Positions 1 through 64,000 of a stretch of 64,000 nt of DNA are shown piece by piece. The position numbers were made by a program, and so were the translations under genes. The stretch lies in the NCBI RefSeq assembly GCF_013403915.1, contig NZ_JABFDI010000006.1:62001-126000 (forward strand), in the 5' to 3' direction. Within the stretch, counting starts at the first letter, position 1. Each line of letters begins with the position of its first letter. Under the pieces are notes generated by a model that saw only the letters and a list, made by a program, of their open reading frames with translations, made no database searches and was not told where the DNA came from. This stretch comes from Winogradskyella pacifica (GTDB taxonomy: Bacteria > Bacteroidota > Bacteroidia > Flavobacteriales > Flavobacteriaceae).

Positions 1-379
1 GGATTTTGATTTATTAATTAATAAATTACAGGAAAAATTAGCCAAAAATGGTAGTATTATATCTTACGACCCTTTAGAAACAAGTTTTCCTATAAAGTTT
101 GTAAGAATGCTGTATAGACCTTTTCAGTCCGATAAAGACTGGGAATGGCCATTTACTAAGGTGACCTTAAAAAAATTAGATTCAAGTTTTAATATCGTGG
201 AAAAAAGAGGAATTCTCGGCCAAAGTAAATATGGTTTATTATTAAATTACTCGCCTTTATCCTCTGTGTCAAAAAAAGCTAAAATTCTAAAAATGATTGA
301 TAACGATTGGAATGCTGAAAATTGGACAGATATCTACCCATGTATGCACCTTACTATGCTGTTAAGAAATAAAGTATAA
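1..379 (+). CDS. Methyltransferase-like protein, 3' end only
   Basis: The frame is open from base 2 and runs 125 codons to TAA at 377-379; the start lies outside the window. The stretch NGSIISYDPLETSFP followed by RMLYRP and DWEWPFT resembles the C-terminal half of class I SAM-dependent methyltransferases, where a glycine turn and a strand ending in a D/E-P motif follow the cofactor fold. The SAM-binding GxGxG loop, if present, would be upstream, so the assignment is weak. The next gene on the same strand is a polysaccharide-initiating sugar transferase, so a role in surface polysaccharide assembly is plausible by context. It could instead be another small enzyme of such a locus. Confidence 0.45.
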   Translation, partial: DFDLLINKLQEKLAKNGSIISYDPLETSFPIKFVRMLYRPFQSDKDWEWPFTKVTLKKLDSSFNIVEKRGILGQSKYGLLLNYSPLSSVSKKAKILKMIDNDWNAENWTDIYPCMHLTMLLRNKV

Positions 380-671
380 TACTTTTTTTATTTGTGGTGT
401 GCGTTATTCACTGAATCCTATCTTAAATAAATAGCGTTTTTTTAATTATTATATTACACTTTTAATTAATACAAATTATTGATGTTTTAATATCATTATT
501 TTACTATGTAAACGGACAAAATATTAATGACGTTGAAAGTTAAAAAAGTTCACAGAAAACGGAAAACCTTAATTAACCTGATATAATGCTCAAAAGGAAA
601 GTTCTTTTATTCTAAATAAATGTTAAAAAACCATTAGACTTCTTATATTTACAGCAGAGTTTATATAAATA

Positions 672-2066
672 ATGTCTAAGAAAAAAAGTATACATTTCGA
701 GGTTTCTGAGCGTAAGATTCTGCTGAGGGTTGTTGACTTATTAATGGTGTTTTTTGGTGTCTATGCCTTAAGTTATCATTTTGATTTTGAATACATTGTT
801 TTTAGCAAAGAGAATAGTGTTGCCTTAATCTTATTAGGGGTTTATGTTACACTTTTTGGAACTATTTTTGAACTCTACGATTTACAAAAAGCCAGTCAGC
901 TAGACACGACGTTTAAAAATATTGTCATCACCGCTTCTACGGTACTTTTGTTTTATCTGTTAACTCCGGTGCTAGCTCCATATTTACCAGTAGAGCGTTT
1001 ACAAATTGTATACCTCTATCTTGTTTTAATAACTTCTATTCTTTTATGGCGAATCTTTTACATTAACTTAATAGAATCTCCACGGTTTTATAAACGCGTG
1101 CTTTTAGTTGGTGAAATATCAAATATTGATGGTTTAGTTAAAGCTTTAAACACGTCCGATCCCAATTACAAAATAGTGGGTTTTATTAATAGTGAAGCCT
1201 CGTCTTTAGAATCTGTAAAGTATAATGGACTTCCAGAGTTTGAAGCTAAGGACTTTTTAGAGACAATTAAGAAAGAAAAAATTTCTGAAATTTTAGTGGC
1301 GAGTTTTAACACCGAAGCTATTATGGCAGAAGTGTATCACGATTTAATTTCATTACTAGAACGTGGGTTTAAAATTAGAGATTATACTCAAGTTTATGAA
1401 GAACTGTTACATAAGGTTCCAATTCAATTTGTTGGAAAGGATTTCTATAAATATTTTCCTTTTAGCCGAAGTAATGAGAATAAGCTTTACATATTTGTGC
1501 AGCGTGCCTTTGATGTTGTATTTGCAATTATAGGTTTGTTAATTGGTGTTTCACTATTGCCAATTATTTTACTAGGAAATGTGATAGGGAATAAAGGCCC
1601 TTTATTTTATACCCAAGAGCGTGTTGGTAAAAACAGTATGCCCTTTAATATTTTGAAGTTGAGAAGTATGGTGGTAGACGCCGAACAAGATGGTGCTAAG
1701 TGGGCACAGAAAAATGATTCTAGAATAACAAAATTTGGAATGTTCTTAAGACGCTCTCGTATGGATGAGATTCCTCAATTTTATAACGTACTAAAAGGCG
1801 AAATGAGTATTATTGGACCACGTCCAGAACGTCCGTTTTTTGTGAGTGAACTATCGCGTATTATTCCTTTTTATGAAACACGCCATATTATAAAACCAGG
1901 TCTAACAGGCTGGGCACAAGTAAAAACACGCTATGGAGCTTCCGTTGATGACAGCTTAACCAAACTGCAATACGACTTATTTTACATCAAACATAGAAGC
2001 ATCTTTTTAGACTTTAATATTTTTATTAAAACCCTAAGTACGATTTTGTATTACCGAGGACAGTAG
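672..2066 (+). CDS. Exopolysaccharide polyprenyl glycosylphosphotransferase (WcaJ/WbaP-like)
   Basis: This 464-residue membrane enzyme should transfer a sugar-1-phosphate from a UDP-sugar to undecaprenyl phosphate at the inner membrane, the first step of surface polysaccharide repeat-unit synthesis. Four N-terminal hydrophobic segments (about residues 15-130) are followed by a nucleotide-binding-like soluble domain (about 140-260), one more hydrophobic segment (about 275-300) and the C-terminal bacterial sugar-transferase domain. That domain shows the family signatures RVGKN..PFNILKLRSM, SRMDEIPQFYNVLKGEMS, IGPRPERP and KPGLTGWAQV. The ATG follows about 290 non-coding AT-rich bases with only a weak -7-like box (TATATTTA at 643-650). 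The sugar specificity cannot be read from sequence. Confidence 0.9.
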   Translation: MSKKKSIHFEVSERKILLRVVDLLMVFFGVYALSYHFDFEYIVFSKENSVALILLGVYVTLFGTIFELYDLQKASQLDTTFKNIVITASTVLLFYLLTPVLAPYLPVERLQIVYLYLVLITSILLWRIFYINLIESPRFYKRVLLVGEISNIDGLVKALNTSDPNYKIVGFINSEASSLESVKYNGLPEFEAKDFLETIKKEKISEILVASFNTEAIMAEVYHDLISLLERGFKIRDYTQVYEELLHKVPIQFVGKDFYKYFPFSRSNENKLYIFVQRAFDVVFAIIGLLIGVSLLPIILLGNVIGNKGPLFYTQERVGKNSMPFNILKLRSMVVDAEQDGAKWAQKNDSRITKFGMFLRRSRMDEIPQFYNVLKGEMSIIGPRPERPFFVSELSRIIPFYETRHIIKPGLTGWAQVKTRYGASVDDSLTKLQYDLFYIKHRSIFLDFNIFIKTLSTILYYRGQ

Positions 2067-2073
2067 GTTTTTG

Positions 2074-2108
2074 AGTGAAAAGTGAAAAGTGAAAAGTGAA
2101 GAGTGAAG
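2074..2108. repeat. Heptanucleotide tandem repeat, unit AGTGAAA/AGTGAAG
   Basis: Five contiguous 7-base units (three AGTGAAA, two AGTGAAG) begin 7 bases after the stop codon of the glycosylphosphotransferase gene, followed by a decaying sixth unit. The same GTG-led 7-base period recurs behind recQ. Confidence 0.9.
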
Positions 2109-2133
2109 AGTGTGAAGGTTAAAGTTAAAAGAA

Positions 2134-2262
2134 CTAAGAAAAAGGTTTAATTCGAACACTAAGATTACCATCTATTCCTTCAAGAGAAAACAATAGTTTC
2201 ACGACTCTTTCAAATTGTTTTAGGAATTCTTGAAATCTGAGATCAAATAGGTCAAATAGCAT
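2134..2262 (-). CDS. Possible small protein, 42 residues, unknown
   Basis: An ATG at 2260-2262 opens a 42-codon frame ending in TAG at 2134-2136. The predicted product begins MLFDLFDLRFQEFLKQFE and looks amphipathic-helical (alternating L/F with charged residues), with an ordinary-looking C-terminus rich in G, D and R. I recognise no family. It lies between the heptamer repeat and the Lnb-like gene on the same strand as the latter. It may be a real small gene, the remnant of a larger one, or chance. Confidence 0.25.
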   Translation of the reverse strand: MLFDLFDLRFQEFLKQFERVVKLLFSLEGIDGNLSVRIKPFS

Positions 2263-2342
2263 TGATTGGGTTAATTACATAATACAAATGTAACTAGTTA
2301 TGAATCGAACATTTCCGATTTAAAATGGTCTGGTATTTTAGC

Positions 2343-3512
2343 TTAATTCTGATTAAAGAATTTTACCAAATAGATATATCTTACTAATAGTGCAATGAGT
2401 AATGGAATTAAACCAATTGCAAAGACTTGCACACCGATAATCCAATGCGACGTTAGTAAACAAAGCATTATAATTAGGAACTTTAAATACTTTTTAAACC
2501 AGGTTTTAACTTTTGGCTTAAGCAATTGAGCAACTACAAAAATGTTAAGCGGGAATGCCCATAATACATTATAATTTTGAGCCGTCGCAGAATGGTCAGT
2601 CGCAAACCATAATAACAAAACAACGATACCAATAATTCCTGTAACACTAAAAAGTAATATATCTAACCACTTACTTCGTACCTTATTTTTATAATCCTTA
2701 TAGGTTATAAATAAGATGATAATGGCTAATATACCAATTACCACCAAAGGACTAAATAAGATGCCAGATGCCGCATTTGTATCTTTTTTTTGATACAACA
2801 CCGTTGAATTCTTAATCAAGCTTTCAGACGTACTTGTTTTTGCGGTTTCAAAAAAAGCATGAATATATTTCGGTAAAAACATAAACTCATAGGCTGAAGC
2901 TTGTTTATCAATAACAGCTCCTAATGCGATGTCAATTCCAAAGCTTCCCCAAGTATTTAAGCCGACTTGCTCATGTATAAGTTCTCTAAATGTTTTTGGA
3001 TCTAGATGTTCAGGTGTTATAAAGTTGATATCACCTTTTGTGGTTGTTTGTGCAACATCTCTAATTCGAGTGGCACAATTATCATAGAAAAAATCATATA
3101 AATACCGTCTATTTTCGGGTTTGTAATTGTTTTCTAGGTAATTGAATACATTCTGTTTTTCTTCCCTTGAAAGATTTAAAACCTGTTCTTCAATCGTACG
3201 ATTCGCATTGCTATATGCATAAAAGAAACGATCGAAGTTATGTCTGCTAATGAGATAGTTTAACTTTCCTTGTGCGAATTTTAAATAAAAATTAGGGGCA
3301 TCAAAATCGTACTCACCATAGCCGTAAACAACATCTAGTCCTAAGTTAGTATCTTTTATTCTAAAACCATTATGACCAAAAGCATCATTTAAAGATTCAC
3401 CTGGCCCAATAGTTAATACAGATATTTTAGCAGTATCTGAAAGTTGAAATTGCTGAGCAAATGTTGAAGTAATAGCAAATAGGAAAATAAATGAGAGTAA
3501 CTTTAATTTCAT
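2343..3512 (-). CDS. DUF4105 / Lnb-family protein, probable lipoprotein N-acyltransferase
   Basis: The 389-residue product has an N-terminal signal sequence (to about residue 19, ending in A-Q), a periplasmic DUF4105 domain (about 25-240) and five hydrophobic segments towards the C-terminus. The domain carries FGHNGFRI and FFYDNCATRIRD, whose conserved His and Cys resemble a thiol-acyltransferase/NlpC-P60-like active site. In Bacteroides a DUF4105 protein named Lnb was reported as the lipoprotein N-acyltransferase that replaces Lnt; the same soluble-plus-membrane architecture is seen here. Whether this copy performs that reaction is inference. Its start is 8 bases from the stop of the PorV2-like gene, so the two probably form an operon of outer-membrane biogenesis functions. 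Confidence 0.75.
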   Translation of the reverse strand: MKLKLLSFIFLFAITSTFAQQFQLSDTAKISVLTIGPGESLNDAFGHNGFRIKDTNLGLDVVYGYGEYDFDAPNFYLKFAQGKLNYLISRHNFDRFFYAYSNANRTIEEQVLNLSREEKQNVFNYLENNYKPENRRYLYDFFYDNCATRIRDVAQTTTKGDINFITPEHLDPKTFRELIHEQVGLNTWGSFGIDIALGAVIDKQASAYEFMFLPKYIHAFFETAKTSTSESLIKNSTVLYQKKDTNAASGILFSPLVVIGILAIIILFITYKDYKNKVRSKWLDILLFSVTGIIGIVVLLLWFATDHSATAQNYNVLWAFPLNIFVVAQLLKPKVKTWFKKYLKFLIIMLCLLTSHWIIGVQVFAIGLIPLLIALLVRYIYLVKFFNQN

Positions 3513-3520
3513 AAGTAAAA

Positions 3521-4594
3521 CTATCTAAAGACACTAAAGTCTATTTTTAAGGAAAATACGTTAGAATACAACGCCGCACTTTGGTCTCCAATATCGGTAA
3601 AGGCATAATCGATTTGAATACCTCTGTATTTAAAACCAACGCCAAAGTTGGGTTGGAATGTTATTTGTTCGGAGTCATCAATTTGTAGTTCATTTTGAAA
3701 ATTACCCACTCCAGCTCTTAAAAACACTAAATCGGTATAGCCAAATTCAAATCCTAACGCAGGATTGATACTTGCAAACGATGTAGATATTATATCATTA
3801 TTTTGAGCAAAGCGCATATTTAAGTTTGCCGCTGCTAATAAGGAATAGTCATAATGGAAAACCCATTTTTTAGACATTCCTATTTGTAGTTTAGGGATGG
3901 TAATTTCAGTGGTTTCAGGCAACTCTTGGTTTTCGCCATCAACAGCACCACTAATTTGTTCAAATTTATCTTCATCAATAGACCACGCATTATATGTGGT
4001 GGTTATATCTCTGGCCATGATACCAAACTTCCAATCATTTTTGCTTTCAAATTGAATACCAGCATCAAAACCAAAACCCCAAGACGATGCAAAATCACCT
4101 ATAATTCGTCGGATAATTTTAGCATTCACTCCAAAATTTAAACCATCTAAAGGGAGTTTTCTAGCATATGAAAATGTGAGTCCATAATCGGCTGTAGAAA
4201 ACGTACTTATTCTATCGTAATTAATATTGCCTTGGTCATCTATTAATTGTGTGGTATCTAAAATATCATCGACGCCAAATCGTATAAGCGAGAAGCCAAC
4301 AGCACTTTTGTCATCTATAGGCATACCATAAGCGATATAGTTGTAATTGGCAATATTAGCAAAGTAGCTAGAGTGCATTAAAGCCAGTTGACTGTCTTCA
4401 AGATGTACCAATCCAGCAGGATTCCAATAGCTAGAATTAACATCGTCCGTTTGAGATACAACAGCGTTACTCATACCCAAAGCAGCAGCATCAACACCAA
4501 TATTCATAAATTCATTTGAATATTTTCGGGTTGTCTGTGCTGAAACCATAAGAGTAGCAAGTGTCAATACCAAACTAAACACATAATGTCGCAT
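3521..4594 (-). CDS. PorV/PorQ-family outer-membrane protein (putative T9SS PorV2)
   Basis: A 357-residue protein with a signal peptide (cleavage after about residue 19, VSAQ) and a beta-barrel-like body of alternating hydrophobic strands ending in phenylalanine/arginine. The motif GVDAAALGMSNA followed by YWNPAGL is the hallmark of the PorV/PorQ (UPF0164) family, FadL-like barrels that work with the type IX secretion system. PorV shuttles cargo from the translocon to the attachment complex; this variant matches what is usually annotated PorV2, whose exact job is unclear. It is the first gene of a likely two-gene operon with the Lnb-like gene. Several T9SS cargo proteins are encoded elsewhere in the window, in keeping with an active system. 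Confidence 0.8.
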   Translation of the reverse strand: MRHYVFSLVLTLATLMVSAQTTRKYSNEFMNIGVDAAALGMSNAVVSQTDDVNSSYWNPAGLVHLEDSQLALMHSSYFANIANYNYIAYGMPIDDKSAVGFSLIRFGVDDILDTTQLIDDQGNINYDRISTFSTADYGLTFSYARKLPLDGLNFGVNAKIIRRIIGDFASSWGFGFDAGIQFESKNDWKFGIMARDITTTYNAWSIDEDKFEQISGAVDGENQELPETTEITIPKLQIGMSKKWVFHYDYSLLAAANLNMRFAQNNDIISTSFASINPALGFEFGYTDLVFLRAGVGNFQNELQIDDSEQITFQPNFGVGFKYRGIQIDYAFTDIGDQSAALYSNVFSLKIDFSVFR

Positions 4595-4900
4595 ATAAAT
4601 CGTTTCTTTTTAGCTTACTTTTTATTAAAAATTGTTACCGTAACAAAGGCTATGCTAAGAATTTGTAATTTCAATTAATCTAAAAATAATTCAATTTCTT
4701 TATACGACATTAGTTTTTCAATTTGATATAAGAGAATTACATAGTAACTGTTCAATAGCAAAATTTTTTTACAAAGATGCATAATATTTTTCTATCTATT
4801 TAACTCTATAAGTCTGTTCTTATTGTTTTCTTTTAAAGTAAATTGAAAATAATATGAGATTAGACACAAATTCTTTTATATTTTTACAAAAAATACATCT
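4595..4900. other. Divergent intergenic region
   Basis: This 306-base AT-rich gap separates the leftward PorV2-like gene from the rightward pssA and should hold both promoters. A weak -7-like box (TATATTTT at 4877-4884) lies about 17 bases before the pssA ATG. I see no repeat, RNA structure or reading frame worth calling. Confidence 0.5.
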
Positions 4901-5656
4901 ATGAGTTTTAAAAGACACATTCCTAATTTTGTTACACTTCTTAACCTGTTTGCGGGTTGTATAGCTGTGATATTTGCTGTAAATGGTAACTTTATTGTTG
5001 CCGCTATTTTTGTGTTTTTAGGAGTGTTTTTCGACTTCTTTGATGGCCTTTTGGCGCGTAAACTAAATGTGCAGAGTCCATTGGGTATTCAACTAGATTC
5101 TTTAGCCGATTTGGTAACTAGTGGAGTAGTGCCGGGTATTATAATGTTTAAGCTTATTTCGTTGACTATTGACGCACCAGATTATTCAGCCTATAATGAT
5201 AACTGGAATTCTGTTTTTCACTGGCAAGGCTTTAAAATGTCTCTATTACCTTTAATAGGTTTGTTTATTACCCTAGCGTCTGCTTATCGTTTGGCTAAAT
5301 TTAATATAGACGAAGATCAACAATCGTATTTTAAAGGTTTACCGGTTCCTGCAAATACTTTAGTGATATTATCACTGCCATTAATTCTAGAATATCAGAA
5401 TAATGATCTTATGAATTCTATAATTATTAATAAATGGTTCCTAATCGGTTTAACCTTTTTGAGTTGTTATCTTTTAAATTCTAACATTAAATTATTTGCT
5501 TTAAAATTTAAGAATTGGGGATTTAAAGACAATAGTGTACGTTATATCTTTCTTTTACTGAGTGTAGTCCTTTTAATTGTGCTTCACTTTGCAGCAATTC
5601 CTCTTGTTATCGGTTTATATATTGCTCTTTCTTTATTGACACAGTCTAAAATTTAA
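4901..5656 (+). CDS. pssA: CDP-diacylglycerol--serine O-phosphatidyltransferase
   Basis: This 251-residue integral membrane enzyme makes phosphatidylserine from CDP-diacylglycerol and serine, the precursor of phosphatidylethanolamine. The CDP-alcohol phosphatidyltransferase signature D-G-x2-A-R-x8-G-x3-D-x3-D is present: FDGLLARKLNVQSPLGIQLD followed by SLAD (about residues 47-72). About seven to eight hydrophobic segments cover the chain, as expected. The N-terminus SFKRHIPNFVTLLNLFAGC is typical of the PssA branch in Bacteroidota rather than PgsA. The DUF808 gene follows 24 bases downstream on the same strand and could be co-transcribed. Confidence 0.92.
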   Translation: MSFKRHIPNFVTLLNLFAGCIAVIFAVNGNFIVAAIFVFLGVFFDFFDGLLARKLNVQSPLGIQLDSLADLVTSGVVPGIIMFKLISLTIDAPDYSAYNDNWNSVFHWQGFKMSLLPLIGLFITLASAYRLAKFNIDEDQQSYFKGLPVPANTLVILSLPLILEYQNNDLMNSIIINKWFLIGLTFLSCYLLNSNIKLFALKFKNWGFKDNSVRYIFLLLSVVLLIVLHFAAIPLVIGLYIALSLLTQSKI

Positions 5657-5680
5657 TTTCACCCAACTTAACTATTATTA

Positions 5681-6562
5681 ATGGCTTCAGGATTTTTTGC
5701 ACTATTAGATGATATCGCAGCTATAATGGATGATGTCGCTGCAATGACTAAAATTACCACAAAGAAAACAGCAGGTATTTTAGGAGATGATTTAGCAGTG
5801 AATGCTGAAAAGGCTTCAGGTTTTATTTCTTCTCGTGAAATCCCAGTATTATGGGCTATTACCAAAGGATCAATGCTTAATAAGATCATCATATTACCAT
5901 TGGCATTTTTGTTAAGTGCCTTTATTCCATGGGCTGTTATCCTGATTTTAATACTTGGTGGTTTGTACTTAGCCTATGAAGGTGCAGAAAAAATATATGA
6001 ATTTATAGTACCACATCCTAAAGAGGTAACGGTTAATCTTAAAAAAGATTTAACGAAAGACGAATTATTAGATTTAGAGACATCTAAAATAAAATCAGCT
6101 GTCGTAACAGACTTCATTTTATCGGTTGAAATTGTAATTATAGCTTTAGGTTCTGTAGTTAATGAGCCTATAGTAACACAGGTCATTGTGGTTTCTATTG
6201 TGGCTTTAATCGCTACAATAGGTGTTTATGGTATAGTGGCATTAATTGTACGAATGGACGATTTGGGATTAAAATTTATTAGCAAAAGCAATGGTAAAAG
6301 CGGATTTTTATTTGGATTAGGAACGTTTTTAGTGAAAGCGTTGCCAATCATCATTAGAAGTTTATCAGTTATTGGTACAATCGCTTTACTCTTAGTTGCT
6401 GGTGGTATTTTTGTTCACAACATTGAGTTTATGCATCATGTCTTAGAACAAATTCCTTCGATTTTAAGAGATTTTATTGTTGGACTTGCTGCAGGAGCTG
6501 TTTGTTTACTCTTAGTCAATGGTGTGAAGTTATTACTTCCTAGCAAAAAAAATAAGCATTAA
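5681..6562 (+). CDS. DUF808 family inner-membrane protein (YedI-like)
   Basis: The 293-residue protein starts with the conserved N-terminus SGFFALLDDIAAIMDDVAAM and has KTAGILGDDLAVNAEKASGF, both typical of DUF808. Several hydrophobic segments (about residues 68-100, 140-200, 210-250, 255-285) mark it as a polytopic membrane protein. The biochemical role of the family is not known to me. The last twelve residues (VKLLLPSKKNKH) and the stop are repeated, with changes, about 1 kb downstream beyond the REP/transposase element, so the 3' end of this gene has been involved in a rearrangement. It lies 24 bases after pssA. Confidence 0.88.
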   Translation: MASGFFALLDDIAAIMDDVAAMTKITTKKTAGILGDDLAVNAEKASGFISSREIPVLWAITKGSMLNKIIILPLAFLLSAFIPWAVILILILGGLYLAYEGAEKIYEFIVPHPKEVTVNLKKDLTKDELLDLETSKIKSAVVTDFILSVEIVIIALGSVVNEPIVTQVIVVSIVALIATIGVYGIVALIVRMDDLGLKFISKSNGKSGFLFGLGTFLVKALPIIIRSLSVIGTIALLLVAGGIFVHNIEFMHHVLEQIPSILRDFIVGLAAGAVCLLLVNGVKLLLPSKKNKH

Positions 6563-6563
6563 A
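6527..6563 (+). repeat. Copy A of a 37-base duplicated gene tail
   Basis: These bases encode the C-terminal KLLLPSKKNKH and stop of the DUF808 gene. A second copy with 32 of 37 identical bases lies at 7519-7555, after the REP/transposase element; together they bracket it like a long, aged target duplication. Confidence 0.85.
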
Positions 6564-6584
6564 ATTCTATTGTTTTTTTTTGTA

Positions 6585-6609
6585 ATTGTTGGAGGAAAAC
6601 ACCAACAAT
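6585..6609 (+). repeat. REP hairpin 1
   Basis: Inverted repeat ATTGTTGG (6585-6592) and CCAACAAT (6602-6609) around a GAAAA-type loop, followed by the GGC tail (6610-6612). It starts 22 bases after the DUF808 stop codon, so it may also act as a transcription end structure. Confidence 0.8.
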
Positions 6610-6653
6610 GGCTAAGTGGAAAATAGCAATAATGGCATGGCGAGCCTCAAGTT

Positions 6654-6680
6654 GCCGACGTTGGTGTTTTTCACCAACGT
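6654..6680 (-). repeat. REP hairpin 2, inverted orientation
   Basis: ACGTTGGTG (6658-6666), five T, CACCAACGT (6672-6680): a perfect 9-base stem. The conserved GGC tail appears as GCC on the left (6654-6656), so this copy points the opposite way to the other REPs and lies just upstream of the transposase. The outer stem bases differ from the other copies on both arms, preserving pairing. Confidence 0.85.
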
Positions 6681-6702
6681 GTTACTTTCTTAAATAAAAA
6701 AT

Positions 6703-7299
6703 TTGTATCATCACTGTGTTTATGGCAGTTGTGAATTCGATTCTGAATGTTTTTTACAAATTACAATTTATAATGATTTTAAAACCTTTGATAATAGACG
6801 ATTGTCCACAGTTTTTTACTGCGACAATTTTGGATTGGAAAAGCTCTTACAGCCGGAAAAATATAAGCTAATTATCATTCAGTCTTTACAGTATTTAGTG
6901 AACGAAAAATGAGTAATAGTTTATGGTTATGTGATAATGGATAATCATATCCACCTTATATGGAAACCAACACAATTATATTCTTTAAAGCATACACAGT
7001 TGAGTTTTATGAAATTTACAGCACAACGTATTAAACAAGATTTAGAACTAAATCATCGCGCAGTTTTAAAACATTTTCTTGTTGAATCTAAGGATAGGAT
7101 GTATCAGTTTTGGAAACGAAGTTCCCTTTGTATTAATCTGTACTCTAACGATATCATTGCGCAGAAATTGAATTACATTCATCAAAATCCTGTAAAAGCG
7201 GGTTTGTGTAATTATCCTGAGAACTATAGGTTTTAATCTGCTCAGTTTTATAATGAAGAAAAGGATGATTTTAGTTTTGTTACTGATTTTAGAATATGA
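6703..7299 (+). pseudogene. REP-associated tyrosine transposase (RAYT, Y1/IS200-like), broken by stop codons
   Basis: One reading frame encodes a Y1-type single-strand transposase but is interrupted by TGA at 6910-6912 and TAA at 7234-7236. Read through, the parts join as SLQYLVNEK-stop-VIVYGYVIMDNHIHLIW and then YRF-stop-SAQFYNEEKDDFSFVTDF, matching the usual order of the family. The HUH metal-binding motif (NHIHLIW) and the helix with the likely nucleophile Tyr (KLNYIHQNPVKAGL) survive. The extreme N-terminus (before about 6800) is not recognisable, so the original start is uncertain. RAYTs are thought to be single-copy enzymes tied to REP hairpins, and REPs flank this one on both sides. 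It cannot make an intact protein without readthrough. Confidence 0.8.
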
Positions 7300-7331
7300 T
7301 TGCGTGATTCTAGATTTTTATTAAAGGCGTA

Positions 7332-7359
7332 ATTGTTGGTGGAAAACACCAACAATGGC
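7332..7359 (+). repeat. REP hairpin 3
   Basis: ATTGTTGGTG (7332-7341) and CACCAACAAT (7347-7356) form a perfect 10-base stem, followed by the GGC tail (7357-7359). It lies 32 bases after the last recognisable transposase codon, in direct orientation. Confidence 0.9.
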
Positions 7360-7445
7360 TTGTTTTTTAATACTTGTGAATGGCATTAAAATACTGTTTT
7401 TTAAGAATGGGAACAGGTTTGGTTAGTATTTTGATATTGCAATGC

Positions 7446-7473
7446 ATTGTTGGTGAAAAACACCAACAATGGC
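7446..7473 (+). repeat. REP hairpin 4
   Basis: ATTGTTGGTG (7446-7455), AAAAA loop, CACCAACAAT (7461-7470), then GGC (7471-7473). Same orientation and stem as hairpin 3, with one change in the loop. Confidence 0.9.
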
Positions 7474-7480
7474 AAATAAA

Positions 7481-7517
7481 AACACCAAAAATGGCGAAGG
7501 TAAACACCAACAATGGC
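7481..7517 (+). repeat. Two REP half-sites in tandem
   Basis: Right-arm-only copies AACACCAAAAATGGC (7481-7495) and AACACCAACAATGGC (7503-7517) follow hairpin 4 with a spacing of 22 bases. They lack the left arm and cannot form the REP stem alone. Confidence 0.8.
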
Positions 7518-7518
7518 A

Positions 7519-7555
7519 AAGTTATTACTTCCTAAAAAAGAAGGTAAGCATTAAA
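7519..7555 (+). repeat. Copy B of the duplicated DUF808 gene tail
   Basis: Thirty-two of 37 bases match 6527-6563. It would encode AKLLLPKKEGKH and stop, in line with the end of the DUF808 protein, but no gene body precedes it; a REP half-site abuts it directly. Confidence 0.85.
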
Positions 7556-7632
7556 TTTGAGTGACTAAATTCGTTTGGTGTTCGCAGATAAGCCTCTATC
7601 AAGACGGAGATAGGAATCAAAAATAACGATAT

Positions 7633-8604
7633 TTAGTCTTCAAAGACTTTTAATTCAGTGCCTAAAGTGATATTGTTAACCTTATCTTTTTTTCGTTCAT
7701 TTAGATAAAACAAAGTCCAACTTTTGTCATTATCAAAGCGAGAACGTCTATAGGTGTTATTTGTGCTTTTACTATAATTTACAGGAAAATAGGGTTTAAT
7801 ATGTTTTGGGAATTTATATAAACCTTCTTTAGTTGCCTTTTCATAAAATGGTGACGTTGGAATGAGGTTGCCTTCAGCATCTGCAGGACCTAAGTTTAAT
7901 AACGCTAGGTAAAACCCATTTTCTGGTAAGTAAATTTGATGCTGTTCTAAATCTATATTTAGTTTATCCGTTTTTTCATTGAAGAGGATAACAATTGATT
8001 CCGTTGTGATCTCTTTTCCAGGTAAACCATTCTCATTGGTGTAAAAACTCAGGCTATACAATGTAGTAAATGGATGTCGCTTTAAAACTTGTTTTTTCTT
8101 ACCCGAAAAATCCATAGTTTTATTATAGCTTGGGATAGTGATAGATTTGATTTTAACCTCTTTATCACTAAAATTATTCTCAATTAGGCAAGCAATTTCA
8201 CTACCGATAGGATTTCGATAAGAGTTTAAGAAATCCTTATCGTTAATGGGGTTCGTCTTTTCTGTTTTAAACTTTCGCTTCTTGTCAGATAAAACCACTT
8301 CCTCTAATTGTGTTGCAACAGGATTTAAAACTATAAGTTGCGCTTTTATGGAGTCTACAAAAACGATTTTTGTTTCATAGCCTAATGCAGAGAGTTGCAT
8401 GCTATCAGACGCGATGAGACTTAAGTTAAATTGTCCGTTTTTATCTGTGTAAATACCATCTTTATCTCCAAAGGAGATATTTACATAAGCAATAGGTAGC
8501 GCTGTTAATTGATTACTAACGGTAATGATAGTTTCATTTTGCCCAATAATTGGAGTAAGTTTGAGGAAAATACAGAGGCTTAAAATGAAATATTTGATGT
8601 TCAT
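7633..8604 (-). CDS. Exported protein with carboxypeptidase-like regulatory domain
   Basis: The 323-residue protein has a signal peptide (about 1-21, ending I-G-Q) and a beta-sandwich of the CarboxypepD_reg-like type at about 25-100: TVSNQLTALPIAYVNIS, then GDKDGIYTDKNGQFNLS and ALGYET. In Bacteroidota this domain sits at the N-terminus of TonB receptors and on stand-alone periplasmic proteins. The rest (about 105-323) has no motif I recognise and ends without a T9SS sorting domain. It is separated by 53 bases from lptB, which lies upstream on the same strand, so co-transcription with lptB is possible. Confidence 0.7.
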   Translation of the reverse strand: MNIKYFILSLCIFLKLTPIIGQNETIITVSNQLTALPIAYVNISFGDKDGIYTDKNGQFNLSLIASDSMQLSALGYETKIVFVDSIKAQLIVLNPVATQLEEVVLSDKKRKFKTEKTNPINDKDFLNSYRNPIGSEIACLIENNFSDKEVKIKSITIPSYNKTMDFSGKKKQVLKRHPFTTLYSLSFYTNENGLPGKEITTESIVILFNEKTDKLNIDLEQHQIYLPENGFYLALLNLGPADAEGNLIPTSPFYEKATKEGLYKFPKHIKPYFPVNYSKSTNNTYRRSRFDNDKSWTLFYLNERKKDKVNNITLGTELKVFED

Positions 8605-8657
8605 TTATAATGAATGAAAGTTTAAGGAGCCTTAATGGTTCTCCTTACGATAAGTAA

Positions 8658-9398
8658 TTAGAATTCTAATTTCTTCTTACGTAACTCAAAATTCTGTCCC
8701 AAATAAACCTTACGTACCATTTCGTCACTCGCTAATTCTTCAGGTTTACCAGCTTTAAGAATGGTGCCTTCAAACATTAAATATGTTCTATCTGTAATCG
8801 CAAGAGTTTCTTGTACGTTATGGTCGGTAATCAAAATACCGATATTCTTTTTTGTCAATTTTGCAATGATACGCTGAATATCTTCTACCGCTACCGGATC
8901 GACTCCTGCAAATGGTTCATCTAATAAAATGAAGTTTGGATCGGTTGCTAATGCTCTGGCAATTTCTGTTCTACGACGTTCTCCACCAGAAAGTAAATCA
9001 CCTCTATTGGTTCTTATATGACCTAAACCAAACTCTTCAATAAGCGATTCCATTTTAAGGTGTTGTTCTTTCTTACTTAGTTTAGTAAGTTGTAATACGC
9101 TTAAAATATTGTCTTCAATACTCAGTTTTCTAAACACAGACGCTTCTTGAGCCAAGTAGCCAATTCCATTTTGAGCACGTTTGTACATTGGGAATTTGGT
9201 GATATTGGTATCGTCTAAAAAAATATTCCCACCATTGGGCTTAATAATCCCAACAATCATATAAAAAGACGTGGTTTTACCAGCACCATTAGGCCCTAAT
9301 AAACCAACAATCTCTCCTTGATTTACTTCTAAAGAGACATCCTTTACTACTTTTCGTCCGCTGTAGGACTTCATTAAATGTTCTGCTCGTAACTTCAT
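8658..9398 (-). CDS. lptB: LPS export ABC transporter ATP-binding protein LptB
   Basis: A 246-residue ABC ATPase with Walker [10 protein letters not shown] (about residues 35-43), signature [16 protein letters not shown], Walker [15 protein letters not shown] and the H-loop ITDHNV. The FAGVDP and ERRR variants are characteristic of LptB, which powers lipopolysaccharide extraction from the inner membrane through LptFG. Full family length. LptF, LptG and LptC are not in the window, which is common in Bacteroidota where they are scattered. It lies downstream of tatC and kdsD on the same strand; kdsD makes the precursor of Kdo, so both serve LPS. Confidence 0.95.
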
Positions 9399-9471
9399 AT
9401 ATGGTGTAAGAACGCTAAAAATAACAAAATCATATAGATTCTATTCGCTTTGGCTATCATTTATTAAAAGT

Positions 9472-9828
9472 TTAACCTTGAGAATTGTGGTGTTCTATAG
9501 CATCCCAATACTCATGGGCACGTCGTAAATGCGGAATCACAATAGTACCACCAACCAAAGTTGCTATACCCAACGCTTCACTAATTTCTTCTTTGGTGAT
9601 ACCTTCATTATAAGAGGCTTCTAAGTGGTATTTAACACAATCGTCGCATCTTAGTACGGTTGAGGCTACCAAACCTAATAGCTCTTTGGTTTTTTTATCT
9701 AGAGCCCCTTCTTGAAAGGCATTGGTGTCTAGATTAAAAATTCGCTTTACTATTTTATTATTATCAGCTAATATTTTATCGTTCATTTTAGCACGATAAT
9801 CATTAAATTCCTTTACAATATCAGACAT
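9472..9828 (-). CDS. Carboxymuconolactone decarboxylase / AhpD-like family protein
   Basis: A 118-residue all-helical protein with the AhpD-type redox motif CDDCVKYHLEA, containing CxxC and the following His. Such proteins are small peroxidase-like or thiol-disulfide enzymes; true carboxymuconolactone decarboxylases lack the CxxC, so a redox role is more likely here. The start is 3 bases after the tatC stop codon, so it is in the same operon as tatC and kdsD. The substrate is unknown. Confidence 0.85.
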   Translation of the reverse strand: MSDIVKEFNDYRAKMNDKILADNNKIVKRIFNLDTNAFQEGALDKKTKELLGLVASTVLRCDDCVKYHLEASYNEGITKEEISEALGIATLVGGTIVIPHLRRAHEYWDAIEHHNSQG

Positions 9829-9831
9829 AAC

Positions 9832-10674
9832 TTAAGACTTAACTTTTGATTTTTTATTTTCTTTTGCAGCTCTTCGCTTTTGTTTTCTAATAACTAAAGC
9901 CGAAATATAAATGCTTATTTGGTACAACAATAATATAGGAATAGCTACAATAACCTGACTCGCTATATCTGGAGGAGTAATAACAGCAGATAAAATCAGC
10001 ACAATAACTAAGGCATATTTTCTATATTGTCTTAAAAACTGAGGTGTTACCAATCCGATTTTAGTTAAGAAATAAATAAGTATAGGTAATTCAAAAACAA
10101 AACCAGCGGCTAAAGATGATGATCTCACAATAGAATTATAAGAACTTAAATCAAAAGCGTTTGAAACTTCTTCTGCAAATGTATAGTTCGTTAAAAAGTT
10201 TAATGATAAAGGAGTAATGACATAATATCCAAAAGCAACACCTAAAAAGAAAAGTAATGATGCGATTATTATAAATCCTCTAGAATTTCTACGTTCGTTA
10301 GTTTGCAACCCTGGACTTATAAAACTCCATAATTGATATAAAACATAAGGGAAAGCAATGACTAAACCTGCATAAATAGAGGTCCAGATATGTGCAGAAA
10401 ACTGACCACCAACAGATCTTACTTCAATAACAAAAGGTAACTCGCTGGCACAAAATGACATATCCATCCCTAGGAATTTAGACATTTCGCACAGTGCAAC
10501 GTAGGTTGGAAAATCCATGTGCTTAGGAGCCATTATAATTCCAACAACAAAATCTTTAAAAATGAAAGCTAAGGTGGCTGCAACTAAAACACTAACTACA
10601 GATCTAACTAAATGCCATCGTAATTCTTCGAGATGATCTAAGAAAGACATCTCATCTACATTCTTTTTTGCCAT
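9832..10674 (-). CDS. tatC: Sec-independent protein translocase subunit TatC
   Basis: This 280-residue inner-membrane protein is the receptor core of the twin-arginine pathway, which exports folded proteins. The N-terminal SFLDHLEELRWHLVRS is the TatC signature for signal-peptide recognition. Six hydrophobic segments can be placed, with FELPILIYFL and the ITPPD motif in the second half. There is an extended loop (about residues 55-80, with two Cys) between the first two membrane segments, as is common in Bacteroidota, and a Lys/Arg-rich C-terminus. Its ATG overlaps the kdsD stop as TAATG, showing translational coupling. tatA is not in the window. Confidence 0.95.
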   Translation of the reverse strand: MAKKNVDEMSFLDHLEELRWHLVRSVVSVLVAATLAFIFKDFVVGIIMAPKHMDFPTYVALCEMSKFLGMDMSFCASELPFVIEVRSVGGQFSAHIWTSIYAGLVIAFPYVLYQLWSFISPGLQTNERRNSRGFIIIASLLFFLGVAFGYYVITPLSLNFLTNYTFAEEVSNAFDLSSYNSIVRSSSLAAGFVFELPILIYFLTKIGLVTPQFLRQYRKYALVIVLILSAVITPPDIASQVIVAIPILLLYQISIYISALVIRKQKRRAAKENKKSKVKS

Positions 10675-11639
10675 TATATAATGCCTTCTTTTATTAAATC
10701 GTGAAGATGAACTACACCACAGTACTTACCATCGTGCTCTACCAATAATTGAGAAATACCAAATTCTTCCATAACCTCCTTAGCGTCAACTGCCATAGCA
10801 TCTTCTAAAATACGTCTTGGATTATTACTCATTATATCTTTGGCTTTTAAAGCGGTAAGATCATCACTTTTGCTCAGCATACGTCTTAAATCTCCATCTG
10901 TAATAATCCCTACAATTTTATCATTTTCAACTACTGCAGTTACGCCTAGCATTTTTTCAGTGATTTCAACAATCACTTCTTTTAATGAGGCCTCAAGACC
11001 AACTTGTGGTTTTTGATTTTGAGAGGATAAATCATTTACTCTTAAATATAAACGTTTACCAAGTGCACCTCCTGGATGGTATTTTGCGAAATCTTTACTC
11101 GAAAATCCTCTTAATTCTAATAAGCAAACCGCTAAAGCATCTCCAATTACGAGCTGTGCCGTAGTACTTGTTGTGGGTGCTAAATTATTAGGACAAGCCT
11201 CTTGCGCGACAAAAGCATTCAAAATATAATCGGCTTGTTGCCCTAAAAAGGAGTCGATGTTGCCTGTAATCGCAATCATTTTATTATTTGCATTCTTAAT
11301 AAGTGGTACTAAAACTTTAATTTCAGGAGTATTTCCACTTTTTGAAATGCAAATTACAACGTCATCTTGGAGGATTAATCCAAGGTCTCCGTGGATGGCA
11401 TCTGCAGCGTGCATAAAAACCGCTGGCGTGCCAGTTGAATTTAATGTAGCAACGATTTTGTTAGCAATAATGGCGCTTTTGCCGATTCCGGTGATAATAA
11501 CACGACCCTTAGAATTGTAGATTAATTCTACAGCATCAGCAAAATCTTCGGTTAGTAATTCAGCTAAATGGTCTATTGCTTTGCTTTCTAATTTTATGGT
11601 AGACTCTGCAGTTTTTAAGATAGTTTGCTTAGTGTTCAA
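10674..11639 (-). CDS. kdsD: Arabinose-5-phosphate isomerase (KpsF/GutQ family)
   Basis: This 321-residue enzyme interconverts ribulose-5-phosphate and arabinose-5-phosphate, the entry step to Kdo for LPS. It has an N-terminal SIS sugar isomerase domain (about 40-170; GIGKSAIIANKIVATLNSTG, HGDLGLI, ISKSGNTPE) and two CBS domains (about 205-320; IITDGDLRR). The glycine-rich HPGGALGKRL linker is typical of KdsD. It heads a leftward operon with tatC and the AhpD-like gene. A TAnnTTTG-type promoter box lies about 60 bases upstream on the minus strand, next to an 11-base palindrome shared with the divergent recQ. Confidence 0.93.
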   Translation of the reverse strand: MNTKQTILKTAESTIKLESKAIDHLAELLTEDFADAVELIYNSKGRVIITGIGKSAIIANKIVATLNSTGTPAVFMHAADAIHGDLGLILQDDVVICISKSGNTPEIKVLVPLIKNANNKMIAITGNIDSFLGQQADYILNAFVAQEACPNNLAPTTSTTAQLVIGDALAVCLLELRGFSSKDFAKYHPGGALGKRLYLRVNDLSSQNQKPQVGLEASLKEVIVEITEKMLGVTAVVENDKIVGIITDGDLRRMLSKSDDLTALKAKDIMSNNPRRILEDAMAVDAKEVMEEFGISQLLVEHDGKYCGVVHLHDLIKEGII

Positions 11640-11664
11640 AACTTATTATTTATTGAGTTTTCTA

Positions 11665-11692
11665 AGTTTAAAGATTTTATTATCTTTAAACT
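11665..11692. promoter_or_regulatory. Perfect palindrome in the kdsD-recQ divergent region
   Basis: AGTTTAAAGAT (11665-11675) and ATCTTTAAACT (11682-11692) are exact reverse complements around a 6-base centre. It lies between the two start codons, between the proposed kdsD promoter and the kdsD start. It could be an operator or an RNA hairpin in the kdsD leader; no T-run follows, so a terminator is unlikely. Confidence 0.55.
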
Positions 11693-11697
11693 TGTTG

Positions 11698-11705
11698 CAA
11701 ATGTA
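11698..11705 (-). promoter_or_regulatory. Candidate -7 box for kdsD operon
   Basis: On the minus strand these bases read TACATTTG, matching the Bacteroidota -7 consensus TAnnTTTG. The spacing to the kdsD ATG (about 60 bases) is reasonable. The -33 element is not clear. Confidence 0.45.
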
Positions 11706-11727
11706 TATAAAATACCAATAGGGATTA

Positions 11728-13929
11728 ATGAGTATTGCAGAAATTGACTTACACTCCGCATTAAAAAAGTACTTTGGATTTTCAGAATTCAAAGGCCTTC
11801 AAGAAGAAGTAATAAAGAACGTCGTAGCCGGTAATAACACTTTTGTTATTATGCCAACAGGTGGTGGGAAATCTTTATGTTATCAACTACCAGCTTTAAT
11901 TGCTGAAGGTACTGCTATTGTAGTATCTCCTCTTATTGCGCTGATGAAGAATCAAGTAGATGCCATAAGGGCCGTGTCTGAGCACGAAGGTGTAGCACAT
12001 GTTTTAAACTCTTCTTTAAATAAAACTGAAGTAAAACGCGTTAAGGATGACATTACAAACGGCATTACAAAGTTGCTATATGTCGCTCCAGAGTCGTTGA
12101 CAAAAGAAGAATATGTTGACTTTTTAAGAACCGTAAAAATTTCTTTTATGGCTGTCGATGAAGCCCATTGTATTAGTGAATGGGGACACGATTTTAGACC
12201 AGAATATAGAAATCTTAAGACGATTATTAAGCGTATTGGCGACGATATTCCGATTGTTGGACTTACAGCAACGGCAACTCCGAAGGTTCAAGAGGATATT
12301 TTGAAGAGTTTAGGCATGCCAAATGCCGTAACTTTTAAAGCGTCCTTTAATAGACCTAACTTATATTATGAGGTACGACCAAAAACTAAGACAGTAGATG
12401 CCGATATTATTCGTTTTGTAAAACAGAACGATGGTAAATCTGGTATTATATATTGTTTGAGTCGGAAACGTGTTGAAGGTTTAGCGCAAGTTCTTCAAGT
12501 CAATGGAGTAAAAGCGGTGCCTTATCATGCAGGTTTAGATGCTAAAACAAGAGTGAAACATCAAGATATGTTCTTAATGGAAGATACCGATGTGGTTGTG
12601 GCAACTATTGCGTTTGGGATGGGTATTGATAAACCCGATGTACGCTTTGTAATACATCATGATATTCCTAAAAGTATAGAAAGTTATTATCAAGAAACGG
12701 GTCGTGCTGGTCGTGATGGTGGTGAAGGCCATTGTTTAGCCTATTACGCTTATAAAGATATTGAGAAACTTGAAAAGTTTATGGCAGGTAAACCTGTTGC
12801 AGAACAAGAAATTGGCCATGCCTTACTACAAGAAGTAGTTGCTTTTTCTGAAACTTCAGTGTCTCGACGTAAATTTATTCTTCATTATTTTGGGGAAGAA
12901 TTTGATAATGAAACTGGTGAAGGTGGAGATATGGACGATAATGTTCGTTATCCTAAAAAGCAAGTTGAAGCTCAAGATGATGTTAAAATTCTTTTAGAGA
13001 CTGTTGCTAAAACCAATGAAAAATATAAAGCTAAAGATTTAGTACAGGTACTTGTCGGCAATTCAAATGCACTTATTTCGTCACATAAAACGGATTTACA
13101 AGCGCACTTTGGTGTTGGTAAAGCTAAAGATCCTAGATATTGGATGGCTTTAATTCGTCAGGTTTTAGTGGCGCGTTTTTTAAAGAAGGATATTGAAACT
13201 TATGGTGTTTTAAGGTTAAGTAATGAAGGTAAGGGCTTTATAAATAATCCGACATCTTTTATGATGGCTGAGGACCATGTGTTTGATGAAGAATCAAATG
13301 ATGGTATAGTTACCAATTCTAAAGGAGGAGGAGCTGTTGCAGACGAAAAATTAATGAGCATGCTTAAAGACTTACGTAAGCGTAATGCTAAAAAGTTAGG
13401 AGTGCCTCCATTTGTGATTTTTCAAGATCCGTCATTAGAAGATATGTCTTTAAAGTATCCGATTAATATAGAGGAATTATCTAACGTCCATGGAGTAGGT
13501 GAGAGTAAAGCAAAAAAATACGGTAAGGATTTTGTTGGTTTAATTGCAGATTACGTAGAAGACAATGATATTTTACGACCAGAAGATATGGTGGTAAAGT
13601 CTACAGGGACTAATTCTGCTATAAAGTTATACATCATTCAGAATGTAGATCGTAAATTACCTTTAAGTGATATTGCCTCTTCAAAAGGTATGGGGATGTC
13701 TGCTTTTATAAAGGAAATGGAATCTATTGTGTTTTCTGGCACAAAGTTGAATATCAATTATTGGATCGATGATATTTTAGATGAAGATCAACAGGAAGAA
13801 ATCCATGAGTATTTTATGGAAACTGAAAGCGATAAAATAGATGATGCTATTGAAGAGTTTGATGGTGATTATGACGATGAAGAATTACGCTTGTACCGCA
13901 TAAAGTTTATGAGTGAAGTGGCTAATTAA
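11728..13929 (+). CDS. recQ: ATP-dependent DNA helicase RecQ
   Basis: A 733-residue 3'-5' helicase of superfamily 2 used in recombination and replication-fork repair. Visible motifs are Walker A MPTGGGKS (about residues 46-53), DEAH with the aromatic-rich loop ([18 protein letters not shown]), SAT-like TATATP, and motif [16 protein letters not shown] region (about 370-510) follows, then an HRDC-like segment (about 540-640, [17 protein letters not shown]). The C-terminal 90 residues are acidic. The zinc-binding Cys cluster of E. coli RecQ is not obvious here, as in other Flavobacteriia. The gene is divergent from kdsD. A heptamer tandem repeat starts immediately after its stop codon. Confidence 0.95.
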
Positions 13930-13992
13930 GTGTTCAGTGTTCAGTGTTCAGTGTTCAGTGGTTAGTTGGTAGTGGTTAGTGGTTAGTGAAAA
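13930..13992. repeat. Heptanucleotide tandem repeat, unit GTGTTCA and GTG-led variants
   Basis: Nine consecutive 7-base units start on the first base after the recQ stop codon: four GTGTTCA, then GTGGTTA, GTTGGTA, GTGGTTA, GTGGTTA and GTGAAAA. The last unit is the same as the permuted unit of the repeat at 2074. The following 170 bases to the next gene show nothing. Confidence 0.9.
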
Positions 13993-14164
13993 GTGTAACG
14001 TAAATGGTAAAATATTTAAATTTTTAGTTTCTCGCTAGGTTTAAAATTCCACGTTTTTTTCTGTGGACATCTCTGTTTAAGATTTTCGCGCAAAGTCGCT
14101 AATGTAAAAATCAATTAATTCGAGAAAAATTAGTGTTAACTTTTTTAATCTTAACATTCATATA

Positions 14165-14509
14165 TTGAACCCATTTTTAATTCTTTTTCTAATTATATGC
14201 ATACCTTTTTATATATGGATAGTTAGTTTTTTAAATGCCTCGTTTTTCATACCATCTTTTGAAGACCATGAGGCTAAAAATTTTTTAGAGGCTCATGGTT
14301 ATGAATTTGTGAAGTGCGAGGAAGTGAAAAACGATGGTAATCATAAAATCGAAGAACGTTTTTTTAATAGCCTATATTCATTTAAGACGCATTACCAACT
14401 TACAGCATTGTCTATTGCAGATGGTTCAGAGAAAAAAATCCGACTCATTTTAAAGAAAACCTATGTCCCTTTAAACGCTAAGAGGGTGTTGCATTATTTT
14501 GAAGAATGA
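14165..14509 (+). CDS. Hypothetical small membrane-anchored protein
   Basis: A 114-residue product with one strong N-terminal hydrophobic segment (about residues 3-22) and a mixed soluble tail containing EERFFNSLYSFKTHYQLTALS. It begins with TTG; no in-frame ATG occurs near the N-terminus, and the TTG start keeps the complete membrane helix, so I accept it with caution. I recognise no family. It lies alone between recQ and an oppositely oriented gene. The coding-like composition (lysine/glutamate-rich, no low complexity) supports a real gene. Confidence 0.5.
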   Translation: MNPFLILFLIICIPFYIWIVSFLNASFFIPSFEDHEAKNFLEAHGYEFVKCEEVKNDGNHKIEERFFNSLYSFKTHYQLTALSIADGSEKKIRLILKKTYVPLNAKRVLHYFEE

Positions 14510-14536
14510 TAAAAGTTTAGAAATTAAATATTTGTT

Positions 14537-14995
14537 TTATTCTTCCTCGTCAGTAGCTTCAATAACCACATATTTACTAAATAGAATATCGTGCTTCTTT
14601 ACTTTTATTTGAATGCTTCTAAGTGTGGCACTTTCTAAATTTTTAACATCACTTTCTTCAATCTGAAAATCGATTTTAGTAACATTTCTACCTTTAGTAT
14701 CTGAGTTCTCTGATTCAAACTCTGGCATATCAGCTTCTAATTTTAATTTGAAGTCATCTCCAACAAAGTATAATTGCGCTCCATTTTTAGATTTCACATT
14801 GAGCGCACCAACAATAACAGTTTGAAAAAAGAAATAACCTCCCAATTCATTTAAGCCAGCAAACAGAACATTATTTTCAGAGACACCAAAAGGTCTGTTT
14901 TCAACATCATTAATGATAGCTTCAATAGTATCACCAGACTGAGATGTTGTTTCAGAATTTTTAGAACCAAAGAGTTTAGATAACGAAAATGCCAT
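14537..14995 (-). CDS. Hypothetical cytoplasmic protein
   Basis: The product from the ATG at 14995 is 152 residues (MAFSLSKLFGSKNSE...). A longer version would need TTG at 15013, adding six residues; the ATG is preferred. It has no signal peptide or membrane segment. The C-terminal half is strand-rich and acidic, ending EATDEEE, with KIDFQIEESDVKNLESATLR. I recognise no family and give no function. It is divergent from the cyclophilin-FKBP gene, and both are single genes. Confidence 0.6.
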   Translation of the reverse strand: MAFSLSKLFGSKNSETTSQSGDTIEAIINDVENRPFGVSENNVLFAGLNELGGYFFFQTVIVGALNVKSKNGAQLYFVGDDFKLKLEADMPEFESENSDTKGRNVTKIDFQIEESDVKNLESATLRSIQIKVKKHDILFSKYVVIEATDEEE

Positions 14996-15103
14996 GTGAT
15001 TTGTTTTTTTCAAAACTAAAAAAAAGAATCAGAACCCGAAATCGAATTTGAAGTTGTTTTTATTTCGATTTCAATTTCAGATTCGATTTCAAGTTAACTT
15101 TCT

Positions 15104-15111
15104 TATCTTTG
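15104..15111 (+). promoter_or_regulatory. Candidate -7 box for the cyclophilin-FKBP gene
   Basis: TATCTTTG matches TAnnTTTG exactly and sits 24 bases before the ATG at 15136. The -33 element is not obvious. Confidence 0.55.
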
Positions 15112-15135
15112 CATCCTTAAACAAATTAAAATACA

Positions 15136-16068
15136 ATGCAAGACGGTATATACGCAAAATTCAACACTACAAAAGGTGCAATTTTAGTGAATTTAGAGTT
15201 CGAGAAAGCTCCAGGAACAGTTGGTAACTTTGTTGCTTTAGCAGAAGGAAATTTAGAAAATTCAGCGAAGCCACAAGGAAACCCTTACTACGATGGATTA
15301 AAATTCCATAGAGTAATTCCAGATTTTATGATACAAGGTGGTTGTCCACAAGGTACAGGAACTGGTGATCCAGGTTATAAATTTGATGATGAGTTTCATC
15401 CAGATTTAAGACATAGTGGTCCTGGTGTTTTAGCTATGGCAAACTCTGGCCCTGGTACTAACGGAAGTCAGTTTTACATTACACATATTGCAACGGATTG
15501 GTTAGATAATAAGCATACCGTTTTTGGAAACGTAGTTGAAGGACAAGATATTGTTGATGCTATTGCACAAGGTGATAAAATTGAGACTATTGAAATCATA
15601 AGACAAGGTGATGCTGCTGAAAAGTTTAATGCTATTGAGGCGTTTAGAACATTTGAAGGGTCTCGCGAAAAGCGTATTGCTGAAGAGCGCGAAGCTGTAA
15701 GAGCAGAGTTAGATAAATTAGCTGTAGGTTTTGATGAAACTAAATCTGGTTTACGTTACCAAATCATCCAAAAAGGAGATGGTAAAAAAGCAGAAAAAGG
15801 AAATACAGTTTCTGTACATTATAAAGGTCAGTTAGCTGACGGAACGGTTTTCGATTCGTCTTACAAAAGAAATTCTCCACTAGATTTTCAAGTTGGAGTA
15901 GGTCAGGTAATTGCAGGATGGGATGAAGGTATTTGTCTTTTAAATGTCGGAGATAAAGCACGTTTGGTAATTCCTAGTGATTTAGGTTATGGTGCTGCTG
16001 GCGCAGGAGGAGTCATTCCACCTAACGCAACTTTAGTATTTGATGTAGAGTTAATGGGTGTGAAATAA
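15136..16068 (+). CDS. Cyclophilin-FKBP fusion peptidyl-prolyl cis-trans isomerase
   Basis: The 310-residue protein joins two unrelated prolyl isomerases. Residues about 5-165 are a cyclophilin: FHRVIPDFMIQGG, GPGTNGSQFYIT and LDNKHTVFG form the active-site signature. A charged helical linker (about 165-200) leads to an FKBP domain (about 200-310) with VSVHYKGQLADGTVFDSS, VIAGWDEG and the C-terminal strand ATLVFDVELMGVK. No signal peptide is present, so it should fold proteins in the cytoplasm. Dual-family immunophilins of this kind are known in Flavobacteria and some other lineages. It has its own promoter box and a clear terminator, hence single-gene transcription. Confidence 0.93.
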   Translation: MQDGIYAKFNTTKGAILVNLEFEKAPGTVGNFVALAEGNLENSAKPQGNPYYDGLKFHRVIPDFMIQGGCPQGTGTGDPGYKFDDEFHPDLRHSGPGVLAMANSGPGTNGSQFYITHIATDWLDNKHTVFGNVVEGQDIVDAIAQGDKIETIEIIRQGDAAEKFNAIEAFRTFEGSREKRIAEEREAVRAELDKLAVGFDETKSGLRYQIIQKGDGKKAEKGNTVSVHYKGQLADGTVFDSSYKRNSPLDFQVGVGQVIAGWDEGICLLNVGDKARLVIPSDLGYGAAGAGGVIPPNATLVFDVELMGVK

Positions 16069-16106
16069 TCACATTGTATTAGATACATACTTCATAAAAT
16101 TTAAAA

Positions 16107-16136
16107 AGTCTCACTTAATAGTGAGGCTTTTTTTTT
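16107..16136 (+). terminator. Rho-independent terminator of the cyclophilin-FKBP gene
   Basis: AGTCTCAC (16107-16114) and GTGAGGCT (16121-16128) pair around a TTAATA loop and are followed by eight T. It lies about 40 bases after the stop codon. Confidence 0.85.
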
Positions 16137-16346
16137 GTTCACATTTATAATTAATTAAACCAAGATGATATCTAAAATGTTAAGAGTATAAATTGAATTG
16201 AACACCTGCATTGGTTAAAAGATTGTAATTGGTTATCTCTACGTACTTTAGAGGAATTACGTGTGCTTTTTGTCATAAATCTTGTTTTTTAACAGTAAAT
16301 TCTTACATTATTCTTTAATTTTAGAGAAAATCAAAACATACAATTT

Positions 16347-17819
16347 ATGAAACAACTATTACTTAATTTTTTTGCAACAATCGGTATGATTGGGATGGTA
16401 ACTGCTCAAGGTTACACAACACCAGATACAAATAGTACTTTTACTTTAGATGACCTTGTATCAGCGAGTCCGTCTTCCATTTCGGTGAGCGGAACGACGT
16501 ATACCTTAGTAGAAGATCTTACAATCTCTGCAAGTGACACTTTTAATATCAGTGAGGATGTCACTTTAGAGATTGGTGCAGATATACTAATAACTATTTA
16601 CGGAGTTTTTAATGTAAATGCGGATAATGCTGTTTTCACTGCTATTGATATTACAGCACCTTATGATGGTTTTCGTTTTCAAGAATTTTCAGATATTACG
16701 ATTCAAAATGCCACAATACAATACGGAGGAGGTCTACGTGTGCTTACAGAAACATTTACTATTGATAATTGTTTAATAACCAATAATGTTTCGGGAGTTT
16801 CTACAGGTGGTGTTATTGGAGTTTCAAGAGGTAAACCTCAAATTACTAATAATACTATAATATTTAATCAAACGACTGCTATTGGGTCTGGCGCTACAAA
16901 CCAAGTTTCTCCTTATATATTTAATAATTATATTGAAGGGAATAACCAAGACAATTCTAACCGTCCTCAGATTAATTTAGGACCGACATTAGAAGATCCT
17001 ACACAAATTATTCAGAATACTATTAAAGGTGATCGCAGTTTATCACAAGTAGGAGGAATTTCTGTTTCTGACTTAATAAGTGCAGGAAGTGTGAATGCTG
17101 TAATCGATGACAATATTATAACTGACAACCGTTATGGTATGGTGATACAAAGTAACAATGTGTCTGCATTTATTAGAAATAATGTGATTGAAGACAATAA
17201 TACTCAAAATAATCCTAATCTTGGTGGAAGTGGTATTTCATTGGTTGCTGCGTTAGAAGGCAATGTTATTGTGGCTAGTGGGAATGAAATTCGCAGGAAT
17301 TTATGGGGAATTACACTTCAAGGCGAGTCTATGATTAACTTAGGTGACGATGTTGATAACGTTGGACAAAATGTGTTTTCTGAAAATGGTAATGGAGGTG
17401 TAACATATGCACTTTATAATAATACAGATAATCCATTAACTGCGATGCATAATTGTTGGGATGAAATTAATGTTCCAAATACATTAGCTGATGCTGAAGC
17501 TGTAATTGTACACCAAAATGATATTGGGACATTAGGATTGGTTACATTCGATCCGGTGAATTGTGGTTTTTTAAGTGTAGATGAGTTAGCTTATAATGAG
17601 ATGGCTATTTATCCTAATCCTACTTCTGGTCAATTTAGTTTAACAAATAATACGTTATTTAATCAGATGAACGTTTATAGTATTGATGGAAAACTTATCA
17701 TGCAAAAAACGCTTCAATCAGGTTCTAATGATTTATATCTAGATTTAAATACAGGTTTATATCTATTAGAATTCAATGGATTAAATGCAAAATCAACTAA
17801 GAAGTTAGTAATTAAATAA
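16347..17819 (+). CDS. T9SS-exported right-handed beta-helix protein
   Basis: The 490-residue protein has a signal peptide (about 1-20, VTAQ), a middle region (about 40-400) of short strand repeats with N/I/V ladders such as ITNNTIIFN, FNNYIEGN and IDDNIITDNRYG, typical of parallel beta-helix folds, and a type A T9SS sorting domain at the end (YPNPTSGQFSL ... DLNTGLYLLEFNG ... KLVIK). It should be exported through T9SS and attached to or released from the cell surface. Beta-helices of this class often bind or cleave polysaccharides, but I see no catalytic motif. It stands alone and is followed by a terminator. Confidence 0.85.
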   Translation: MKQLLLNFFATIGMIGMVTAQGYTTPDTNSTFTLDDLVSASPSSISVSGTTYTLVEDLTISASDTFNISEDVTLEIGADILITIYGVFNVNADNAVFTAIDITAPYDGFRFQEFSDITIQNATIQYGGGLRVLTETFTIDNCLITNNVSGVSTGGVIGVSRGKPQITNNTIIFNQTTAIGSGATNQVSPYIFNNYIEGNNQDNSNRPQINLGPTLEDPTQIIQNTIKGDRSLSQVGGISVSDLISAGSVNAVIDDNIITDNRYGMVIQSNNVSAFIRNNVIEDNNTQNNPNLGGSGISLVAALEGNVIVASGNEIRRNLWGITLQGESMINLGDDVDNVGQNVFSENGNGGVTYALYNNTDNPLTAMHNCWDEINVPNTLADAEAVIVHQNDIGTLGLVTFDPVNCGFLSVDELAYNEMAIYPNPTSGQFSLTNNTLFNQMNVYSIDGKLIMQKTLQSGSNDLYLDLNTGLYLLEFNGLNAKSTKKLVIK

Positions 17820-17842
17820 TTTGAGACTTATAAAATTTCAAA

Positions 17843-17874
17843 AAAGCTCTACCGTAGTTGGTAGAGCTTTTTTT
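17843..17874 (+). terminator. Rho-independent terminator of the beta-helix gene
   Basis: AAAGCTCTACC (17843-17853) pairs perfectly with GGTAGAGCTTT (17860-17870) around GTAGTT and runs into T. The flanking A and T runs would allow function on either strand. Confidence 0.88.
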
Positions 17875-17993
17875 GTGGTTTAAAGTATACTTGATTTAGC
17901 TTATGGATAACAACGGTAATATTTCAGATCAACAGGGGTAAAACGTAGTTATATTAAAATTTAGTGAGCTAAGTTAAAAGGTGTGTCGCTGGT

Positions 17994-19202
17994 TTATCGA
18001 CTTCTTCTAGTCAGTTCATCTTCTGTAATATAACCATCGTTATTTTGATCACGCTTATTAAAGTTCTCTTTTAATTTTCCTTTAGCTTCAGATTTAGAGA
18101 TTTTACCATCATTGTTGGTGTCCATATTCTCTAGCATTTTACTAAAAGACGGAGTTGTGTTTTTTGTATCTTGACTATTAGATTCTTGTTGGTTTTGCTT
18201 TACAGGCTGGGTATTTGGAACAGATTGTTGTGTAGTCTCAGTCTTTTCTAAGTCGTTTATGTTTCTAACGTTTCTATTTGAATTCTCGCTAGACGTACTA
18301 TTTTGAGAGCTTGGTAAAGTCATTAAGTCTTCTCCATATATAATATTGCCTAAATAGTTTTTCCGTAGCTCTGCAGTTGTGGCGTCTTCATCTACTTCTG
18401 TAATGTTGAAATGTGTTAAAACTAAAGTCTTAACATTGGACTCTTTAGCCATTTGCGAGCTTTCCGCTAAATTAACGTGTGCCTTTTCTTTTGTGCCGTT
18501 ATTTTTCCCATTGGTTTTAGTGCCTTTGTGTTTTGAACCAAGCGCAATAGCACCACCCGAATCCATTATTAAATAATCTGCATTTTTAGCCAAAATGGGT
18601 AAAGATTCTGAGTAGGTTAAATCACCTGAAATTACAATAGACGTGTTACCGGCCTCAAAACGATAGGAGAGCGTTGTAATAGTATGGTTTACGTGAGTAT
18701 ACGACACGCTAATATCTCCAATTTGAAAGGTGTTATTTCCTGTTAAGTTTTTAGCTTCATACTTAGAGGTTACATCGCTTAGAGTTCTTCCTGATTTTGA
18801 TAATCTATAATCAATGTCTTCTTTATAAATGTTAAGGATGTGATTTATTATTGAAGTGGTTTGTTCTGGTCCTGCTATAATTGTGTTGTTGCCACCAAGA
18901 AGTGATTGAATAAAAATAGGGGCCAACTCCTCATTATGATCTAAATGATGGTGTGTAAACAGCAAACCGTCTATGTCCTTAATTTTTGTGTCAATCTGAT
19001 CTAAATTGGCTTGAGTGCCATTACCCATGTCGACTAAAATATGAGTGTTTTTAGAAGAAATTAACACCGAAGGCCCTGAACGTTCTGTATTATATTTGGG
19101 AGATCCTGAACCAATTATGGTTGCGGTTAATGGCGAATTGTTTTCTTGAGCGCATAGTTGTGTTCCTAAAAAAAGCAGTATTAAAACCCAGTGGTTTTTC
19201 AT
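17994..19202 (-). CDS. Exported metallo-beta-lactamase-fold hydrolase with C-terminal EF-hands
   Basis: From the ATG at 19202 the protein has 402 residues; a GTG eight codons earlier is less likely because the ATG begins a clean signal peptide (MKNHWVLILLFLGTQLCAQ). The metallo-beta-lactamase domain (about 25-280) has THHHLDHNEE as the dinuclear-metal motif, plus SGDLTYSE and LVLTHF, most like RNase Z/arylsulfatase-type hydrolases. A Ser/Asn/Gln-rich linker (about 290-350) leads to two calcium-binding loops, DTNNDGKISKSE and DQNNDGYITEDE (about 360-400). This is a periplasmic or surface enzyme with a possible calcium dependence; the substrate is unknown. It is a single gene. Confidence 0.8.
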   Translation of the reverse strand: MKNHWVLILLFLGTQLCAQENNSPLTATIIGSGSPKYNTERSGPSVLISSKNTHILVDMGNGTQANLDQIDTKIKDIDGLLFTHHHLDHNEELAPIFIQSLLGGNNTIIAGPEQTTSIINHILNIYKEDIDYRLSKSGRTLSDVTSKYEAKNLTGNNTFQIGDISVSYTHVNHTITTLSYRFEAGNTSIVISGDLTYSESLPILAKNADYLIMDSGGAIALGSKHKGTKTNGKNNGTKEKAHVNLAESSQMAKESNVKTLVLTHFNITEVDEDATTAELRKNYLGNIIYGEDLMTLPSSQNSTSSENSNRNVRNINDLEKTETTQQSVPNTQPVKQNQQESNSQDTKNTTPSFSKMLENMDTNNDGKISKSEAKGKLKENFNKRDQNNDGYITEDELTRRSR

Positions 19203-19678
19203 TTTATATATTTCTTTCTTTGACACCTCGTTTTCTTAAAGGTTTAATTTAAGAAGGAAATAACTATATTTAAAATTGGTAAGGAGCTTGTGTGTGATGA
19301 GTTGCAGTTTTCTTTTGCTATAGGTAAATTGGAGAAAATAGTTGGAGGGGATTAGAAAAGTGCTTTAGTTGAAAATTAATGAGTATTTCTCTTGCCCTCA
19401 GTTATTTTGAGCGATAACTAGTCTTCCTTTTTCTCCGAAATAGATGTACTTATTTAAAAATAGAAGTTGTTATTTCGTAAGGAGGTTTCATTCATGATAC
19501 TATCATTTGATACTATGAAAGATACGATCGTTTAAGTTGACGTAAGTAATGAAACGGTGTTTTTTAACGGTCACCACGTTGCTGTGTGATTGTGCGCTAG
19601 TATTTTTAAATAGGAAATAGGATGTAATAAAATAGCATTAATGTTTGATGGAAACTGTAAAAGTGCTTTAGTTAAAAG
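19203..19678. other. Gene-free region downstream of the toxin-antitoxin pair
   Basis: This stretch of about 475 bases has no convincing reading frame. It contains the left copy of a 33-base direct repeat (19356-19388) whose partner spans the antitoxin stop codon, and a short GATACTAT/GATAC cluster near 19497-19526. I see no RNA gene. Confidence 0.5.
19356..19388. repeat. 33-base direct repeat, left copy
   Basis: Thirty of 33 bases match 19659-19691. Read on the minus strand it retains the antitoxin-like ending ACTCATTAA, but sequence beyond the repeat does not match the antitoxin gene. Confidence 0.75.
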
Positions 19679-19691
19679 TTAATGAGTTTTT
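19659..19691. repeat. 33-base direct repeat, right copy
   Basis: This copy covers the last three codons and stop of the antitoxin gene plus about 20 bases downstream; its partner is about 300 bases to the left. The pair may mark a past insertion or deletion boundary of the toxin-antitoxin cassette. Confidence 0.75.
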
Positions 19692-20008
19692 ACTACAGTA
19701 CTTTGTCGCGGTGCGTAATTTTTTGACGCAGACATTGGATTCACCTGTATTTGTCCCCCGATTGCTTTCAATACTTTCATAATTGTCGAAAATTGTGGTT
19801 TCGCACCATCAGATAAAGCTTTGTATAAACTCGGTCTGCTTAATCCTGTTTCTTCCGCAATTTTTGTCATTCCGATGGCTTTTGCAATATGTCCAATTGC
19901 ATTAATTATATCCGCATTATTTCCTTCTTGCAAAACGGTATTGAGGTATTCCGCAATCATTTCTTTGCTTTCTAAATAATCCGCTATTTCAAATCTTGAA
20001 GTACCCAT
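19679..20008 (-). CDS. HigA-type antitoxin (HI1420-like addiction module antidote)
   Basis: A 109-residue DNA-binding protein with a helix-turn-helix at about residues 50-75 (MTKIAEETGLSRPSLYKALS) and a conserved N-terminus with DYLESKEMIAEYLN. It matches the HI1420-type putative addiction module antidote family: it should bind and neutralise the toxin encoded just upstream and repress the operon. The order is toxin first, antitoxin second, as in HigBA. It starts 3 bases after the toxin stop codon. Its 3' end falls inside a direct repeat. Confidence 0.85.
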   Translation of the reverse strand: MGTSRFEIADYLESKEMIAEYLNTVLQEGNNADIINAIGHIAKAIGMTKIAEETGLSRPSLYKALSDGAKPQFSTIMKVLKAIGGQIQVNPMSASKNYAPRQSTVVKTH

Positions 20009-20011
20009 TTT

Positions 20012-20311
20012 CTATTTATTTAATTTTTTCCAAATTTCTTTCGCGGTTGCAATATCCTTTTGTTGCGTAGATTTATCTCCTCCAACTAGTAAAACAATTA
20101 TTTTTCCGTCTTTTTCTCTAAAGTAAACTCTGTAACCTTTCGCAAAATTTATTCGCATTTCACGAATCCCATCGCCAACTGTTTTACAATCGCCAAAATG
20201 TTCGTCAGTTTCTAATTTCTGAATCCTAAACAAAATTTTTGCTTTTGCCTTAAAGTCTTTTAACTTTCTCAGCCATTTGTCAAATTCATCTGTTTTTTCA
20301 ATAAAGAACAT
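20012..20311 (-). CDS. RelE/HigB-type toxin (HI1419-like addiction module killer)
   Basis: The 99-residue product from the ATG at 20311 (a GTG two codons earlier is possible) is a RelE/ParE-superfamily toxin: DEFDKWLRKLKDFKAKAKILFRI in the N-terminal helices, then GIREMRINFAKGYRVYFRE and KIIVLLVGGDKSTQQKDI in the sheet. These match the HI1419-type killer family, likely a ribosome-associated mRNA endonuclease. It forms a two-gene module with the antitoxin downstream. Such modules move readily between genomes; the surrounding repeat and gene-poor region fit a recent arrival. Confidence 0.85.
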   Translation of the reverse strand: MFFIEKTDEFDKWLRKLKDFKAKAKILFRIQKLETDEHFGDCKTVGDGIREMRINFAKGYRVYFREKDGKIIVLLVGGDKSTQQKDIATAKEIWKKLNK

Positions 20312-20475
20312 AAGCACTGTATCTACTTGGATACAAAATTAAGAAAAATATTTGAATATATTCAATTCAGATTGAGTTTTCAGCAGAGTGAATTTTTATG
20401 CACCTCAACTAGTTACAACAATATTAAGATAAACTTCATCTCATCCTTATTTTGGAATAAGCACAATTTTCAACC

Positions 20476-20835
20476 TCACTTCCTTCCAGCTAAAACTAAA
20501 CTCAACTGCTTTCCGAAAATCGCAGAAATTCCTGCAGCTAATCCACCAACAACACCTGTAACCAGCATTAAAACATAAGGATTACCTCCTAATGGTAAGA
20601 GCACAGCGATACGTTTGGCTAACGTAAAATCGTTTCCACTACTTAAAAAATAACTCATTACAAACCAAAATAAAAGTACGGCTAGAAACGGAATAACAAA
20701 CACGGCTGCTTTTCTTAAGGGTATAAATAAAGCTGTTGCTAATGCGGCTGTCATTACAGACCACCATGGCAGAAATAAGGATAATACATATGCTAAGACT
20801 ATAGTGACTATAAAATTGATGATATTTTTGCTCAT
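20476..20835 (-). CDS. Hypothetical small integral membrane protein
   Basis: The 119-residue protein is mostly hydrophobic, with four predicted membrane segments (about residues 5-22, 28-45, 46-66 and 87-108) and the conserved-looking FLPWWSVMTAA. I recognise no named family. Its ATG overlaps the stop of the penicillin-acylase gene, so the two are translationally coupled. It may assist or simply accompany that enzyme; no function can be assigned. Confidence 0.7.
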   Translation of the reverse strand: MSKNIINFIVTIVLAYVLSLFLPWWSVMTAALATALFIPLRKAAVFVIPFLAVLLFWFVMSYFLSSGNDFTLAKRIAVLLPLGGNPYVLMLVTGVVGGLAAGISAIFGKQLSLVLAGRK

Positions 20836-23246
20836 TAGTTCGATGGTGTTAGGGTTTGTGTGCCAATAATAGCGTCGGTTGCTGTATTGCTTTGTAGAAA
20901 ATTAAGGCTATGGTATTTTCCGGCAGCCCAATCGTCTATAAAATTATCGTAATATTTACTTCCTGGGTTTCCAGATTGTCCACCTGGATAAATACCAAAC
21001 GCCGTAGGAGGTGAGGTCATTTCTACAATCATTCTCCAAGATGGGCCATGATCTTCGGAAGTGGCATTAACAATACTTCGATCTCCACCAATCGGAATAT
21101 CGAAAACAGAAAAAGCAGGTAAACCTTGTAATAAATGACTTGCATGAGTGGCTTTATAAGTTAACCAAGTGTAGTCGCCTTTTTCGGCTTTAATTTCTAT
21201 AAGACGTGCAGCAGCTTCTTTAAAGGCTAATAAAAACAAGTCTTTTGCGGTTTCTGTTTCAGGTGTATCTACAATATCCATAAAGGCATCATCGCCTTTG
21301 TTTTTTAATAAATAAATGGTTTGGTAGGTGTATGGTTGTTCTAAGGCTGTATCTTCTACATCAAACTCATCCCAAACCATATCGTAAAGTTTTCCATACC
21401 ATTGTCTAAAAATACTAGGTCCAACTTCGTTAATATCGTTATTAAATTGCCAAGTCTTTATTTCATCATAGATGGCTTTTTCTTCTTCAGTTAAGCTAGA
21501 ACTATCCATGTGCTCTAACATATAGGGTACAATTTCAGCAGCTTTAAGGTTGTAGTTATTGTTGTGTAAATCCTTAAAATCTTGAACACTAAATTTATCT
21601 TTAGAATTAAAGAAATCATTAATGACACGGTTTCTATAAGTTTCATAGCCATCATTAAATACATAATACGGATAGGTTTCATCAACAGGATGCTGATTTG
21701 CAGAACTTACAAAACCACGTTCCGGATTTTTAGTGTGTGCATTAAATTCTTGTGGAATAAATCCTTGCCAATCGTTTTCAGATTTGCTACCGTTCATAAT
21801 AAACTTCCCTTGACCTTCCCATTTATTCGGTAATAAGCCTTGTATCCATAATGCAATATCTCCTTCGGTGGATGCAAACACAAAATTCTGTGCAGGTGCA
21901 ATCCAGTTTTTTAAAGCCTCAGTATAGTCATCATAGTTTTTAGCTTTGTTTAATTCGGTGAAGGTCTTTTGGCCATTCCCAGGAATATGACCTGTCCACT
22001 GCATGGCATAACCCGCTAATTCTTGGTCGGACTTAAAGTTTTTATCATAGACCACAGGACCATGATGTGTGTAGAGTACAGAATCCTTGTAGGTTTCTTT
22101 ACCTTTTATTTTAATCTCTTCAACGCGTACAGACACATCTTTCCATTGGTCATCGAATTTATATTGTGTTCTATCCTCATTAAATTCAATTTTATACCAA
22201 TCAATAACATCTCTTGTGGCATTGGTTTCTCCCCAAGCAATATGTTGATTAAAACCAGAAATAACAGCTAATGCACCAGGTAATGTGGCGCCAAAGGCAT
22301 TGTAGTCCGGTGTGCTCAATTGCATAACAAACCAAATGGAAGGTAGGTTTAAACCTAAATGTGGATCGTTAGCTAAAATGGCATTTCCGGTGGTTGATTT
22401 TTTGCCAGAAACAGCCCAGTTGTTACTCCCATTATCTGGATTCGGTTTATCGATAGTTTCGGAAATAGAATCTAAAACAGGTGTGCTATTTGGTGTTGGT
22501 GTTTGTGGCACATCAATAAAACTCCAATCGGTGTCTTTTGAGATTATTGGATCTGTAATGTCGAAGAAATCTGGAAACAATAAATCGAATCGTTCTTGTC
22601 CAAACAATCGTAAGGCATTCGTGTTTTCCATGTCGTCGTCTCCACCAGCCAACATTTTAGTCATATACATTAACAACAAAGCCGTTTTTTTAGGTGTCCA
22701 TGCTTCGGGTTCATAATCCAATAATTTATATTCAACTGGTAAATCTTTTGGCTCTAATTGGTTAATGTAGCTATTTACACCATCTGCATAGGCTTGCACC
22801 ATGGCTGAAGTACTTTCATCTTCCGCCATTTTGTTTAGGGTCTGTTCTGCTCCATAACCCATGCCGCGTCTACGCTCTTGTCGGTCGTAACTGAGGGCGG
22901 CGTCTCCTATAATTTCAGATAACCGACCAGAAGCTGCAAACGTCTGAAATTCCATTTGCCATAACCTGTGCTTTGCTGTAAGATACCCTTGTGCTCTGTA
23001 TAAATCGAGATCGTTTTGAGCAAATACATGGGGAATTAATTCGGCATCATAATGTACGGTGACGTTGTCTTTTAAATCGGGAATCGAAACCTCTCCTGTA
23101 ATGGATTCGTCGGTTTCATTTTGCCAGACTCCAGTGTATGGATTTAAGAATTTACCAATAGGTGGAATGGATCCGAACTTAGTGTTTAGCGCAAAGAAAA
23201 TGGCTATTGTTAGTCCGAAGGATAGAATTAGTTTAAAATACTTCAT
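20835..23246 (-). CDS. Penicillin acylase family Ntn-hydrolase
   Basis: The 803-residue precursor belongs to the N-terminal-nucleophile hydrolases that cleave themselves into alpha and beta subunits. A membrane-anchoring or signal segment (about 4-20) is followed by the alpha region (YRAQGYLTAKHRLWQMEF, GRLSEIIG). The autoprocessing site is NG|SNNWAVSG, giving catalytic Ser at about residue 274 at the beta-chain N-terminus; NDPHLGLNLPSIWF follows. Full length for the family. Members hydrolyse amides such as beta-lactam side chains or N-acyl-homoserine lactones, but the true substrate cannot be inferred. It is probably periplasmic. Confidence 0.9.
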   Translation of the reverse strand: MKYFKLILSFGLTIAIFFALNTKFGSIPPIGKFLNPYTGVWQNETDESITGEVSIPDLKDNVTVHYDAELIPHVFAQNDLDLYRAQGYLTAKHRLWQMEFQTFAASGRLSEIIGDAALSYDRQERRRGMGYGAEQTLNKMAEDESTSAMVQAYADGVNSYINQLEPKDLPVEYKLLDYEPEAWTPKKTALLLMYMTKMLAGGDDDMENTNALRLFGQERFDLLFPDFFDITDPIISKDTDWSFIDVPQTPTPNSTPVLDSISETIDKPNPDNGSNNWAVSGKKSTTGNAILANDPHLGLNLPSIWFVMQLSTPDYNAFGATLPGALAVISGFNQHIAWGETNATRDVIDWYKIEFNEDRTQYKFDDQWKDVSVRVEEIKIKGKETYKDSVLYTHHGPVVYDKNFKSDQELAGYAMQWTGHIPGNGQKTFTELNKAKNYDDYTEALKNWIAPAQNFVFASTEGDIALWIQGLLPNKWEGQGKFIMNGSKSENDWQGFIPQEFNAHTKNPERGFVSSANQHPVDETYPYYVFNDGYETYRNRVINDFFNSKDKFSVQDFKDLHNNNYNLKAAEIVPYMLEHMDSSSLTEEEKAIYDEIKTWQFNNDINEVGPSIFRQWYGKLYDMVWDEFDVEDTALEQPYTYQTIYLLKNKGDDAFMDIVDTPETETAKDLFLLAFKEAAARLIEIKAEKGDYTWLTYKATHASHLLQGLPAFSVFDIPIGGDRSIVNATSEDHGPSWRMIVEMTSPPTAFGIYPGGQSGNPGSKYYDNFIDDWAAGKYHSLNFLQSNTATDAIIGTQTLTPSN

Positions 23247-23547
23247 GAAGTTAAATTATAGAGAATTTAAAAATAGGAAAATTATTGTTAATGTGAGGCA
23301 CGGACTGCACTAATTATTAGTAGTGTTGAATGTGAATTAGTGACACTGTAACTAGAACGAAATACAAGGGGATAGAAGCTTTGCGACTTAAAGGCTATAC
23401 GCGAGAGATTGTAGTGGGATTTGAGGGGGGGGCTTAAAGTATACGACGTTTTTACACAGAGCGACACAGAGTTTACACGGAGATGCACAGAGAAAAAGAA
23501 GGAAAATTAAAATTTTAAGAACTAAATTAAAAATGAATAACTAATTT
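23247..23547. other. Intergenic region with degenerate ACACAGAG-type repeats
   Basis: This region lies between the penicillin-acylase start and the heptamer repeat after the DciA-like gene. At 23454-23493 an ACACAGAG/ACACGGAG motif recurs about four times with a period of 10-11 bases, and a run of eight G lies at about 23425-23432. No convincing gene is seen. Confidence 0.5.
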
Positions 23548-23589
23548 GCTAAAGGCTAAAGGCTAAAGGCTAAAGGCTAAAGGCTGAAA
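23548..23589. repeat. Heptanucleotide tandem repeat, unit GCTAAAG
   Basis: Five perfect GCTAAAG units plus one variant (GCTGAAA). It ends one base from the stop codon of the minus-strand DciA-like gene, so it again directly follows a gene's 3' end. Confidence 0.92.
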
Positions 23590-23590
23590 A

Positions 23591-23887
23591 CTATCGAAGC
23601 ACCAACTTCTTAACGACTTCCTTTCTTAAGGATTCATTAAGCATCTTTATAATTTTATCTGTACCGTAACTCAATTCTTCACGTAGCACACTAGAGCTGA
23701 GTTGTACATAGAGTGTATCGTGTTTTAATTCAATTGCAGTTGTGTAATTATTAACTCCGTTTCCCATAAGATTTGCCCAAGCTTCGCGCACATCTACTTT
23801 ATCTAAACCAGACTGTAAATTGTTGGTTTGTACAAACTCTTTTAGAATGTCTTGTATGGGTTGGTTATCGTTATTTCGTTTTGCCAT
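23591..23887 (-). CDS. DUF721 / DciA-like protein
   Basis: The 98-residue protein matches DUF721: an N-terminal helix (QPIQDILKEFVQTNNLQSGLDKVDV), the core motif REAWANLMG and a strand-helix ending SSSVLREELSYGTDKIIKMLNES. DciA is the helicase operator that loads DnaB in bacteria without DnaC; DUF721 is its core domain. The neighbouring recF on the same strand fits a replication and repair context. The assignment to DciA function in Bacteroidota is by family. Confidence 0.82.
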   Translation of the reverse strand: MAKRNNDNQPIQDILKEFVQTNNLQSGLDKVDVREAWANLMGNGVNNYTTAIELKHDTLYVQLSSSVLREELSYGTDKIIKMLNESLRKEVVKKLVLR

Positions 23888-23938
23888 TTCTAATTGTCTT
23901 TACGTATTTTAATCGCTCTGTTGCCCAATTAATTGAAA

Positions 23939-24358
23939 TTATTCTAAATCTAATTTTATAGGAGTGTAACGTTTGTAAAGATACACATTTTCATCCTCAT
24001 TAACGATTTTAAGTTGGGTTGGTGTGGCCTCTAAAACCGTTTCAGTCCAATTCGCATAAGGAGTTGTATAATAAATGTTCAGTTTATTATCTTCAATTTT
24101 TAATTGAATGGTCTCCGCATTATCAGATGTAAAATAGGTGTCATTTATGCCGGGCTTTAGTTTTTTTCTAAAACCCTTTAAGCTATCGTTTACACTTATG
24201 TAATCTATAGTTTCATTGAACTTGTATTCCTTTTTACTGCCATTAGCCATGGTAACTTCTTCAATTTCCCAATACCCTTCTACGTGCTCAATGTAGATTT
24301 CTGGATTTGGAGAACAGCTAAATATAAAAAGGCAGAGTAGCCAAAAATAGTTTTTCAT
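23939..24358 (-). CDS. Predicted lipoprotein, unknown function
   Basis: The 139-residue product has a lipoprotein signal ([10 protein letters not shown], Cys at about residue 15). After that comes a strand-rich domain beginning [18 protein letters not shown], resembling small lipocalin-like lipoproteins of Bacteroidota in which an initial G.W...... strand pair is conserved. It overlaps the recF stop by four bases (ATGA), so it is translated with recF, while the downstream DciA-like gene follows after 51 bases. The reason for the coupling is unknown. Confidence 0.7.
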
Positions 24359-25434
24359 AATTTGAAAATTTTATAGGATTGGTGGGTTTGCTTTATCACA
24401 TCTTCAGTACGTTCGGCATGTGTATCGCTTATAAATATTTGTCCAAAATGCTCGTCATCTACGAGGTTGATGATTTGCGCCACGCGGTTTTCATCTAACT
24501 TATCAAAAATATCATCTAATAATAGAATAGGGGAGACTCCACTTTGTAGTTTTATAAAATCGAATTGCGCCAACTTCAACGCTATTAAAAAGGATTTTTG
24601 TTGCCCTTGACTTCCAAACTTTTTAATCGGAAAGTCATCAATTAAAAAGACCAAATCATCTTTGTGTGTACCGACAGTCGTATATTGAATCGCTTTATCT
24701 TTATTAATCGACTTTTTAAGCAAATCCATTAATTCATCATCAAATAAATCACTTTTATATTGTAGATCGATGGTCTCTTTACTTTGACTTATAGCTTCGT
24801 AACGTGCTTTAAAAATAGGTATAAACGTTTTTAAGAACGCATCTCGTTTTTTAAATATTTCCGTCCCATAATTATGAAGCTGTTCATTATATATAGACAG
24901 CGTATCATTATTAAAGGTATTGTTGACTGCGAAATACTTCAGCAATGCATTACGCTGAGATAGTACCTTATTATAATTAATGAGTTCCGTTAAATAGTTT
25001 TTATCACTTTGAGAAATAACACTATCTATAAATTTACGTCTGGTATCACTACCTTCAATAATGAGATCGCGATCTGCAGGAGAAATAATAACGAGCGGTA
25101 TAAATCCGATATGCTCACTAAACTTTTCGTAGGCCTTACCATTCTTTTTAATGACTTTTTTCTGACCTCGTTTTAAGGATACAATGATTTTTTCGGTGCG
25201 TTCATATTTGGAGAAATTACCATCCACTACAAAAAACTCTGCGTTGTGGTTGATATTTTGAACCGCAATAGGATTAAAGTAACTTTTTCCGAAAGCTAGA
25301 TGATAAATGGCGTCTAATGCATTCGTTTTTCCGATACCATTGGCACCAACAAAACAGTTGATTTTGACGTCGAAATCGAAAACCTGACTTTCAAAATTTT
25401 TATAATTAACTAAAGATAGCGTGTTTAGATTCAT
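24355..25434 (-). CDS. recF: DNA replication and repair protein RecF
   Basis: A 359-residue SMC-like ATPase that loads RecA at gaps. The N-terminus [15 protein letters not shown] and Walker [21 protein letters not shown] (about residues 30-49) are typical, followed by [19 protein letters not shown] as the signature motif and [15 protein letters not shown] as Walker B near residue 300. ISDTHAERT is the D/H-loop region. It is of normal length. The three genes recF, lipoprotein and DciA-like form a leftward operon. Confidence 0.95.
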
Positions 25435-25544
25435 GAAAAGATAACATTATGCCTAATTTTACTGATGTAATCAAGCATTTTCAACGTGTAATTAATAATT
25501 CAAAAATAACAAATAAATAGGCTTTTAAATCCCAATAAAAATTT

Positions 25545-25552
25545 TATTTTTG
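25545..25552 (+). promoter_or_regulatory. Candidate -7 box for the TPR-ribH operon
   Basis: TATTTTTG matches TAnnTTTG and lies 22 bases before the ATG at 25575, with T-rich sequence (TTTT at 25523-25526) at the -33 distance. Confidence 0.55.
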
Positions 25553-25574
25553 CGGACGCACAAAATGACAATTT

Positions 25575-26339
25575 ATGGCAACGTATAAGAAAAGAGGCTA
25601 CAAACCGAAGACAGTAAAAGAGAAGGAAGAGGTTTTTGAAGAAGAATCAACAACAGCAGAAGTGTTTAACACTTTAGATGAGGGTGCTTCCAAAACAGAA
25701 GAGTGGGCCGTTAAGAACCAAAAGTATATTTTAGGTTTAGTTGGAGCAGTAGCTTTAATTGTTCTAGGATATTTAGGTTATAATAAGTTAGTAGCAGAGC
25801 CACAACAAAAGGATGCTATGAACGAAATGTATACTGCTAAAAAGTATTTTGATGATGCTGTAAGTGGTATATCTTCAGATTCACTGTATAGAATGTCTTT
25901 AGATGGTGGTGAAGGTAAATACGGAATGCTAGATATTATTAGTGAGTATGGAGGAAGTCCTGCTGCCAATTTAGCAAACTATTATGCTGGTATGGCATAT
26001 TTGAATTTGAAAGATTATCAGAATGCTGTAGAGCATTTAGGGAATTTCTCAAGTGATGATAAAATGTTAAATCCTATCGCAAAAGGTGGTATTGGTGATG
26101 CATTTGTACAATTAGATCAAAAATCGGATGCTTTAGGGTATTACGAAAAAGCATTTAAAGCTAACGTTAATAGTTTTACAACTCCATTATACTTAATGAA
26201 AGCAGCGCGTGTTGCTATGGATTTAGGAGAAAATGCGAAAGCTTTAGAATATTTAAAGCGTATTAAGTCTGAATTTTCTGCTTCAACTGAAGCTAAGAAT
26301 GCAGATGTTTTAATCGGAAAAGCAGAAGCAAGCTTATAG
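25575..26339 (+). CDS. Tetratricopeptide repeat membrane protein
   Basis: The 254-residue protein has a charged cytoplasmic N-terminus (about 1-45), one membrane segment (about 53-70, YILGLVGAVALIVLGYLGY) and TPR units (about 130-250: AANLANYYAGMAYLNLKDYQNAVEHL, AKGGIGDAFVQLDQKSDALGYYEKAF, AARVAMDLGENAKALEYLKRI). The topology resembles YfgM/TPR_21-type proteins that work near the Sec translocon or chaperones. It is four bases from ribH, so the two are co-transcribed. Confidence 0.85.
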   Translation: MATYKKRGYKPKTVKEKEEVFEEESTTAEVFNTLDEGASKTEEWAVKNQKYILGLVGAVALIVLGYLGYNKLVAEPQQKDAMNEMYTAKKYFDDAVSGISSDSLYRMSLDGGEGKYGMLDIISEYGGSPAANLANYYAGMAYLNLKDYQNAVEHLGNFSSDDKMLNPIAKGGIGDAFVQLDQKSDALGYYEKAFKANVNSFTTPLYLMKAARVAMDLGENAKALEYLKRIKSEFSASTEAKNADVLIGKAEASL

Positions 26340-26342
26340 TCT

Positions 26343-26849
26343 ATGGCTACAGTAAATCATAATTTATCGGCTTACGATAAAGCAACAATCCCAAACGCGA
26401 AAGATTTTCGGTTTGGGATTGTTGTTTCAGAATGGAATGACACCATTACCGAAGGCTTATGGCAAGGTGCTTTTGATGCCCTGTTAGATTGCGGAGCCAT
26501 AAAGCAAAATATTGTACGTTGGAATGTTCCAGGTGCTTTTGAGCTAACTTACGGTGCAGCCAGAATGAGTAAAAGTATCTATGCCGACTCCGGAATGTTA
26601 GATGCTATTATTGTTATTGGTTGTGTTATTCAAGGTGAAACAAAACATTTCGATTTTGTATGCGAAGGGGTGACTCAAGGTATTAAAGACCTTAATGTAA
26701 AAGGAGATATCCCTGTAATTTTCTGTGTGCTTACAGATAATACACAACAACAATCTATTGATCGCTCTGGCGGCATACATGGTAATAAAGGTACCGAAGC
26801 AGCAATTGCGGCAATAAAAATGGCAGCTTTACGTAAGGAAACTTTTTAA
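26343..26849 (+). CDS. ribH: 6,7-dimethyl-8-ribityllumazine synthase
   Basis: A 168-residue enzyme of riboflavin synthesis that condenses 5-amino-6-ribitylaminouracil with a butanone phosphate. Motifs seen are VVSEWNDTITEGL, the GAFEL loop (VPGAFELTYGAARM), GCVIQGETKHFDFVCEGV with the catalytic His, and VIFCVLTDNTQQQSIDRSGG. Full length. The neighbours are not other rib genes; the small proteins next downstream are sometimes mislabelled as riboflavin synthase subunits because of this adjacency. Confidence 0.96.
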   Translation: MATVNHNLSAYDKATIPNAKDFRFGIVVSEWNDTITEGLWQGAFDALLDCGAIKQNIVRWNVPGAFELTYGAARMSKSIYADSGMLDAIIVIGCVIQGETKHFDFVCEGVTQGIKDLNVKGDIPVIFCVLTDNTQQQSIDRSGGIHGNKGTEAAIAAIKMAALRKETF

Positions 26850-26854
26850 GTATT

Positions 26855-26882
26855 CAGTCCTCAGTCCTCAGTTGGCAGTCAA
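26855..26882. repeat. Heptanucleotide tandem repeat, unit CAGTCCT
   Basis: Four CAGT-led 7-base units (two CAGTCCT, CAGTTGG, CAGTCAA) start 6 bases after the ribH stop codon. Confidence 0.8.
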
Positions 26883-26936
26883 ATCGCCTTAAAATAATAC
26901 ATACTTATATTTTGTGATAGGCTAAAATTTAATTTT

Positions 26937-27006
26937 GCACACTGCACACTGCACACTGCACACTGCACACTGCACACTGCACACTGCACACTGCACACTG
27001 CACACT
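26937..27006. repeat. Heptanucleotide tandem repeat, ten perfect GCACACT units
   Basis: Exactly ten identical units (70 bases) lie in the ribH to small-ORF gap. It is the longest and purest repeat in the window, so it is a candidate for copy-number variation. Confidence 0.95.
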
Positions 27007-27105
27007 CTGGCATCCTTTTTGTTAATAATTTTAAGGAATCCTTAAGGTATATTTCCTTGTATTTTCAGTACTTTTGAGATTAATCAAGTTTAATTTAAGA
27101 GCCAC

Positions 27106-27321
27106 TTGTTTAAGCAAAGAAAAAATAAACGTTTTAATTATAAACCTCGTTTTCAGGATTCCGAAGACAAAAAGTCGAGAGCCGACTTCGAAGCAAAATG
27201 GAATGATGCTAAAGATGGAGACAAAAGTAGAGGCAAATTCCTCTCTTCATTACCAGCTTTGATCATATTATTAGTTTTGATTTTTGTTATAATTTATATT
27301 CTTGAAGGATATATTAGATAA
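27106..27321 (+). CDS. Small membrane protein, FNYKPRF family, first copy
   Basis: A 71-residue product starting at TTG (27106); no ATG is available. It has a basic N-terminus (FKQRKNKRFNYKPRF), a charged middle and one C-terminal membrane helix (about 48-68). The following gene encodes a protein with the same opening pattern K-K-F-N-Y-x-P-R and a C-terminal helix, so the two are paralogues. Similar small genes between ribH and mutL are known to me from other Flavobacteriia. Function unknown; any riboflavin-synthase name should be treated as transferred by adjacency. Confidence 0.65.
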   Translation: MFKQRKNKRFNYKPRFQDSEDKKSRADFEAKWNDAKDGDKSRGKFLSSLPALIILLVLIFVIIYILEGYIR

Positions 27322-27328
27322 GACTATT

Positions 27329-27613
27329 ATGGGATTCATGAAATTGAAAAAAAATAAAAAGTTTAATTATCAACCACGTTATTACAAAGGGGACGGTAAT
27401 CCGTTTGAACTTAAGCATAAGTTTGATGAGCATAGAACTTCAATATCTCCTGCAAAAGGTATTAAAGGAAAATTTAGTGCTGCTATTGATGACTACAAGC
27501 ACAATCCGGATGATAATGTTAATAAACGCGTTATTATTATTGTTGCAGTTTTAATCTTGCTGTTTTTGTTTATTATTGATTTCGATTTATCTATTTTCCT
27601 TCCACAAAGCTAA
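27329..27613 (+). CDS. Small membrane protein, FNYQPRY family, second copy
   Basis: From the ATG at 27329 the product is 94 residues (a TTG nine codons earlier is less likely). It begins MGFMKLKKNKKFNYQPRYY, has a Lys/Asp/Asn-rich middle and ends in one membrane helix (about 70-88). It resembles the preceding protein in motif and layout. Its TAA overlaps the mutL ATG by one base (TAATG), so it is translationally coupled to mutL. Function unknown. Confidence 0.75.
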   Translation: MGFMKLKKNKKFNYQPRYYKGDGNPFELKHKFDEHRTSISPAKGIKGKFSAAIDDYKHNPDDNVNKRVIIIVAVLILLFLFIIDFDLSIFLPQS

Positions 27614-29472
27614 TGTCAGATATTATTCAACTTTTACCAGATCATGTTGCGAATCAAATTGCAGCAGGTGAGGTCGTTCAGCGTCCGGCTTCAGTAGTAA
27701 AAGAACTATTGGAAAACGCCATAGATGCCAACGCTACAGAAATTAAACTCATTATTAAAGATGCTGGTAAAACCTTAGTACAGGTTATTGATAACGGTAA
27801 AGGAATGAGTGTTACCGATGCTCGTCTTAGTTTTGAGCGTCATGCAACTTCAAAAATCAAAGCTGCTGAAGATTTATTTCAACTCAATACCAAAGGTTTT
27901 AGAGGCGAAGCATTAGCGAGTATTGCTGCGATTGCGCATGTTGAACTTAAAACGAAACAAGACGAAGACGATTTAGGAACTGTCATTGTAATTGAAGGTA
28001 GTGAGGTGAAATCTCAAGAAGTTTCCGTAATCCCAACAGGAACTTCCGTTGCAGTAAAACATTTATTTTTTAATATTCCGGCAAGACGAAATTTTTTAAA
28101 GTCCGACACTGTTGAACTTCGCCATATTACAGACGAGTTTCATCGTGTCGCTTTAGCGCATCCTAATATTGCTTTTGCTTTTTATCATAACGGTAGTGAT
28201 TTGTTTAATATTCCAGAAGAAAACTACAGACAACGTGTGGTGCATATCTTTGGAACTAAAACCAATGAAAAGTTAGTACCAGTTGAAGAGGTAACGGAAG
28301 TTTTGAAAATTTCAGGTTTTGTGGGCAAACCTAATTTCTCTAAAAAAACAAAATCGGAGCAATTCTTTTTTGTCAATCAACGTTTTATTAAGAGTCCTTA
28401 TTTGAATCATGCTATTAAATCGGCATTTGAAGGCTTGTTAAAAGATGGTTATCACGCTAGTTATTTTCTAAATCTTACCGTCGATCCGAAATCGATAGAT
28501 ATCAATATTCACCCAACAAAAACCGAAATTAAGTTTGATGATGAGCACACGCTTTATGCGATTTTACGTTCTGCTGTTAAGCATAGTTTAGGGCAATTCA
28601 ACATTGCACCAGTTTTAGATTTTGAACATCAGAGTAGTTTAAATACGCCTTACGATTACAGGGATAAAAAAGCGTCCACGCCAGCTATTGAGGTGGATCG
28701 TAGTTTTAATCCATTTGCAGAGGAGTCAGGTATAAAACAAAAGACCACAAGTCATAATACTGGGTTTAAGTCTTCACCAACAGCATCATGGGAAAGTTTG
28801 TATGTAGGTTTAGAATCGAAAGCTAATAATTCGCCATCGGATTTTAGTCAGGTGACTTTTGAAAGTGAATCTAAAAACGAGTCTATTTTTAGTGATTCGT
28901 CTATTGAAACTAGAAAAACGACGTTTCAATTGCAACAAAAATATATTGTGAGTACCTTAAAATCTGGCATGTTAGTTATAGACCAGAATAGGGCACATCA
29001 ACGTATTTTATATGAAAACTTTTTAAGGCATATTACGATAAAAGAAGCGACAAGTCAGCAATTATTATTTCCGTTACAATTGCATTTTACACCCAACGAA
29101 ATAAAAATTATAGAAGACTTAAAAGCTGATTTAGAGCATACAGGTTTTGTGTTTTCGGAATTGAGTGCAAAGGAGATTATGATAACTGGTGTTCCAGTTG
29201 GAGTGCCAGAAAGTGAAGTGTCTATTATTTTAGAACAGTTAATTAGCGATGTAGAAAATGATGTGCCAGACACTAATTTTAGTGCTGCAGATTTGTTAGC
29301 TAAATCTATGGCAAAGAGTTTAGCTATTAAAAACGGTCAATCATTAAACAGCACAGAACAAGAACATATGGTAAATAGTTTGTTTGCCTGTAAGGAACCC
29401 AATGTATCACCAACCAATAGACCAACGTTTATTACGATGGCAGTTGATGATATTGAAAAAAAATTCATGTAG
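27613..29472 (+). CDS. mutL: DNA mismatch repair endonuclease MutL
   Basis: The 619-residue protein has the GHKL ATPase N-terminus: IAAGEVVQRPASVVKELLENAIDA, DNGKGM and the RGEALASIAA segment, then the GTSVAVKHLFFNIPARRNFL region. After a variable linker (about 330-430) the C-terminal dimerisation domain (about 435-610) has DQNRAHQRILYE and ends KEPNVSPTNRPTF. The endonuclease motif DQHA(X)2E(X)4E is altered here (DQNRAHQRILYE) and should be checked. It is downstream of the paralogous small membrane proteins and upstream of two rhomboids. Confidence 0.96.
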   Translation: MSDIIQLLPDHVANQIAAGEVVQRPASVVKELLENAIDANATEIKLIIKDAGKTLVQVIDNGKGMSVTDARLSFERHATSKIKAAEDLFQLNTKGFRGEALASIAAIAHVELKTKQDEDDLGTVIVIEGSEVKSQEVSVIPTGTSVAVKHLFFNIPARRNFLKSDTVELRHITDEFHRVALAHPNIAFAFYHNGSDLFNIPEENYRQRVVHIFGTKTNEKLVPVEEVTEVLKISGFVGKPNFSKKTKSEQFFFVNQRFIKSPYLNHAIKSAFEGLLKDGYHASYFLNLTVDPKSIDINIHPTKTEIKFDDEHTLYAILRSAVKHSLGQFNIAPVLDFEHQSSLNTPYDYRDKKASTPAIEVDRSFNPFAEESGIKQKTTSHNTGFKSSPTASWESLYVGLESKANNSPSDFSQVTFESESKNESIFSDSSIETRKTTFQLQQKYIVSTLKSGMLVIDQNRAHQRILYENFLRHITIKEATSQQLLFPLQLHFTPNEIKIIEDLKADLEHTGFVFSELSAKEIMITGVPVGVPESEVSIILEQLISDVENDVPDTNFSAADLLAKSMAKSLAIKNGQSLNSTEQEHMVNSLFACKEPNVSPTNRPTFITMAVDDIEKKFM

Positions 29473-29475
29473 TTT

Positions 29476-30228
29476 ATGAGACAAGGAATAACGGATGCCG
29501 TAAAGCATTTATTGATTATAAATGTAGTAATGTTTATAGGTACTTTGGTAATTGGTAATGGAGAAGCCTTTTATCAATGGTTTGCGCTTTATTTTCCTCA
29601 GAATCCAAATTTCCAACCTTGGCAGATTTTGACTCATATATTTATGCACGGTAATTTTATGCATATCGCATTTAATATGTTTGCTTTATGGATGTTTGGT
29701 ACAGCTGTAGAACAGGTTTTTGGATGGAAAAAATTTATAGTATTCTATTTACTTTCAGGTTTTGGAGCTGCTTTAATACAACTTGCATTTTTGTATTTTC
29801 AGTACAATACAGGTTTAACAACGTTAATAGACTCTGGGATCTCTCAAACAGAAGTGGTAAGTATTTTAAGTGAGGGTAAGTATAGTACGGCTTGGGTTCC
29901 ACTTTTAGGGGATCATTTTGATAGCTTTATTGGTGCATTTAACGGTACTATGGTGGGCGCATCTGGTGCTATTATGGGAGTTTTAGTAGCTTTTGGAATG
30001 CTATTTCCTGAAAATAAATTAATGCTTATTTTCTTACCTATACCAATTAAAGCGAAGTATTTTATTCCTGCGATTATTGCGTTAGATTTGTTTTCTGGTT
30101 TAACAGGGCAATCCATTTTTAGCCCAAGTAATACAGCGTACATGGCTCACGTTGGTGGCGCACTTACAGGGTTTTTATTGATGTATTTCTGGAAGAAAAA
30201 TGAAATGGATAAATACCGTTGGAACTAA
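29476..30228 (+). CDS. Rhomboid family intramembrane serine protease, first copy
   Basis: A 250-residue polytopic protein with the rhomboid fold. The catalytic dyad is Ser163 (in MVGASGAIMG) and His225 (in AYMAHVGGAL), with GNFMHIAFNMFALWMFG as the conserved HxxxN helix. Six membrane helices can be traced. A long loop (about residues 112-158) carries an insertion between helices. Rhomboids cut membrane proteins within the bilayer; the substrates are unknown. It starts 3 bases after mutL, and a second rhomboid follows two bases after its stop. Confidence 0.92.
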   Translation: MRQGITDAVKHLLIINVVMFIGTLVIGNGEAFYQWFALYFPQNPNFQPWQILTHIFMHGNFMHIAFNMFALWMFGTAVEQVFGWKKFIVFYLLSGFGAALIQLAFLYFQYNTGLTTLIDSGISQTEVVSILSEGKYSTAWVPLLGDHFDSFIGAFNGTMVGASGAIMGVLVAFGMLFPENKLMLIFLPIPIKAKYFIPAIIALDLFSGLTGQSIFSPSNTAYMAHVGGALTGFLLMYFWKKNEMDKYRWN

Positions 30229-30230
30229 TT

Positions 30231-31103
30231 ATGAGCACGATTCACGATTTAAAATATAAATTTAAGAACCTCGATGTTTTCGGTAAGATCATTGCGATAA
30301 ATATTATCGTATTTATTATTGGTCTTATTTTTAAATCATTATTGCGGTTTAATCTGTTTAGCTATTTTGAATTGCCATCAGATATCATGGATTTTCTGTT
30401 TCAACCATGGTCTTTAATTACTTATGGCTTTCTACATAATGGATTGTTGCACTTGGCGTTTAATATGTTGTTTCTTTACTATCTATCTAGAGTGACGACA
30501 AATCTCTTTCGCCAAAAAATGGTTCTTAATATTTATTTCTTAGGAATTATTTTTGGTGGTTTAGCCTATTTAGCGGTTGCTAATTTGGTGCCACTGAGTT
30601 TCTTTAATGCTTCTGGAGTACTTGTAGGTGCATCTGCAGGAGTCAGTGCTTTATTACTTTTTGTGGCTGCTTATATGCCTAATAGCGAAATTAGATTGTT
30701 TAATTCTTTTAATGTAAAATGGAAACATATCGCTATGGTTATCGTTGGTTTAGATGTGTTTAGAATGTCTTTAGGACTTAATCAGGGTGGTTATGTTGCG
30801 CATTTAGGAGGGTATTTATTAGGTTATATTTATGCGACTAAATTGCTCAAGGGTGTAGATATAGGAAAAGGATTTGAGCGGACTATGGATAGTTTTATGA
30901 ATTTATTTAAACCTAAATCTAACTTAAAAACGGTTCATAAAAATAAATCTAAAAGTACAACGACTAAGAAGACTAAAAATCCTTCTGATACGTTAGATAA
31001 ACAGAAGAAGATTGATACGATTCTCGATAAGATTAGTAAAAGTGGTTATGAGAGTTTAACAGCCGAGGAAAAAGCATTTTTATTTAAAGTAGGTAAAGAC
31101 TAA
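30231..31103 (+). CDS. Rhomboid family intramembrane serine protease, second copy
   Basis: From the ATG at 30231 (in preference to a TTG four codons earlier) the protein is 290 residues. Ser135 (LVGASAGVSA) and His191 (YVAHLGGYL) form the dyad; GLLHLAFNMLFLYYLSR is the His-Asn helix. A soluble Lys/Ser/Thr-rich tail (about 215-290) ends in a short helical motif GYESLTAEEKAFLFKVGK, which is also found in stand-alone small proteins of Bacteroidota. It is a tandem duplicate, diverged in sequence from the first copy. Confidence 0.92.
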   Translation: MSTIHDLKYKFKNLDVFGKIIAINIIVFIIGLIFKSLLRFNLFSYFELPSDIMDFLFQPWSLITYGFLHNGLLHLAFNMLFLYYLSRVTTNLFRQKMVLNIYFLGIIFGGLAYLAVANLVPLSFFNASGVLVGASAGVSALLLFVAAYMPNSEIRLFNSFNVKWKHIAMVIVGLDVFRMSLGLNQGGYVAHLGGYLLGYIYATKLLKGVDIGKGFERTMDSFMNLFKPKSNLKTVHKNKSKSTTTKKTKNPSDTLDKQKKIDTILDKISKSGYESLTAEEKAFLFKVGKD

Positions 31104-31108
31104 AACGC

Positions 31109-32131
31109 GTGAAAGGTTTAAGATTTGGTAGTAAAATTGTGTTTGTCATCAATTCATTGGTGGCATTTTTATTGCTCATATCTTACATTCTACCTTATGT
31201 TTCACCGAGAAGTTTTGCGTCATTGTCTGTTTTAAGTTTAGGTGTTCCTTTAATGATTTTAGCCAATATTGTTTTCTTTATTTACTGGTTACTTCGTGTA
31301 AAGAAACAAATGCTGTTATCGTTAATTGTGTTGTTGTTAGGTTGGAATTATATAAATTCAATGTATAAGTTTTCAGCTTCAGAAGATACTAAAGATGAGG
31401 CGAGTTTTTCTGTGATGTCGTTTAACGTCAGACTATTTAATAAGTATGATTGGTTGAAGGATAAAACAGTAAAGGAGACTATCCTCGATTTTATAAAGAA
31501 AGAACAACCAGACATTTTGTGTCTTCAAGAATACCCAAGAAGCGAACGAGTAAAACTTGAAGGATACAATGACTTTAATGCTACTTATAATAAAGACGTT
31601 AAAGGTGGACAAGCTATTTACTCTAAATTCCCAATTATCAATTCGGGTTCGTTAGAATTTCCCAACACCTATAACAATGCTATTTTTGTAGATATCGTAA
31701 AGCAAAAAGATACGATTAGAGTTTATACATTTCACTTGCAATCGTCAGGTATTGAAACTGATGTGGAAAAGCTTAAAAAAGAAACATCTAGTCATTTGTT
31801 TAAGCAAGTTGGTGCAACGTTTAAAGCACAACAAGATCAAGTAGAATTGTTTTTAAAGCACAAGTCCAAAACGAAATATAAGACGATAGTAACTGGTGAT
31901 TTTAATAATACACCTTATTCTTATATCTATAGAATGGTGAAGGGCGACGATTTAAAAGATACCTTTGAAGCTGCTGGTAATGGCTTTGGTAGAACTTACG
32001 ATTTTAAGTTTTTCCCGATGCGAATCGATTTTATTTTAGCGGATGAAGATTTTACAGTTAATGGTTTTAAAACTTTTGATGTAAAATTATCAGATCATTA
32101 CCCTATAAAAACCACGCTTAGTTTACAGTAA
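31109..32131 (+). CDS. Endonuclease/exonuclease/phosphatase family membrane protein
   Basis: The 340-residue protein, beginning with GTG at 31109 five bases after the rhomboid stop, has two to three hydrophobic segments (about 10-90) and then an EEP-fold domain (about 100-340). Motifs include SFSVMSFNVRLFN, DILCLQEYP with the metal-binding Glu, VTGDFNNTP and the final SDHYPIKTTL with the catalytic Asp-His. The family covers nucleases, phosphatases and sphingomyelinase-like enzymes; the domain is probably outside the membrane. Substrate unknown. Confidence 0.85.
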   Translation: MKGLRFGSKIVFVINSLVAFLLLISYILPYVSPRSFASLSVLSLGVPLMILANIVFFIYWLLRVKKQMLLSLIVLLLGWNYINSMYKFSASEDTKDEASFSVMSFNVRLFNKYDWLKDKTVKETILDFIKKEQPDILCLQEYPRSERVKLEGYNDFNATYNKDVKGGQAIYSKFPIINSGSLEFPNTYNNAIFVDIVKQKDTIRVYTFHLQSSGIETDVEKLKKETSSHLFKQVGATFKAQQDQVELFLKHKSKTKYKTIVTGDFNNTPYSYIYRMVKGDDLKDTFEAAGNGFGRTYDFKFFPMRIDFILADEDFTVNGFKTFDVKLSDHYPIKTTLSLQ

Positions 32132-32132
32132 A

Positions 32133-32441
32133 CTACATTAGCCAGCAATCTGCGGTGTCTGCAATAATGTGAATTACCAATCCAAGACCAATCAATCGTA
32201 ACTTTTTAGGAATTAGCAGCGCTATATAAACCACAATTGCATAGTAGGAGTGGAGTGGGTGAAAGTTAATACTGCAACGGTTAGGGTCAAAAATAGGATT
32301 TGCCAATAAGTGGTCTAAATCTATTAACATACCTAATATCATAATGCCATAAGCCTTTAACCAATACGTCTTATAAAACACAATAGCCACGACTAAAGGT
32401 AAGCCAAAGTGTAAACCGTAATGAATAGAGGATTGAAGCAT
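32133..32441 (-). CDS. DUF6122 family membrane protein
   Basis: A 102-residue protein with four hydrophobic stretches and the conserved His/Asp-rich pattern HYGLHFGLP, DLDHLLANPIFDPNRC, NFHPLHSYYA and HIIADTADC. This is the DUF6122 pattern seen throughout Bacteroidota; the spaced His and Asp residues recall membrane metal-dependent hydrolases of the YdjM type, but no activity is known to me. It is the last gene of the leftward cluster that starts at parA, 80 bases after wbqC. Confidence 0.8.
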   Translation of the reverse strand: MLQSSIHYGLHFGLPLVVAIVFYKTYWLKAYGIMILGMLIDLDHLLANPIFDPNRCSINFHPLHSYYAIVVYIALLIPKKLRLIGLGLVIHIIADTADCWLM

Positions 32442-32521
32442 TATTTATGTGGTTAAGTCATGTTTAAGCTAGGACGTAGGCTACGCTCTGTTACTATTTA
32501 AATTTTTCAAGATTTACGCTT

Positions 32522-33142
32522 TTAAATGAGTACTAATTCTTGTTTTTTTAAATACAATTCTGTGTTTGGTCCTTCATTAAATAGCAGATCTAAAATACTA
32601 AGATTAGGAATAAACCCATGCTTCTCAGTAAAAACTTGGGTGTAAGGCTCAAATGTTTTGACTTCGGAATTTCGCTTTACTAAATTTCTATAATCTATTT
32701 TGTCTATCGGTTCTTTTTCAAACGCGGTAGTTTGAATAGGTTGAGTATTTAATTGAAGGCTATTTGTCAGGATTTCAAAACATGTCAAATTAAAGTCTAA
32801 TATATAATCGAATTGCTTTTCAAATAACGGCATAAGGTCATCGATATAAAACTCAAAAAATGGAGACATACTGTAAGCTGATTGTAGCGACTTTAAATGG
32901 AGAAGTTGCCATTGTTCTTCATTAGCAATCTTCACATCCTTATAAAGCTGTCTGTTCTTCTGAGTGTAACTTACAGGAACTGTTAAAGCCAACTTACCAT
33001 TAGCACCATAAATTTCGGTTCGGTTTCTATACGATTGTTTTTGATAATTATCAGAAACTTCAAGATGAATGGAATCCGCATTTATAACAGCCCAAAAGTG
33101 TGCAATATTTGGAAAATATGTTGGATATATAAGACCTGTCAT
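32522..33142 (-). CDS. WbqC family protein
   Basis: The 206-residue protein shows WbqC features: PTYFPNIAHFWAVINADSIHLE at the N-terminus, YRNRTEIYGANGKLALTVPV and SPFFEFYIDDLMPLFEK. WbqC-like proteins occur in O-antigen loci and in conserved housekeeping sites in Bacteroidota; the reaction is not established. It follows lepB after 21 bases on the same strand, and this lepB-wbqC order is common in Flavobacteriia. Confidence 0.85.
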   Translation of the reverse strand: MTGLIYPTYFPNIAHFWAVINADSIHLEVSDNYQKQSYRNRTEIYGANGKLALTVPVSYTQKNRQLYKDVKIANEEQWQLLHLKSLQSAYSMSPFFEFYIDDLMPLFEKQFDYILDFNLTCFEILTNSLQLNTQPIQTTAFEKEPIDKIDYRNLVKRNSEVKTFEPYTQVFTEKHGFIPNLSILDLLFNEGPNTELYLKKQELVLI

Positions 33143-33163
33143 AGCGACTACCTGAGTCTGTTT

Positions 33164-34768
33164 TTATGATGTTGCCTTTTTCTTCTTTCTCCATTTGTTA
33201 AAGAATGTAATTCCTAAAACAAGGATAATAAACGGAATTAAATATGAGGTACGTTCATGGCCACCACTCACGGTTGTAAATATGCGATCCCAACGGAAAC
33301 TCCAATTTTTAATACCATGATTAATACCATCAATACTCATCCAAATGAAAACAGGCTTACCAAAAATATGATCGTTTGGCACAAATCCCCAATAACGACT
33401 ATCAATAGAATTATGTCTATTGTCACCCATCATCCAATAGTAATCTTGCTTAAACGTGTACGATGTAACTGGTTGGTCGTCAATAAAAATTTGATCACCT
33501 CTAGTCACAACATTGTGACCTTCGTATTCTCCAATAGCACGTTTATAGATAGAAATATTTTCAGGAGTTAAGTTAACTGTACCACCAGCTTTCGGTATCC
33601 ACATTGGTCCAAAGAAGTCTGAATTCCAAGGGTAATTAGCGTCTCTAGGAAAAATTTTGCCATCAACACCATCTTCTTGTTTTGTTGGTACAATAGATGC
33701 CACTTCTGGGTGTAATCTTAATTTAGCAACCGCTTCATCCGTTGCAGCAGGTATAGAATAAGAACCTTCTGTTGTTCCATAACCTAGACCATCTGTGATA
33801 TCATATTTCTTTAAGATATCAATAATTCGGGCAGGTTGTAATTGTCTGTTAAACGTAATATCATAAGAAAACTGTAAGTGTGATCTTGGTGGTAATTGAT
33901 TTTGTTTCCCGTTGATAAAGACATAGCCATTTCTAATTTCTAAAGTATCACCAGCAACACCAACACAGCGTTTTACTAAGTTGGTTTTTTTATCGATAGG
34001 CTTGTAGTAATTTCGGTCTGGATAAAAATCATTCATGTTCAGCAAGGTATCTGCTGGCTGATTAAAAACAACGATATCGTTACGTTCTACGTTTTCAAAA
34101 CCTGGAAATCTGAAAAAAGGCAACTGAAGTTTATTGATCCAAGACGTGTTACGTTCTTCAAAATTATCGTTATATAAATACGATTTTTTACCTATAACAG
34201 GAATGGTGTCATGTACCATCGGTGCTCCAACTGTGGTCATAGGTGTACGTGCACCATAATGAAACTTACTCACAATAAGAAAGTCACCTACCAATAAAGA
34301 CTTTTCTAAAGATGAGGAAGGAATTACAAAAGGTTGAAAGAAATACGTGTGAACAATTGTTGCAGCTACTATAGCAAAAAGGATAGATGTTATCCATTCG
34401 CCAGTCGCTGTTTTTGGTTTAAGCTGCCTATCTTTAATATAATTAACGTCTGCAATATAATTAAGGTAGAACAGGTAAAAACCTAAAGTAACAATGCATA
34501 AAAGGGCATCGATTTTACTGTCTTTTCCATAAGAACGCGCTGTTTCTATCCATACTGCAGGAATCATAATAAGATTTACAATTGGTAAAAACATTAAAAT
34601 TACCCACCACCAAGGGCGTGAGATAATTTTCATTAAAACCACGGCGTTGTAAATTGGCACAAAGGCTTCCCAAGCTTTTCTGCCTGCTTTAATATATAAT
34701 TTCCATGTCGCTAGTCCATGTATAATTTGTAAAATGAGTATAAAAATAAACCATTGTGTCCAGGTCAT
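33164..34768 (-). CDS. lepB: Signal peptidase I
   Basis: The 534-residue inner-membrane protease removes Sec signal peptides. It is longer than the E. coli enzyme, with an N-terminal multi-helix extension (about 1-115) and a C-terminal membrane helix (about 510-528) that are usual in Bacteroidota. The catalytic Ser lies in FVIPSSSLEKSLLVGDFL (after a membrane helix at about 125-145). NLVKRCVGVAGDTLEI carries the Lys. MMGDNRHNSIDSRYWGFVP is box E. An insertion of about 130 residues separates these boxes. It belongs to the leftward parAB-DUF5683-dapB-lepB cluster. Confidence 0.94.
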   Translation of the reverse strand: MTWTQWFIFILILQIIHGLATWKLYIKAGRKAWEAFVPIYNAVVLMKIISRPWWWVILMFLPIVNLIMIPAVWIETARSYGKDSKIDALLCIVTLGFYLFYLNYIADVNYIKDRQLKPKTATGEWITSILFAIVAATIVHTYFFQPFVIPSSSLEKSLLVGDFLIVSKFHYGARTPMTTVGAPMVHDTIPVIGKKSYLYNDNFEERNTSWINKLQLPFFRFPGFENVERNDIVVFNQPADTLLNMNDFYPDRNYYKPIDKKTNLVKRCVGVAGDTLEIRNGYVFINGKQNQLPPRSHLQFSYDITFNRQLQPARIIDILKKYDITDGLGYGTTEGSYSIPAATDEAVAKLRLHPEVASIVPTKQEDGVDGKIFPRDANYPWNSDFFGPMWIPKAGGTVNLTPENISIYKRAIGEYEGHNVVTRGDQIFIDDQPVTSYTFKQDYYWMMGDNRHNSIDSRYWGFVPNDHIFGKPVFIWMSIDGINHGIKNWSFRWDRIFTTVSGGHERTSYLIPFIILVLGITFFNKWRKKKKATS

Positions 34769-34831
34769 AACCTTATATTTTGTCTAGTATCGATTGAAAA
34801 TTATTTTAATTCGTTGCAATATATTGGCAAA

Positions 34832-35533
34832 TTAACCAATGTTTAAGACATCTTTCATACTAAAGATGCCTTTTTTATCTTTTATCCATTCTGCAGCGAT
34901 TACAGCTCCCATAGCAAAACCTTGTCTGCTGTGCGCTGTATGTTTAATGCTTATGGCATCTACTTCAGAATTATAAGTAACTTCATGAGTGCCAGGAATT
35001 CCTTCAATGCGTTTAGCATCAATCTGAATTTCGGTAGCTTTTGGCGCGTCTAAAGTCCAATTACTATAATCGGTGTGCTCTATAATTTGCTCTGCTAACG
35101 TAATTGCTGTTCCGCTTGGTGCATCTAATTTTTGTGTATGATGAATTTCTTCTATTTCTGTTGTGTATTCAGAAAATCCAGACATTAATTCGCTCAATTT
35201 TTTGTTGAGTTCAAAGAAAAGATTAACACCCAAACTAAAATTTGAAGCATATAAAAATGTGCCCTCTTTAGCCTTGCAATAGTCGATGACGTCATCGTAA
35301 TGATCTAACCAGCCTGTTGTTCCTGATATTACAGGAACACCTGCATCTAAAGCTTTTTTTATGTTTGCGACAGCAACCGATGGAATACTAAAGTCTATGG
35401 CAACATCAGCATCAGCAAAATCATAATTAGAATCTGCATCTGATACTTTTAATACGATATTGTGACTGCGATTTACTGCGATAGCCTCAATACTTTTTCC
35501 CATTCTTCCATAACCGAGTAACGCTATTTTCAT
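34832..35533 (-). CDS. dapB: 4-hydroxy-tetrahydrodipicolinate reductase
   Basis: The 233-residue enzyme reduces the dihydrodipicolinate precursor in lysine and diaminopimelate synthesis. It has the N-terminal nucleotide-binding motif LGYGRMGKS, SGTTGW, SNFSLGVNLF and the active-site signature EIEEIHHTQKLDAPSGTA with the catalytic His pair and Lys. It is slightly short compared with E. coli DapB, as in other Bacteroidota. It starts one base after the DUF5683 gene's stop. Confidence 0.95.
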   Translation of the reverse strand: MKIALLGYGRMGKSIEAIAVNRSHNIVLKVSDADSNYDFADADVAIDFSIPSVAVANIKKALDAGVPVISGTTGWLDHYDDVIDYCKAKEGTFLYASNFSLGVNLFFELNKKLSELMSGFSEYTTEIEEIHHTQKLDAPSGTAITLAEQIIEHTDYSNWTLDAPKATEIQIDAKRIEGIPGTHEVTYNSEVDAISIKHTAHSRQGFAMGAVIAAEWIKDKKGIFSMKDVLNIG

Positions 35534-35534
35534 G

Positions 35535-36122
35535 TTAAAATTTAAAATTAAATGTTAATCCCAAATCCGAAGTGTTTTCCATTTGGTTGTATTGATAATG
35601 TGGACTAAAACTTAGGTTTTCATCAACATTAAATTGAAGTAAATGCGCGTCTATATTGGCATCAATTATATTTAGGGCGTATAAACCTAAAGTTATTAAA
35701 ACCGACATTTCTTTATTTCGTCTAAACTGCTCTTGTGCTCTAATAAGTCCATCATCAGAAATTGAACCATAAAACTCGTCAGTTGTATAACCTGCTAAAC
35801 GACTTTTGTAAGCATCTCTATAACGGTCAAATTGCTTATCATTTCTTACAAAAAAGTAGACACCTGTACCTATAGCTCCCCAAACAATCGGAATTTTCCA
35901 ATATTTTTTATTGTAAGCCTGACCTAAACCAGGAAGTACTGCAGAGTAAAATGCAGCCTTAGAAGGTCTTAAAGGATCTATTTCTTTTTTAACTAAGGTT
36001 TCATTTGCAATAATCGGACTCTCTTCTATGGCAATACTAGTGCTGTCTTTTTCGATTTGTGAAAATGAAAAAAGAATAGAGAACAAGCACACTAAAAGAC
36101 TGTAAAACCCTTTATTTGTCAC
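35535..36122 (-). CDS. DUF5683 domain envelope protein
   Basis: A 195-residue protein with a signal peptide (about 1-22, FSFSQ) and a conserved block PSKAAFYSAVLPGLGQAYNKKYWKIPIVWGAIG (about residues 50-85), the DUF5683 signature, with a membrane helix. The end (about 155-195) is strand-like and finishes LGLTFNFKF, an outer-membrane type C-terminus. It overlaps parB by 11 bases and sits between parB and dapB, a conserved Bacteroidota order. Function unknown. Confidence 0.82.
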   Translation of the reverse strand: MTNKGFYSLLVCLFSILFSFSQIEKDSTSIAIEESPIIANETLVKKEIDPLRPSKAAFYSAVLPGLGQAYNKKYWKIPIVWGAIGTGVYFFVRNDKQFDRYRDAYKSRLAGYTTDEFYGSISDDGLIRAQEQFRRNKEMSVLITLGLYALNIIDANIDAHLLQFNVDENLSFSPHYQYNQMENTSDLGLTFNFKF

Positions 36123-37014
36123 GTTGAACTAATTTTTTAATTCGGTTAAAATCTTCTTCAGAATGGAACGGTATGGTTATTTTTCCGCTTCCGGTCTTAG
36201 TCACCTTAACATCTATTTTATGTCCGAAGTATTCTGAAAAGTCTCTTACTCCTTTTTTAATATGCTTAGGAATTTCGAAAGTAGGTTCTTCTGCTTTAGC
36301 CGGTGCATCAGTATTTAAATGCTTTACTAATTGTTCCGTAGCTCTAACGGATAATTTATTGGTAATGATTTTTTCGTAAACTTCTAATTGGTCTACTTGG
36401 TCTTCAATATTGACCATAGCACGTCCGTGCCCCATACTAATAAAGCCATCTCTCATACCTGTTTGTATGATGGGATCTAACTTTAACAAACGTAAATAAT
36501 TTGCAATCGTAGAACGTTTTTTTCCAACACGTTCGCTCATTTGCTCTTGTGTAAGTTGAATTTCATCAATTAAACGTTGGTAGGATAAAGCAATTTCTAT
36601 TGGGTCTAAATCCTGACGTTGAATGTTCTCCACCAAAGCCATTTCTAACGACTCTTGGTCATTAGCAATTCTAATATAGGCAGGGATAGCCTCTAAACCA
36701 ATTAATTTTGACGCTCTAAAACGACGTTCCCCAGATACCAATTGGTATTTGTTAAACGCTAATTTTCTAACCGTTATAGGTTGAATAACTCCAAGCTCGC
36801 GTATAGAAGACGCCAGTTCTTTTAATGTTTCTTCGTTAAAATTAGTTCTTGGTTGAAATGGATTGACCTCAATACTTTCAATATCGAGTTCTACAATATT
36901 ACCAACCACTTTATCTGCATTTATATCCTCTGCAGAATTTATATCATTATCAGGATCTTTTAATAAGGCCGAAAGACCACGTCCTAATGCTTGTTTTTTT
37001 GTTGCTTTCGCCAT
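36112..37014 (-). CDS. parB: Chromosome partitioning protein ParB
   Basis: The 300-residue protein is a CTPase-type ParB: ALGRGLSALL at the start, the ParB N-terminal domain with NPFQPRTNF and LVSGERRFRASKLIG (the CTP-binding GERR box), then the HTH (MSERVGKKRSTIANYLRLLKL) and a C-terminal dimerisation region. Its start abuts the parA stop (shared base at 37014). It should nucleate on parS and interact with ParA for segregation. I found no parS consensus in the window. Confidence 0.95.
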   Translation of the reverse strand: MAKATKKQALGRGLSALLKDPDNDINSAEDINADKVVGNIVELDIESIEVNPFQPRTNFNEETLKELASSIRELGVIQPITVRKLAFNKYQLVSGERRFRASKLIGLEAIPAYIRIANDQESLEMALVENIQRQDLDPIEIALSYQRLIDEIQLTQEQMSERVGKKRSTIANYLRLLKLDPIIQTGMRDGFISMGHGRAMVNIEDQVDQLEVYEKIITNKLSVRATEQLVKHLNTDAPAKAEEPTFEIPKHIKKGVRDFSEYFGHKIDVKVTKTGSGKITIPFHSEEDFNRIKKLVQRDK

Positions 37015-37781
37015 TATAATTCATTTTTCTTAATCAGCTCCTTTGCAAGGCTCAAATAATTTACTGCTCCTTTGCTGCTTACATCGTAGTTAATAATGCT
37101 CTCTCCATAACTTGGGGCTTCTCCTAAGCGCACGTTTCTTTGAATAATCGTATCAAACACCATATCACTAAAGTGTTTCTGAACTTCTTCAACGACCTGG
37201 TTAGATAAGCGTAAACGAGAATCGAACATTGTTAATAATAAACCTTCTATGTCTAACGCTTCATTATGGATTTTCTGTACACTTTTAATAGTATTTAACA
37301 GTTTTCCTAAACCTTCTAATGCAAAATATTCGCATTGAATAGGTATAATTACAGAATCTGCAGCTGTTAATGCATTCAAAGTAAGTAATCCTAAAGACGG
37401 TGCGCAGTCAATTAAAATGTAATCATACTCTGACTTTAAGTCGATAATGGCTTTTTTAAGCATGTACTCACGCTCTTCTTTATCTACAAGCTCTATTTCT
37501 ATAGCTACAAGATCGATATGAGCAGGTAAAACATCTACATTAGGGGCATTAGATGCTACAATGGCGTCTTTTGCTAAAGCAGTGTGTTCTAAAACCTGAT
37601 ACGAGCCTATCTCAACAGCATCTACATCAATACCTAAACCCGAACTTGCGTTGGCTTGAGGATCGGCATCTATGAGTAGGACTTTCTTCTCTAGGACACC
37701 TAGTGAAGCGGCTAAATTTACTGAGGTTGTTGTCTTACCAACTCCTCCTTTCTGATTTGCTATTGCAATGATTTTACCCAT
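37014..37781 (-). CDS. parA: Chromosome partitioning ATPase ParA
   Basis: A 255-residue Walker-type ATPase with the deviant Walker A KGGVGKTTTSVNLA (about residues 10-23), the switch I DADPQANASSGLG and the YDYILIDCAPSLG Walker B. There is no N-terminal HTH, so it is the chromosomal Soj-like type. It leads the leftward cluster parA-parB-DUF5683-dapB-lepB-wbqC-DUF6122, in which several start codons touch or overlap the previous stop. Confidence 0.96.
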   Translation of the reverse strand: MGKIIAIANQKGGVGKTTTSVNLAASLGVLEKKVLLIDADPQANASSGLGIDVDAVEIGSYQVLEHTALAKDAIVASNAPNVDVLPAHIDLVAIEIELVDKEEREYMLKKAIIDLKSEYDYILIDCAPSLGLLTLNALTAADSVIIPIQCEYFALEGLGKLLNTIKSVQKIHNEALDIEGLLLTMFDSRLRLSNQVVEEVQKHFSDMVFDTIIQRNVRLGEAPSYGESIINYDVSSKGAVNYLSLAKELIKKNEL

Positions 37782-37861
37782 TAAATGATTTGGTTAAATA
37801 TAAGGGCTTAAAATTACGATTATTTACGACTTTAAGAAATTGAAGTTGTTAACAGTTCTAT

Positions 37862-37902
37862 AAAAAAAAAGCAGCCTTCTATAGAAACATAAAAGGCTGC
37901 TT
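37862..37902 (-). terminator. Rho-independent terminator of the M16 protease gene
   Basis: AAGCAGCCTT (37869-37878) and AAGGCTGCTT (37893-37902) pair perfectly around a 14-base loop; on the minus strand a run of nine T follows (A-run at 37862-37870). It lies about 20 bases past the M16 stop codon. Confidence 0.88.
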
Positions 37903-37920
37903 AATATTAAAAATGTTATT

Positions 37921-40758
37921 TTATTGTTCTGGATTATGAATACCAGTAATATAACCTTGAGTTAAATATTTTTTCGCCGCACTATGCAAGTCGGCAACGG
38001 TTAAACTATTTACAGCGTCTTCAAATTTTAAGATATTATGCGCATCTTTTTTAAGATAATCTGCATTTTTAAGTTGTCCTAGCCAAAATCTATTCGTTTT
38101 TAAATCTTCTTCATAATCTAAGATTTGAGCTTTTTTTACTTTTTCTAAATCCTTTTCTGTTGGGCCTTCATTTATTAAAAGATCAACTTCTTTCATGGTT
38201 GCTGTTATAAGTTTATCAACATTTTCTGGACCGCAAGGAAAGCTAATATTAAATCTAAACCAATCATAAGGCATGTTACTAATACTCGCATTGGCACCAG
38301 CTCCGTAAACGCCTCCTTCTTCTTCACGTAACTTTTCAATTAATTTAATTGATAAAACTTCTGCTAAACTTTTTAAGGCATGAGCTTCTTTTTCATCGTA
38401 ATCCGTTGGGCCATGATAGGTTATTCTTACTGAGCTCTTAGGATCTTCACCTTTCTCAACTATCTTTTCGTGAGAACCTGTTAGTGGTCTAAAGTCACTT
38501 ACGTTATAAGATTCATTACTTTCTGTTGATGGTAAACTTGCTAAATAGGTTTCGCATAATTCAACGAGTTTAGTTTCGTCGATGTTACCCACAAAATAGA
38601 AATTGAAATCACCTGCATCAGCAAAACGCTCCTTGTATTTTTCGTATGCTAAGTTATAGTCCGCATTGTCCATGTCTTCAGCAGTTGGAAATCCGGTATA
38701 TCTTGGGTTTTTTCCATAGATAAACTCTGATAATTGATCTTGAAAATAAAATTGTGGACTTGATAATAGGTTGCCTAAAAATGCTTTTTGTTTATCAGCA
38801 AAGCTCTTAAAGGCGTTTTCATCTTTGTTTAAAGCTGTAAAATGCAAATGGGTTAATTGAAATAGTGTTTCTAAATCTTTAGGCGTTGTATTACCTGATA
38901 AACCTTCGCTATAAGTGCCAATTGACAGCCTTACATTTGCGATTTTGCCAGACATCATTTTTCCTAATTCAATCTTATCAAAACCATTAACACCTGCTTC
39001 TGTTAAACCTCCATTAGCATTAGAGGTTGCTTTGTATTCTTCATCTGTGTATAATGACGTTCCTCCGTAGCTAAATGCATCAAATAAAATTTCATCATTT
39101 TTAAAATCAGTTTTTTTATAGGTTACGGTAGCTCCATTGCTTAAGAATAAGGTGGTTGTGCCTAGTATGTCGTCAGTTTTATAGTCTGCGATGCTACCTT
39201 TAGATGGCATTTTAGTAATTAAGGAGGTCGCAACAGCTTTGTCTTCATAAGGTTTTAAATCCATGGCGTTAACTGAGTCTAATAACTCTAGTACTTGCGC
39301 TTCTTTAACTTGCTCTAAGTCGTCATTTTCTGGACCTGTAAGTATAACTACGCGATTATCTTCTTTAATATAAGATTTAATCAATGCGTTAACTTCATCT
39401 AATGTAATAGTAGGTAGTTGTGAATTCATAAAATCGAACCTCCAATCCATACTAGGGATAGGGTTCTGTTCTAAGAAATTACTAACATAACGACCTACAA
39501 TTCTATTCGATTCCATTTTGTCTCTGTCTTTGTAGGCACGTTCCATGTTGGCAATGATGTCTTTTTTTGCCCGATTAAATTCTCCTTCGAAAAAACCATG
39601 TTGGCGAACACGTTGGTTTTCTACTAAAAGTGTTTTTAAAGCATCTAATTGCCCGGTTGGACTCGTCATAGCAGAAGATTGGTATGCGTTCTTAGTACGT
39701 GCATACGTGCCGCCATAATAGGTGAAGCCATATACAAAAGGAGGGTTGTCGCCATTTCTAATTTCATCTAGTCGATTATTTATCATTTGAGAGAATAAAT
39801 TTTCTACCATAGATTTTCTGTAATCAGCGTAAGTCACATCTGGTTCAGAGTTTACCTTATCCTTAAACATTAATCGTACGTTTGAGAAAGGTGCTTCCTT
39901 GTCAGATTCAATAGCTACAAAGGTTTCCTTATGATTAGGTAAATCAAATGACGGTCTTGGTCTTGGATTCTTCGGGTTTTTTATATGTCCGAAATGTGAT
40001 TTGATTTTTTCTTCTAACACTGCTACATCAATATCACCAACAGCAATAACGGCCATTAAGTCTGGTCTATACCAGTCTTTATAAAAACGCTTAAGGCTTT
40101 CGTATTTAAACGTTTCTAAATTTTCTTTTGTGCCAATAGGGAGACGTTCTGCATACATAGATCCATGCATCATTTTTGGTAGATATTCTTGCATCATTCG
40201 CTCGTCAGCTCCTTTGCCCAAACGGTATTCTTCTAAAACAACGCCTCGTTCGTTGTCGATTTCTTCATCGGTTAAAAGCGCATTGTGCGCCCAATCTTCG
40301 ATAATTTGAAAGCCTTTTTCAAGTTTTTCCGGATCATCGCTAGGTATAGGAAGGATGTAAACCGTTTCGTCAAAGCTAGTGTAAGCGTTTAGATGTGCTC
40401 CAAATTTTACTCCGATGCTTTGTAGATAATCAACTAACTCATTTTTTTCGAAATTTTTAGTGCCATTAAAACACATGTGTTCCATAAAGTGAGCTAGGCC
40501 TAATTGGTCTTCATCCTCTAAGATAGAACCAGCATTAATAACGAGTCTTAGCTCTACTTTGTTTTCTGGTTTTGGATTGTTTTGAATGTAATAGGTAAGG
40601 CCATTCGATAAAGTGCCTGTTTTAACATTGGAGTCGGTGGGAATAAGATCTGATGGGGAATAATTAACTTTTGATTCTGTGGCTACAACCTGAGCATTTA
40701 TTGGAAACACGAAGGTTAGGCACATTATTACTAATGTACCAATACTAAAATTTTTCAT
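37921..40758 (-). CDS. M16 family zinc metallopeptidase
   Basis: A 945-residue two-lobed M16 peptidase with a signal peptide (about 1-23). The inverted zinc motif is HFMEH (residues 90-94), with the further Glu in NERGVVLEEYRLGKG about 75 residues on. The second, catalytically silent M16 lobe (about 540-940) follows, as in pitrilysin-like full-length enzymes. It is probably periplasmic and degrades or processes peptides. It is a single gene bounded by a terminator and an intergenic gap of about 100 bases. Confidence 0.9.
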   Translation of the reverse strand: MKNFSIGTLVIMCLTFVFPINAQVVATESKVNYSPSDLIPTDSNVKTGTLSNGLTYYIQNNPKPENKVELRLVINAGSILEDEDQLGLAHFMEHMCFNGTKNFEKNELVDYLQSIGVKFGAHLNAYTSFDETVYILPIPSDDPEKLEKGFQIIEDWAHNALLTDEEIDNERGVVLEEYRLGKGADERMMQEYLPKMMHGSMYAERLPIGTKENLETFKYESLKRFYKDWYRPDLMAVIAVGDIDVAVLEEKIKSHFGHIKNPKNPRPRPSFDLPNHKETFVAIESDKEAPFSNVRLMFKDKVNSEPDVTYADYRKSMVENLFSQMINNRLDEIRNGDNPPFVYGFTYYGGTYARTKNAYQSSAMTSPTGQLDALKTLLVENQRVRQHGFFEGEFNRAKKDIIANMERAYKDRDKMESNRIVGRYVSNFLEQNPIPSMDWRFDFMNSQLPTITLDEVNALIKSYIKEDNRVVILTGPENDDLEQVKEAQVLELLDSVNAMDLKPYEDKAVATSLITKMPSKGSIADYKTDDILGTTTLFLSNGATVTYKKTDFKNDEILFDAFSYGGTSLYTDEEYKATSNANGGLTEAGVNGFDKIELGKMMSGKIANVRLSIGTYSEGLSGNTTPKDLETLFQLTHLHFTALNKDENAFKSFADKQKAFLGNLLSSPQFYFQDQLSEFIYGKNPRYTGFPTAEDMDNADYNLAYEKYKERFADAGDFNFYFVGNIDETKLVELCETYLASLPSTESNESYNVSDFRPLTGSHEKIVEKGEDPKSSVRITYHGPTDYDEKEAHALKSLAEVLSIKLIEKLREEEGGVYGAGANASISNMPYDWFRFNISFPCGPENVDKLITATMKEVDLLINEGPTEKDLEKVKKAQILDYEEDLKTNRFWLGQLKNADYLKKDAHNILKFEDAVNSLTVADLHSAAKKYLTQGYITGIHNPEQ

Positions 40759-40859
40759 TGACTGATGGGTTTAATGGATTAGTGTTTTATAAGAATTCTC
40801 TACTAATCTAAATATAAAATAATGAAAATCAAAGTAATGACAATATTTTAACTAAGTAC

Positions 40860-41792
40860 TTAGTTTGAATACGAGGCTTGTCTGTTCAGAAATTCCAGAA
40901 TAGAATTAAAGTAATCTTCGCCTCCAATTTCCCAAATATCCGAATGGCCAGCAGCTTCAAGCTCTATAAATTCTTTGTCAATACTTTTAATTCTTAAGTA
41001 GTTGGCTTTTCCTTTTGCAGCAGGAATGGCTTTGTCTTTGGTGCCATGAACAACTAATATCGGTTGTGTGATATTTTCGCTGTATTTGTATGGGTTAGCC
41101 TCATCAGGGTCGAAACCGGCAATACGCCCTGCGCTGTTCACAAGATAATTGCTGAAAAACTTTAGATTGAATCCTGTGTGACGCTTAAAATAATATTGAA
41201 TATTTGCCTTTAAGTCTGTGAAGGAACTTTCTGCAATGCCGTATTTAACCCGTTTGTCAATGCCCATTGTTTGTAAGGTGAAGGCTCCTCCTATGGATTG
41301 TCCCCAGAGTCCTATATTATCTAATTTTTCATTATTAATTAATTGGGTAATTACTGTTTGAATATCTTTAGTTTCTTTAGCTCCATAGGTGAAAAATTGC
41401 CCCTCGCTTTCACCAAACCCTCTAGAATCTAATGCGACGGAGTTAAAACCATTGATTGAAAGAAATTCACTTAAATCTATAAAATGATCTTTAGTATGGC
41501 TACTTCCATGGAGTAGTATAATTGTGCCTTTAGCATTTGCTGAGGTTGAGTAGGTGAGTAGGGCAGATAGTTTAAGCTTATCAAAAGTTATAATGGTTAA
41601 TTTCTTTCTTTTGAAATTAGAGTTGTTATTAAGTTCTGTTTTAAGGTTTGTAGCTTTTTCAGTTTTAAATAATTCTGCAATAGGGTTTCTCGTTTCTACA
41701 ATAAAACGCGGAAAAATAAAATGTATAAATAATAACCCTAAGGTGATAAGGATTAGAATATACCGTTTAATGCTTTTTTTATTTGTCCTCAT
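40860..41792 (-). CDS. Alpha/beta hydrolase, membrane-anchored
   Basis: The 310-residue protein has one N-terminal membrane helix (about 10-27) and an alpha/beta-hydrolase domain. The oxyanion-hole motif is ILLHGSSHTKDHF, the nucleophile elbow LWGQSIGGAF, and the likely acid and His are in VVHGTKDKAIP and LEAAGHSDIW. The BAAT/serine aminopeptidase S33-like type is the closest class. Substrate unknown. It lies 67 bases downstream of no obvious operon partner and is separated from the M16 gene by about 100 bases. Confidence 0.85.
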   Translation of the reverse strand: MRTNKKSIKRYILILITLGLLFIHFIFPRFIVETRNPIAELFKTEKATNLKTELNNNSNFKRKKLTIITFDKLKLSALLTYSTSANAKGTIILLHGSSHTKDHFIDLSEFLSINGFNSVALDSRGFGESEGQFFTYGAKETKDIQTVITQLINNEKLDNIGLWGQSIGGAFTLQTMGIDKRVKYGIAESSFTDLKANIQYYFKRHTGFNLKFFSNYLVNSAGRIAGFDPDEANPYKYSENITQPILVVHGTKDKAIPAAKGKANYLRIKSIDKEFIELEAAGHSDIWEIGGEDYFNSILEFLNRQASYSN

Positions 41793-41848
41793 AGAGTGTT
41801 GGACATCGTTTTAGTATAGCTCAAAAATTTAAAAAGAAAAGCTACTAA

Positions 41849-43972
41849 TTAATCAATTAGTATTTCTAAAATCTGAATAGCGGCTTCACTAATTTTAGTT
41901 CCTGGTCCAAAAACTGCAACAGCACCAGCGTCGAATAAATATTGGTAATCTTGCTTAGGAATTACGCCTCCAACGATAACCATAATGTCATCTCTACCGT
42001 ATTTTTTTAGCTCTTCTATGACTTGAGGTACTAGTGTTTTGTGTCCTGCTGCTAAGGAAGATATGCCTAGAATGTGAACGTCGTTTTCAACGGCTTGCTT
42101 TGCGGCTTCTTTTGGTGTTTGAAAGAGTGGTCCGATGTCTACATCAAACCCTACATCGGCATAACTCGTAGCGACAACTTTGGCTCCTCTATCATGTCCA
42201 TCCTGTCCCATTTTGGCAATCATAATTCGAGGTCTTCGTCCGTCTTGTTCTGCAAATTGATTTGCTAATTCTCTTGCTTTTTGAAAGCTTTTGTCGTCTT
42301 TTATTTCTTTGCTGTACACTCCTGAAAATGATTTAATTTGTGCTTTGTATCTACCGAACTCAATCTCTAGAGCGTCGCTTATTTCTCCTAAAGTGGCACG
42401 TTTTCTTGCGGCATCTACTGCTAAAGCTAATAAATTTCCTTCACTTGTCTTTGCGGATTCTGTTAGTTTTAACAGTGCTTCTGTGACAGCGGTATTATCA
42501 CGACTTGCTTTTATGCTGTTTAAGCGTTCAATTTGTTGTAGTCTAACGGTTTGGTTGTCTACTTCGAGTGTGGATATTGGGTCTTCTTGTTTTAAACGGT
42601 ATTTGTTGACGCCAACAATAATGTCTTGAGTAGAGTCTATTCGGGCTTGTTTACGAGCTGCAGCTTCTTCAATTCGTAATTTGGGAATTCCGGCTTCAAT
42701 AGCTTTAGTCATACCTCCTAATTCTTCAACTTCTTGGATGAGTTTCCATGCTTCTTTCGTAATATCATCCGTCAGTTTTTCAACATAATAACTTCCGGCC
42801 CAAGGATCTACAGTTTTAGTGATATGTGTTTCTTGTTGTAAATATATTTGCGTGTTTCTAGCGATACGCGCAGAAAAGTCTGTTGGTAAGGCAATTGCTT
42901 CGTCTAAAGCGTTAGTGTGTAAGCTTTGTGTGCCTCCAAAAGCTGCCGCAGAAGCTTCAATGCAAGTTCTGGCGACATTGTTAAAAGGGTCTTGTTCGGT
43001 AAGGCTCCAACCAGAAGTTTGGCAATGGGTTCTTAAGGCTAACGATTTCTGATTCTTAGGGTTAAATTGCTTTACAAGTTTTGCCCAGAGCATTCGCGCA
43101 GCACGCATTTTGGCGATTTCCATAAAGTGGTTCATGCCAATAGCCCAGAAAAAGGATAGGCGGGGAGCAAAGGTGTCGATGTCCATACCTGCTTCAAGTC
43201 CTTTTCTTATGTATTCTAGGCCGTCAGCCAAGGTGTATGCTAATTCGATATCGCACGTGGCACCTGCTTCTTGCATGTGGTACCCAGATATGCTGATGCT
43301 GTTGAACTTTGGCATATTCTTGCTAGAATATTCAAATATGTCGGAGATGATCTTCATGGATGGTGTGGGAGGGTAGATGTAGGTGTTTCTTACCATAAAC
43401 TCTTTTAGAATATCATTTTGAATGGTTCCTGCGAGTTGTTCTGGTTTAACTCCTTGCTCTTCAGCGGCCACAATATAAAATGCCATAATAGGTAGCACGG
43501 CTCCATTCATGGTCATAGAAACCGACATTTTATCTAGTGGAATTTGATCGAAAAGAATTTTCATGTCTTCAACCGAATCTATAGCAACACCTGCTTTACC
43601 AACATCACCAACCACGCGTTCGTGGTCAGAATCGTAGCCTCTGTGTGTCGCTAAGTCAAAGGCAACTGACAATCCTTTTTGTCCTGCAGCGAGATTTCTT
43701 CTGTAAAATGCGTTGCTTTCTTCTGCTGTAGAAAAGCCTGCATATTGTCTAATTGTCCAAGGTCTGCTAACAAACATAGTTGAGTACGGTCCACGAAGAT
43801 TTGGAGCAATACCTGCAACAAAATTAAGGTGTTCTATATTTTGAATATCGTCTTTTGAATACGTCGATTTTACCTTGATGTTTTCGGCTGTAAGAAAGTC
43901 ATTTTCTTGGCCTTGTTTCAAAGTTTTAGCTTCGTTATTTAGTGTTATATGTTGAAGGTTTTTTCTAGACAT
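41849..43972 (-). CDS. mutB: Methylmalonyl-CoA mutase large subunit
   Basis: The 707-residue subunit isomerises L-methylmalonyl-CoA and succinyl-CoA using adenosylcobalamin. The barrel domain (about 50-560) has [31 protein letters not shown] and [10 protein letters not shown]. The C-terminal cobalamin domain (about 575-707) carries [16 protein letters not shown] with the B12-ligating His, then [12 protein letters not shown]. It is 55 bases downstream of mutA in the operon udk-divIC-mutA-mutB. Activity needs B12, which the uptake locus a few kb away may supply. Confidence 0.96.
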
Positions 43973-44027
43973 TCTTAATATGTTTTAAGGGATAAAAGAG
44001 AACTATAGGTTTTGTCAATACCGAGTT

Positions 44028-45407
44028 TTACTCGTTGTTTAATCTTTTGATTTCCAATTTTTCAGACAGTCTTTTGTTAATGATTGGTTCAATTAGAGTT
44101 TTGCGTTTTTCGATTTTTAAAAACGGACTAATTTCAAGATCATTTTTCATTTTGTCAGCATTATTAGGATGTTTGTTTGTGCCTAACAAGACTAATTTTT
44201 CTGCATCGAAATCGGCCTGTTCTTTAGCCGCACTTTCTTTAATTTTTCTTTGAATGGTTCCTTCTTTTAATTGACTTAAAAAGCCTCCGTTGGCTTCGAT
44301 ATCCTTAAATAATTCGAGTGCTTTTTCTGCTAATTGTTCCGTTAAACTTTCAATATAATACGCTCCATCTGCAGGGTTATTTACCTTATCGAAGTAGCTC
44401 TCATTTTTTAAAACCAAGAGTTGATTTCTGGCAATACGATCTCCAAATTCATTTGGTTTATGAAATAGAGAATCATAAGGTAAGTTGCAAATTTCATTAA
44501 CTCCACCAAGAATAGCGCTCATACATTCTGTAGTTGTTCGTAGCATGTTAACGTTATAATCGTATATCGTTTTATTACGTTTGCTTGGTGTGGCTATTAT
44601 TTTGCAATCTTCACTAACACCATATTCAGAAGCTAAGGTTGTCCATAATTGACGTAAAGCTCTAATCTTTGCTATTTCAAAGAAGTAGTTTGAGCCAATT
44701 GACGTATTAAATGTTGCGTTTATCTCCTTTAAAGACGTGTCTTTATGTGCTTCGTAATGATTCAGATATTCATTTGCATGCGCTAAGCTATAGGCTAATT
44801 GCTGAACAATAGTAGCTCCAGCATTTTGATATTGACTTAGATCTATACTAATTTGATTAGTAGATTTTACAATTGCTTTAAGTTTACTAAAGTCATCATT
44901 AAGATTGCTGAACCAGTTTCCTGTTTTGGCTAGATTACCTATGATGTCTGTATGGATATGAATTTGAGGGGTTTTTGCCGTGTTAGGAATAGCATTCATT
45001 AATTTTTTAGTGAATACTTCAGAAAGAAAACCGCACTTAATATGAACATTTACGGTATCTAAATCTATATTTTGAAGCAAGTGCTCTGCTGAAGTGTTTT
45101 CAGAAGCTATATTAAATATAATGCTTTCAGCTCCACGGTGAATAGCATCTATCGCTTTTAAATTAGCGACGTTAGCATCAGTAACTGTAATAGATTGTGC
45201 TATTTTCCATTTCGTTGCTTTGCTTTTTGAAATTTCAGGTAAGGTTTCAAATTCATCAGCATGGTAAAATGGTTTTACATTGATGTCTTCATTGGTTTTC
45301 CAGATTAATGTATCGTTGTAATCTGCACCTTTAAGATCGACTTGTATTTTTTGTTTCCATGCTTTTGATGACACGGAATCAAAATCTTTAAATAATGATT
45401 TACTCAT
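44028..45407 (-). CDS. mutA: Methylmalonyl-CoA mutase small subunit
   Basis: From the ATG at 45407 (MSKSLFKDFD) the protein is 459 residues; an in-frame start further upstream would run deep into the divIC-like gene. It is a barrel-type homologue of mutB, with LRQLWTTLASEYG and ADGAYYIESLTEQLAEKAL, but it ends at the linker and lacks the cobalamin domain and DxHxxG motif, as expected for the non-catalytic subunit. Its ATG overlaps the preceding stop by eight bases, showing coupling. Confidence 0.93.
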   Translation of the reverse strand: MSKSLFKDFDSVSSKAWKQKIQVDLKGADYNDTLIWKTNEDINVKPFYHADEFETLPEISKSKATKWKIAQSITVTDANVANLKAIDAIHRGAESIIFNIASENTSAEHLLQNIDLDTVNVHIKCGFLSEVFTKKLMNAIPNTAKTPQIHIHTDIIGNLAKTGNWFSNLNDDFSKLKAIVKSTNQISIDLSQYQNAGATIVQQLAYSLAHANEYLNHYEAHKDTSLKEINATFNTSIGSNYFFEIAKIRALRQLWTTLASEYGVSEDCKIIATPSKRNKTIYDYNVNMLRTTTECMSAILGGVNEICNLPYDSLFHKPNEFGDRIARNQLLVLKNESYFDKVNNPADGAYYIESLTEQLAEKALELFKDIEANGGFLSQLKEGTIQRKIKESAAKEQADFDAEKLVLLGTNKHPNNADKMKNDLEISPFLKIEKRKTLIEPIINKRLSEKLEIKRLNNE

Positions 45408-45726
45408 CTTGTTTGTTTTTCGGAATACTGTCTTCGTATTCAATAATGAAAATATCTTCGTTAGATTTCTTCATATAGTAAGTTTCGCGTGCTGTACGCT
45501 CAATACCTTCGTCAGTACTTAGTTCTTTAATAGCTTTATTGTCTTTTGCCATCTCATTTCTATAGTGCTCTTTTTGGTATTCTAACTCGTTTATGTCCGT
45601 GTTTAATTCATGATGAAATAACCATGAATGCGCATCAAAAAATAACATCCAAACCATGAAAACGACAAGAACTATAACATAGATGTTCTTAAATGGTTTA
45701 AGATATTTTATATTGAATTTAGACAT
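45400..45726 (-). CDS. Septum formation initiator (FtsB/DivIC-like)
   Basis: A 108-residue protein with one N-terminal membrane segment (about 15-30, IYVIVLVVFMVWMLFF), then a coiled coil (about 38-70, INELEYQKEHYRNEMAKDNKAIKEL) and the conserved ARETYYMKKSNEDIFIIEY near the end. This is the FtsB/DivIC pattern, a divisome component that binds FtsL and FtsQ. Its ATG overlaps the udk stop (TAATG). The link with mutA/mutB in the same operon is unexplained. Confidence 0.88.
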   Translation of the reverse strand: MSKFNIKYLKPFKNIYVIVLVVFMVWMLFFDAHSWLFHHELNTDINELEYQKEHYRNEMAKDNKAIKELSTDEGIERTARETYYMKKSNEDIFIIEYEDSIPKNKQDE

Positions 45727-46331
45727 TATAAGCGTTCGTTGATTATGGTTTTAACGATATCTACGGCAACGGTATTGTATTTGTTATTTGGTATAATGAT
45801 ATCAGCGTATTCTTTCATGGGTTCAATAAACTGCTGATGCATTGGTTTTAGTGTCGATTGGTAGCGTTGAAGCACTTCGTTGATGTCACGACCTCGTTCT
45901 GTAATATCTCGTCTTAAACGTCGTATTAGACGCTCATCAGAATCCGCATGCACATATATTTTGATATCAAATAGATCTCGGATTTCAGCATGAGATAGTA
46001 TTAATATTCCTTCTACAATCATCACCTTTCTTGGTTTTGTAACAATAACATCGCCTGTTCGGTTGTGTTTCACAAATGAATATACCGGTTGATTAATACT
46101 GTTTCCTGCTCTTAATTCTTTGAGGTGTTGCTCTAATAATTCAAAATCGATAGATCTTGGGTGGTCAAAGTTAATTTTAACGCGTTCTTCAAAGCTTAAA
46201 TGCGAGGTATCCTTGTAATAGGAATCTTGAGATATTACTCCAACTTCACCTTCAGGTAATTCTTTTAAAATAGTGTTTACAACTGTTGTTTTTCCGCAGC
46301 CTGTACCACCTGCAATTCCTATAATAAGCAT
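45726..46331 (-). CDS. udk: Uridine kinase
   Basis: A 201-residue P-loop kinase that phosphorylates uridine and cytidine in pyrimidine salvage. Walker A is GIAGGTGCGKTTVV (about residues 5-18), QDSYYKD follows, then FDHPRSIDFELLEQHL, the KVMIVEGIL lid region and RRLRRDITERGRD. Full length. It is the first gene of the udk-divIC-mutA-mutB operon and has a promoter box just upstream. Confidence 0.95.
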   Translation of the reverse strand: MLIIGIAGGTGCGKTTVVNTILKELPEGEVGVISQDSYYKDTSHLSFEERVKINFDHPRSIDFELLEQHLKELRAGNSINQPVYSFVKHNRTGDVIVTKPRKVMIVEGILILSHAEIRDLFDIKIYVHADSDERLIRRLRRDITERGRDINEVLQRYQSTLKPMHQQFIEPMKEYADIIIPNNKYNTVAVDIVKTIINERL

Positions 46332-46358
46332 ATGTAATTTTGATTTGTTTGATTGCTA

Positions 46359-46366
46359 CAAATTTA
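46359..46366 (-). promoter_or_regulatory. Candidate -7 box for the udk operon
   Basis: On the minus strand these bases read TAAATTTG, matching TAnnTTTG, and lie 28 bases upstream of the udk ATG. No clear -33 element. Confidence 0.4.
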
Positions 46367-46389
46367 ATTATTTATGTAGTATAGTTCAT

Positions 46390-46833
46390 TTATAATTCGG
46401 AAACTTTCTCTGGCGTAACAAAGTTGTTAATCGTATTTCCCCAACTGTTGTTGATGTAATTGATAACATCAGCAACTTCATTATCGGAAAGCCCTAAAGG
46501 TGCCATTGTACTATTGTAAGTAATACCATTTACTACAATCTCCCCAGACATACCATATTTTACCGCTTTGATGCTTTCGGTTTGGTTTTCTCTTAAAAAA
46601 TCTGAATCGGCTAGGGGAGGAAAGGCCCTTGGTACACCTTTACCATTTGGTAAGTGACAAGTGATGCACATATCATTATATACAATTTTGCCACGTTCTA
46701 TACTAGCTATTAGTTTAGGGTTATCTTGATTAACTGTATTGTGGTTTTGAGCTATTGTATTCGATTTTTTAGTGTTTGAATTACATGATACAAGTGCTAA
46801 TATCGAAATTCCGAGGATAATTATTTTTTTCAT
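46390..46833 (-). CDS. Class I cytochrome c lipoprotein
   Basis: A 147-residue protein with a lipoprotein signal (ILALVSCNS, Cys at about residue 17) and one haem-binding motif CITCHLPNGKG (CxxCH, about residues 56-60). Met ligands could be in STMAPLGLSD, where an M-A-P motif follows at a typical distance. Its ATG overlaps the stop of the upstream sugar dehydrogenase by four bases (ATGA), so the cytochrome is likely its electron acceptor in the periplasm. Confidence 0.9.
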   Translation of the reverse strand: MKKIIILGISILALVSCNSNTKKSNTIAQNHNTVNQDNPKLIASIERGKIVYNDMCITCHLPNGKGVPRAFPPLADSDFLRENQTESIKAVKYGMSGEIVVNGITYNSTMAPLGLSDNEVADVINYINNSWGNTINNFVTPEKVSEL

Positions 46834-47930
46834 TTTCTTATTAATTTTACAATACCTAAATTTTCTATGCCGACGTAAATAAACCCATCAGGACCTTGCT
46901 CTACGGATCTTACGCGTCCTAACCCGTCAAGTAAACGTTCTTCTTTTATGACTTTATTATCTTTTAAAGTGCACATGTCTAAATATTGAAATTTTAGGGA
47001 ACCTACTAAAAGATTGCCATCCCAATCACCATAGTTGTCACTATTAATGAAAGCCATTCCACTGGGTGCAATGGACGGATCCCAATAGTGAATGGGCTGT
47101 TGCATACCTTCTTTTTCTGTGATATCGGTGAATTTTGTGCCAATATAATTTACTCCGAAGCTTATTATAGGCCAACCATAGTTTTTTCCTGGTTTAATGA
47201 TGTTTATTTCGTCACCACCCTTAGGGCCGTGTTCATGCGTCCATAGTTGTCTTGAATCTGGGTGAATTGTCATGCCTTGAGGATTTCTATGGCCATAAGA
47301 GTAAATAGCCGTTTTGGCACCCGATTCATTAACGAAAGGATTATCTTCAGGAATAGAGCCATCAGCATTAAGGCGGTAAATTTTTCCGCCGTCTCTGGTA
47401 ATATCTTGAGGGTTCTCATCTCTATTTCCTCGGTCTCCAACCGAAAAATATAAATATCCATCATCATCAAAAGCGAAACGAGATCCAAAATGTTGACCTT
47501 TAGTTGTGTTGGGTGAGGCCTTATATAATACTTGTAGATTTGTTAAACTATGATCTTTAAGTTGGGCTCTTGCGATAGTTGTATTTCCGCCAGAATCTTC
47601 ACCTTCAGATGAAGCATAAGAAAGGTAAACCCAATTGTTTTCTTTGTAATCAGGATGTAAAATAATATCTAGTAAACCGCCTTGGCCACGAACATAAATT
47701 TCTGGCAGACCAGAAATACTTGTTTTTGTTCCATTCTTAAAATGAATAAGCTCACCTGATTTTTCGGTAATTAACATGGAATTATCAGGAAGAAACGTAA
47801 AACCCCAAGGAATATTTAGATCTGAGACAATTATTTCGTGTGTATTTTCTGAATTTTTAGGATTTTTATCTTGCGCGCATGCTAGTGTGCTAGAGAGGAT
47901 TAGTCCGATAATGATACTTTTTATATCCAT
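46830..47930 (-). CDS. PQQ-dependent sugar dehydrogenase (soluble GDH-like beta-propeller)
   Basis: A 366-residue protein with a Cys-containing lipoprotein-like signal (SSTLACAQ) and a six-bladed propeller of the soluble glucose/sorbosone dehydrogenase family. Motifs: IPWGFTFLPDNSMLITEKSG, GGLLDIILHPDY, QHFGSRFAFDDDGYLYFSVGDRG, SYGHRNPQGM and TWHEHGPKGGDEIN-like region (HEHGPKGGDEIN), which carries the PQQ-proximal His. It likely oxidises a sugar or aldose and passes electrons to the cytochrome encoded next to it. The exact substrate and use of PQQ are inferred from family. Confidence 0.88.
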   Translation of the reverse strand: MDIKSIIIGLILSSTLACAQDKNPKNSENTHEIIVSDLNIPWGFTFLPDNSMLITEKSGELIHFKNGTKTSISGLPEIYVRGQGGLLDIILHPDYKENNWVYLSYASSEGEDSGGNTTIARAQLKDHSLTNLQVLYKASPNTTKGQHFGSRFAFDDDGYLYFSVGDRGNRDENPQDITRDGGKIYRLNADGSIPEDNPFVNESGAKTAIYSYGHRNPQGMTIHPDSRQLWTHEHGPKGGDEINIIKPGKNYGWPIISFGVNYIGTKFTDITEKEGMQQPIHYWDPSIAPSGMAFINSDNYGDWDGNLLVGSLKFQYLDMCTLKDNKVIKEERLLDGLGRVRSVEQGPDGFIYVGIENLGIVKLIRK

Positions 47931-48000
47931 AATTTTTTTGTCTAAAAAAGATTAAGAGTTTAAAGTTAGACAATTGTTGTTGGATTATAAAGAAAAATTA

Positions 48001-48008
48001 TATATTTG
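48001..48008 (+). promoter_or_regulatory. Promoter -7 box for tRNA-Pro
   Basis: TATATTTG fits TAnnTTTG; TTG triplets at 47977-47979 and 47980-47982 are at a suitable distance (about 18-21 bases) for the -33 element. Confidence 0.65.
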
Positions 48009-48033
48009 CAGTCCGAAATTGGGAATACAACTT

Positions 48034-48108
48034 CGGGGTGTAGCGTAGCCCGGTTATCGCGCCACGTTTGGGACGTGGAGGCCGCAGGTTCGAATCCTGC
48101 CACCCCGA
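48034..48108 (+). tRNA. tRNA-Pro (anticodon TGG)
   Basis: The acceptor arms CGGGGTG (48034-48040) and CACCCCG (48101-48107) pair fully, with discriminator A at 48108. The anticodon stem CCACG/CGTGG encloses the loop TTTGGGA, giving anticodon TGG. The T-loop is GGTTCGAATCC. The 3' CCA is not encoded, as is usual in Bacteroidota. It lies between the sugar dehydrogenase gene and the cobalamin operon. Confidence 0.97.
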
Positions 48109-48114
48109 CTAAAA

Positions 48115-48150
48115 AAAACTCTATAAGTCTTTTGATTTATAGAGTTTTTT
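48115..48150 (+). terminator. Terminator after tRNA-Pro
   Basis: AAAACTCTATAA (48115-48126) pairs with TTATAGAGTTTT (48137-48148) around a 10-base loop and ends in T. Confidence 0.8.
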
Positions 48151-48191
48151 AGTTTTTAAACTATTGTAATATAAGATGTTCGGTGTCTTCT

Positions 48192-48233
48192 AAAAAAAAA
48201 CTGCTTTTCAAAGTGATATGAAAAGCAGTTTTT
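48192..48233 (-). terminator. Terminator of the cobalamin operon
   Basis: AAAAACTGCTTTTCA (48196-48210) and TGAAAAGCAGTTTTT (48219-48233) form a perfect 15-base stem; on the minus strand a T-run follows. It lies about 12 bases after the last gene's stop and could also act on the opposite strand. Confidence 0.88.
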
Positions 48234-48245
48234 TAAAATTAGTTA

Positions 48246-49220
48246 TTACTCTTTTATAAGTCGATGTTGACTTATTTTTCCATGAGATGCAATTCTAACT
48301 AGATACACTCCACTTTTAAGCGAAGCGATCTCAATAGTATTATTTGCATTAACTTTTTCTGAAATCACCAATTTACCAAGCATATTATAAATACTTACAT
48401 TGACTTCTTCAACTGTTTTAATGTAGAATTTATTAGAGGCTGGGTTTGGGTAAATAGCAATGGTGTCAAGATTTTCATCATCGACTCCTAATACCTGTTG
48501 ATTGATAACTCCAATGCCATCCAAATCAAACCCACCAGAATAAAATGGTGTGGTAAAAGGATCATTAATAGCATTACCAAAACTATCATATCTGGCATAA
48601 GCTGGGTCAATACTTCCGACGACATCAATAATTTTGATGTGCGTAATATTATTTTTGTCTAATAAAACATCCTCCTCTAAGTCTGATAAATCAAAAGGTG
48701 TTCCGAATAACCCTTTGTATTTTCCTGCGAGATTGTTGATATATGTCGGATCAATAGTTCCAAATCCATCAATTTGCGTTTCTGTTTGCGTTTCACTATG
48801 AGATGGAAACCTGAAATAATTAACACCATCAGAACTCACTTCAACAAAAGCTAATTCTAGAAAAGTAGCACTAAAACTATTTTCAAAAACAGCAAAGTCA
48901 AAACCATCGCCATCGGTAATTGGTGTCTCAAAGGTTAGGGTGGCTTCACCAGCATCTCCTAAGCTTACCACGCTATTGGTTGCGGAGCCTAAGGCATCTT
49001 CAGCTGTTCCATAAGTTGCATAATTACTATCCTCATGCTCAAATGTAGGGTTAGAAATATCAACATGTCCACGTTGTAATTCTATGTCAGTAGCCCAAGC
49101 TACAAAAACAGGACTATCAGCAGAAATAGCAGTAGAACCTGGTTCACCTGCAGCAGGCGCATAACTTTGAGCTTGTAAAACAAAGCTAGAACACAGAAAG
49201 AGAAGAACCGTTTTTATCAT
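48246..49220 (-). CDS. T9SS cargo protein in the cobalamin operon, unknown function
   Basis: A 324-residue protein with a signal peptide (about 1-18, LQAQ), a novel-looking domain (about 20-235) and a type A T9SS sorting domain (about 248-324: YPNPASNKFYIK ... LKSGVYLVRI ... HRLIKE). The middle has HVDISNPTFEHEDSNYATYG, SVVSLGDAGEATLTFE and DGFDFAVFENSF, a conserved-looking arrangement that I cannot assign to a named domain. It overlaps the upstream T9SS BtuG-like gene by four bases and is last in the riboswitch-controlled operon, so a role in surface B12 capture is plausible. It differs in sequence from BtuH as I know it. Confidence 0.8.
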   Translation of the reverse strand: MIKTVLLFLCSSFVLQAQSYAPAAGEPGSTAISADSPVFVAWATDIELQRGHVDISNPTFEHEDSNYATYGTAEDALGSATNSVVSLGDAGEATLTFETPITDGDGFDFAVFENSFSATFLELAFVEVSSDGVNYFRFPSHSETQTETQIDGFGTIDPTYINNLAGKYKGLFGTPFDLSDLEEDVLLDKNNITHIKIIDVVGSIDPAYARYDSFGNAINDPFTTPFYSGGFDLDGIGVINQQVLGVDDENLDTIAIYPNPASNKFYIKTVEEVNVSIYNMLGKLVISEKVNANNTIEIASLKSGVYLVRIASHGKISQHRLIKE

Positions 49221-50503
49221 TTCACCATTAGTTTTAGAGTTGTAGAATTTCCTTTCACTTCAACATTAACTAAATACATTCCGGTTTCTATACCTTCTAA
49301 AGAGATTGGTTGCGTGTTTGTGTAATTTACGTCTTTTACTAATTTTCCTGATACATCATATAATTTTACAGTAGCATTTTCTGTAAGGTTTAATTGAAAA
49401 CTTCCAGATGCAGGATTCGGGAATATAGTTGTGTTTTCAAAAGCATAGTTATTAACGCTTAGAGTTCCTTCGTTTTTGTAAACTCCATTAGGAAGTGGTC
49501 CTACGATGTGTTGTGTTAGTAAAAGTCCGCTTTCGTCATATACAAATACTTTTCCTGGGCTTACATAATCTATAGCATCTAATAAATAGAGCTTGTCGTC
49601 AACCTTGTCAAAACCATAAGTGAGTTGTGCGTCAGTCGTTGTATTAAAGGCTACTGTTGGAAGCGTTGTATCTGTTGAAGCCATTTTATAAATGTTATTA
49701 TTTAAAACATAATATAAATCAGTAGCATCTAATGCTAAAAAACTTGGGTGCTCTGACGTTTGAAAATCAATGGTCACATGGTTTTGATAATCTGATAAAT
49801 CTATTTTGTGAATACTACCTAAAGTTTCATCACCTGTCCAAGCTTGTTTTCCACTAGCAAGTACATATAAATAATCATCGTCAACTTTTAATGATGATGG
49901 CACGTCGCCTACAGTGATTGATTCTACAGTACTTGTTGCTATATCAATTACAGAAACAGAATTACCATAACCATAACCACCTTGATGCGCCACAAATAAT
50001 TTTCCATTTTTCTGAACAATTTTTTCAGGACCTTCAGCTACAAGAATTGTTTCAGTAATGGTATTAGTTGCTAAATCGATTACAGCAACGTAATCATCAG
50101 TTGTATCTGATGGATCTCCCCAATTAGTCACATAACCATAACCATCATAAAATGCGATATTACGTGGGGCGCTTAATTGATCTGTAATGCTAGCCGAAAA
50201 AGCAAAAGTCGTACTGTTCATTACTTTTATTTCGTCACTATAATGAAGTATGACATAAGCAAAATCGCCATAGAAGCCCATTCCTTGTCCTGTATCACCT
50301 AAAGTCATACTAGGATTTTGAGTCGTGAAAATATCATTTTCTAATGTTCCATTGGCATCAATATGTGAAACTGAAGCCGTATTTGTACCAAATAAACCTT
50401 CGTTTAAAATAAAGAGACCATCAGAGTAGTCTTGAGCGTAGCTTGTTGCAGATAATAAAACTGCAGATAGAATGTAAAGTGTTTTTTTGTAATAGTTTTT
50501 CAT
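49217..50503 (-). CDS. BtuG-like beta-propeller with T9SS sorting domain
   Basis: A 428-residue protein with a classical signal peptide (about 1-23, TSYAQ), a propeller domain (about 25-345) and a type A sorting domain (about 350-428: IFPNPASGSFQLN ... GIETGMYLVNVEV ... KLMVK). The propeller shares with the next gene upstream the blocks GYVTNWGDP/GYITNWGDP, VAEGPEKI, HQGGYGYGN/HKGGYGYGN, VSVID and SGKQAWTGDETL/SGKASWTGDETL. This DUF5074/YncE-like fold is that of BtuG, the surface B12 binder of Bacteroides. Unlike BtuG it has no lipidation Cys, and would be delivered by T9SS. Confidence 0.85.
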   Translation of the reverse strand: MKNYYKKTLYILSAVLLSATSYAQDYSDGLFILNEGLFGTNTASVSHIDANGTLENDIFTTQNPSMTLGDTGQGMGFYGDFAYVILHYSDEIKVMNSTTFAFSASITDQLSAPRNIAFYDGYGYVTNWGDPSDTTDDYVAVIDLATNTITETILVAEGPEKIVQKNGKLFVAHQGGYGYGNSVSVIDIATSTVESITVGDVPSSLKVDDDYLYVLASGKQAWTGDETLGSIHKIDLSDYQNHVTIDFQTSEHPSFLALDATDLYYVLNNNIYKMASTDTTLPTVAFNTTTDAQLTYGFDKVDDKLYLLDAIDYVSPGKVFVYDESGLLLTQHIVGPLPNGVYKNEGTLSVNNYAFENTTIFPNPASGSFQLNLTENATVKLYDVSGKLVKDVNYTNTQPISLEGIETGMYLVNVEVKGNSTTLKLMVK

Positions 50504-50527
50504 AGTTTAATTGTTTTTAATTTATTA

Positions 50528-51616
50528 TTATAAGTTGTTAAAATAGAATGCATTCGGAATGATTTGGACTGAGAATTGGTTTTGTAAATCGCCATTAAGA
50601 TTATAAATAAATGCTTCTCCATTAGAAACGTAATCTTTAGCATCAGCGATATAGATAGCACCTTCGTGCACCTCAAAACCATAAAGAATCTCAACACCAT
50701 CTGCTGCTGTTGAAAAAGAAGGGGTTTCTGGAAGCTGAAAACCATTGCTGTCTAAACTGTATACAGCATTGTCCATGGTGTAATACAATGTTCCATTTTC
50801 AAATTCAAGATGACTAGGATGTTGACCTGCAGAAAAAGTGAGCGCCGTTACATCATTAATGTCAGATAGATTAATCTTAAAAAGTTTTGCTAGGGTTTCA
50901 TCTCCTGTCCAAGAGGCTTTACCAGAACAAATGACGTAGAGATATCCGTTGTCTATTACCATGCCATCTGGTACATCTGCCACCGAAATAGTATTTGCTA
51001 GACTTTGTGATGCCACATCAATGACACTTACAGTATTACCATAGCCATAGCCACCTTTGTGCGTTATGTAAAGTTTATCATTGTTCAATAGTATTTTTTC
51101 TGGACCTTCAGCTACAGGAATGGTAGCTTCAATAAGATTTGTATCTAAATTTAAAACCGCGACAAAGTCATCGTTGACGTCATTTGGATCTCCCCAGTTG
51201 GTGATATAGCCTTTGTTGTTGCTAAATTCAATGTATCTAGGATTGACAATCATATCACTTACTGTTGCGATATATTCAAACGTATAGCGATTAACAACTT
51301 CTATTGTAGATGAGTTGTTGACTACTAAATACGCATTGTCACCATTAAAACCCATACTTTGTGCGGTGTCTCCAAGATTTACACCGTTAACTTCAGTATA
51401 AATGGAATTATAAACGTCACCTGTCTCTCCGAAAAAAGAAATTGAAGCATTAGAATAACCAAATCCGCCTTCATTCAAAATAAATATACCGTCTGTATAA
51501 TTTCCAGAGGGTGGTTGCACAGCAATAGGATCGTCTCTGTCATCACTAGTACAGGATGTTATACTTAGTGTCGCTATGATTAAGAGGCTTGCTAATTTGT
51601 GAAAATGGTTTTTCAT
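50528..51616 (-). CDS. BtuG-like cobalamin-binding surface lipoprotein (DUF5074)
   Basis: A 362-residue lipoprotein: signal TLSITSCTSDD with Cys at about residue 22 followed by acidic residues, the usual surface-export signal in Bacteroidota. The propeller repeats include YTDGIFILNEGGFGY, ITNWGDPNDVNDD, IPVAEGPEKILLNN and VADVPDGMVIDNGYLYV. It follows btuB by three bases. In Bacteroides BtuG caps BtuB and hands over B12 with very tight binding; the gene order and riboswitch here support the same function. Its binding residues cannot be read off directly. Confidence 0.87.
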   Translation of the reverse strand: MKNHFHKLASLLIIATLSITSCTSDDRDDPIAVQPPSGNYTDGIFILNEGGFGYSNASISFFGETGDVYNSIYTEVNGVNLGDTAQSMGFNGDNAYLVVNNSSTIEVVNRYTFEYIATVSDMIVNPRYIEFSNNKGYITNWGDPNDVNDDFVAVLNLDTNLIEATIPVAEGPEKILLNNDKLYITHKGGYGYGNTVSVIDVASQSLANTISVADVPDGMVIDNGYLYVICSGKASWTGDETLAKLFKINLSDINDVTALTFSAGQHPSHLEFENGTLYYTMDNAVYSLDSNGFQLPETPSFSTAADGVEILYGFEVHEGAIYIADAKDYVSNGEAFIYNLNGDLQNQFSVQIIPNAFYFNNL

Positions 51617-51619
51617 ATT

Positions 51620-53455
51620 TTAAAATTTTAAATGTAAATAGAAGTTGAAATTCCGCCCAGGCATTGGTCGGTTGAGAACGCTTTCGTAAGATTCGTTCCA
51701 AAAATTGAGTATTTGTGCACCTAGCTTATAGTTGCGTTTTTTACTAAGGGTATATTCGGCCCCTAAATTAGCCACCATATAGCTGTCTAAAATATGTTCG
51801 GTAGCATGGTCGGTAGTTGTAAAGACTTCATCATTATTGAGGTATTGGTAATAAGCTGAAATTCTTTTGTAATTGTAACCCACTGAAGACGTGAACTTGT
51901 AAAACGGCACATAAATTAACTGCTTTCCTGTTTCTTTATTCTCTGAAACCGTGTAAGCAAAGGTTGCAGAACCTGTTAATTTATGATTTCCAAATGATTT
52001 TTGAAGTGTAACGACCGATTCAAGCCCGTAAATTTCAACCTTATTCGTGTTTTCTGGTCTGAAAATACCTGAATTATCAGGAATCCAACGCAACAAGTTT
52101 TCGACATAATTATAATAACCAGTTAACGAAATGGATAGGTTTTTAAAGTTGAAATTATTGCTGATTTCACCTTGATAAGAGGTTTCGGGTTTTAAATCCG
52201 TATTTCCAACGCCTTGCCAATACAAATCATTATAAGTCGGGATTCTAAAATTCTTGGATGTATTAACTTTTAATTGATAAACGTCGGTGAGTTGAGCACT
52301 AAAACCTGCAGAATATAAAAGTGGATTCCCATACTGTTCATTGGTTTCTTGACGCAATCCTAATTCGTATAGAAATTTTTCTGAAAGCACATGTTTAAAA
52401 CTCACTAAAGCAGCAGATAAGTTACGGGTTTCTGAAGCAATATTAGAGCCACGACCATCATTGTGTGTGTAATTAAGTCCAGCGGTAAGTAACATTTTAT
52501 TAGACAGAACGTAGTCTAGCCCGTATTTAGCTATAAAACTAGTGACCTTTCCATAGGTGTAAAAGTCATTATTAATATTTCCAAAATAGCGGTATTCTTC
52601 AGTGGTGCTGGCTACTTTAAGATTGGATTTAAATGCACTAAAATGACTTTCCCATTCTATTAATGAGCGCGTGTTGAAATCTGTATATTTTGTTTTTAAA
52701 GCATTTGGTGTAGGTACCGAAAAATTCCGTCTACCGTCATATATATTAGCAAAAACTTTAAGTGTGTTATTTGAATTCAATTTTGAAGTCGCTGCAAAAC
52801 TGACATTAGTATTGTGGTATTGGCCATTAATATTGATGCGGTCGGTTTCGGGATACGGATAATTATTATCTGAAGCATTTCTTGCAATACCTAAAAGCAT
52901 GCTGAATTTCTTTGAAGAATAATTGGTTTGGTAATCTATTCCGTAGGTGTTAAACTCACCATAATTAGCAAAGAGTTCATTATGAAATCCTTTGTTAAAG
53001 CCCAATTCATTTACTAAATTAATAGAGCCTCCAATAGCGCCACTGCCATCAGCAACACTAGAACCTCCTGGTTTTATTTCTATTTTGTTATAACCACGTG
53101 TATTAATGGTGTTAAAATCAGTTTGCCCAGTGGTTTGTGAGTTAATATTAATACCATTCCAAAGAACTGAGGTTTGCGATGCTGTAGTCCCTCGAAACGA
53201 CGGAGAAGAAACCATGCCTAGACCATTTTCCTTAAAATAAACGGTACTATTAAAGTTTAGAAAATTGGTTAATGAAGCTTGGTTTTGTTTTAGAACACTG
53301 TCTTTAACTACAATAACGTTTCTAGTGTATGTAGAATCTTTAAGTCGATAAGAAATAAGACGTACCTCTCTCAAAGCCGTTATAGAGTCGGTTTGCGAAT
53401 GAAGCATAGAACAAAAACCTATGCAAAACAAAATGGTATATACAAAATATCTCAT
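51620..53455 (-). CDS. btuB: TonB-dependent cobalamin receptor BtuB
   Basis: A 611-residue outer-membrane barrel with a signal peptide (about 1-20) and a plug (about 45-155; FRGTTASQTSVLWNGININS, GGSSVADGSGAIGGSINLVN). The barrel strands end LHLKF with the terminal Phe. Specificity is indicated by the cobalamin riboswitch directly upstream and the BtuG-like genes downstream, as barrel sequences alone would not distinguish it. It is of BtuB length and lacks the CarboxypepD_reg extension. It begins the B12 uptake operon. Confidence 0.92.
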   Translation of the reverse strand: MRYFVYTILFCIGFCSMLHSQTDSITALREVRLISYRLKDSTYTRNVIVVKDSVLKQNQASLTNFLNFNSTVYFKENGLGMVSSPSFRGTTASQTSVLWNGININSQTTGQTDFNTINTRGYNKIEIKPGGSSVADGSGAIGGSINLVNELGFNKGFHNELFANYGEFNTYGIDYQTNYSSKKFSMLLGIARNASDNNYPYPETDRININGQYHNTNVSFAATSKLNSNNTLKVFANIYDGRRNFSVPTPNALKTKYTDFNTRSLIEWESHFSAFKSNLKVASTTEEYRYFGNINNDFYTYGKVTSFIAKYGLDYVLSNKMLLTAGLNYTHNDGRGSNIASETRNLSAALVSFKHVLSEKFLYELGLRQETNEQYGNPLLYSAGFSAQLTDVYQLKVNTSKNFRIPTYNDLYWQGVGNTDLKPETSYQGEISNNFNFKNLSISLTGYYNYVENLLRWIPDNSGIFRPENTNKVEIYGLESVVTLQKSFGNHKLTGSATFAYTVSENKETGKQLIYVPFYKFTSSVGYNYKRISAYYQYLNNDEVFTTTDHATEHILDSYMVANLGAEYTLSKKRNYKLGAQILNFWNESYESVLNRPMPGRNFNFYLHLKF

Positions 53456-53506
53456 AAACCCGATGCCTTTTACCCGAAAGCCGTTGTGTTAATTGTTGGT
53501 AAAATT

Positions 53507-53670
53507 GGCAGGTCTCCTGACTCGTGTCCTACTAATGGTCCTTCCCATTCTAAAAGAACAGTGGATGTTGAAGATTTTCATTAGAGGCATCCCAAAAAGG
53601 GACTAAACTTACAGTTGCGGGAACAGTTCAGGATTATTAAGTTAATAACTATTTTACCTGATTCCCTTTT
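53507..53670 (-). promoter_or_regulatory. Cobalamin (B12) riboswitch
   Basis: Read on the minus strand from 53670, the leader has GGGAATCAGGT, CCTGAACTGTTCCCGCAACTG, a loop region, ACTGTTC, GGGAAGG and the final CGAGTCAGGAGACCTGCC. These are the conserved blocks of the cobalamin riboswitch, in the right order and spacing, ending about 50 bases before the btuB ATG. It should reduce expression of the four-gene operon when B12 is plentiful. Confidence 0.95.
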
Positions 53671-53709
53671 AATCATATCTATAATACATAGACATAAACC
53701 AATAGAGGA

Positions 53710-53717
53710 CAAAGGTA
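53710..53717 (-). promoter_or_regulatory. Candidate -7 box of the B12 operon
   Basis: Minus-strand TACCTTTG matches TAnnTTTG and lies about 40 bases upstream of the riboswitch, as expected for its promoter. Confidence 0.55.
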
Positions 53718-53865
53718 GATAATTGTATTCTATTTTAGATAAAAACACCTTCTTATTTAGTGTAAATATTGAAATTGTTTGATGATAGATTAAATGCCTT
53801 TTTGGAGGCATTTTTTGATCTCGATTATAATCGGTAAATCGTCGTGAGTAGAAGAATTTTTACAT

Positions 53866-53901
53866 AAAAAAAACAGTGCCAGTATGTGGTTTCTGGCACT
53901 G
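53866..53901 (-). terminator. Terminator of the metal-lipoprotein operon
   Basis: CAGTGCCAG (53874-53882) pairs with CTGGCACTG (53893-53901), and eight T follow on the minus strand (A-run 53866-53873). It is downstream of the DUF4625-type lipoprotein gene at 53968. Confidence 0.88.
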
Positions 53902-53967
53902 CTAAAAAACATCAAAAATCTAACCCAATTTTAATGTAATTGTTTATGTCTTTTAATAGGTAAATAT

Positions 53968-54447
53968 CTAATCAATGATTTTTATATCAACAGAAGTTCT
54001 GCTTTGCCAACCTGTTTCATCGGTTACTGAATATGAGCAATGGTAGTCCCCTGTGTCTATATCATCTGGGATAGTGATACTAATATTAATCTCATAAGTT
54101 GATAATCCACCTTCGATTTCAAAATTTTCCATGTATATGAATGGATTTACGGCTCCTTTTATCGGGTCTAAATCACAAGTCTCTCCTTGATCATCATGAG
54201 TATGGTGATCAAAATTATGGTGAAGGTCTAAGCTATATGAAGCCAGTGCTTTGTTGTCTGCAACCTGTGCTTTAAAGCTATAAGTTTCCCCTTTTAGGAG
54301 TTGTTCGCAAGCTTGCGGAAAACCTTCAGCGTAATTAATACTAATAGTAGGCTTTTCTTCATCAATAGTATTACTGTCGTCGCTAGAACATGAAGTAAAA
54401 AGTACTATCACTAAGATTAAATTAAAATATTTGGTAATCCATTTCAT
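53968..54447 (-). CDS. His-rich DUF4625-type lipoprotein, single domain
   Basis: The 159-residue lipoprotein has its lipidation Cys at about residue 20 (VLFTSCSSDD). The domain contains SLDLHHNFDHHTHDDQGETCDL (its central HHTHDD is a dense metal-ligand cluster) and ISITIPDDIDTGDYHCSYSVTDETGW, where GDYHxxxxVTDE matches the repeats of the neighbouring protein. The family DUF4625 is of unknown function; the His/Asp/Cys clusters suggest divalent-metal binding, which is my inference. It is the last gene of the TonB receptor operon and is separated from the two-domain version by a hairpin. Confidence 0.8.
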   Translation of the reverse strand: MKWITKYFNLILVIVLFTSCSSDDSNTIDEEKPTISINYAEGFPQACEQLLKGETYSFKAQVADNKALASYSLDLHHNFDHHTHDDQGETCDLDPIKGAVNPFIYMENFEIEGGLSTYEINISITIPDDIDTGDYHCSYSVTDETGWQSRTSVDIKIID

Positions 54448-54463
54448 GGTAAAAAGTTTAAAA

Positions 54464-54490
54464 CCGCATAGTATTTGCGATACTATGCGG
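54464..54490 (-). terminator. Hairpin between the two lipoprotein genes
   Basis: CCGCATAGTAT (54464-54474) pairs perfectly with ATACTATGCGG (54480-54490). On the minus strand it is followed by TTTTAAACTTTTT rather than a pure T-run, so it may be a partial terminator or an attenuator that lowers expression of the following gene. Confidence 0.6.
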
Positions 54491-54502
54491 AATAATTAAT
54501 GT

Positions 54503-55285
54503 TTAAGATGCTGTAACATCGATATGTGTTTCGTAGGCTTTAGTGTTTCCATCTTCATCTTCAACAGTAAAAGTTATATGATACTCTCCTGCAGGTGCAG
54601 TTGCTGGGACATCAATATGCTCGTGGAATTCTACGTCTGTTAAGCCATGATAACCTTCTGAGAATATGATTTCAGAATCCCATTCTACTTCACCAGCACC
54701 AACAGGAAGACCGTGCGCATGGATATCTACTGTAATATTGTGAATGCCATTACGTGCATTAATCATAAATTCAGCATGAAAATCGCTCCCTTTAGCTGCA
54801 GCAGCATCCACAGAGAAACCACTTAATATTATGGAATCTAAAACCTCTAAATGCCCTTCGATTGCTGTACTATTTCCAAGCTCATCAGTAACAGTTAATT
54901 CAATGTGGTATTCTCCAGAAGGAATATTAGTTGGTACATCTACATGTTCATGAAATGTAGGATTGATGACTTGATAATTACTCCCTGAGTATTCTTGGAA
55001 AAAGTCCCACTCAACTTCACCATCAGCTAGAGGTAAATCGTGAGCATGGATCGAAAGCGTAATACTACTGACCACAGCTTCTGCATTTATTTCGGCTTCT
55101 AAATGAATGTCTGATCCTTTAAAAGCAACCTGATCTGTAGAGTGTACGCTGCCTTCCCCATATTCAAAATTAGTTATTTCTGGAGCATTAAGACTAGGTG
55201 AACTAGTGTCATCATCACTGCTACATGAGTTTAAAAGGATTCCGAAAAACGCGATAAGCGCTAAAAATTTAAAATTTGATTTCAT
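54503..55285 (-). CDS. Two-domain His-rich DUF4625-type lipoprotein
   Basis: From the ATG at 55285 (MKSNFKFLALIAFFGILLNSC) the product is 260 residues; ATGs at 55306 and 55321 are also in frame, but this one starts the lipoprotein signal. Two repeats (about 30-145 and 146-260) each carry KGSDxHxE, SIHAHDLP/DIHAHGLP with GEVEWD, FHEHVDVP/FHEHIDVP and GEYHIxxTVxDE. The HAH and HEH pairs occur in both repeats, a strong sign of metal ligands. The gene lies directly after the TonB receptor. The protein would be a surface or periplasmic metal-binding partner of the receptor. Confidence 0.8.
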   Translation of the reverse strand: MKSNFKFLALIAFFGILLNSCSSDDDTSSPSLNAPEITNFEYGEGSVHSTDQVAFKGSDIHLEAEINAEAVVSSITLSIHAHDLPLADGEVEWDFFQEYSGSNYQVINPTFHEHVDVPTNIPSGEYHIELTVTDELGNSTAIEGHLEVLDSIILSGFSVDAAAAKGSDFHAEFMINARNGIHNITVDIHAHGLPVGAGEVEWDSEIIFSEGYHGLTDVEFHEHIDVPATAPAGEYHITFTVEDEDGNTKAYETHIDVTAS

Positions 55286-55344
55286 AAGTTTTGTTTTTGT
55301 GTTCATAATGTTTGTGTTCATGGTTTATAAATTATTTATGGTTA

Positions 55345-57714
55345 TTAAAAGGATTGTGTGAGTGCTATAGAGATGTTTCTTCCGGCTTCTGGCACATCGA
55401 TTAAGCGGTAAAAACTCGTATGGTCGTAATATTTAGTATTGAAGACGTTATTGAGTTTAAACTTTATTTCTAATGGTTTCTGAGTTTTAAAGACATCTAT
55501 TTGTGTGAGTAATGCCATGTTTAAGACTTGGTAGCCCTCAGTTTGTTCTTCTGGTGGTACAATGTCATCTTGTGCCGTTGTAATTCTGTAATCGGCAATA
55601 AGTTGAGGTTGTTTAAAAAAGAGTGCATCTTTAAACTGATAGTTTGCAGAAAACAATCCGGATAATGGTGGAGAAAATGGAATAGTAAAACCTTCTTTTG
55701 GGCCACTGGTTTGTTTAGAGTAGACGTATTCAGCAGAAGCATCTAATTTTAAATTAGGAATAACACTTGTACTCGCTCTTAATTCTCCACCTGCTCTAAA
55801 TACCTTGTTTTGTGTGTATTCGTAAATTTGTAACGTCTCATAATAATTTGAAGTCGGATTCAGGTAAATAAAATTTTCGAAGAAATTGACGAATGGACTA
55901 ACTCCGATGCTAAAATCCTTTGTGGTGTGGTCGATATCAATATCTAATTGATAGGATTCTTCAGGATCTAAATTGAGGTTGCCTTGCTCATAACGGTACA
56001 TGTGATAATTCACTCCATCTGAAGCTAATTCATTAGGTAAAGGCATTCTAAAACTTTTTCCTGCATTTATTTTAAAGGTGGTATTGTTTAGAATATAACT
56101 TAAGCCTACAGAAGCGCTCACATTTCCAAAATTGAGCGTTTTATTTTCGGCTCTTTGTAAATAGACATATGAGGTAGAACCATTAGCATTATTGATGGTA
56201 GAAGGGTACCAATCAAAATAAGACTTACTATGTATTTGTCCAAAATCATAACGAATACCAGCTAAAAGATGTAAGTCTGAATTGATTTCAAACTGATCAA
56301 AAGCAAAAGCACCAATAGTGAAACGGGTATATTCAGGTATTAAAAATCCCCAGCCGCCAATGTTATTATCTTGAAATTCTACATTGATACCGGTAACAAT
56401 ATGATGATCATCAATTAGTGTAAAGGCATCTTTGACATTCAGGGACAACGTATTTTTTTGAAAACTACGTTCCTTACTGTTAGAAGGAGTTGGCATATAA
56501 CCATGCGGTATTGGTTCGGAATGCTCCTCTCTTAAATTATTTTGAAAACCGAAATCGAGATTAATACTGTGCTTATCTAAAGCTATTGATGTATTATTAG
56601 TAATTTTAAAATGGTTCACTTTATGATAAGGCAGATCAATATCTCTATTAGACTGGTCGTAATCAATGCGCGATGTTCTCACTTCTAAACCATGGGCATT
56701 AGCGAAAAAGCCATTTTTAGCATTGACGTTGCTAATTGTGGTTTCTGTCGTTATACGGTCTGAAATATACCCTACACTTATACTAGCGTTAGCTTCTTTT
56801 CCTGCGGTGTTACGTAGATTATTGTCGTGTAGCGTAAAGATGTAATTTTCGTAATTTATTTGGTCTGTAGGAACTTTATAATCGCCATAATCTCTATAAG
56901 TGAGGCGTCCACGATAAAACCATTTTTCTTTTCTGGCTTGGATTCCTGCAGAAATACCTAATAAATCATTGTTGCTTTCTCCTAAGACATTCACTTCTCC
57001 ATTAAAAGAGTTTGCAAGCGGTATTTTATTTGGTTGAATATCTACAACACCAGCAATAGCATCAGAACCATAAACCAAAGAAGCCGGTCCTTTTACAATC
57101 TGAATAGTTTCAATGCCATATTGGTCTATTTCTAAACCATGATCATTTCCCCATTGTTGTGCTTCGTGTTTTATACCATTTTGAACCACAGCAACTCTAT
57201 TAAATCCTAAACCTCTAATGACAGGTTTAGATTGTCCGGAGCCAATTTTAATAGTACTTACCCCCGGAATTTTACTTAGGGTTTGCATCAAGCTATTTTC
57301 CCTGTTGGTAGTAAGAAATTCTTTAGAGACCAATTGAGAAACTACAGGCGATTCTTTATGTTCTCTCTTTTTAGTTTTTCCGTTGACCTTTATTTCGTTG
57401 AGTTCGGTGGTAGATTCCTCTAATAAAATTTTAAGGTTTTCGCTATTTGAGCTTGCTTTTATAGTAATTGTTTTAGAAGCGTAACCTAAATGCGAAATCG
57501 TAAAGGAGTAGATGCCTTCAGTAACATTAGGAATGGTGAATGTTCCTGAAGCAGATGAAATCTCATGAAGATTTTCGCCATTAATAGTGGCACCTTCGAT
57601 GGGTTGTAAAGTGTTTTGGCTTATTACGGATCCTTTTATTTGAAAAGAATTCTGTGCAATAGCGATTGTGCTTAGGCTAAAAAATAGCCATAAACTCAGG
57701 GTTTTGTATAACAT
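55345..57714 (-). CDS. TonB-dependent receptor, probable zinc or other metal importer
   Basis: The 789-residue outer-membrane protein has a signal peptide (about 1-21), a CarboxypepD_reg-like domain (about 24-110), a plug (about 120-230; IPGVSTIKIGSGQSKPVIRG, VYGSDAIAGVVDI) and a barrel ending ISIALTQSF. The plug contains KHEAQQWGNDHGLEIDQYG and the barrel FFANAHGLEVRTS and PYHKVNHF: several His at positions compatible with a metal path, resembling ZnuD-type receptors. The neighbours (His-rich lipoproteins, MerC-like, Fur/Zur-family regulator) support a metal substrate. Zinc is a guess over copper, manganese or nickel. Confidence 0.82.
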   Translation of the reverse strand: MLYKTLSLWLFFSLSTIAIAQNSFQIKGSVISQNTLQPIEGATINGENLHEISSASGTFTIPNVTEGIYSFTISHLGYASKTITIKASSNSENLKILLEESTTELNEIKVNGKTKKREHKESPVVSQLVSKEFLTTNRENSLMQTLSKIPGVSTIKIGSGQSKPVIRGLGFNRVAVVQNGIKHEAQQWGNDHGLEIDQYGIETIQIVKGPASLVYGSDAIAGVVDIQPNKIPLANSFNGEVNVLGESNNDLLGISAGIQARKEKWFYRGRLTYRDYGDYKVPTDQINYENYIFTLHDNNLRNTAGKEANASISVGYISDRITTETTISNVNAKNGFFANAHGLEVRTSRIDYDQSNRDIDLPYHKVNHFKITNNTSIALDKHSINLDFGFQNNLREEHSEPIPHGYMPTPSNSKERSFQKNTLSLNVKDAFTLIDDHHIVTGINVEFQDNNIGGWGFLIPEYTRFTIGAFAFDQFEINSDLHLLAGIRYDFGQIHSKSYFDWYPSTINNANGSTSYVYLQRAENKTLNFGNVSASVGLSYILNNTTFKINAGKSFRMPLPNELASDGVNYHMYRYEQGNLNLDPEESYQLDIDIDHTTKDFSIGVSPFVNFFENFIYLNPTSNYYETLQIYEYTQNKVFRAGGELRASTSVIPNLKLDASAEYVYSKQTSGPKEGFTIPFSPPLSGLFSANYQFKDALFFKQPQLIADYRITTAQDDIVPPEEQTEGYQVLNMALLTQIDVFKTQKPLEIKFKLNNVFNTKYYDHTSFYRLIDVPEAGRNISIALTQSF

Positions 57715-57820
57715 AATGTGATACTATAAGATTTGTAGGATTCGTCAAACGGACGACCCATTATAAAATCTATTTGGTTTGAATGAAATCGGATTTTCTA
57801 TAACGAATCAAATGATTTAA

Positions 57821-57970
57821 ATAGCTAAAGTTTTAGAGCTTCACTATGGAAGAAGACGTCTAAACGCATTAAATCATGGGGTCTCTGAGTATCTCGATAT
57901 TGAAGCACATAATTCTAAAAATGGAACTAATGCTTCAAAAGCTAAAAGGTATATAGAGAGAGACTTATAG
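57821..57970 (+). pseudogene. Possible remnant coding fragment, + strand
   Basis: Between the metal-receptor gene and the 97-residue protein gene, this frame runs 49 codons to TAG at 57968-57970 (LELHYGRRRLNALNHG...KRYIERDL) and is open but has no ATG; TAA at 57818-57820 precedes it. The residue mix is protein-like and unlike random AT-rich translation, so it could be the end of a lost gene. I recognise no family, and chance is possible. Confidence 0.25.
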
Positions 57971-58258
57971 TGAAAAGGGAGGAGGTCTAGACAGTAGTTG
58001 ACTAGAAGTAATCGTCTTATGAGTTACAAAACTGTAAGCGTTAAAGTTGTCTCTAACGATGACTAATTCTGTGTTTTTAATGTAAAACTCTTGTGCCTCT
58101 GGAGTTAGGATAGGTATTACATTATTAATTGTAGCATAATCACAAACCTCACAATGTAAATCTTGGTCCTTATCCTCATCGTGAGTCAAGGCGTGAAGCC
58201 CAACCATTTTTAAGGAAAGAAAAAGAATAATAAAGAAGTATGTGATGCTGTTCTTCAT
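57965..58258 (-). CDS. Small exported protein with His/Cys-rich segment
   Basis: A 97-residue product with a signal/membrane segment (about 6-22) and then HALTHDEDKDQDLHCEVCDYA, a His/Asp/Cys cluster that could bind a metal. The end is LLSRPPPFSL. Similar small proteins with HALxH and CxxC precede TonB receptors in metal loci of Bacteroidota as I recall, but there is no named family. It lies 48 bases after the MerC-like gene and about 250 bases before the TonB receptor. Confidence 0.7.
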   Translation of the reverse strand: MKNSITYFFIILFLSLKMVGLHALTHDEDKDQDLHCEVCDYATINNVIPILTPEAQEFYIKNTELVIVRDNFNAYSFVTHKTITSSQLLSRPPPFSL

Positions 58259-58306
58259 TTAATAATTAAAATATTTACGTTTTTAAATTTGTTTACTAAG
58301 TTTTAA

Positions 58307-58696
58307 TTAGTGGTTTTGCTTAGCCGCTATGCGTAATAATTTCCAATTAGCATAATGTGCTAAAGCTAGTAAAGTTGCACCTATAACCGTATTACTAACT
58401 TCCCATAAATTTGTGAGGTGAAGTCTGCCTATAGCTATAAAAGCAAACCCTAATAAAGCAATCTTTAAAGGTTTGGTTTTATGGTGAATTGTTTTATAAC
58501 TTGGCCAAAGCGAGGTTAATAAAAACACAATTCCTAAACTTATGAATACCCACTCAATCATTGGATTATTTAAAAAATATAAGCTACTCAATGAAGAAAA
58601 CGAAAGTAAAATAGGGAATATAGCACAATGAATGGCGCAAATTAAAGAGCTTGAAAGTGCTATTATATCTAGGGTATTATTTTTTATTTTATTCAC
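58307..58696 (-). CDS. MerC-like membrane protein
   Basis: The 129-residue protein has four hydrophobic segments and the motif SLICAIHCAIFPI, with two Cys in the first membrane helix, as in MerC, the mercury-transport protein whose relatives are common in Bacteroidota metal loci without mercury reductase. A role in transport or tolerance of a transition metal is likely; mercury itself is unlikely in the absence of merA. It is divergent from the Fur-family gene and shares its TTGCAA-rich control region. Confidence 0.8.
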   Translation of the reverse strand: MNKIKNNTLDIIALSSSLICAIHCAIFPILLSFSSLSSLYFLNNPMIEWVFISLGIVFLLTSLWPSYKTIHHKTKPLKIALLGFAFIAIGRLHLTNLWEVSNTVIGATLLALAHYANWKLLRIAAKQNH

Positions 58697-58746
58697 TTTA
58701 CTAAACGTTAAAGAATTTAAAAGCGACTACGTCGCATTACTGGGTT

Positions 58747-58803
58747 TTGCAAATATATTATTTATTTATAATATTGCAATGTTGTTGCAATAAATTATTG
58801 CAA
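58747..58803. promoter_or_regulatory. Cluster of TTGCAA palindromes between merC-like and fur-family genes
   Basis: Four TTGCAA hexamers start at 58747, 58774, 58785 and 58798, within 57 bases in the divergent region. Pairs of such half-sites resemble Fur/Zur-family operators, where TGCAA arms recur. This is a likely binding site of the adjacent regulator on its own and the merC promoter. Confidence 0.5.
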
Positions 58804-58819
58804 ATAAATCGCATTAAGA

Positions 58820-59194
58820 ATGAAAAGAAGAAATACACCGACTAAAGAAGCCGTTTTAAGTGTAATCACTAAAGCCGGACAAGCTATGAGTCAGGATGCG
58901 ATTGAAGGCGAAATTTCTATTGATATTAATAGAGCAACAATCTATCGTGTGTTAAATCGTTTTTGTGAGGATGGTGTGTTGCACAAAGTTATTGCAGAAG
59001 ATGGTAAACAATATTTTGCCTTATGCGATGGTTGTGATGAAACACATCAAATGCATCAACATTTTCATTTTAAATGTACGGTTTGTGAAACATTAGAATG
59101 TCTTCCTAATGAAGTTAATTTTTCGATTCCAAACGGTTACCATGTAGAGAACGTAAATTGTGTTTTAACAGGAGTGTGTAAAAAGTGTTCTTAA
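58820..59194 (+). CDS. Fur-family transcriptional regulator (Zur-like)
   Basis: A 124-residue regulator: an N-terminal winged helix (about 5-65; SQDAIEGEISIDINRATIYRVLNRFCEDGVLHKV) and a metal domain with HQMHQHFHFKCTVCETLEC and the terminal CKKCS, giving two CxxC pairs for a structural zinc and a His cluster for the sensing site. It is close to Zur and PerR/Fur in length. The location next to a metal receptor locus and the TTGCAA cluster upstream suggest autoregulation and control of that locus. The sensed metal, probably zinc, is inferred. Confidence 0.87.
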   Translation: MKRRNTPTKEAVLSVITKAGQAMSQDAIEGEISIDINRATIYRVLNRFCEDGVLHKVIAEDGKQYFALCDGCDETHQMHQHFHFKCTVCETLECLPNEVNFSIPNGYHVENVNCVLTGVCKKCS

Positions 59195-60216
59195 TCGTTG
59201 AGACCTAAAAATTCAACATCACTTAGGGTTTTCATAAAAGCAATTAAGTCTGTTTTTTCCTGTGGTGAAAGTGGTATTCTGTTGTTATTATCTTTTAAAA
59301 TAGGATCTAAATTATTAGCTTCTAAAACACCAGTATCTAAATAATTGAGCACATCTTCTAATGTTGCAAATTGTCCGAAGCTGCCGTAAGGAGCAGTATA
59401 TTCTATATTTCTTAAACTAGGCACCCTAAAACGCATATAATCTTCAACAAGACCTGTAATTCTGGCACGTCCGCCTTCTTCGGGATCCGAATTTATAGGA
59501 AATCCGATATTTCTAAAGCTTTGATCCGTGAATAATTCTGTACTATGACAGCTGATACAGTTATCTTGAAAAACAGCGTAACCTTGCGCTTCACTTGTAG
59601 TAAATGTTTCACCCTCATTGCGTTTTACTTTATCGTATTTACTATTTGCTGAAATTAAGGTATATTCATATTGTGCAATACTATTATAAATACCATCAGC
59701 GGTAATACCTTCACCATCAAATGCTTTATTAAAAAGCTCAACATAAGATACATCTGTTTCAAGTTTACCTATCACTTCTAAAATTGAAGAATCCATTTCT
59801 TCATGTGTAATAATAGGCACTAATGGCTGATCTTCTAATTGAAGTTTATTGCCGTCCCAATTATAAAACTGCATAAACGCCATGTTTTGAACAGGTGGTG
59901 CATTACGAAGTCCTATGCGGCCTTCGATTCCTATTCCTTTGGGATTATGATCTGCAAAAGCGCTTTCTTGAATATGACAACTAGAGCACGAAATCGTGTT
60001 ATCTGCACTCAATTGTTTGTCAAAAAATAGTTTTTTCCCTAATTCAACACCAAATTCTGTAGGTGTATTAGTGTATACTGAATTGTTGAGTTCAGGAAAA
60101 TTACTAGGAGTATTCAATGGGATTTCCGGATTGTTATAAGTAACACGTTCAGAATCATCGTTATTACAACTCGTAATTAGCAATACTATAGCGATATGTC
60201 GTATGAGTTTTTTCAT
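59191..60216 (-). CDS. Di-haem cytochrome c peroxidase-like protein (MbnH/MauG family)
   Basis: From the ATG at 60216 the protein is 341 residues, with a lipoprotein signal (VLLITSCNND, Cys at about residue 17). An upstream frame of 17 codons is rejected because it breaks the signal. Two haem motifs ISCSSCH (about 75-81) and NCISCHS (about 220-226) are visible, with DNTISC and RFRVPSLRNIEYTAPYG as typical peroxidase context. MbnH-type enzymes oxidise a Trp of the paired MbnP into kynurenine to create a copper site, and an mbnP-like gene is adjacent. The convergent fur gene overlaps the stop by four bases. Confidence 0.87.
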   Translation of the reverse strand: MKKLIRHIAIVLLITSCNNDDSERVTYNNPEIPLNTPSNFPELNNSVYTNTPTEFGVELGKKLFFDKQLSADNTISCSSCHIQESAFADHNPKGIGIEGRIGLRNAPPVQNMAFMQFYNWDGNKLQLEDQPLVPIITHEEMDSSILEVIGKLETDVSYVELFNKAFDGEGITADGIYNSIAQYEYTLISANSKYDKVKRNEGETFTTSEAQGYAVFQDNCISCHSTELFTDQSFRNIGFPINSDPEEGGRARITGLVEDYMRFRVPSLRNIEYTAPYGSFGQFATLEDVLNYLDTGVLEANNLDPILKDNNNRIPLSPQEKTDLIAFMKTLSDVEFLGLND

Positions 60217-60289
60217 GAAAATATAGTATGAAACTAGTAAAAAGAGTCGGCTAGAGGTAGGCCTCATAACCGACTCATTAATTTTAGAT

Positions 60290-61156
60290 TTAGTTTTCTA
60301 CTGACGTAATAGAAAACATTCCTGTAACATCTGTTGTGCCGTTACCTCCAATATTCTCTACAAACTTCATCATTTCAGTGGCTGTATGAGCACTTGGTGT
60401 TGCGTTGTTCGAAATATCTTCAGTTGAAACCAACGTTACTGTGTGACTATTTCCACTTAATAAATAATCAAAATCAGCTTTGATAGCAATTGTTGGTGCA
60501 CTATTACCAACAGTTGCAGTAGCAGGTAGACTTAATGTAATATCTCTATAAGCATCGACTCCTTGTGTATAATTTTCTTCGTCACCTTCTAAAGTACTTC
60601 CAGAATGGAAAGACAACTCTTTGTTATCTGTGTCATAGAAGCCTTCAATTTTAGTAAAACGGTATCCTGTTCCCCATTCCCAATGCATTTCAGTATCATT
60701 TGATCCTGCGTTATCATAAAACGTTGGAAAGCTAACTTGATCTAAAGTATTTAAGTCTGATCTTACACCTAAACCAAATTTAATTTCTGTATAATCTCCA
60801 ACAGGAATATCACTTAAAACGTAGCTTAAAGTCTCTGGTTTTGCTTGGTTAACCACCGTTGCGCCTGTATCTAAATTGTTGACGTTATAAGGAATTTCAG
60901 TACCATCAGCTTTTATAAGACGAATGTTACTGACTACGTATTTTAATTCAGAAAAATGGTGAACTTGTCCTGCATCAGAAGTATTAACGGTAGCTTCTGC
61001 AGAAGTTGCTGCACCAAGAACAATAGGCGTACTGTTAAATGTATTGCTGAATTCTAAAGTCACATTGTTTGCTACACGGTTGTCGTCATCAGAACTACAA
61101 GACATAAACGCAACAAGTACTGCTGCTGATAAAATATATTTTTTAAGATTTTTCAT
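60290..61156 (-). CDS. MbnP-family copper-binding lipoprotein
   Basis: A 288-residue lipoprotein with signal VLVAFMSCSSDDD (Cys at about residue 20). It matches MbnP: VTLEFSNTFNSTPIVLG near the start, FSELKYVVSNIRLIKADG, LSDIPVGDYTEIKFGLGV, TEMHWEWGTGYRFTKIEGFY and the later ITLSLPATA. The WEWG Trp pair is a candidate for the MbnH-modified residue and His or Met around it for copper ligands; this is inferred from the family. It lies upstream of mbnH-like in the same operon. Confidence 0.86.
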   Translation of the reverse strand: MKNLKKYILSAAVLVAFMSCSSDDDNRVANNVTLEFSNTFNSTPIVLGAATSAEATVNTSDAGQVHHFSELKYVVSNIRLIKADGTEIPYNVNNLDTGATVVNQAKPETLSYVLSDIPVGDYTEIKFGLGVRSDLNTLDQVSFPTFYDNAGSNDTEMHWEWGTGYRFTKIEGFYDTDNKELSFHSGSTLEGDEENYTQGVDAYRDITLSLPATATVGNSAPTIAIKADFDYLLSGNSHTVTLVSTEDISNNATPSAHTATEMMKFVENIGGNGTTDVTGMFSITSVEN

Positions 61157-61197
61157 TTTTTAAATTTGTAATAATTGGTAATTTGTTTTAAATAATA

Positions 61198-61584
61198 TTA
61201 AGTGCGATTAAAACCCTGTGTATATATTGGCGGTGGCACCAGTATTTCTAAATAGGGTTCGGTATGCTGAAATTCTTTGTAAATCACCAATTCCCTCTTT
61301 TTTGAGATTTTTGGAATTTTTAATTCAATTTCGAAATTTGAACTGAATGCTAAATCAAAATTTCTTGTATTAATAATTTTTTCTGAAGGGGTATCTTCGG
61401 TTTCTTGTAATTCTTTTGTTAAATGACATGTACCATTACATTGTAGTTCTGGTTTGCTTTTATTGATACAAAATTGTTCTATAATGGCTTTTTGGTTGAG
61501 TTTAAAGTGCATAATAACGACGGCTTGCTGCGAAACAACAAACAGAAATATAAGGGTCATTATGAAACTAAAAACGCTGCGCAT
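61198..61584 (-). CDS. Small membrane-anchored protein with CNGTCHL motif
   Basis: A 128-residue protein with one N-terminal membrane segment (about 5-24) and the motif FCINKSKPELQCNGTCHLTKEL (conserved Cys spaced as C-x11-C-x3-C, then H). Such small proteins sit next to copper-type TonB receptors in many Bacteroidota as I recall, unnamed. The Cys/His set could bind copper or be a redox site. It starts five bases after the receptor stop and lies upstream of mbnP-like in the same operon. Confidence 0.72.
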   Translation of the reverse strand: MRSVFSFIMTLIFLFVVSQQAVVIMHFKLNQKAIIEQFCINKSKPELQCNGTCHLTKELQETEDTPSEKIINTRNFDLAFSSNFEIELKIPKISKKRELVIYKEFQHTEPYLEILVPPPIYTQGFNRT

Positions 61585-61588
61585 CTCT

Positions 61589-63574
61589 TTAGAAATTGAA
61601 TTTTAAAGAAGTGAAAATATTACGTCCCATTCTCGGAATGTTTCCCCAATCGGCATAAGTACTGTAGTATGCATTCAATACATTTTCTGCCCCAACTTGT
61701 ATAACGGTTTTATAATCTTTAATGCGGAAGGTGTAATCTGCAGATAAATTCCAAATGGTATAAGAAGGTGTTTGGTCTTCACCATATTCTGGACTGTAAT
61801 GGATTTGTTCTAAATCTCCATTTATCGATGTTTGAAAGCTTAGATTATGATGCTGATAATGAAGTGCTGTTTGATAGCTTAAAGGCCTAATAAATGGCAA
61901 GTTGTTTTCGTTTTCATCCTTTCCACGTGCGTAAGTTAGAACGCCTTTCCAGTGTAAATTGTCTAAAATGGAATAACTTCCATTCAGTGAGAAATTGAAT
62001 AACGTTGAATAATCCAAAGACGTGTAGCCTTTAACACCAATAGATTGATAATTCATTGGGCTACCCAAACTTAATATCCGACCAATGATATAATTCTCAA
62101 TGTAGAAATAATTCACACTAGCTTGAATACTAAATTTATCATCTTTATAACCAGCACTAGCATTGCCTTCGTATGATATTTCATTATCAAGATCAGGGTT
62201 TCCAATATAATCGTAACGATCAAAACTATTATAAATGTAATAGCCATAACCTTCGGAAACCGATGGTGCTCTGTGACCGTAACCACCTCCTACAGAGAAA
62301 TTAAATTTATTGATATCTAATTGATAACCTGCGTGTAAACTAGGTAATAGTCTCGTTTTGTCTTGTGGTGTGCCTGGGTGAAATATCCAGTTGAATTCTA
62401 CATATTTCGAATGGTTGTAATTGACACCCAAAGAGCCACCAAAATTCAGTTGACTTTTCTCAGACATTTCCCAGGAGTTGTTGATGGAAAGTCCGGCAAA
62501 AGTCGTCGTAACTCCAGGCCAACTGTAAGCAAACATGCTACGCTCACTTCGGTCTTGAGGATACATGCGCATTTCGGCTGTAGATAAATTATTATAAGCG
62601 TTTAGTTGAATTTCAGAGCTAAAACGATTCTTTTTAATATTCGCTTTAGAGAGCAAACCATAAGTGGTGCTCCAGCCTGGCATATCCATATGGACCAAGT
62701 TTTCAGGACGTGTGGTATCATCCATATAATGTTCAATAGCATTAAAATAAATCTTAGTATCTAAGGCTCTGAATAAACCCTTTTCAAATACTTGTTTGTA
62801 TGTTGCTGAGGTAATTAAGGCACGCGATAACCATAAATCCATGGGTAAAGCAGGATAGCCAACATCATTAGCTTGGTCATAGATTGCTTCTAACTTTACA
62901 GAAGATAACTCACTTGTTTTATAGGCTAATCCTAGTGAAGCATTGAATTTAGTGAATTGTGAATGCTCAACGTCATCGTTATTTCCGTCACTATAATTTT
63001 CGGCGTTACGGAATGCTAAACTTCCATCGACGACAAATTTATCACTAGAATAAGAGGTGTTCGCTAAGTTGAAAAACTGCTTATTATTAAATTCAAAACC
63101 TGTTTGGTAAGCGCCATTCCATTGCTTTGATAAGCCAAAAGGTGTGCTTTTTCGCTTTAAATCAATACTTCCGGCAACGGTTGCACCATGCATATTACCT
63201 TCTTGCCCGGATTTAATATCAATCGCAGACAAATTATTACTTTCTACATATGAAGTTATTGGGTCCATTTTATCTGTACAGGCACCAAAAACGTGCATAC
63301 CGTCAATGGTAATTGTAGAGCGTTCCGAACTCATATTGTTTAGTAAAGGTTCCCATGCATATGCACCGCGTTTTATAAAACTGATATTTTCTGAAGACGC
63401 TAAAAACTCATCAACGGAAACGGCCATTTTCATGTCTGTTTCAATCTTCTTTTTAACTACAGATATTAATTTTACTTCGCTGAGTGCTATAATGCTGTCT
63501 TTCTTTTTTTCTGTGTTTTGTGCCTGGATGAACAATCCGGCAAAAAGCAATAGTATAAGGGTTAGGAATTTCAT
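61589..63574 (-). CDS. TonB-dependent receptor of the copper-type locus
   Basis: A 661-residue outer-membrane receptor with signal peptide (about 1-18), a plug (about 35-150; RGAYAWEPLLNNMSSERSTITIDGMHVFGACTDKMDPIT, GQEGNMHGATVAGSIDL) and a barrel ending FTSLKFNF. The plug holds Cys, Met and His residues (GMHVFGACTDKMDP, GNMHG) that suit copper(I/II). No CarboxypepD_reg extension. The operon order is FixH/YtkA-like gene, receptor, small Cys protein, mbnP-like, mbnH-like. Copper as substrate is inferred from partners. Confidence 0.85.
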   Translation of the reverse strand: MKFLTLILLLFAGLFIQAQNTEKKKDSIIALSEVKLISVVKKKIETDMKMAVSVDEFLASSENISFIKRGAYAWEPLLNNMSSERSTITIDGMHVFGACTDKMDPITSYVESNNLSAIDIKSGQEGNMHGATVAGSIDLKRKSTPFGLSKQWNGAYQTGFEFNNKQFFNLANTSYSSDKFVVDGSLAFRNAENYSDGNNDDVEHSQFTKFNASLGLAYKTSELSSVKLEAIYDQANDVGYPALPMDLWLSRALITSATYKQVFEKGLFRALDTKIYFNAIEHYMDDTTRPENLVHMDMPGWSTTYGLLSKANIKKNRFSSEIQLNAYNNLSTAEMRMYPQDRSERSMFAYSWPGVTTTFAGLSINNSWEMSEKSQLNFGGSLGVNYNHSKYVEFNWIFHPGTPQDKTRLLPSLHAGYQLDINKFNFSVGGGYGHRAPSVSEGYGYYIYNSFDRYDYIGNPDLDNEISYEGNASAGYKDDKFSIQASVNYFYIENYIIGRILSLGSPMNYQSIGVKGYTSLDYSTLFNFSLNGSYSILDNLHWKGVLTYARGKDENENNLPFIRPLSYQTALHYQHHNLSFQTSINGDLEQIHYSPEYGEDQTPSYTIWNLSADYTFRIKDYKTVIQVGAENVLNAYYSTYADWGNIPRMGRNIFTSLKFNF

Positions 63575-63579
63575 CAGTA

Positions 63580-64000
63580 TTAGAATAATATATCGATATA
63601 TAGTTCGCTTCTTGCTCCTTCAATTCCTGGTGTGAATTCGGTAGATACTTCTGTTCCTTTTAAAATTTCACCAAATTGGTTTTGCATTCTGAAATTTAAA
63701 GTCCAGTTTCCTGTCATAGTATAATTGACGATTCCATAATACAAACCATCTTCTTGCTGAGTTAAATCTTCATTGTTTAAAGAGGAATGATTTCCCATTG
63801 AGGGTTCTGGCATTCTTGGATCTAATAATAAGGTGTAATCGGTGACTTCAGAATATGAAAACTGAGAAGCATCAGGAAAAGTACCAGCGTCATTACTAGG
63901 TGGATTGTATGTGTAAATGCCTGCAACCAATTCATTTTGTGCAATTTTGGGTTTCTGTGGTGCTACCAAAGCAATAAAATATTGCTCACCATCACTTCCT
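63580..64000 (-). CDS. Met/His-containing YtkA/FixH-like protein, C-terminal part
   Basis: The frame is open to the window edge, so only about the last 140 residues are present. They include YFIALVAPQKPKIAQNE, TDYTLLLDPRMPEPSMGNHSS and NYTMTGNWTLNFRM. The P-R-M-P-x-P-S-M-G-N-H-S motif resembles that of YtkA/FixH-like domains and copper-binding periplasmic proteins. It ends four bases before the TonB receptor start, so it leads the same operon. The start, signal peptide and any lipidation lie outside the window. Confidence 0.65.
   Translation of the reverse strand, partial: GSDGEQYFIALVAPQKPKIAQNELVAGIYTYNPPSNDAGTFPDASQFSYSEVTDYTLLLDPRMPEPSMGNHSSLNNEDLTQQEDGLYYGIVNYTMTGNWTLNFRMQNQFGEILKGTEVSTEFTPGIEGARSELYIDILF

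Follow-up and report, generated by a model that had tools for sequence, protein, structure and literature searches.

Two lipoproteins of Winogradskyella pacifica, here called D1 and D2, probably bind zinc and feed a ZnuD-like TonB-dependent receptor under Zur-type control. They are encoded in a 64,000-nucleotide stretch of genomic DNA, which was analyzed as a whole and is referred to as the window. According to reading frames and Pfam matches, the gene order on the minus strand is MerC-family protein, S97, TonB receptor, D2 and D1, and a Fur-family gene (FurL) is divergent from these five genes, which would form a single operon. An alternative start of D2 is provided by an in-frame ATG at 55285. 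The consensus behind the promoter-like site upstream of the MerC gene is one that we assume. All features are listed in Table 1.

Table 1. Features of the DUF4625 locus (positions refer to the window)
Feature	Position	Strand	Remarks
D1: DUF4625 lipoprotein, one domain, 159 aa	53968..54447	-	lipobox Cys20; H76/H136 of site-2 type; loop HHTHDD; conserved Cys47/Cys91
HHTHDD motif of D1, residues 81-86	54190..54207	-	
D2: DUF4625 lipoprotein, two domains, 272 aa	54503..55321	-	lipobox Cys33, then SSDDD
D2 domain 1, residues 46-161	54839..55186	-	proposed site 1 H73/H124/H126; proposed site 2 H92/H94/H139/H157
D2 domain 2, residues 162-270	54512..54838	-	the two proposed sites repeated: H182/H233/H235; H201/H203/H248/H266
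TonB-dependent receptor, 789 aa	55345..57714	-	nearest curated model ZnuD (below cut-off); nearest solved structure ZnuD 4rdr
S97, small protein, 97 aa	57965..58258	-	invariant H22, H26, C36, C39 (82 sequences)
MerC-family protein	58307..58696	-	PF03203, E 2.2e-22
Operator-like palindrome TGCGACGTAGTCGC	58723..58736	-	downstream of promoter-like site
Promoter-like TTG-N19-TATATTTG	58750..58779	-	5 pattern matches in 64 kb, both strands counted
Operator-like palindrome pair, overlapping	58773..58803	-	TTGCAATAATTTATTGCAA 58785-58803 and TGCAACAACATTGCAAT 58773-58789
Fur-family regulator (FurL), divergent, 124 aa	58820..59194	+	conserved Cys pairs C86/C89, C120/C123

D1 comprises one DUF4625 (PF15418) domain (Pfam E-value 2.6e-44, 151 bits) and D2 comprises two (1.7e-51, 174 bits), in both cases against a gathering cut-off of 27. 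A search of the whole genome found no DUF4625 domain beyond these three. The translations contain HNFDHHTHDDQ in D1 and HAHDLP, HEHVDVP, HAHGLP and HEHIDVP in D2, so that an earlier note on this DNA, which had described three such domains in two lipoproteins with repeated His motifs, was right about every motif it quoted. It had also listed HHTHDD of D1 among the matching motifs. This motif is present, but its alignment partner is HAH and it belongs to the loop that follows strand C; because this is a different place in the fold we rejected it as the counterpart of HEH.

The residues H76, H82, H84, H136, C47 and C91 of D1 are 100% conserved in 32 single-domain sequences, as are H182, H194, H201, H225, H233, H235, H248 and H266 of the second domain of D2 in 22 two-domain sequences. 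Because of this conservation the His motifs are not due to chance. Similarity to the window proteins decided which sequences entered the two sets (above 140 bits for D1, at least 180 bits for D2); 26 further DUF4625 sequences from the same loci were left out of them and are included in the 77-domain analysis below. In a larger alignment of 72 sequences all six D1 residues are still invariant. Among 71 D2 sequences, some of them just 27% identical, H73, H124 and H126 are invariant, H92, H139, H182, H201, H225, H233, H235 and H248 are kept in at least 90%, and H194 and H266 fall below this level. Conservation in both proteins is centred on His, Asp, Glu and Cys. The closest named D1 (best 80 of 535 candidates) is that of W. 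psychrotolerans with 95% identity.

AlphaFold2 predicted a confident sandwich for D2 (mean pLDDT 86.5, both domains mostly above 90) as well as for D1 (mean pLDDT 88.2, with lower values in the loop that follows strand C), with about eight strands in about 115 residues per DUF4625 domain. A fold comparison employing Foldseek and VIA-align returned, among the matches listed, common Fn3, Ig and PKD sandwiches including tandem Fn3-like domains. The best hits listed were fibronectin 9p6s for D2 (Z 10.9, rmsd 3.4, 179 aligned) and 9kvu for D1 (Z 9.8, rmsd 2.0, 91 aligned). A dedicated zinc-binding protein was not noticed among the fold matches listed for the two proteins, which excludes nothing. 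The PDB sequence search gave no credible relative (best E-value 0.03 for D2 and 0.06 for a D1 profile).

In Ig/Fn3 sandwiches strand B pairs with strand E, and strand C pairs with F and G. We placed the His positions by strand register in the predicted sandwich rather than by distances. In domain 1 of D2, H73 at the start of strand B and H124 and H126 of strand E are expected to meet on one sheet (site 1). On the other sheet, H92 at the end of strand C, H139 near the start of strand F and H157 of strand G are expected to do the same (site 2). Both sites would be located at one pole of the sandwich and would point outward, judging from the alternation with hydrophobic residues.

Covariation was analyzed in 77 domains with less than 70% identity, out of 325 distinct domains. 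Histidines at B73, E124 and E126 co-occur (phi 0.83-0.91), and those at C92 and F139 are always found together (phi 1.00). The two groups are slightly opposed to each other (phi -0.21 to -0.45), and G157 is weakly correlated with both (phi 0.24-0.44). All seven histidines are present in 16 of the 77 domains and none in 3; 20 carry only C92, C94 and F139 (the D1 type) and 17 only B73, E124 and E126 (D3, described below, and a D2-like paralogue). Read from the sequences, the histidines form two modules, one on the B and E strands and one on the C and F strands, that are kept or lost separately. Together with the strand register, this covariation supports a clustered arrangement in the DUF4625 domains. 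On a tree built without the His columns, each of these columns changes 4-8 times, compared with a mean of 19-25 after shuffling. C92 and F139 each change four times alone and four times jointly. For B73 (5) with E124 (4) we counted 6 joint changes, for E124 (4) with E126 (5) 7, and for the cross-module pair B73 (5) with C92 (4) 8. From these counts site 2 is a firm unit and site 1 a looser one, both resting on few evolutionary changes.

Two further kinds of DUF4625 protein were observed at related loci. A 530-residue protein (L036:10898-12490) adjoins D1 and has a long C-terminal part with no family above cut-off. The D3 type (L067:8265-9242, L069:8331-9296, L037:6554-7567) consists of a single domain with site 1 only, followed by about 170 residues that are without a Pfam match in the D3 of L067, the one that was scanned. 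The D3 genes of L067 and L069 sit in zinc-type gene sets without the receptor.

The receptor is encoded directly upstream of D2; the earlier note had placed a TonB receptor beside the lipoproteins. It contains the plug (PF07715, 1.6e-18) and the β-barrel (PF00593, 8.5e-26) of TonB-dependent receptors. Its best NCBIfam model is the zinc-piracy receptor ZnuD (NF038289), and its only PDB match at 1e-10 is ZnuD 4rdr. ZnuD is thus the nearest curated and solved relative, but at 162 bits the receptor stays far below the curated cut-off of 950, and for this reason we call it ZnuD-like and do not file it as ZnuD. Models of haem and copper receptors match it as well, with scores under their respective cut-offs. 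To our knowledge, no lipoprotein partner of ZnuD has been described.

The receptor and DUF4625 are found together. Within the family, 36 of 249 genomes have DUF4625, with the match exceeding the Pfam cut-off in 35, and 31 have the receptor (E ≤ 1e-150); DUF4625 is present in all 31. Only 5 of the 218 genomes without the receptor have it (Fisher p 1e-34, for species that are not independent). In one of the five (G038) the DUF4625 match is below the cut-off, in two (G089, G100) a more distant receptor of 446-458 bits lies by the DUF4625 gene, and in the other two (G053, G144) no receptor was found at that place. In a sample of 395 genomes of the phylum, the receptor (E ≤ 1e-90) occurs in 16, all within the 22 genomes with DUF4625; the remaining six have weak DUF4625 matches of at most 43.1 bits. 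Four of these 16 genomes also belong to the family sample. One of the 16 lies outside the class of the window (L183) and has the receptor, D2 and D1 beside FurL, MerC and FolE.

A search with D1 as the query gave 80 named loci. They were the top-ranking 80 of 535 candidates and are therefore biased towards close relatives, and the species are related and not independent; these loci are referred to below as the best 80. In 78 of the best 80 the receptor gene is on the same strand at a distance of at most 400 bp. Of the two exceptions, L140 stops at a contig edge and L142 is without the receptor. The latter locus (Polaribacter sp. BM10) contains S97, a D2 fragment and D1 with no receptor between, as if it had been deleted. 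D2-type genes are present in 77 of the best 80. In an earlier set of 40 loci this receptor type was found in 31; the nine others are L034, L035 and L066-L072, some of which end at a contig edge. Co-occurrence with metal-type receptors had been set beforehand as a test, and the counts of 31/31 and 16/16 genomes and 78 of the best 80 loci come out in its favour. These counts also bear out the receptor partnership of the "surface metallophores" of the earlier note. The term itself is less fitting: since D1 and D2 are anchored lipoproteins, we prefer "metal-capture lipoprotein".

Around the pair, in the best 80, we found MerC in 31 loci, a set of ABC ATPase, MacB-like permease and c7 in 17, FolE in 13 and a COG0523 GTPase in 11. 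At least one of these accompanies the pair in 37 of the best 80, or in 50 if Fur-type genes are counted; the DNA examined at the other 30 contains neither a zinc-type neighbour nor FurL. Pfam assigned representatives to cobW (both forms), GTP_cyclohydroI, ABC_tran, MacB_PCD, MerC, FUR and alkaline phosphatase. FolE at these loci is PF01227, the zinc-dependent type IA enzyme, and not the FolE2 named in Zur regulons; one of the 13 (L133) is a shorter form. Zur regulons typically hold TonB receptors, COG0523 proteins, folE2 and zrgABC (PMC6103462), and the Zur-controlled cluster PA4063-PA4066 of Pseudomonas encodes a split MacB transporter (PMC11481552). A PDB sequence search did not yield a link of c7 to PA4066. 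No COG0523 or FolE gene is present among the reading frames of the window from 46000 to 64000. S97 is encoded in 79 of the best 80 loci. It has a conserved SRPPP end and matches no curated family above cut-off in Pfam or NCBIfam; with its invariant residues (Table 1) it is a candidate small metal carrier. Taken together, the gene company points to zinc.

The same architecture could serve another metal (copper, nickel, cobalt, manganese or iron/haem), with a regulator that senses this metal. We consider this unlikely, though of all alternatives it deserves the most attention. On the other side of the window (59191-63574, minus strand) lies a copper-type set encoding an MbnH-type dihaem protein, the copper-binding protein MbnP, a 128-residue Cys/His protein and a TonB-copper-like receptor, and the haem and copper matches of our receptor could be read in the same way. 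Parts of this set accompany 13-14 of the best 80 DUF4625 loci, all from Winogradskyella, Flagellimonas or Muricauda/Allomuricauda. Because they are found at so few loci, we rejected the copper-type genes as part of the DUF4625 system: in the window they lie beyond the divergent regulator, and they are absent from the DNA examined at 66 of the best 80. The COG0523, FolE and MacB-type neighbours as well as the ZnuD match favour zinc.

A Fur-type gene is present in 44 of the best 80 loci, so that the check for a Fur-type regulator beside the DUF4625/receptor pair, named beforehand in the earlier note, was positive. FurL reaches only 19.6 bits against the NCBIfam Zur model and, judged by eye, is of a different subtype in the window from the FurL found beside MerC-FolE; it would act as a Zur-like regulator. 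The upstream regions have a palindrome in common, TTAATGCAAC-TAA-GTTGCATTAA. Learnt by EM with a width of 19 on 109 upstream regions (30 starts, 60 rounds), the motif reached a log-likelihood of 376, compared with 50-60 for three shuffled sets (first-order Markov samples, 12 starts, 40 rounds). This operator precedes both the S97-receptor and the MerC-FolE genes in L134, L158 and L167, and both S97 and MerC in L166. In one genome (G196, locus L222) it precedes a COG0523 gene on a contig other than that of the DUF4625 locus. No operator above threshold is present at 29 of the best 80.

We searched 12 whole genomes with up to two mismatches and found 31 operator sites, compared with 10 for the reversed pattern. 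Of the 31, 15 have a FurL, MerC, S97, COG0523 or thioredoxin-reductase-like gene no more than 350 bp away, 11 of these sites being outside the learning regions and 4 within; of the other 16 sites, 12 are inside long reading frames. The operator density was 1.46 vs 0.0033 per kb, a ratio that is circular in part because the learning regions overlap the counted regions. In the window the palindromes flank the promoter-like site (Table 1). The genome of the window contains eight exact operator matches, three of them at the DUF4625 locus, and three matches of the reversed pattern. The five matches elsewhere have no zinc genes beside them and are no more than chance suggests. The combination that marks a Zur regulon, a Fur-family regulator and a shared palindrome before zinc-limitation genes, was thus found in relatives, whereas in the genome of the window the operator is clear at the DUF4625 locus only. 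As a side observation, the operator precedes genes of thioredoxin-reductase-like flavoproteins in L224, L226 and L233, with a Fur-type gene beside it in two of these; the flavoproteins would be a further member of the regulon.

An acidic, export-like stretch (e.g. CSSDDD) follows the lipobox cysteine in 67 of 71 D2 and 56 of 72 D1 sequences, counts that stand without a control set of other lipoproteins. Signals worked out for Flavobacterium johnsoniae (SDDFE) and Bacteroides fragilis (SDDDD) directed a reporter to the surface of Capnocytophaga (PMC5080379). The stretch therefore supports a surface location of D1 and D2 but does not decide it. Alternatively, both proteins could face the periplasm on the inner leaflet of the outer membrane and buffer zinc arriving from the receptor, similar to ZrgA/PA4063. 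These are zinc-binding proteins of Zur-controlled clusters with MacB-type ABC genes (PMC11481552), and ABC/MacB/c7 genes do flank 17 of the best 80 DUF4625 loci. ZrgA/PA4063 is periplasmic and has a ferredoxin-like fold (PMC8561739). The constant partner of the DUF4625 proteins, however, is the outer-membrane receptor (78 of the best 80) rather than the ABC genes. With the acidic stretch also speaking against it, we regard a role as periplasmic buffers as quite unlikely.

We propose the following mechanism for zinc capture by D1 and D2. Zinc scarcity would release the Zur-like regulator from the operators that surround the promoter and allow transcription of the genes for MerC, S97, the receptor, D2 and D1. 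Each domain of D2 would offer two His sites, one on each sheet of the Ig/Fn3-like sandwich, and D2 as a whole up to four. D1 would contribute a single site, to which H76, H136 and the HHTHDD loop belong and which a disulphide probably holds in place. Flipped to the surface of the outer membrane, both lipoproteins would capture Zn(II) and deliver it to the receptor, where TonB energy would drive its import. S97 and MerC may carry the ion onward through the periplasm and the inner membrane.

As lipoproteins that serve a TonB receptor, D1 and D2 had been likened to BtuG and SusD in the earlier note. BtuG has a β-propeller fold. The DUF4625 domain is not a propeller, because its strands and residues are too few for several four-stranded blades, and kinship of D1 and D2 with BtuG or SusD was rejected since no sign of it was seen. 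What would be alike is the role alone. In Bacteroides, BtuB-BtuG for vitamin B12 (PMC10404256) and XusA-XusB for ferric enterobactin (PMC12574912) also combine a TonB receptor with a dedicated substrate-capturing lipoprotein. As in these pairs, the DUF4625 lipoprotein is encoded with the receptor, and it is present in every receptor genome of the two samples. It differs from them in being a small Ig/Fn3-like sandwich with His sites, and in its proposed substrate, a bare metal ion.

In pathogens, receptors of the ZnuD type exploit zinc proteins of the host by piracy, and D1 and D2 could likewise bind a zinc-loaded small molecule or a foreign zinc protein, with the His sites taking the metal. 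XusB and BtuG, too, capture ligands for their TonB receptors (PMC12574912, PMC10404256). Conservation in D1 and D2, however, is centred on His, Asp, Glu and Cys, and such piracy appears improbable. A plain adhesion or structural role of Ig-like domains in D1 and D2, with histidines that serve the structure, would suit the generic sandwiches among the fold matches listed, but is very improbable in view of the modular His conservation and the linkage to receptor and regulator.

Closest in chemistry to the proposed capture of zinc by D1 and D2 is ZepA of Anabaena, a Zur-regulated exoprotein with an Ig-like sandwich and a nearly invariant His triad, whose authors discuss the need for an outer-membrane receptor (PMC10957091). 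ZepA belongs to the PEP-CTERM proteins, has a unique second domain and shows the motif H-X2-9-H-F/Y-H. Its reported homologues are found in the Cyanobacteria, the Proteobacteria, the Nitrospirota and the PVC superphylum, and Bacteroidota are not among them (PMC10957091). Unlike ZepA, the DUF4625 proteins are anchored lipoproteins with two proposed sites per domain. Judged by eye, they show HAH, HEH and HTH motifs and a lipobox and have no PEP-CTERM tail, and are thereby set apart from ZepA as described. ZepA is thus nearest in chemistry and BtuG and XusB are alike in role, and DUF4625 is filed under none of them.

More generally, DUF4625 proteins could be lipoproteins that capture zinc at the cell surface through two independent His sites in each domain, with an obligate ZnuD-like receptor partner, and form the core of an undescribed Zur regulon of Bacteroidota for uptake of the bare ion without a small metallophore; we see the chances of this wider claim as evenly balanced. 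In the literature collection searched, neither "DUF4625" nor "PF15418" gave a match, in line with the earlier statement that a metal-capture function had not been assigned to the family, and searches on zinc, Zur, TonB and lipoproteins in Bacteroidota gave no description of this system among the matches listed (titles and abstract openings). Our proposal would provide DUF4625 with a function, with predicted metal sites at residue level, with its receptor and with its operator. If true, the principle of a receptor aided by a lipoprotein, known from vitamins and siderophores, would also apply to a metal ion. The passage of zinc across the outer membrane of Bacteroidota, which are abundant in the sea and the gut, seems to be little described, since the stem "bacteroid" is absent from the main text of a review of Zur regulons (PMC6103462).

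Two other loci of this genome deserve mention. The genome contains three Fur-family genes. The second (L237:8330-8746) is located between genes of a CusB/HlyD-type membrane-fusion protein and a P-type ATPase, which suggests that this regulator controls metal efflux. In the window, the minus-strand region 48246-53717 contains a cobalamin riboswitch (53490-53717) ahead of a TonB receptor gene (51620-53455), two genes of DUF5074 proteins, of which one is a lipoprotein and the other has a T9SS tail, and a gene of another T9SS-tail protein. This region is likely a B12-uptake locus beside the zinc-type locus.
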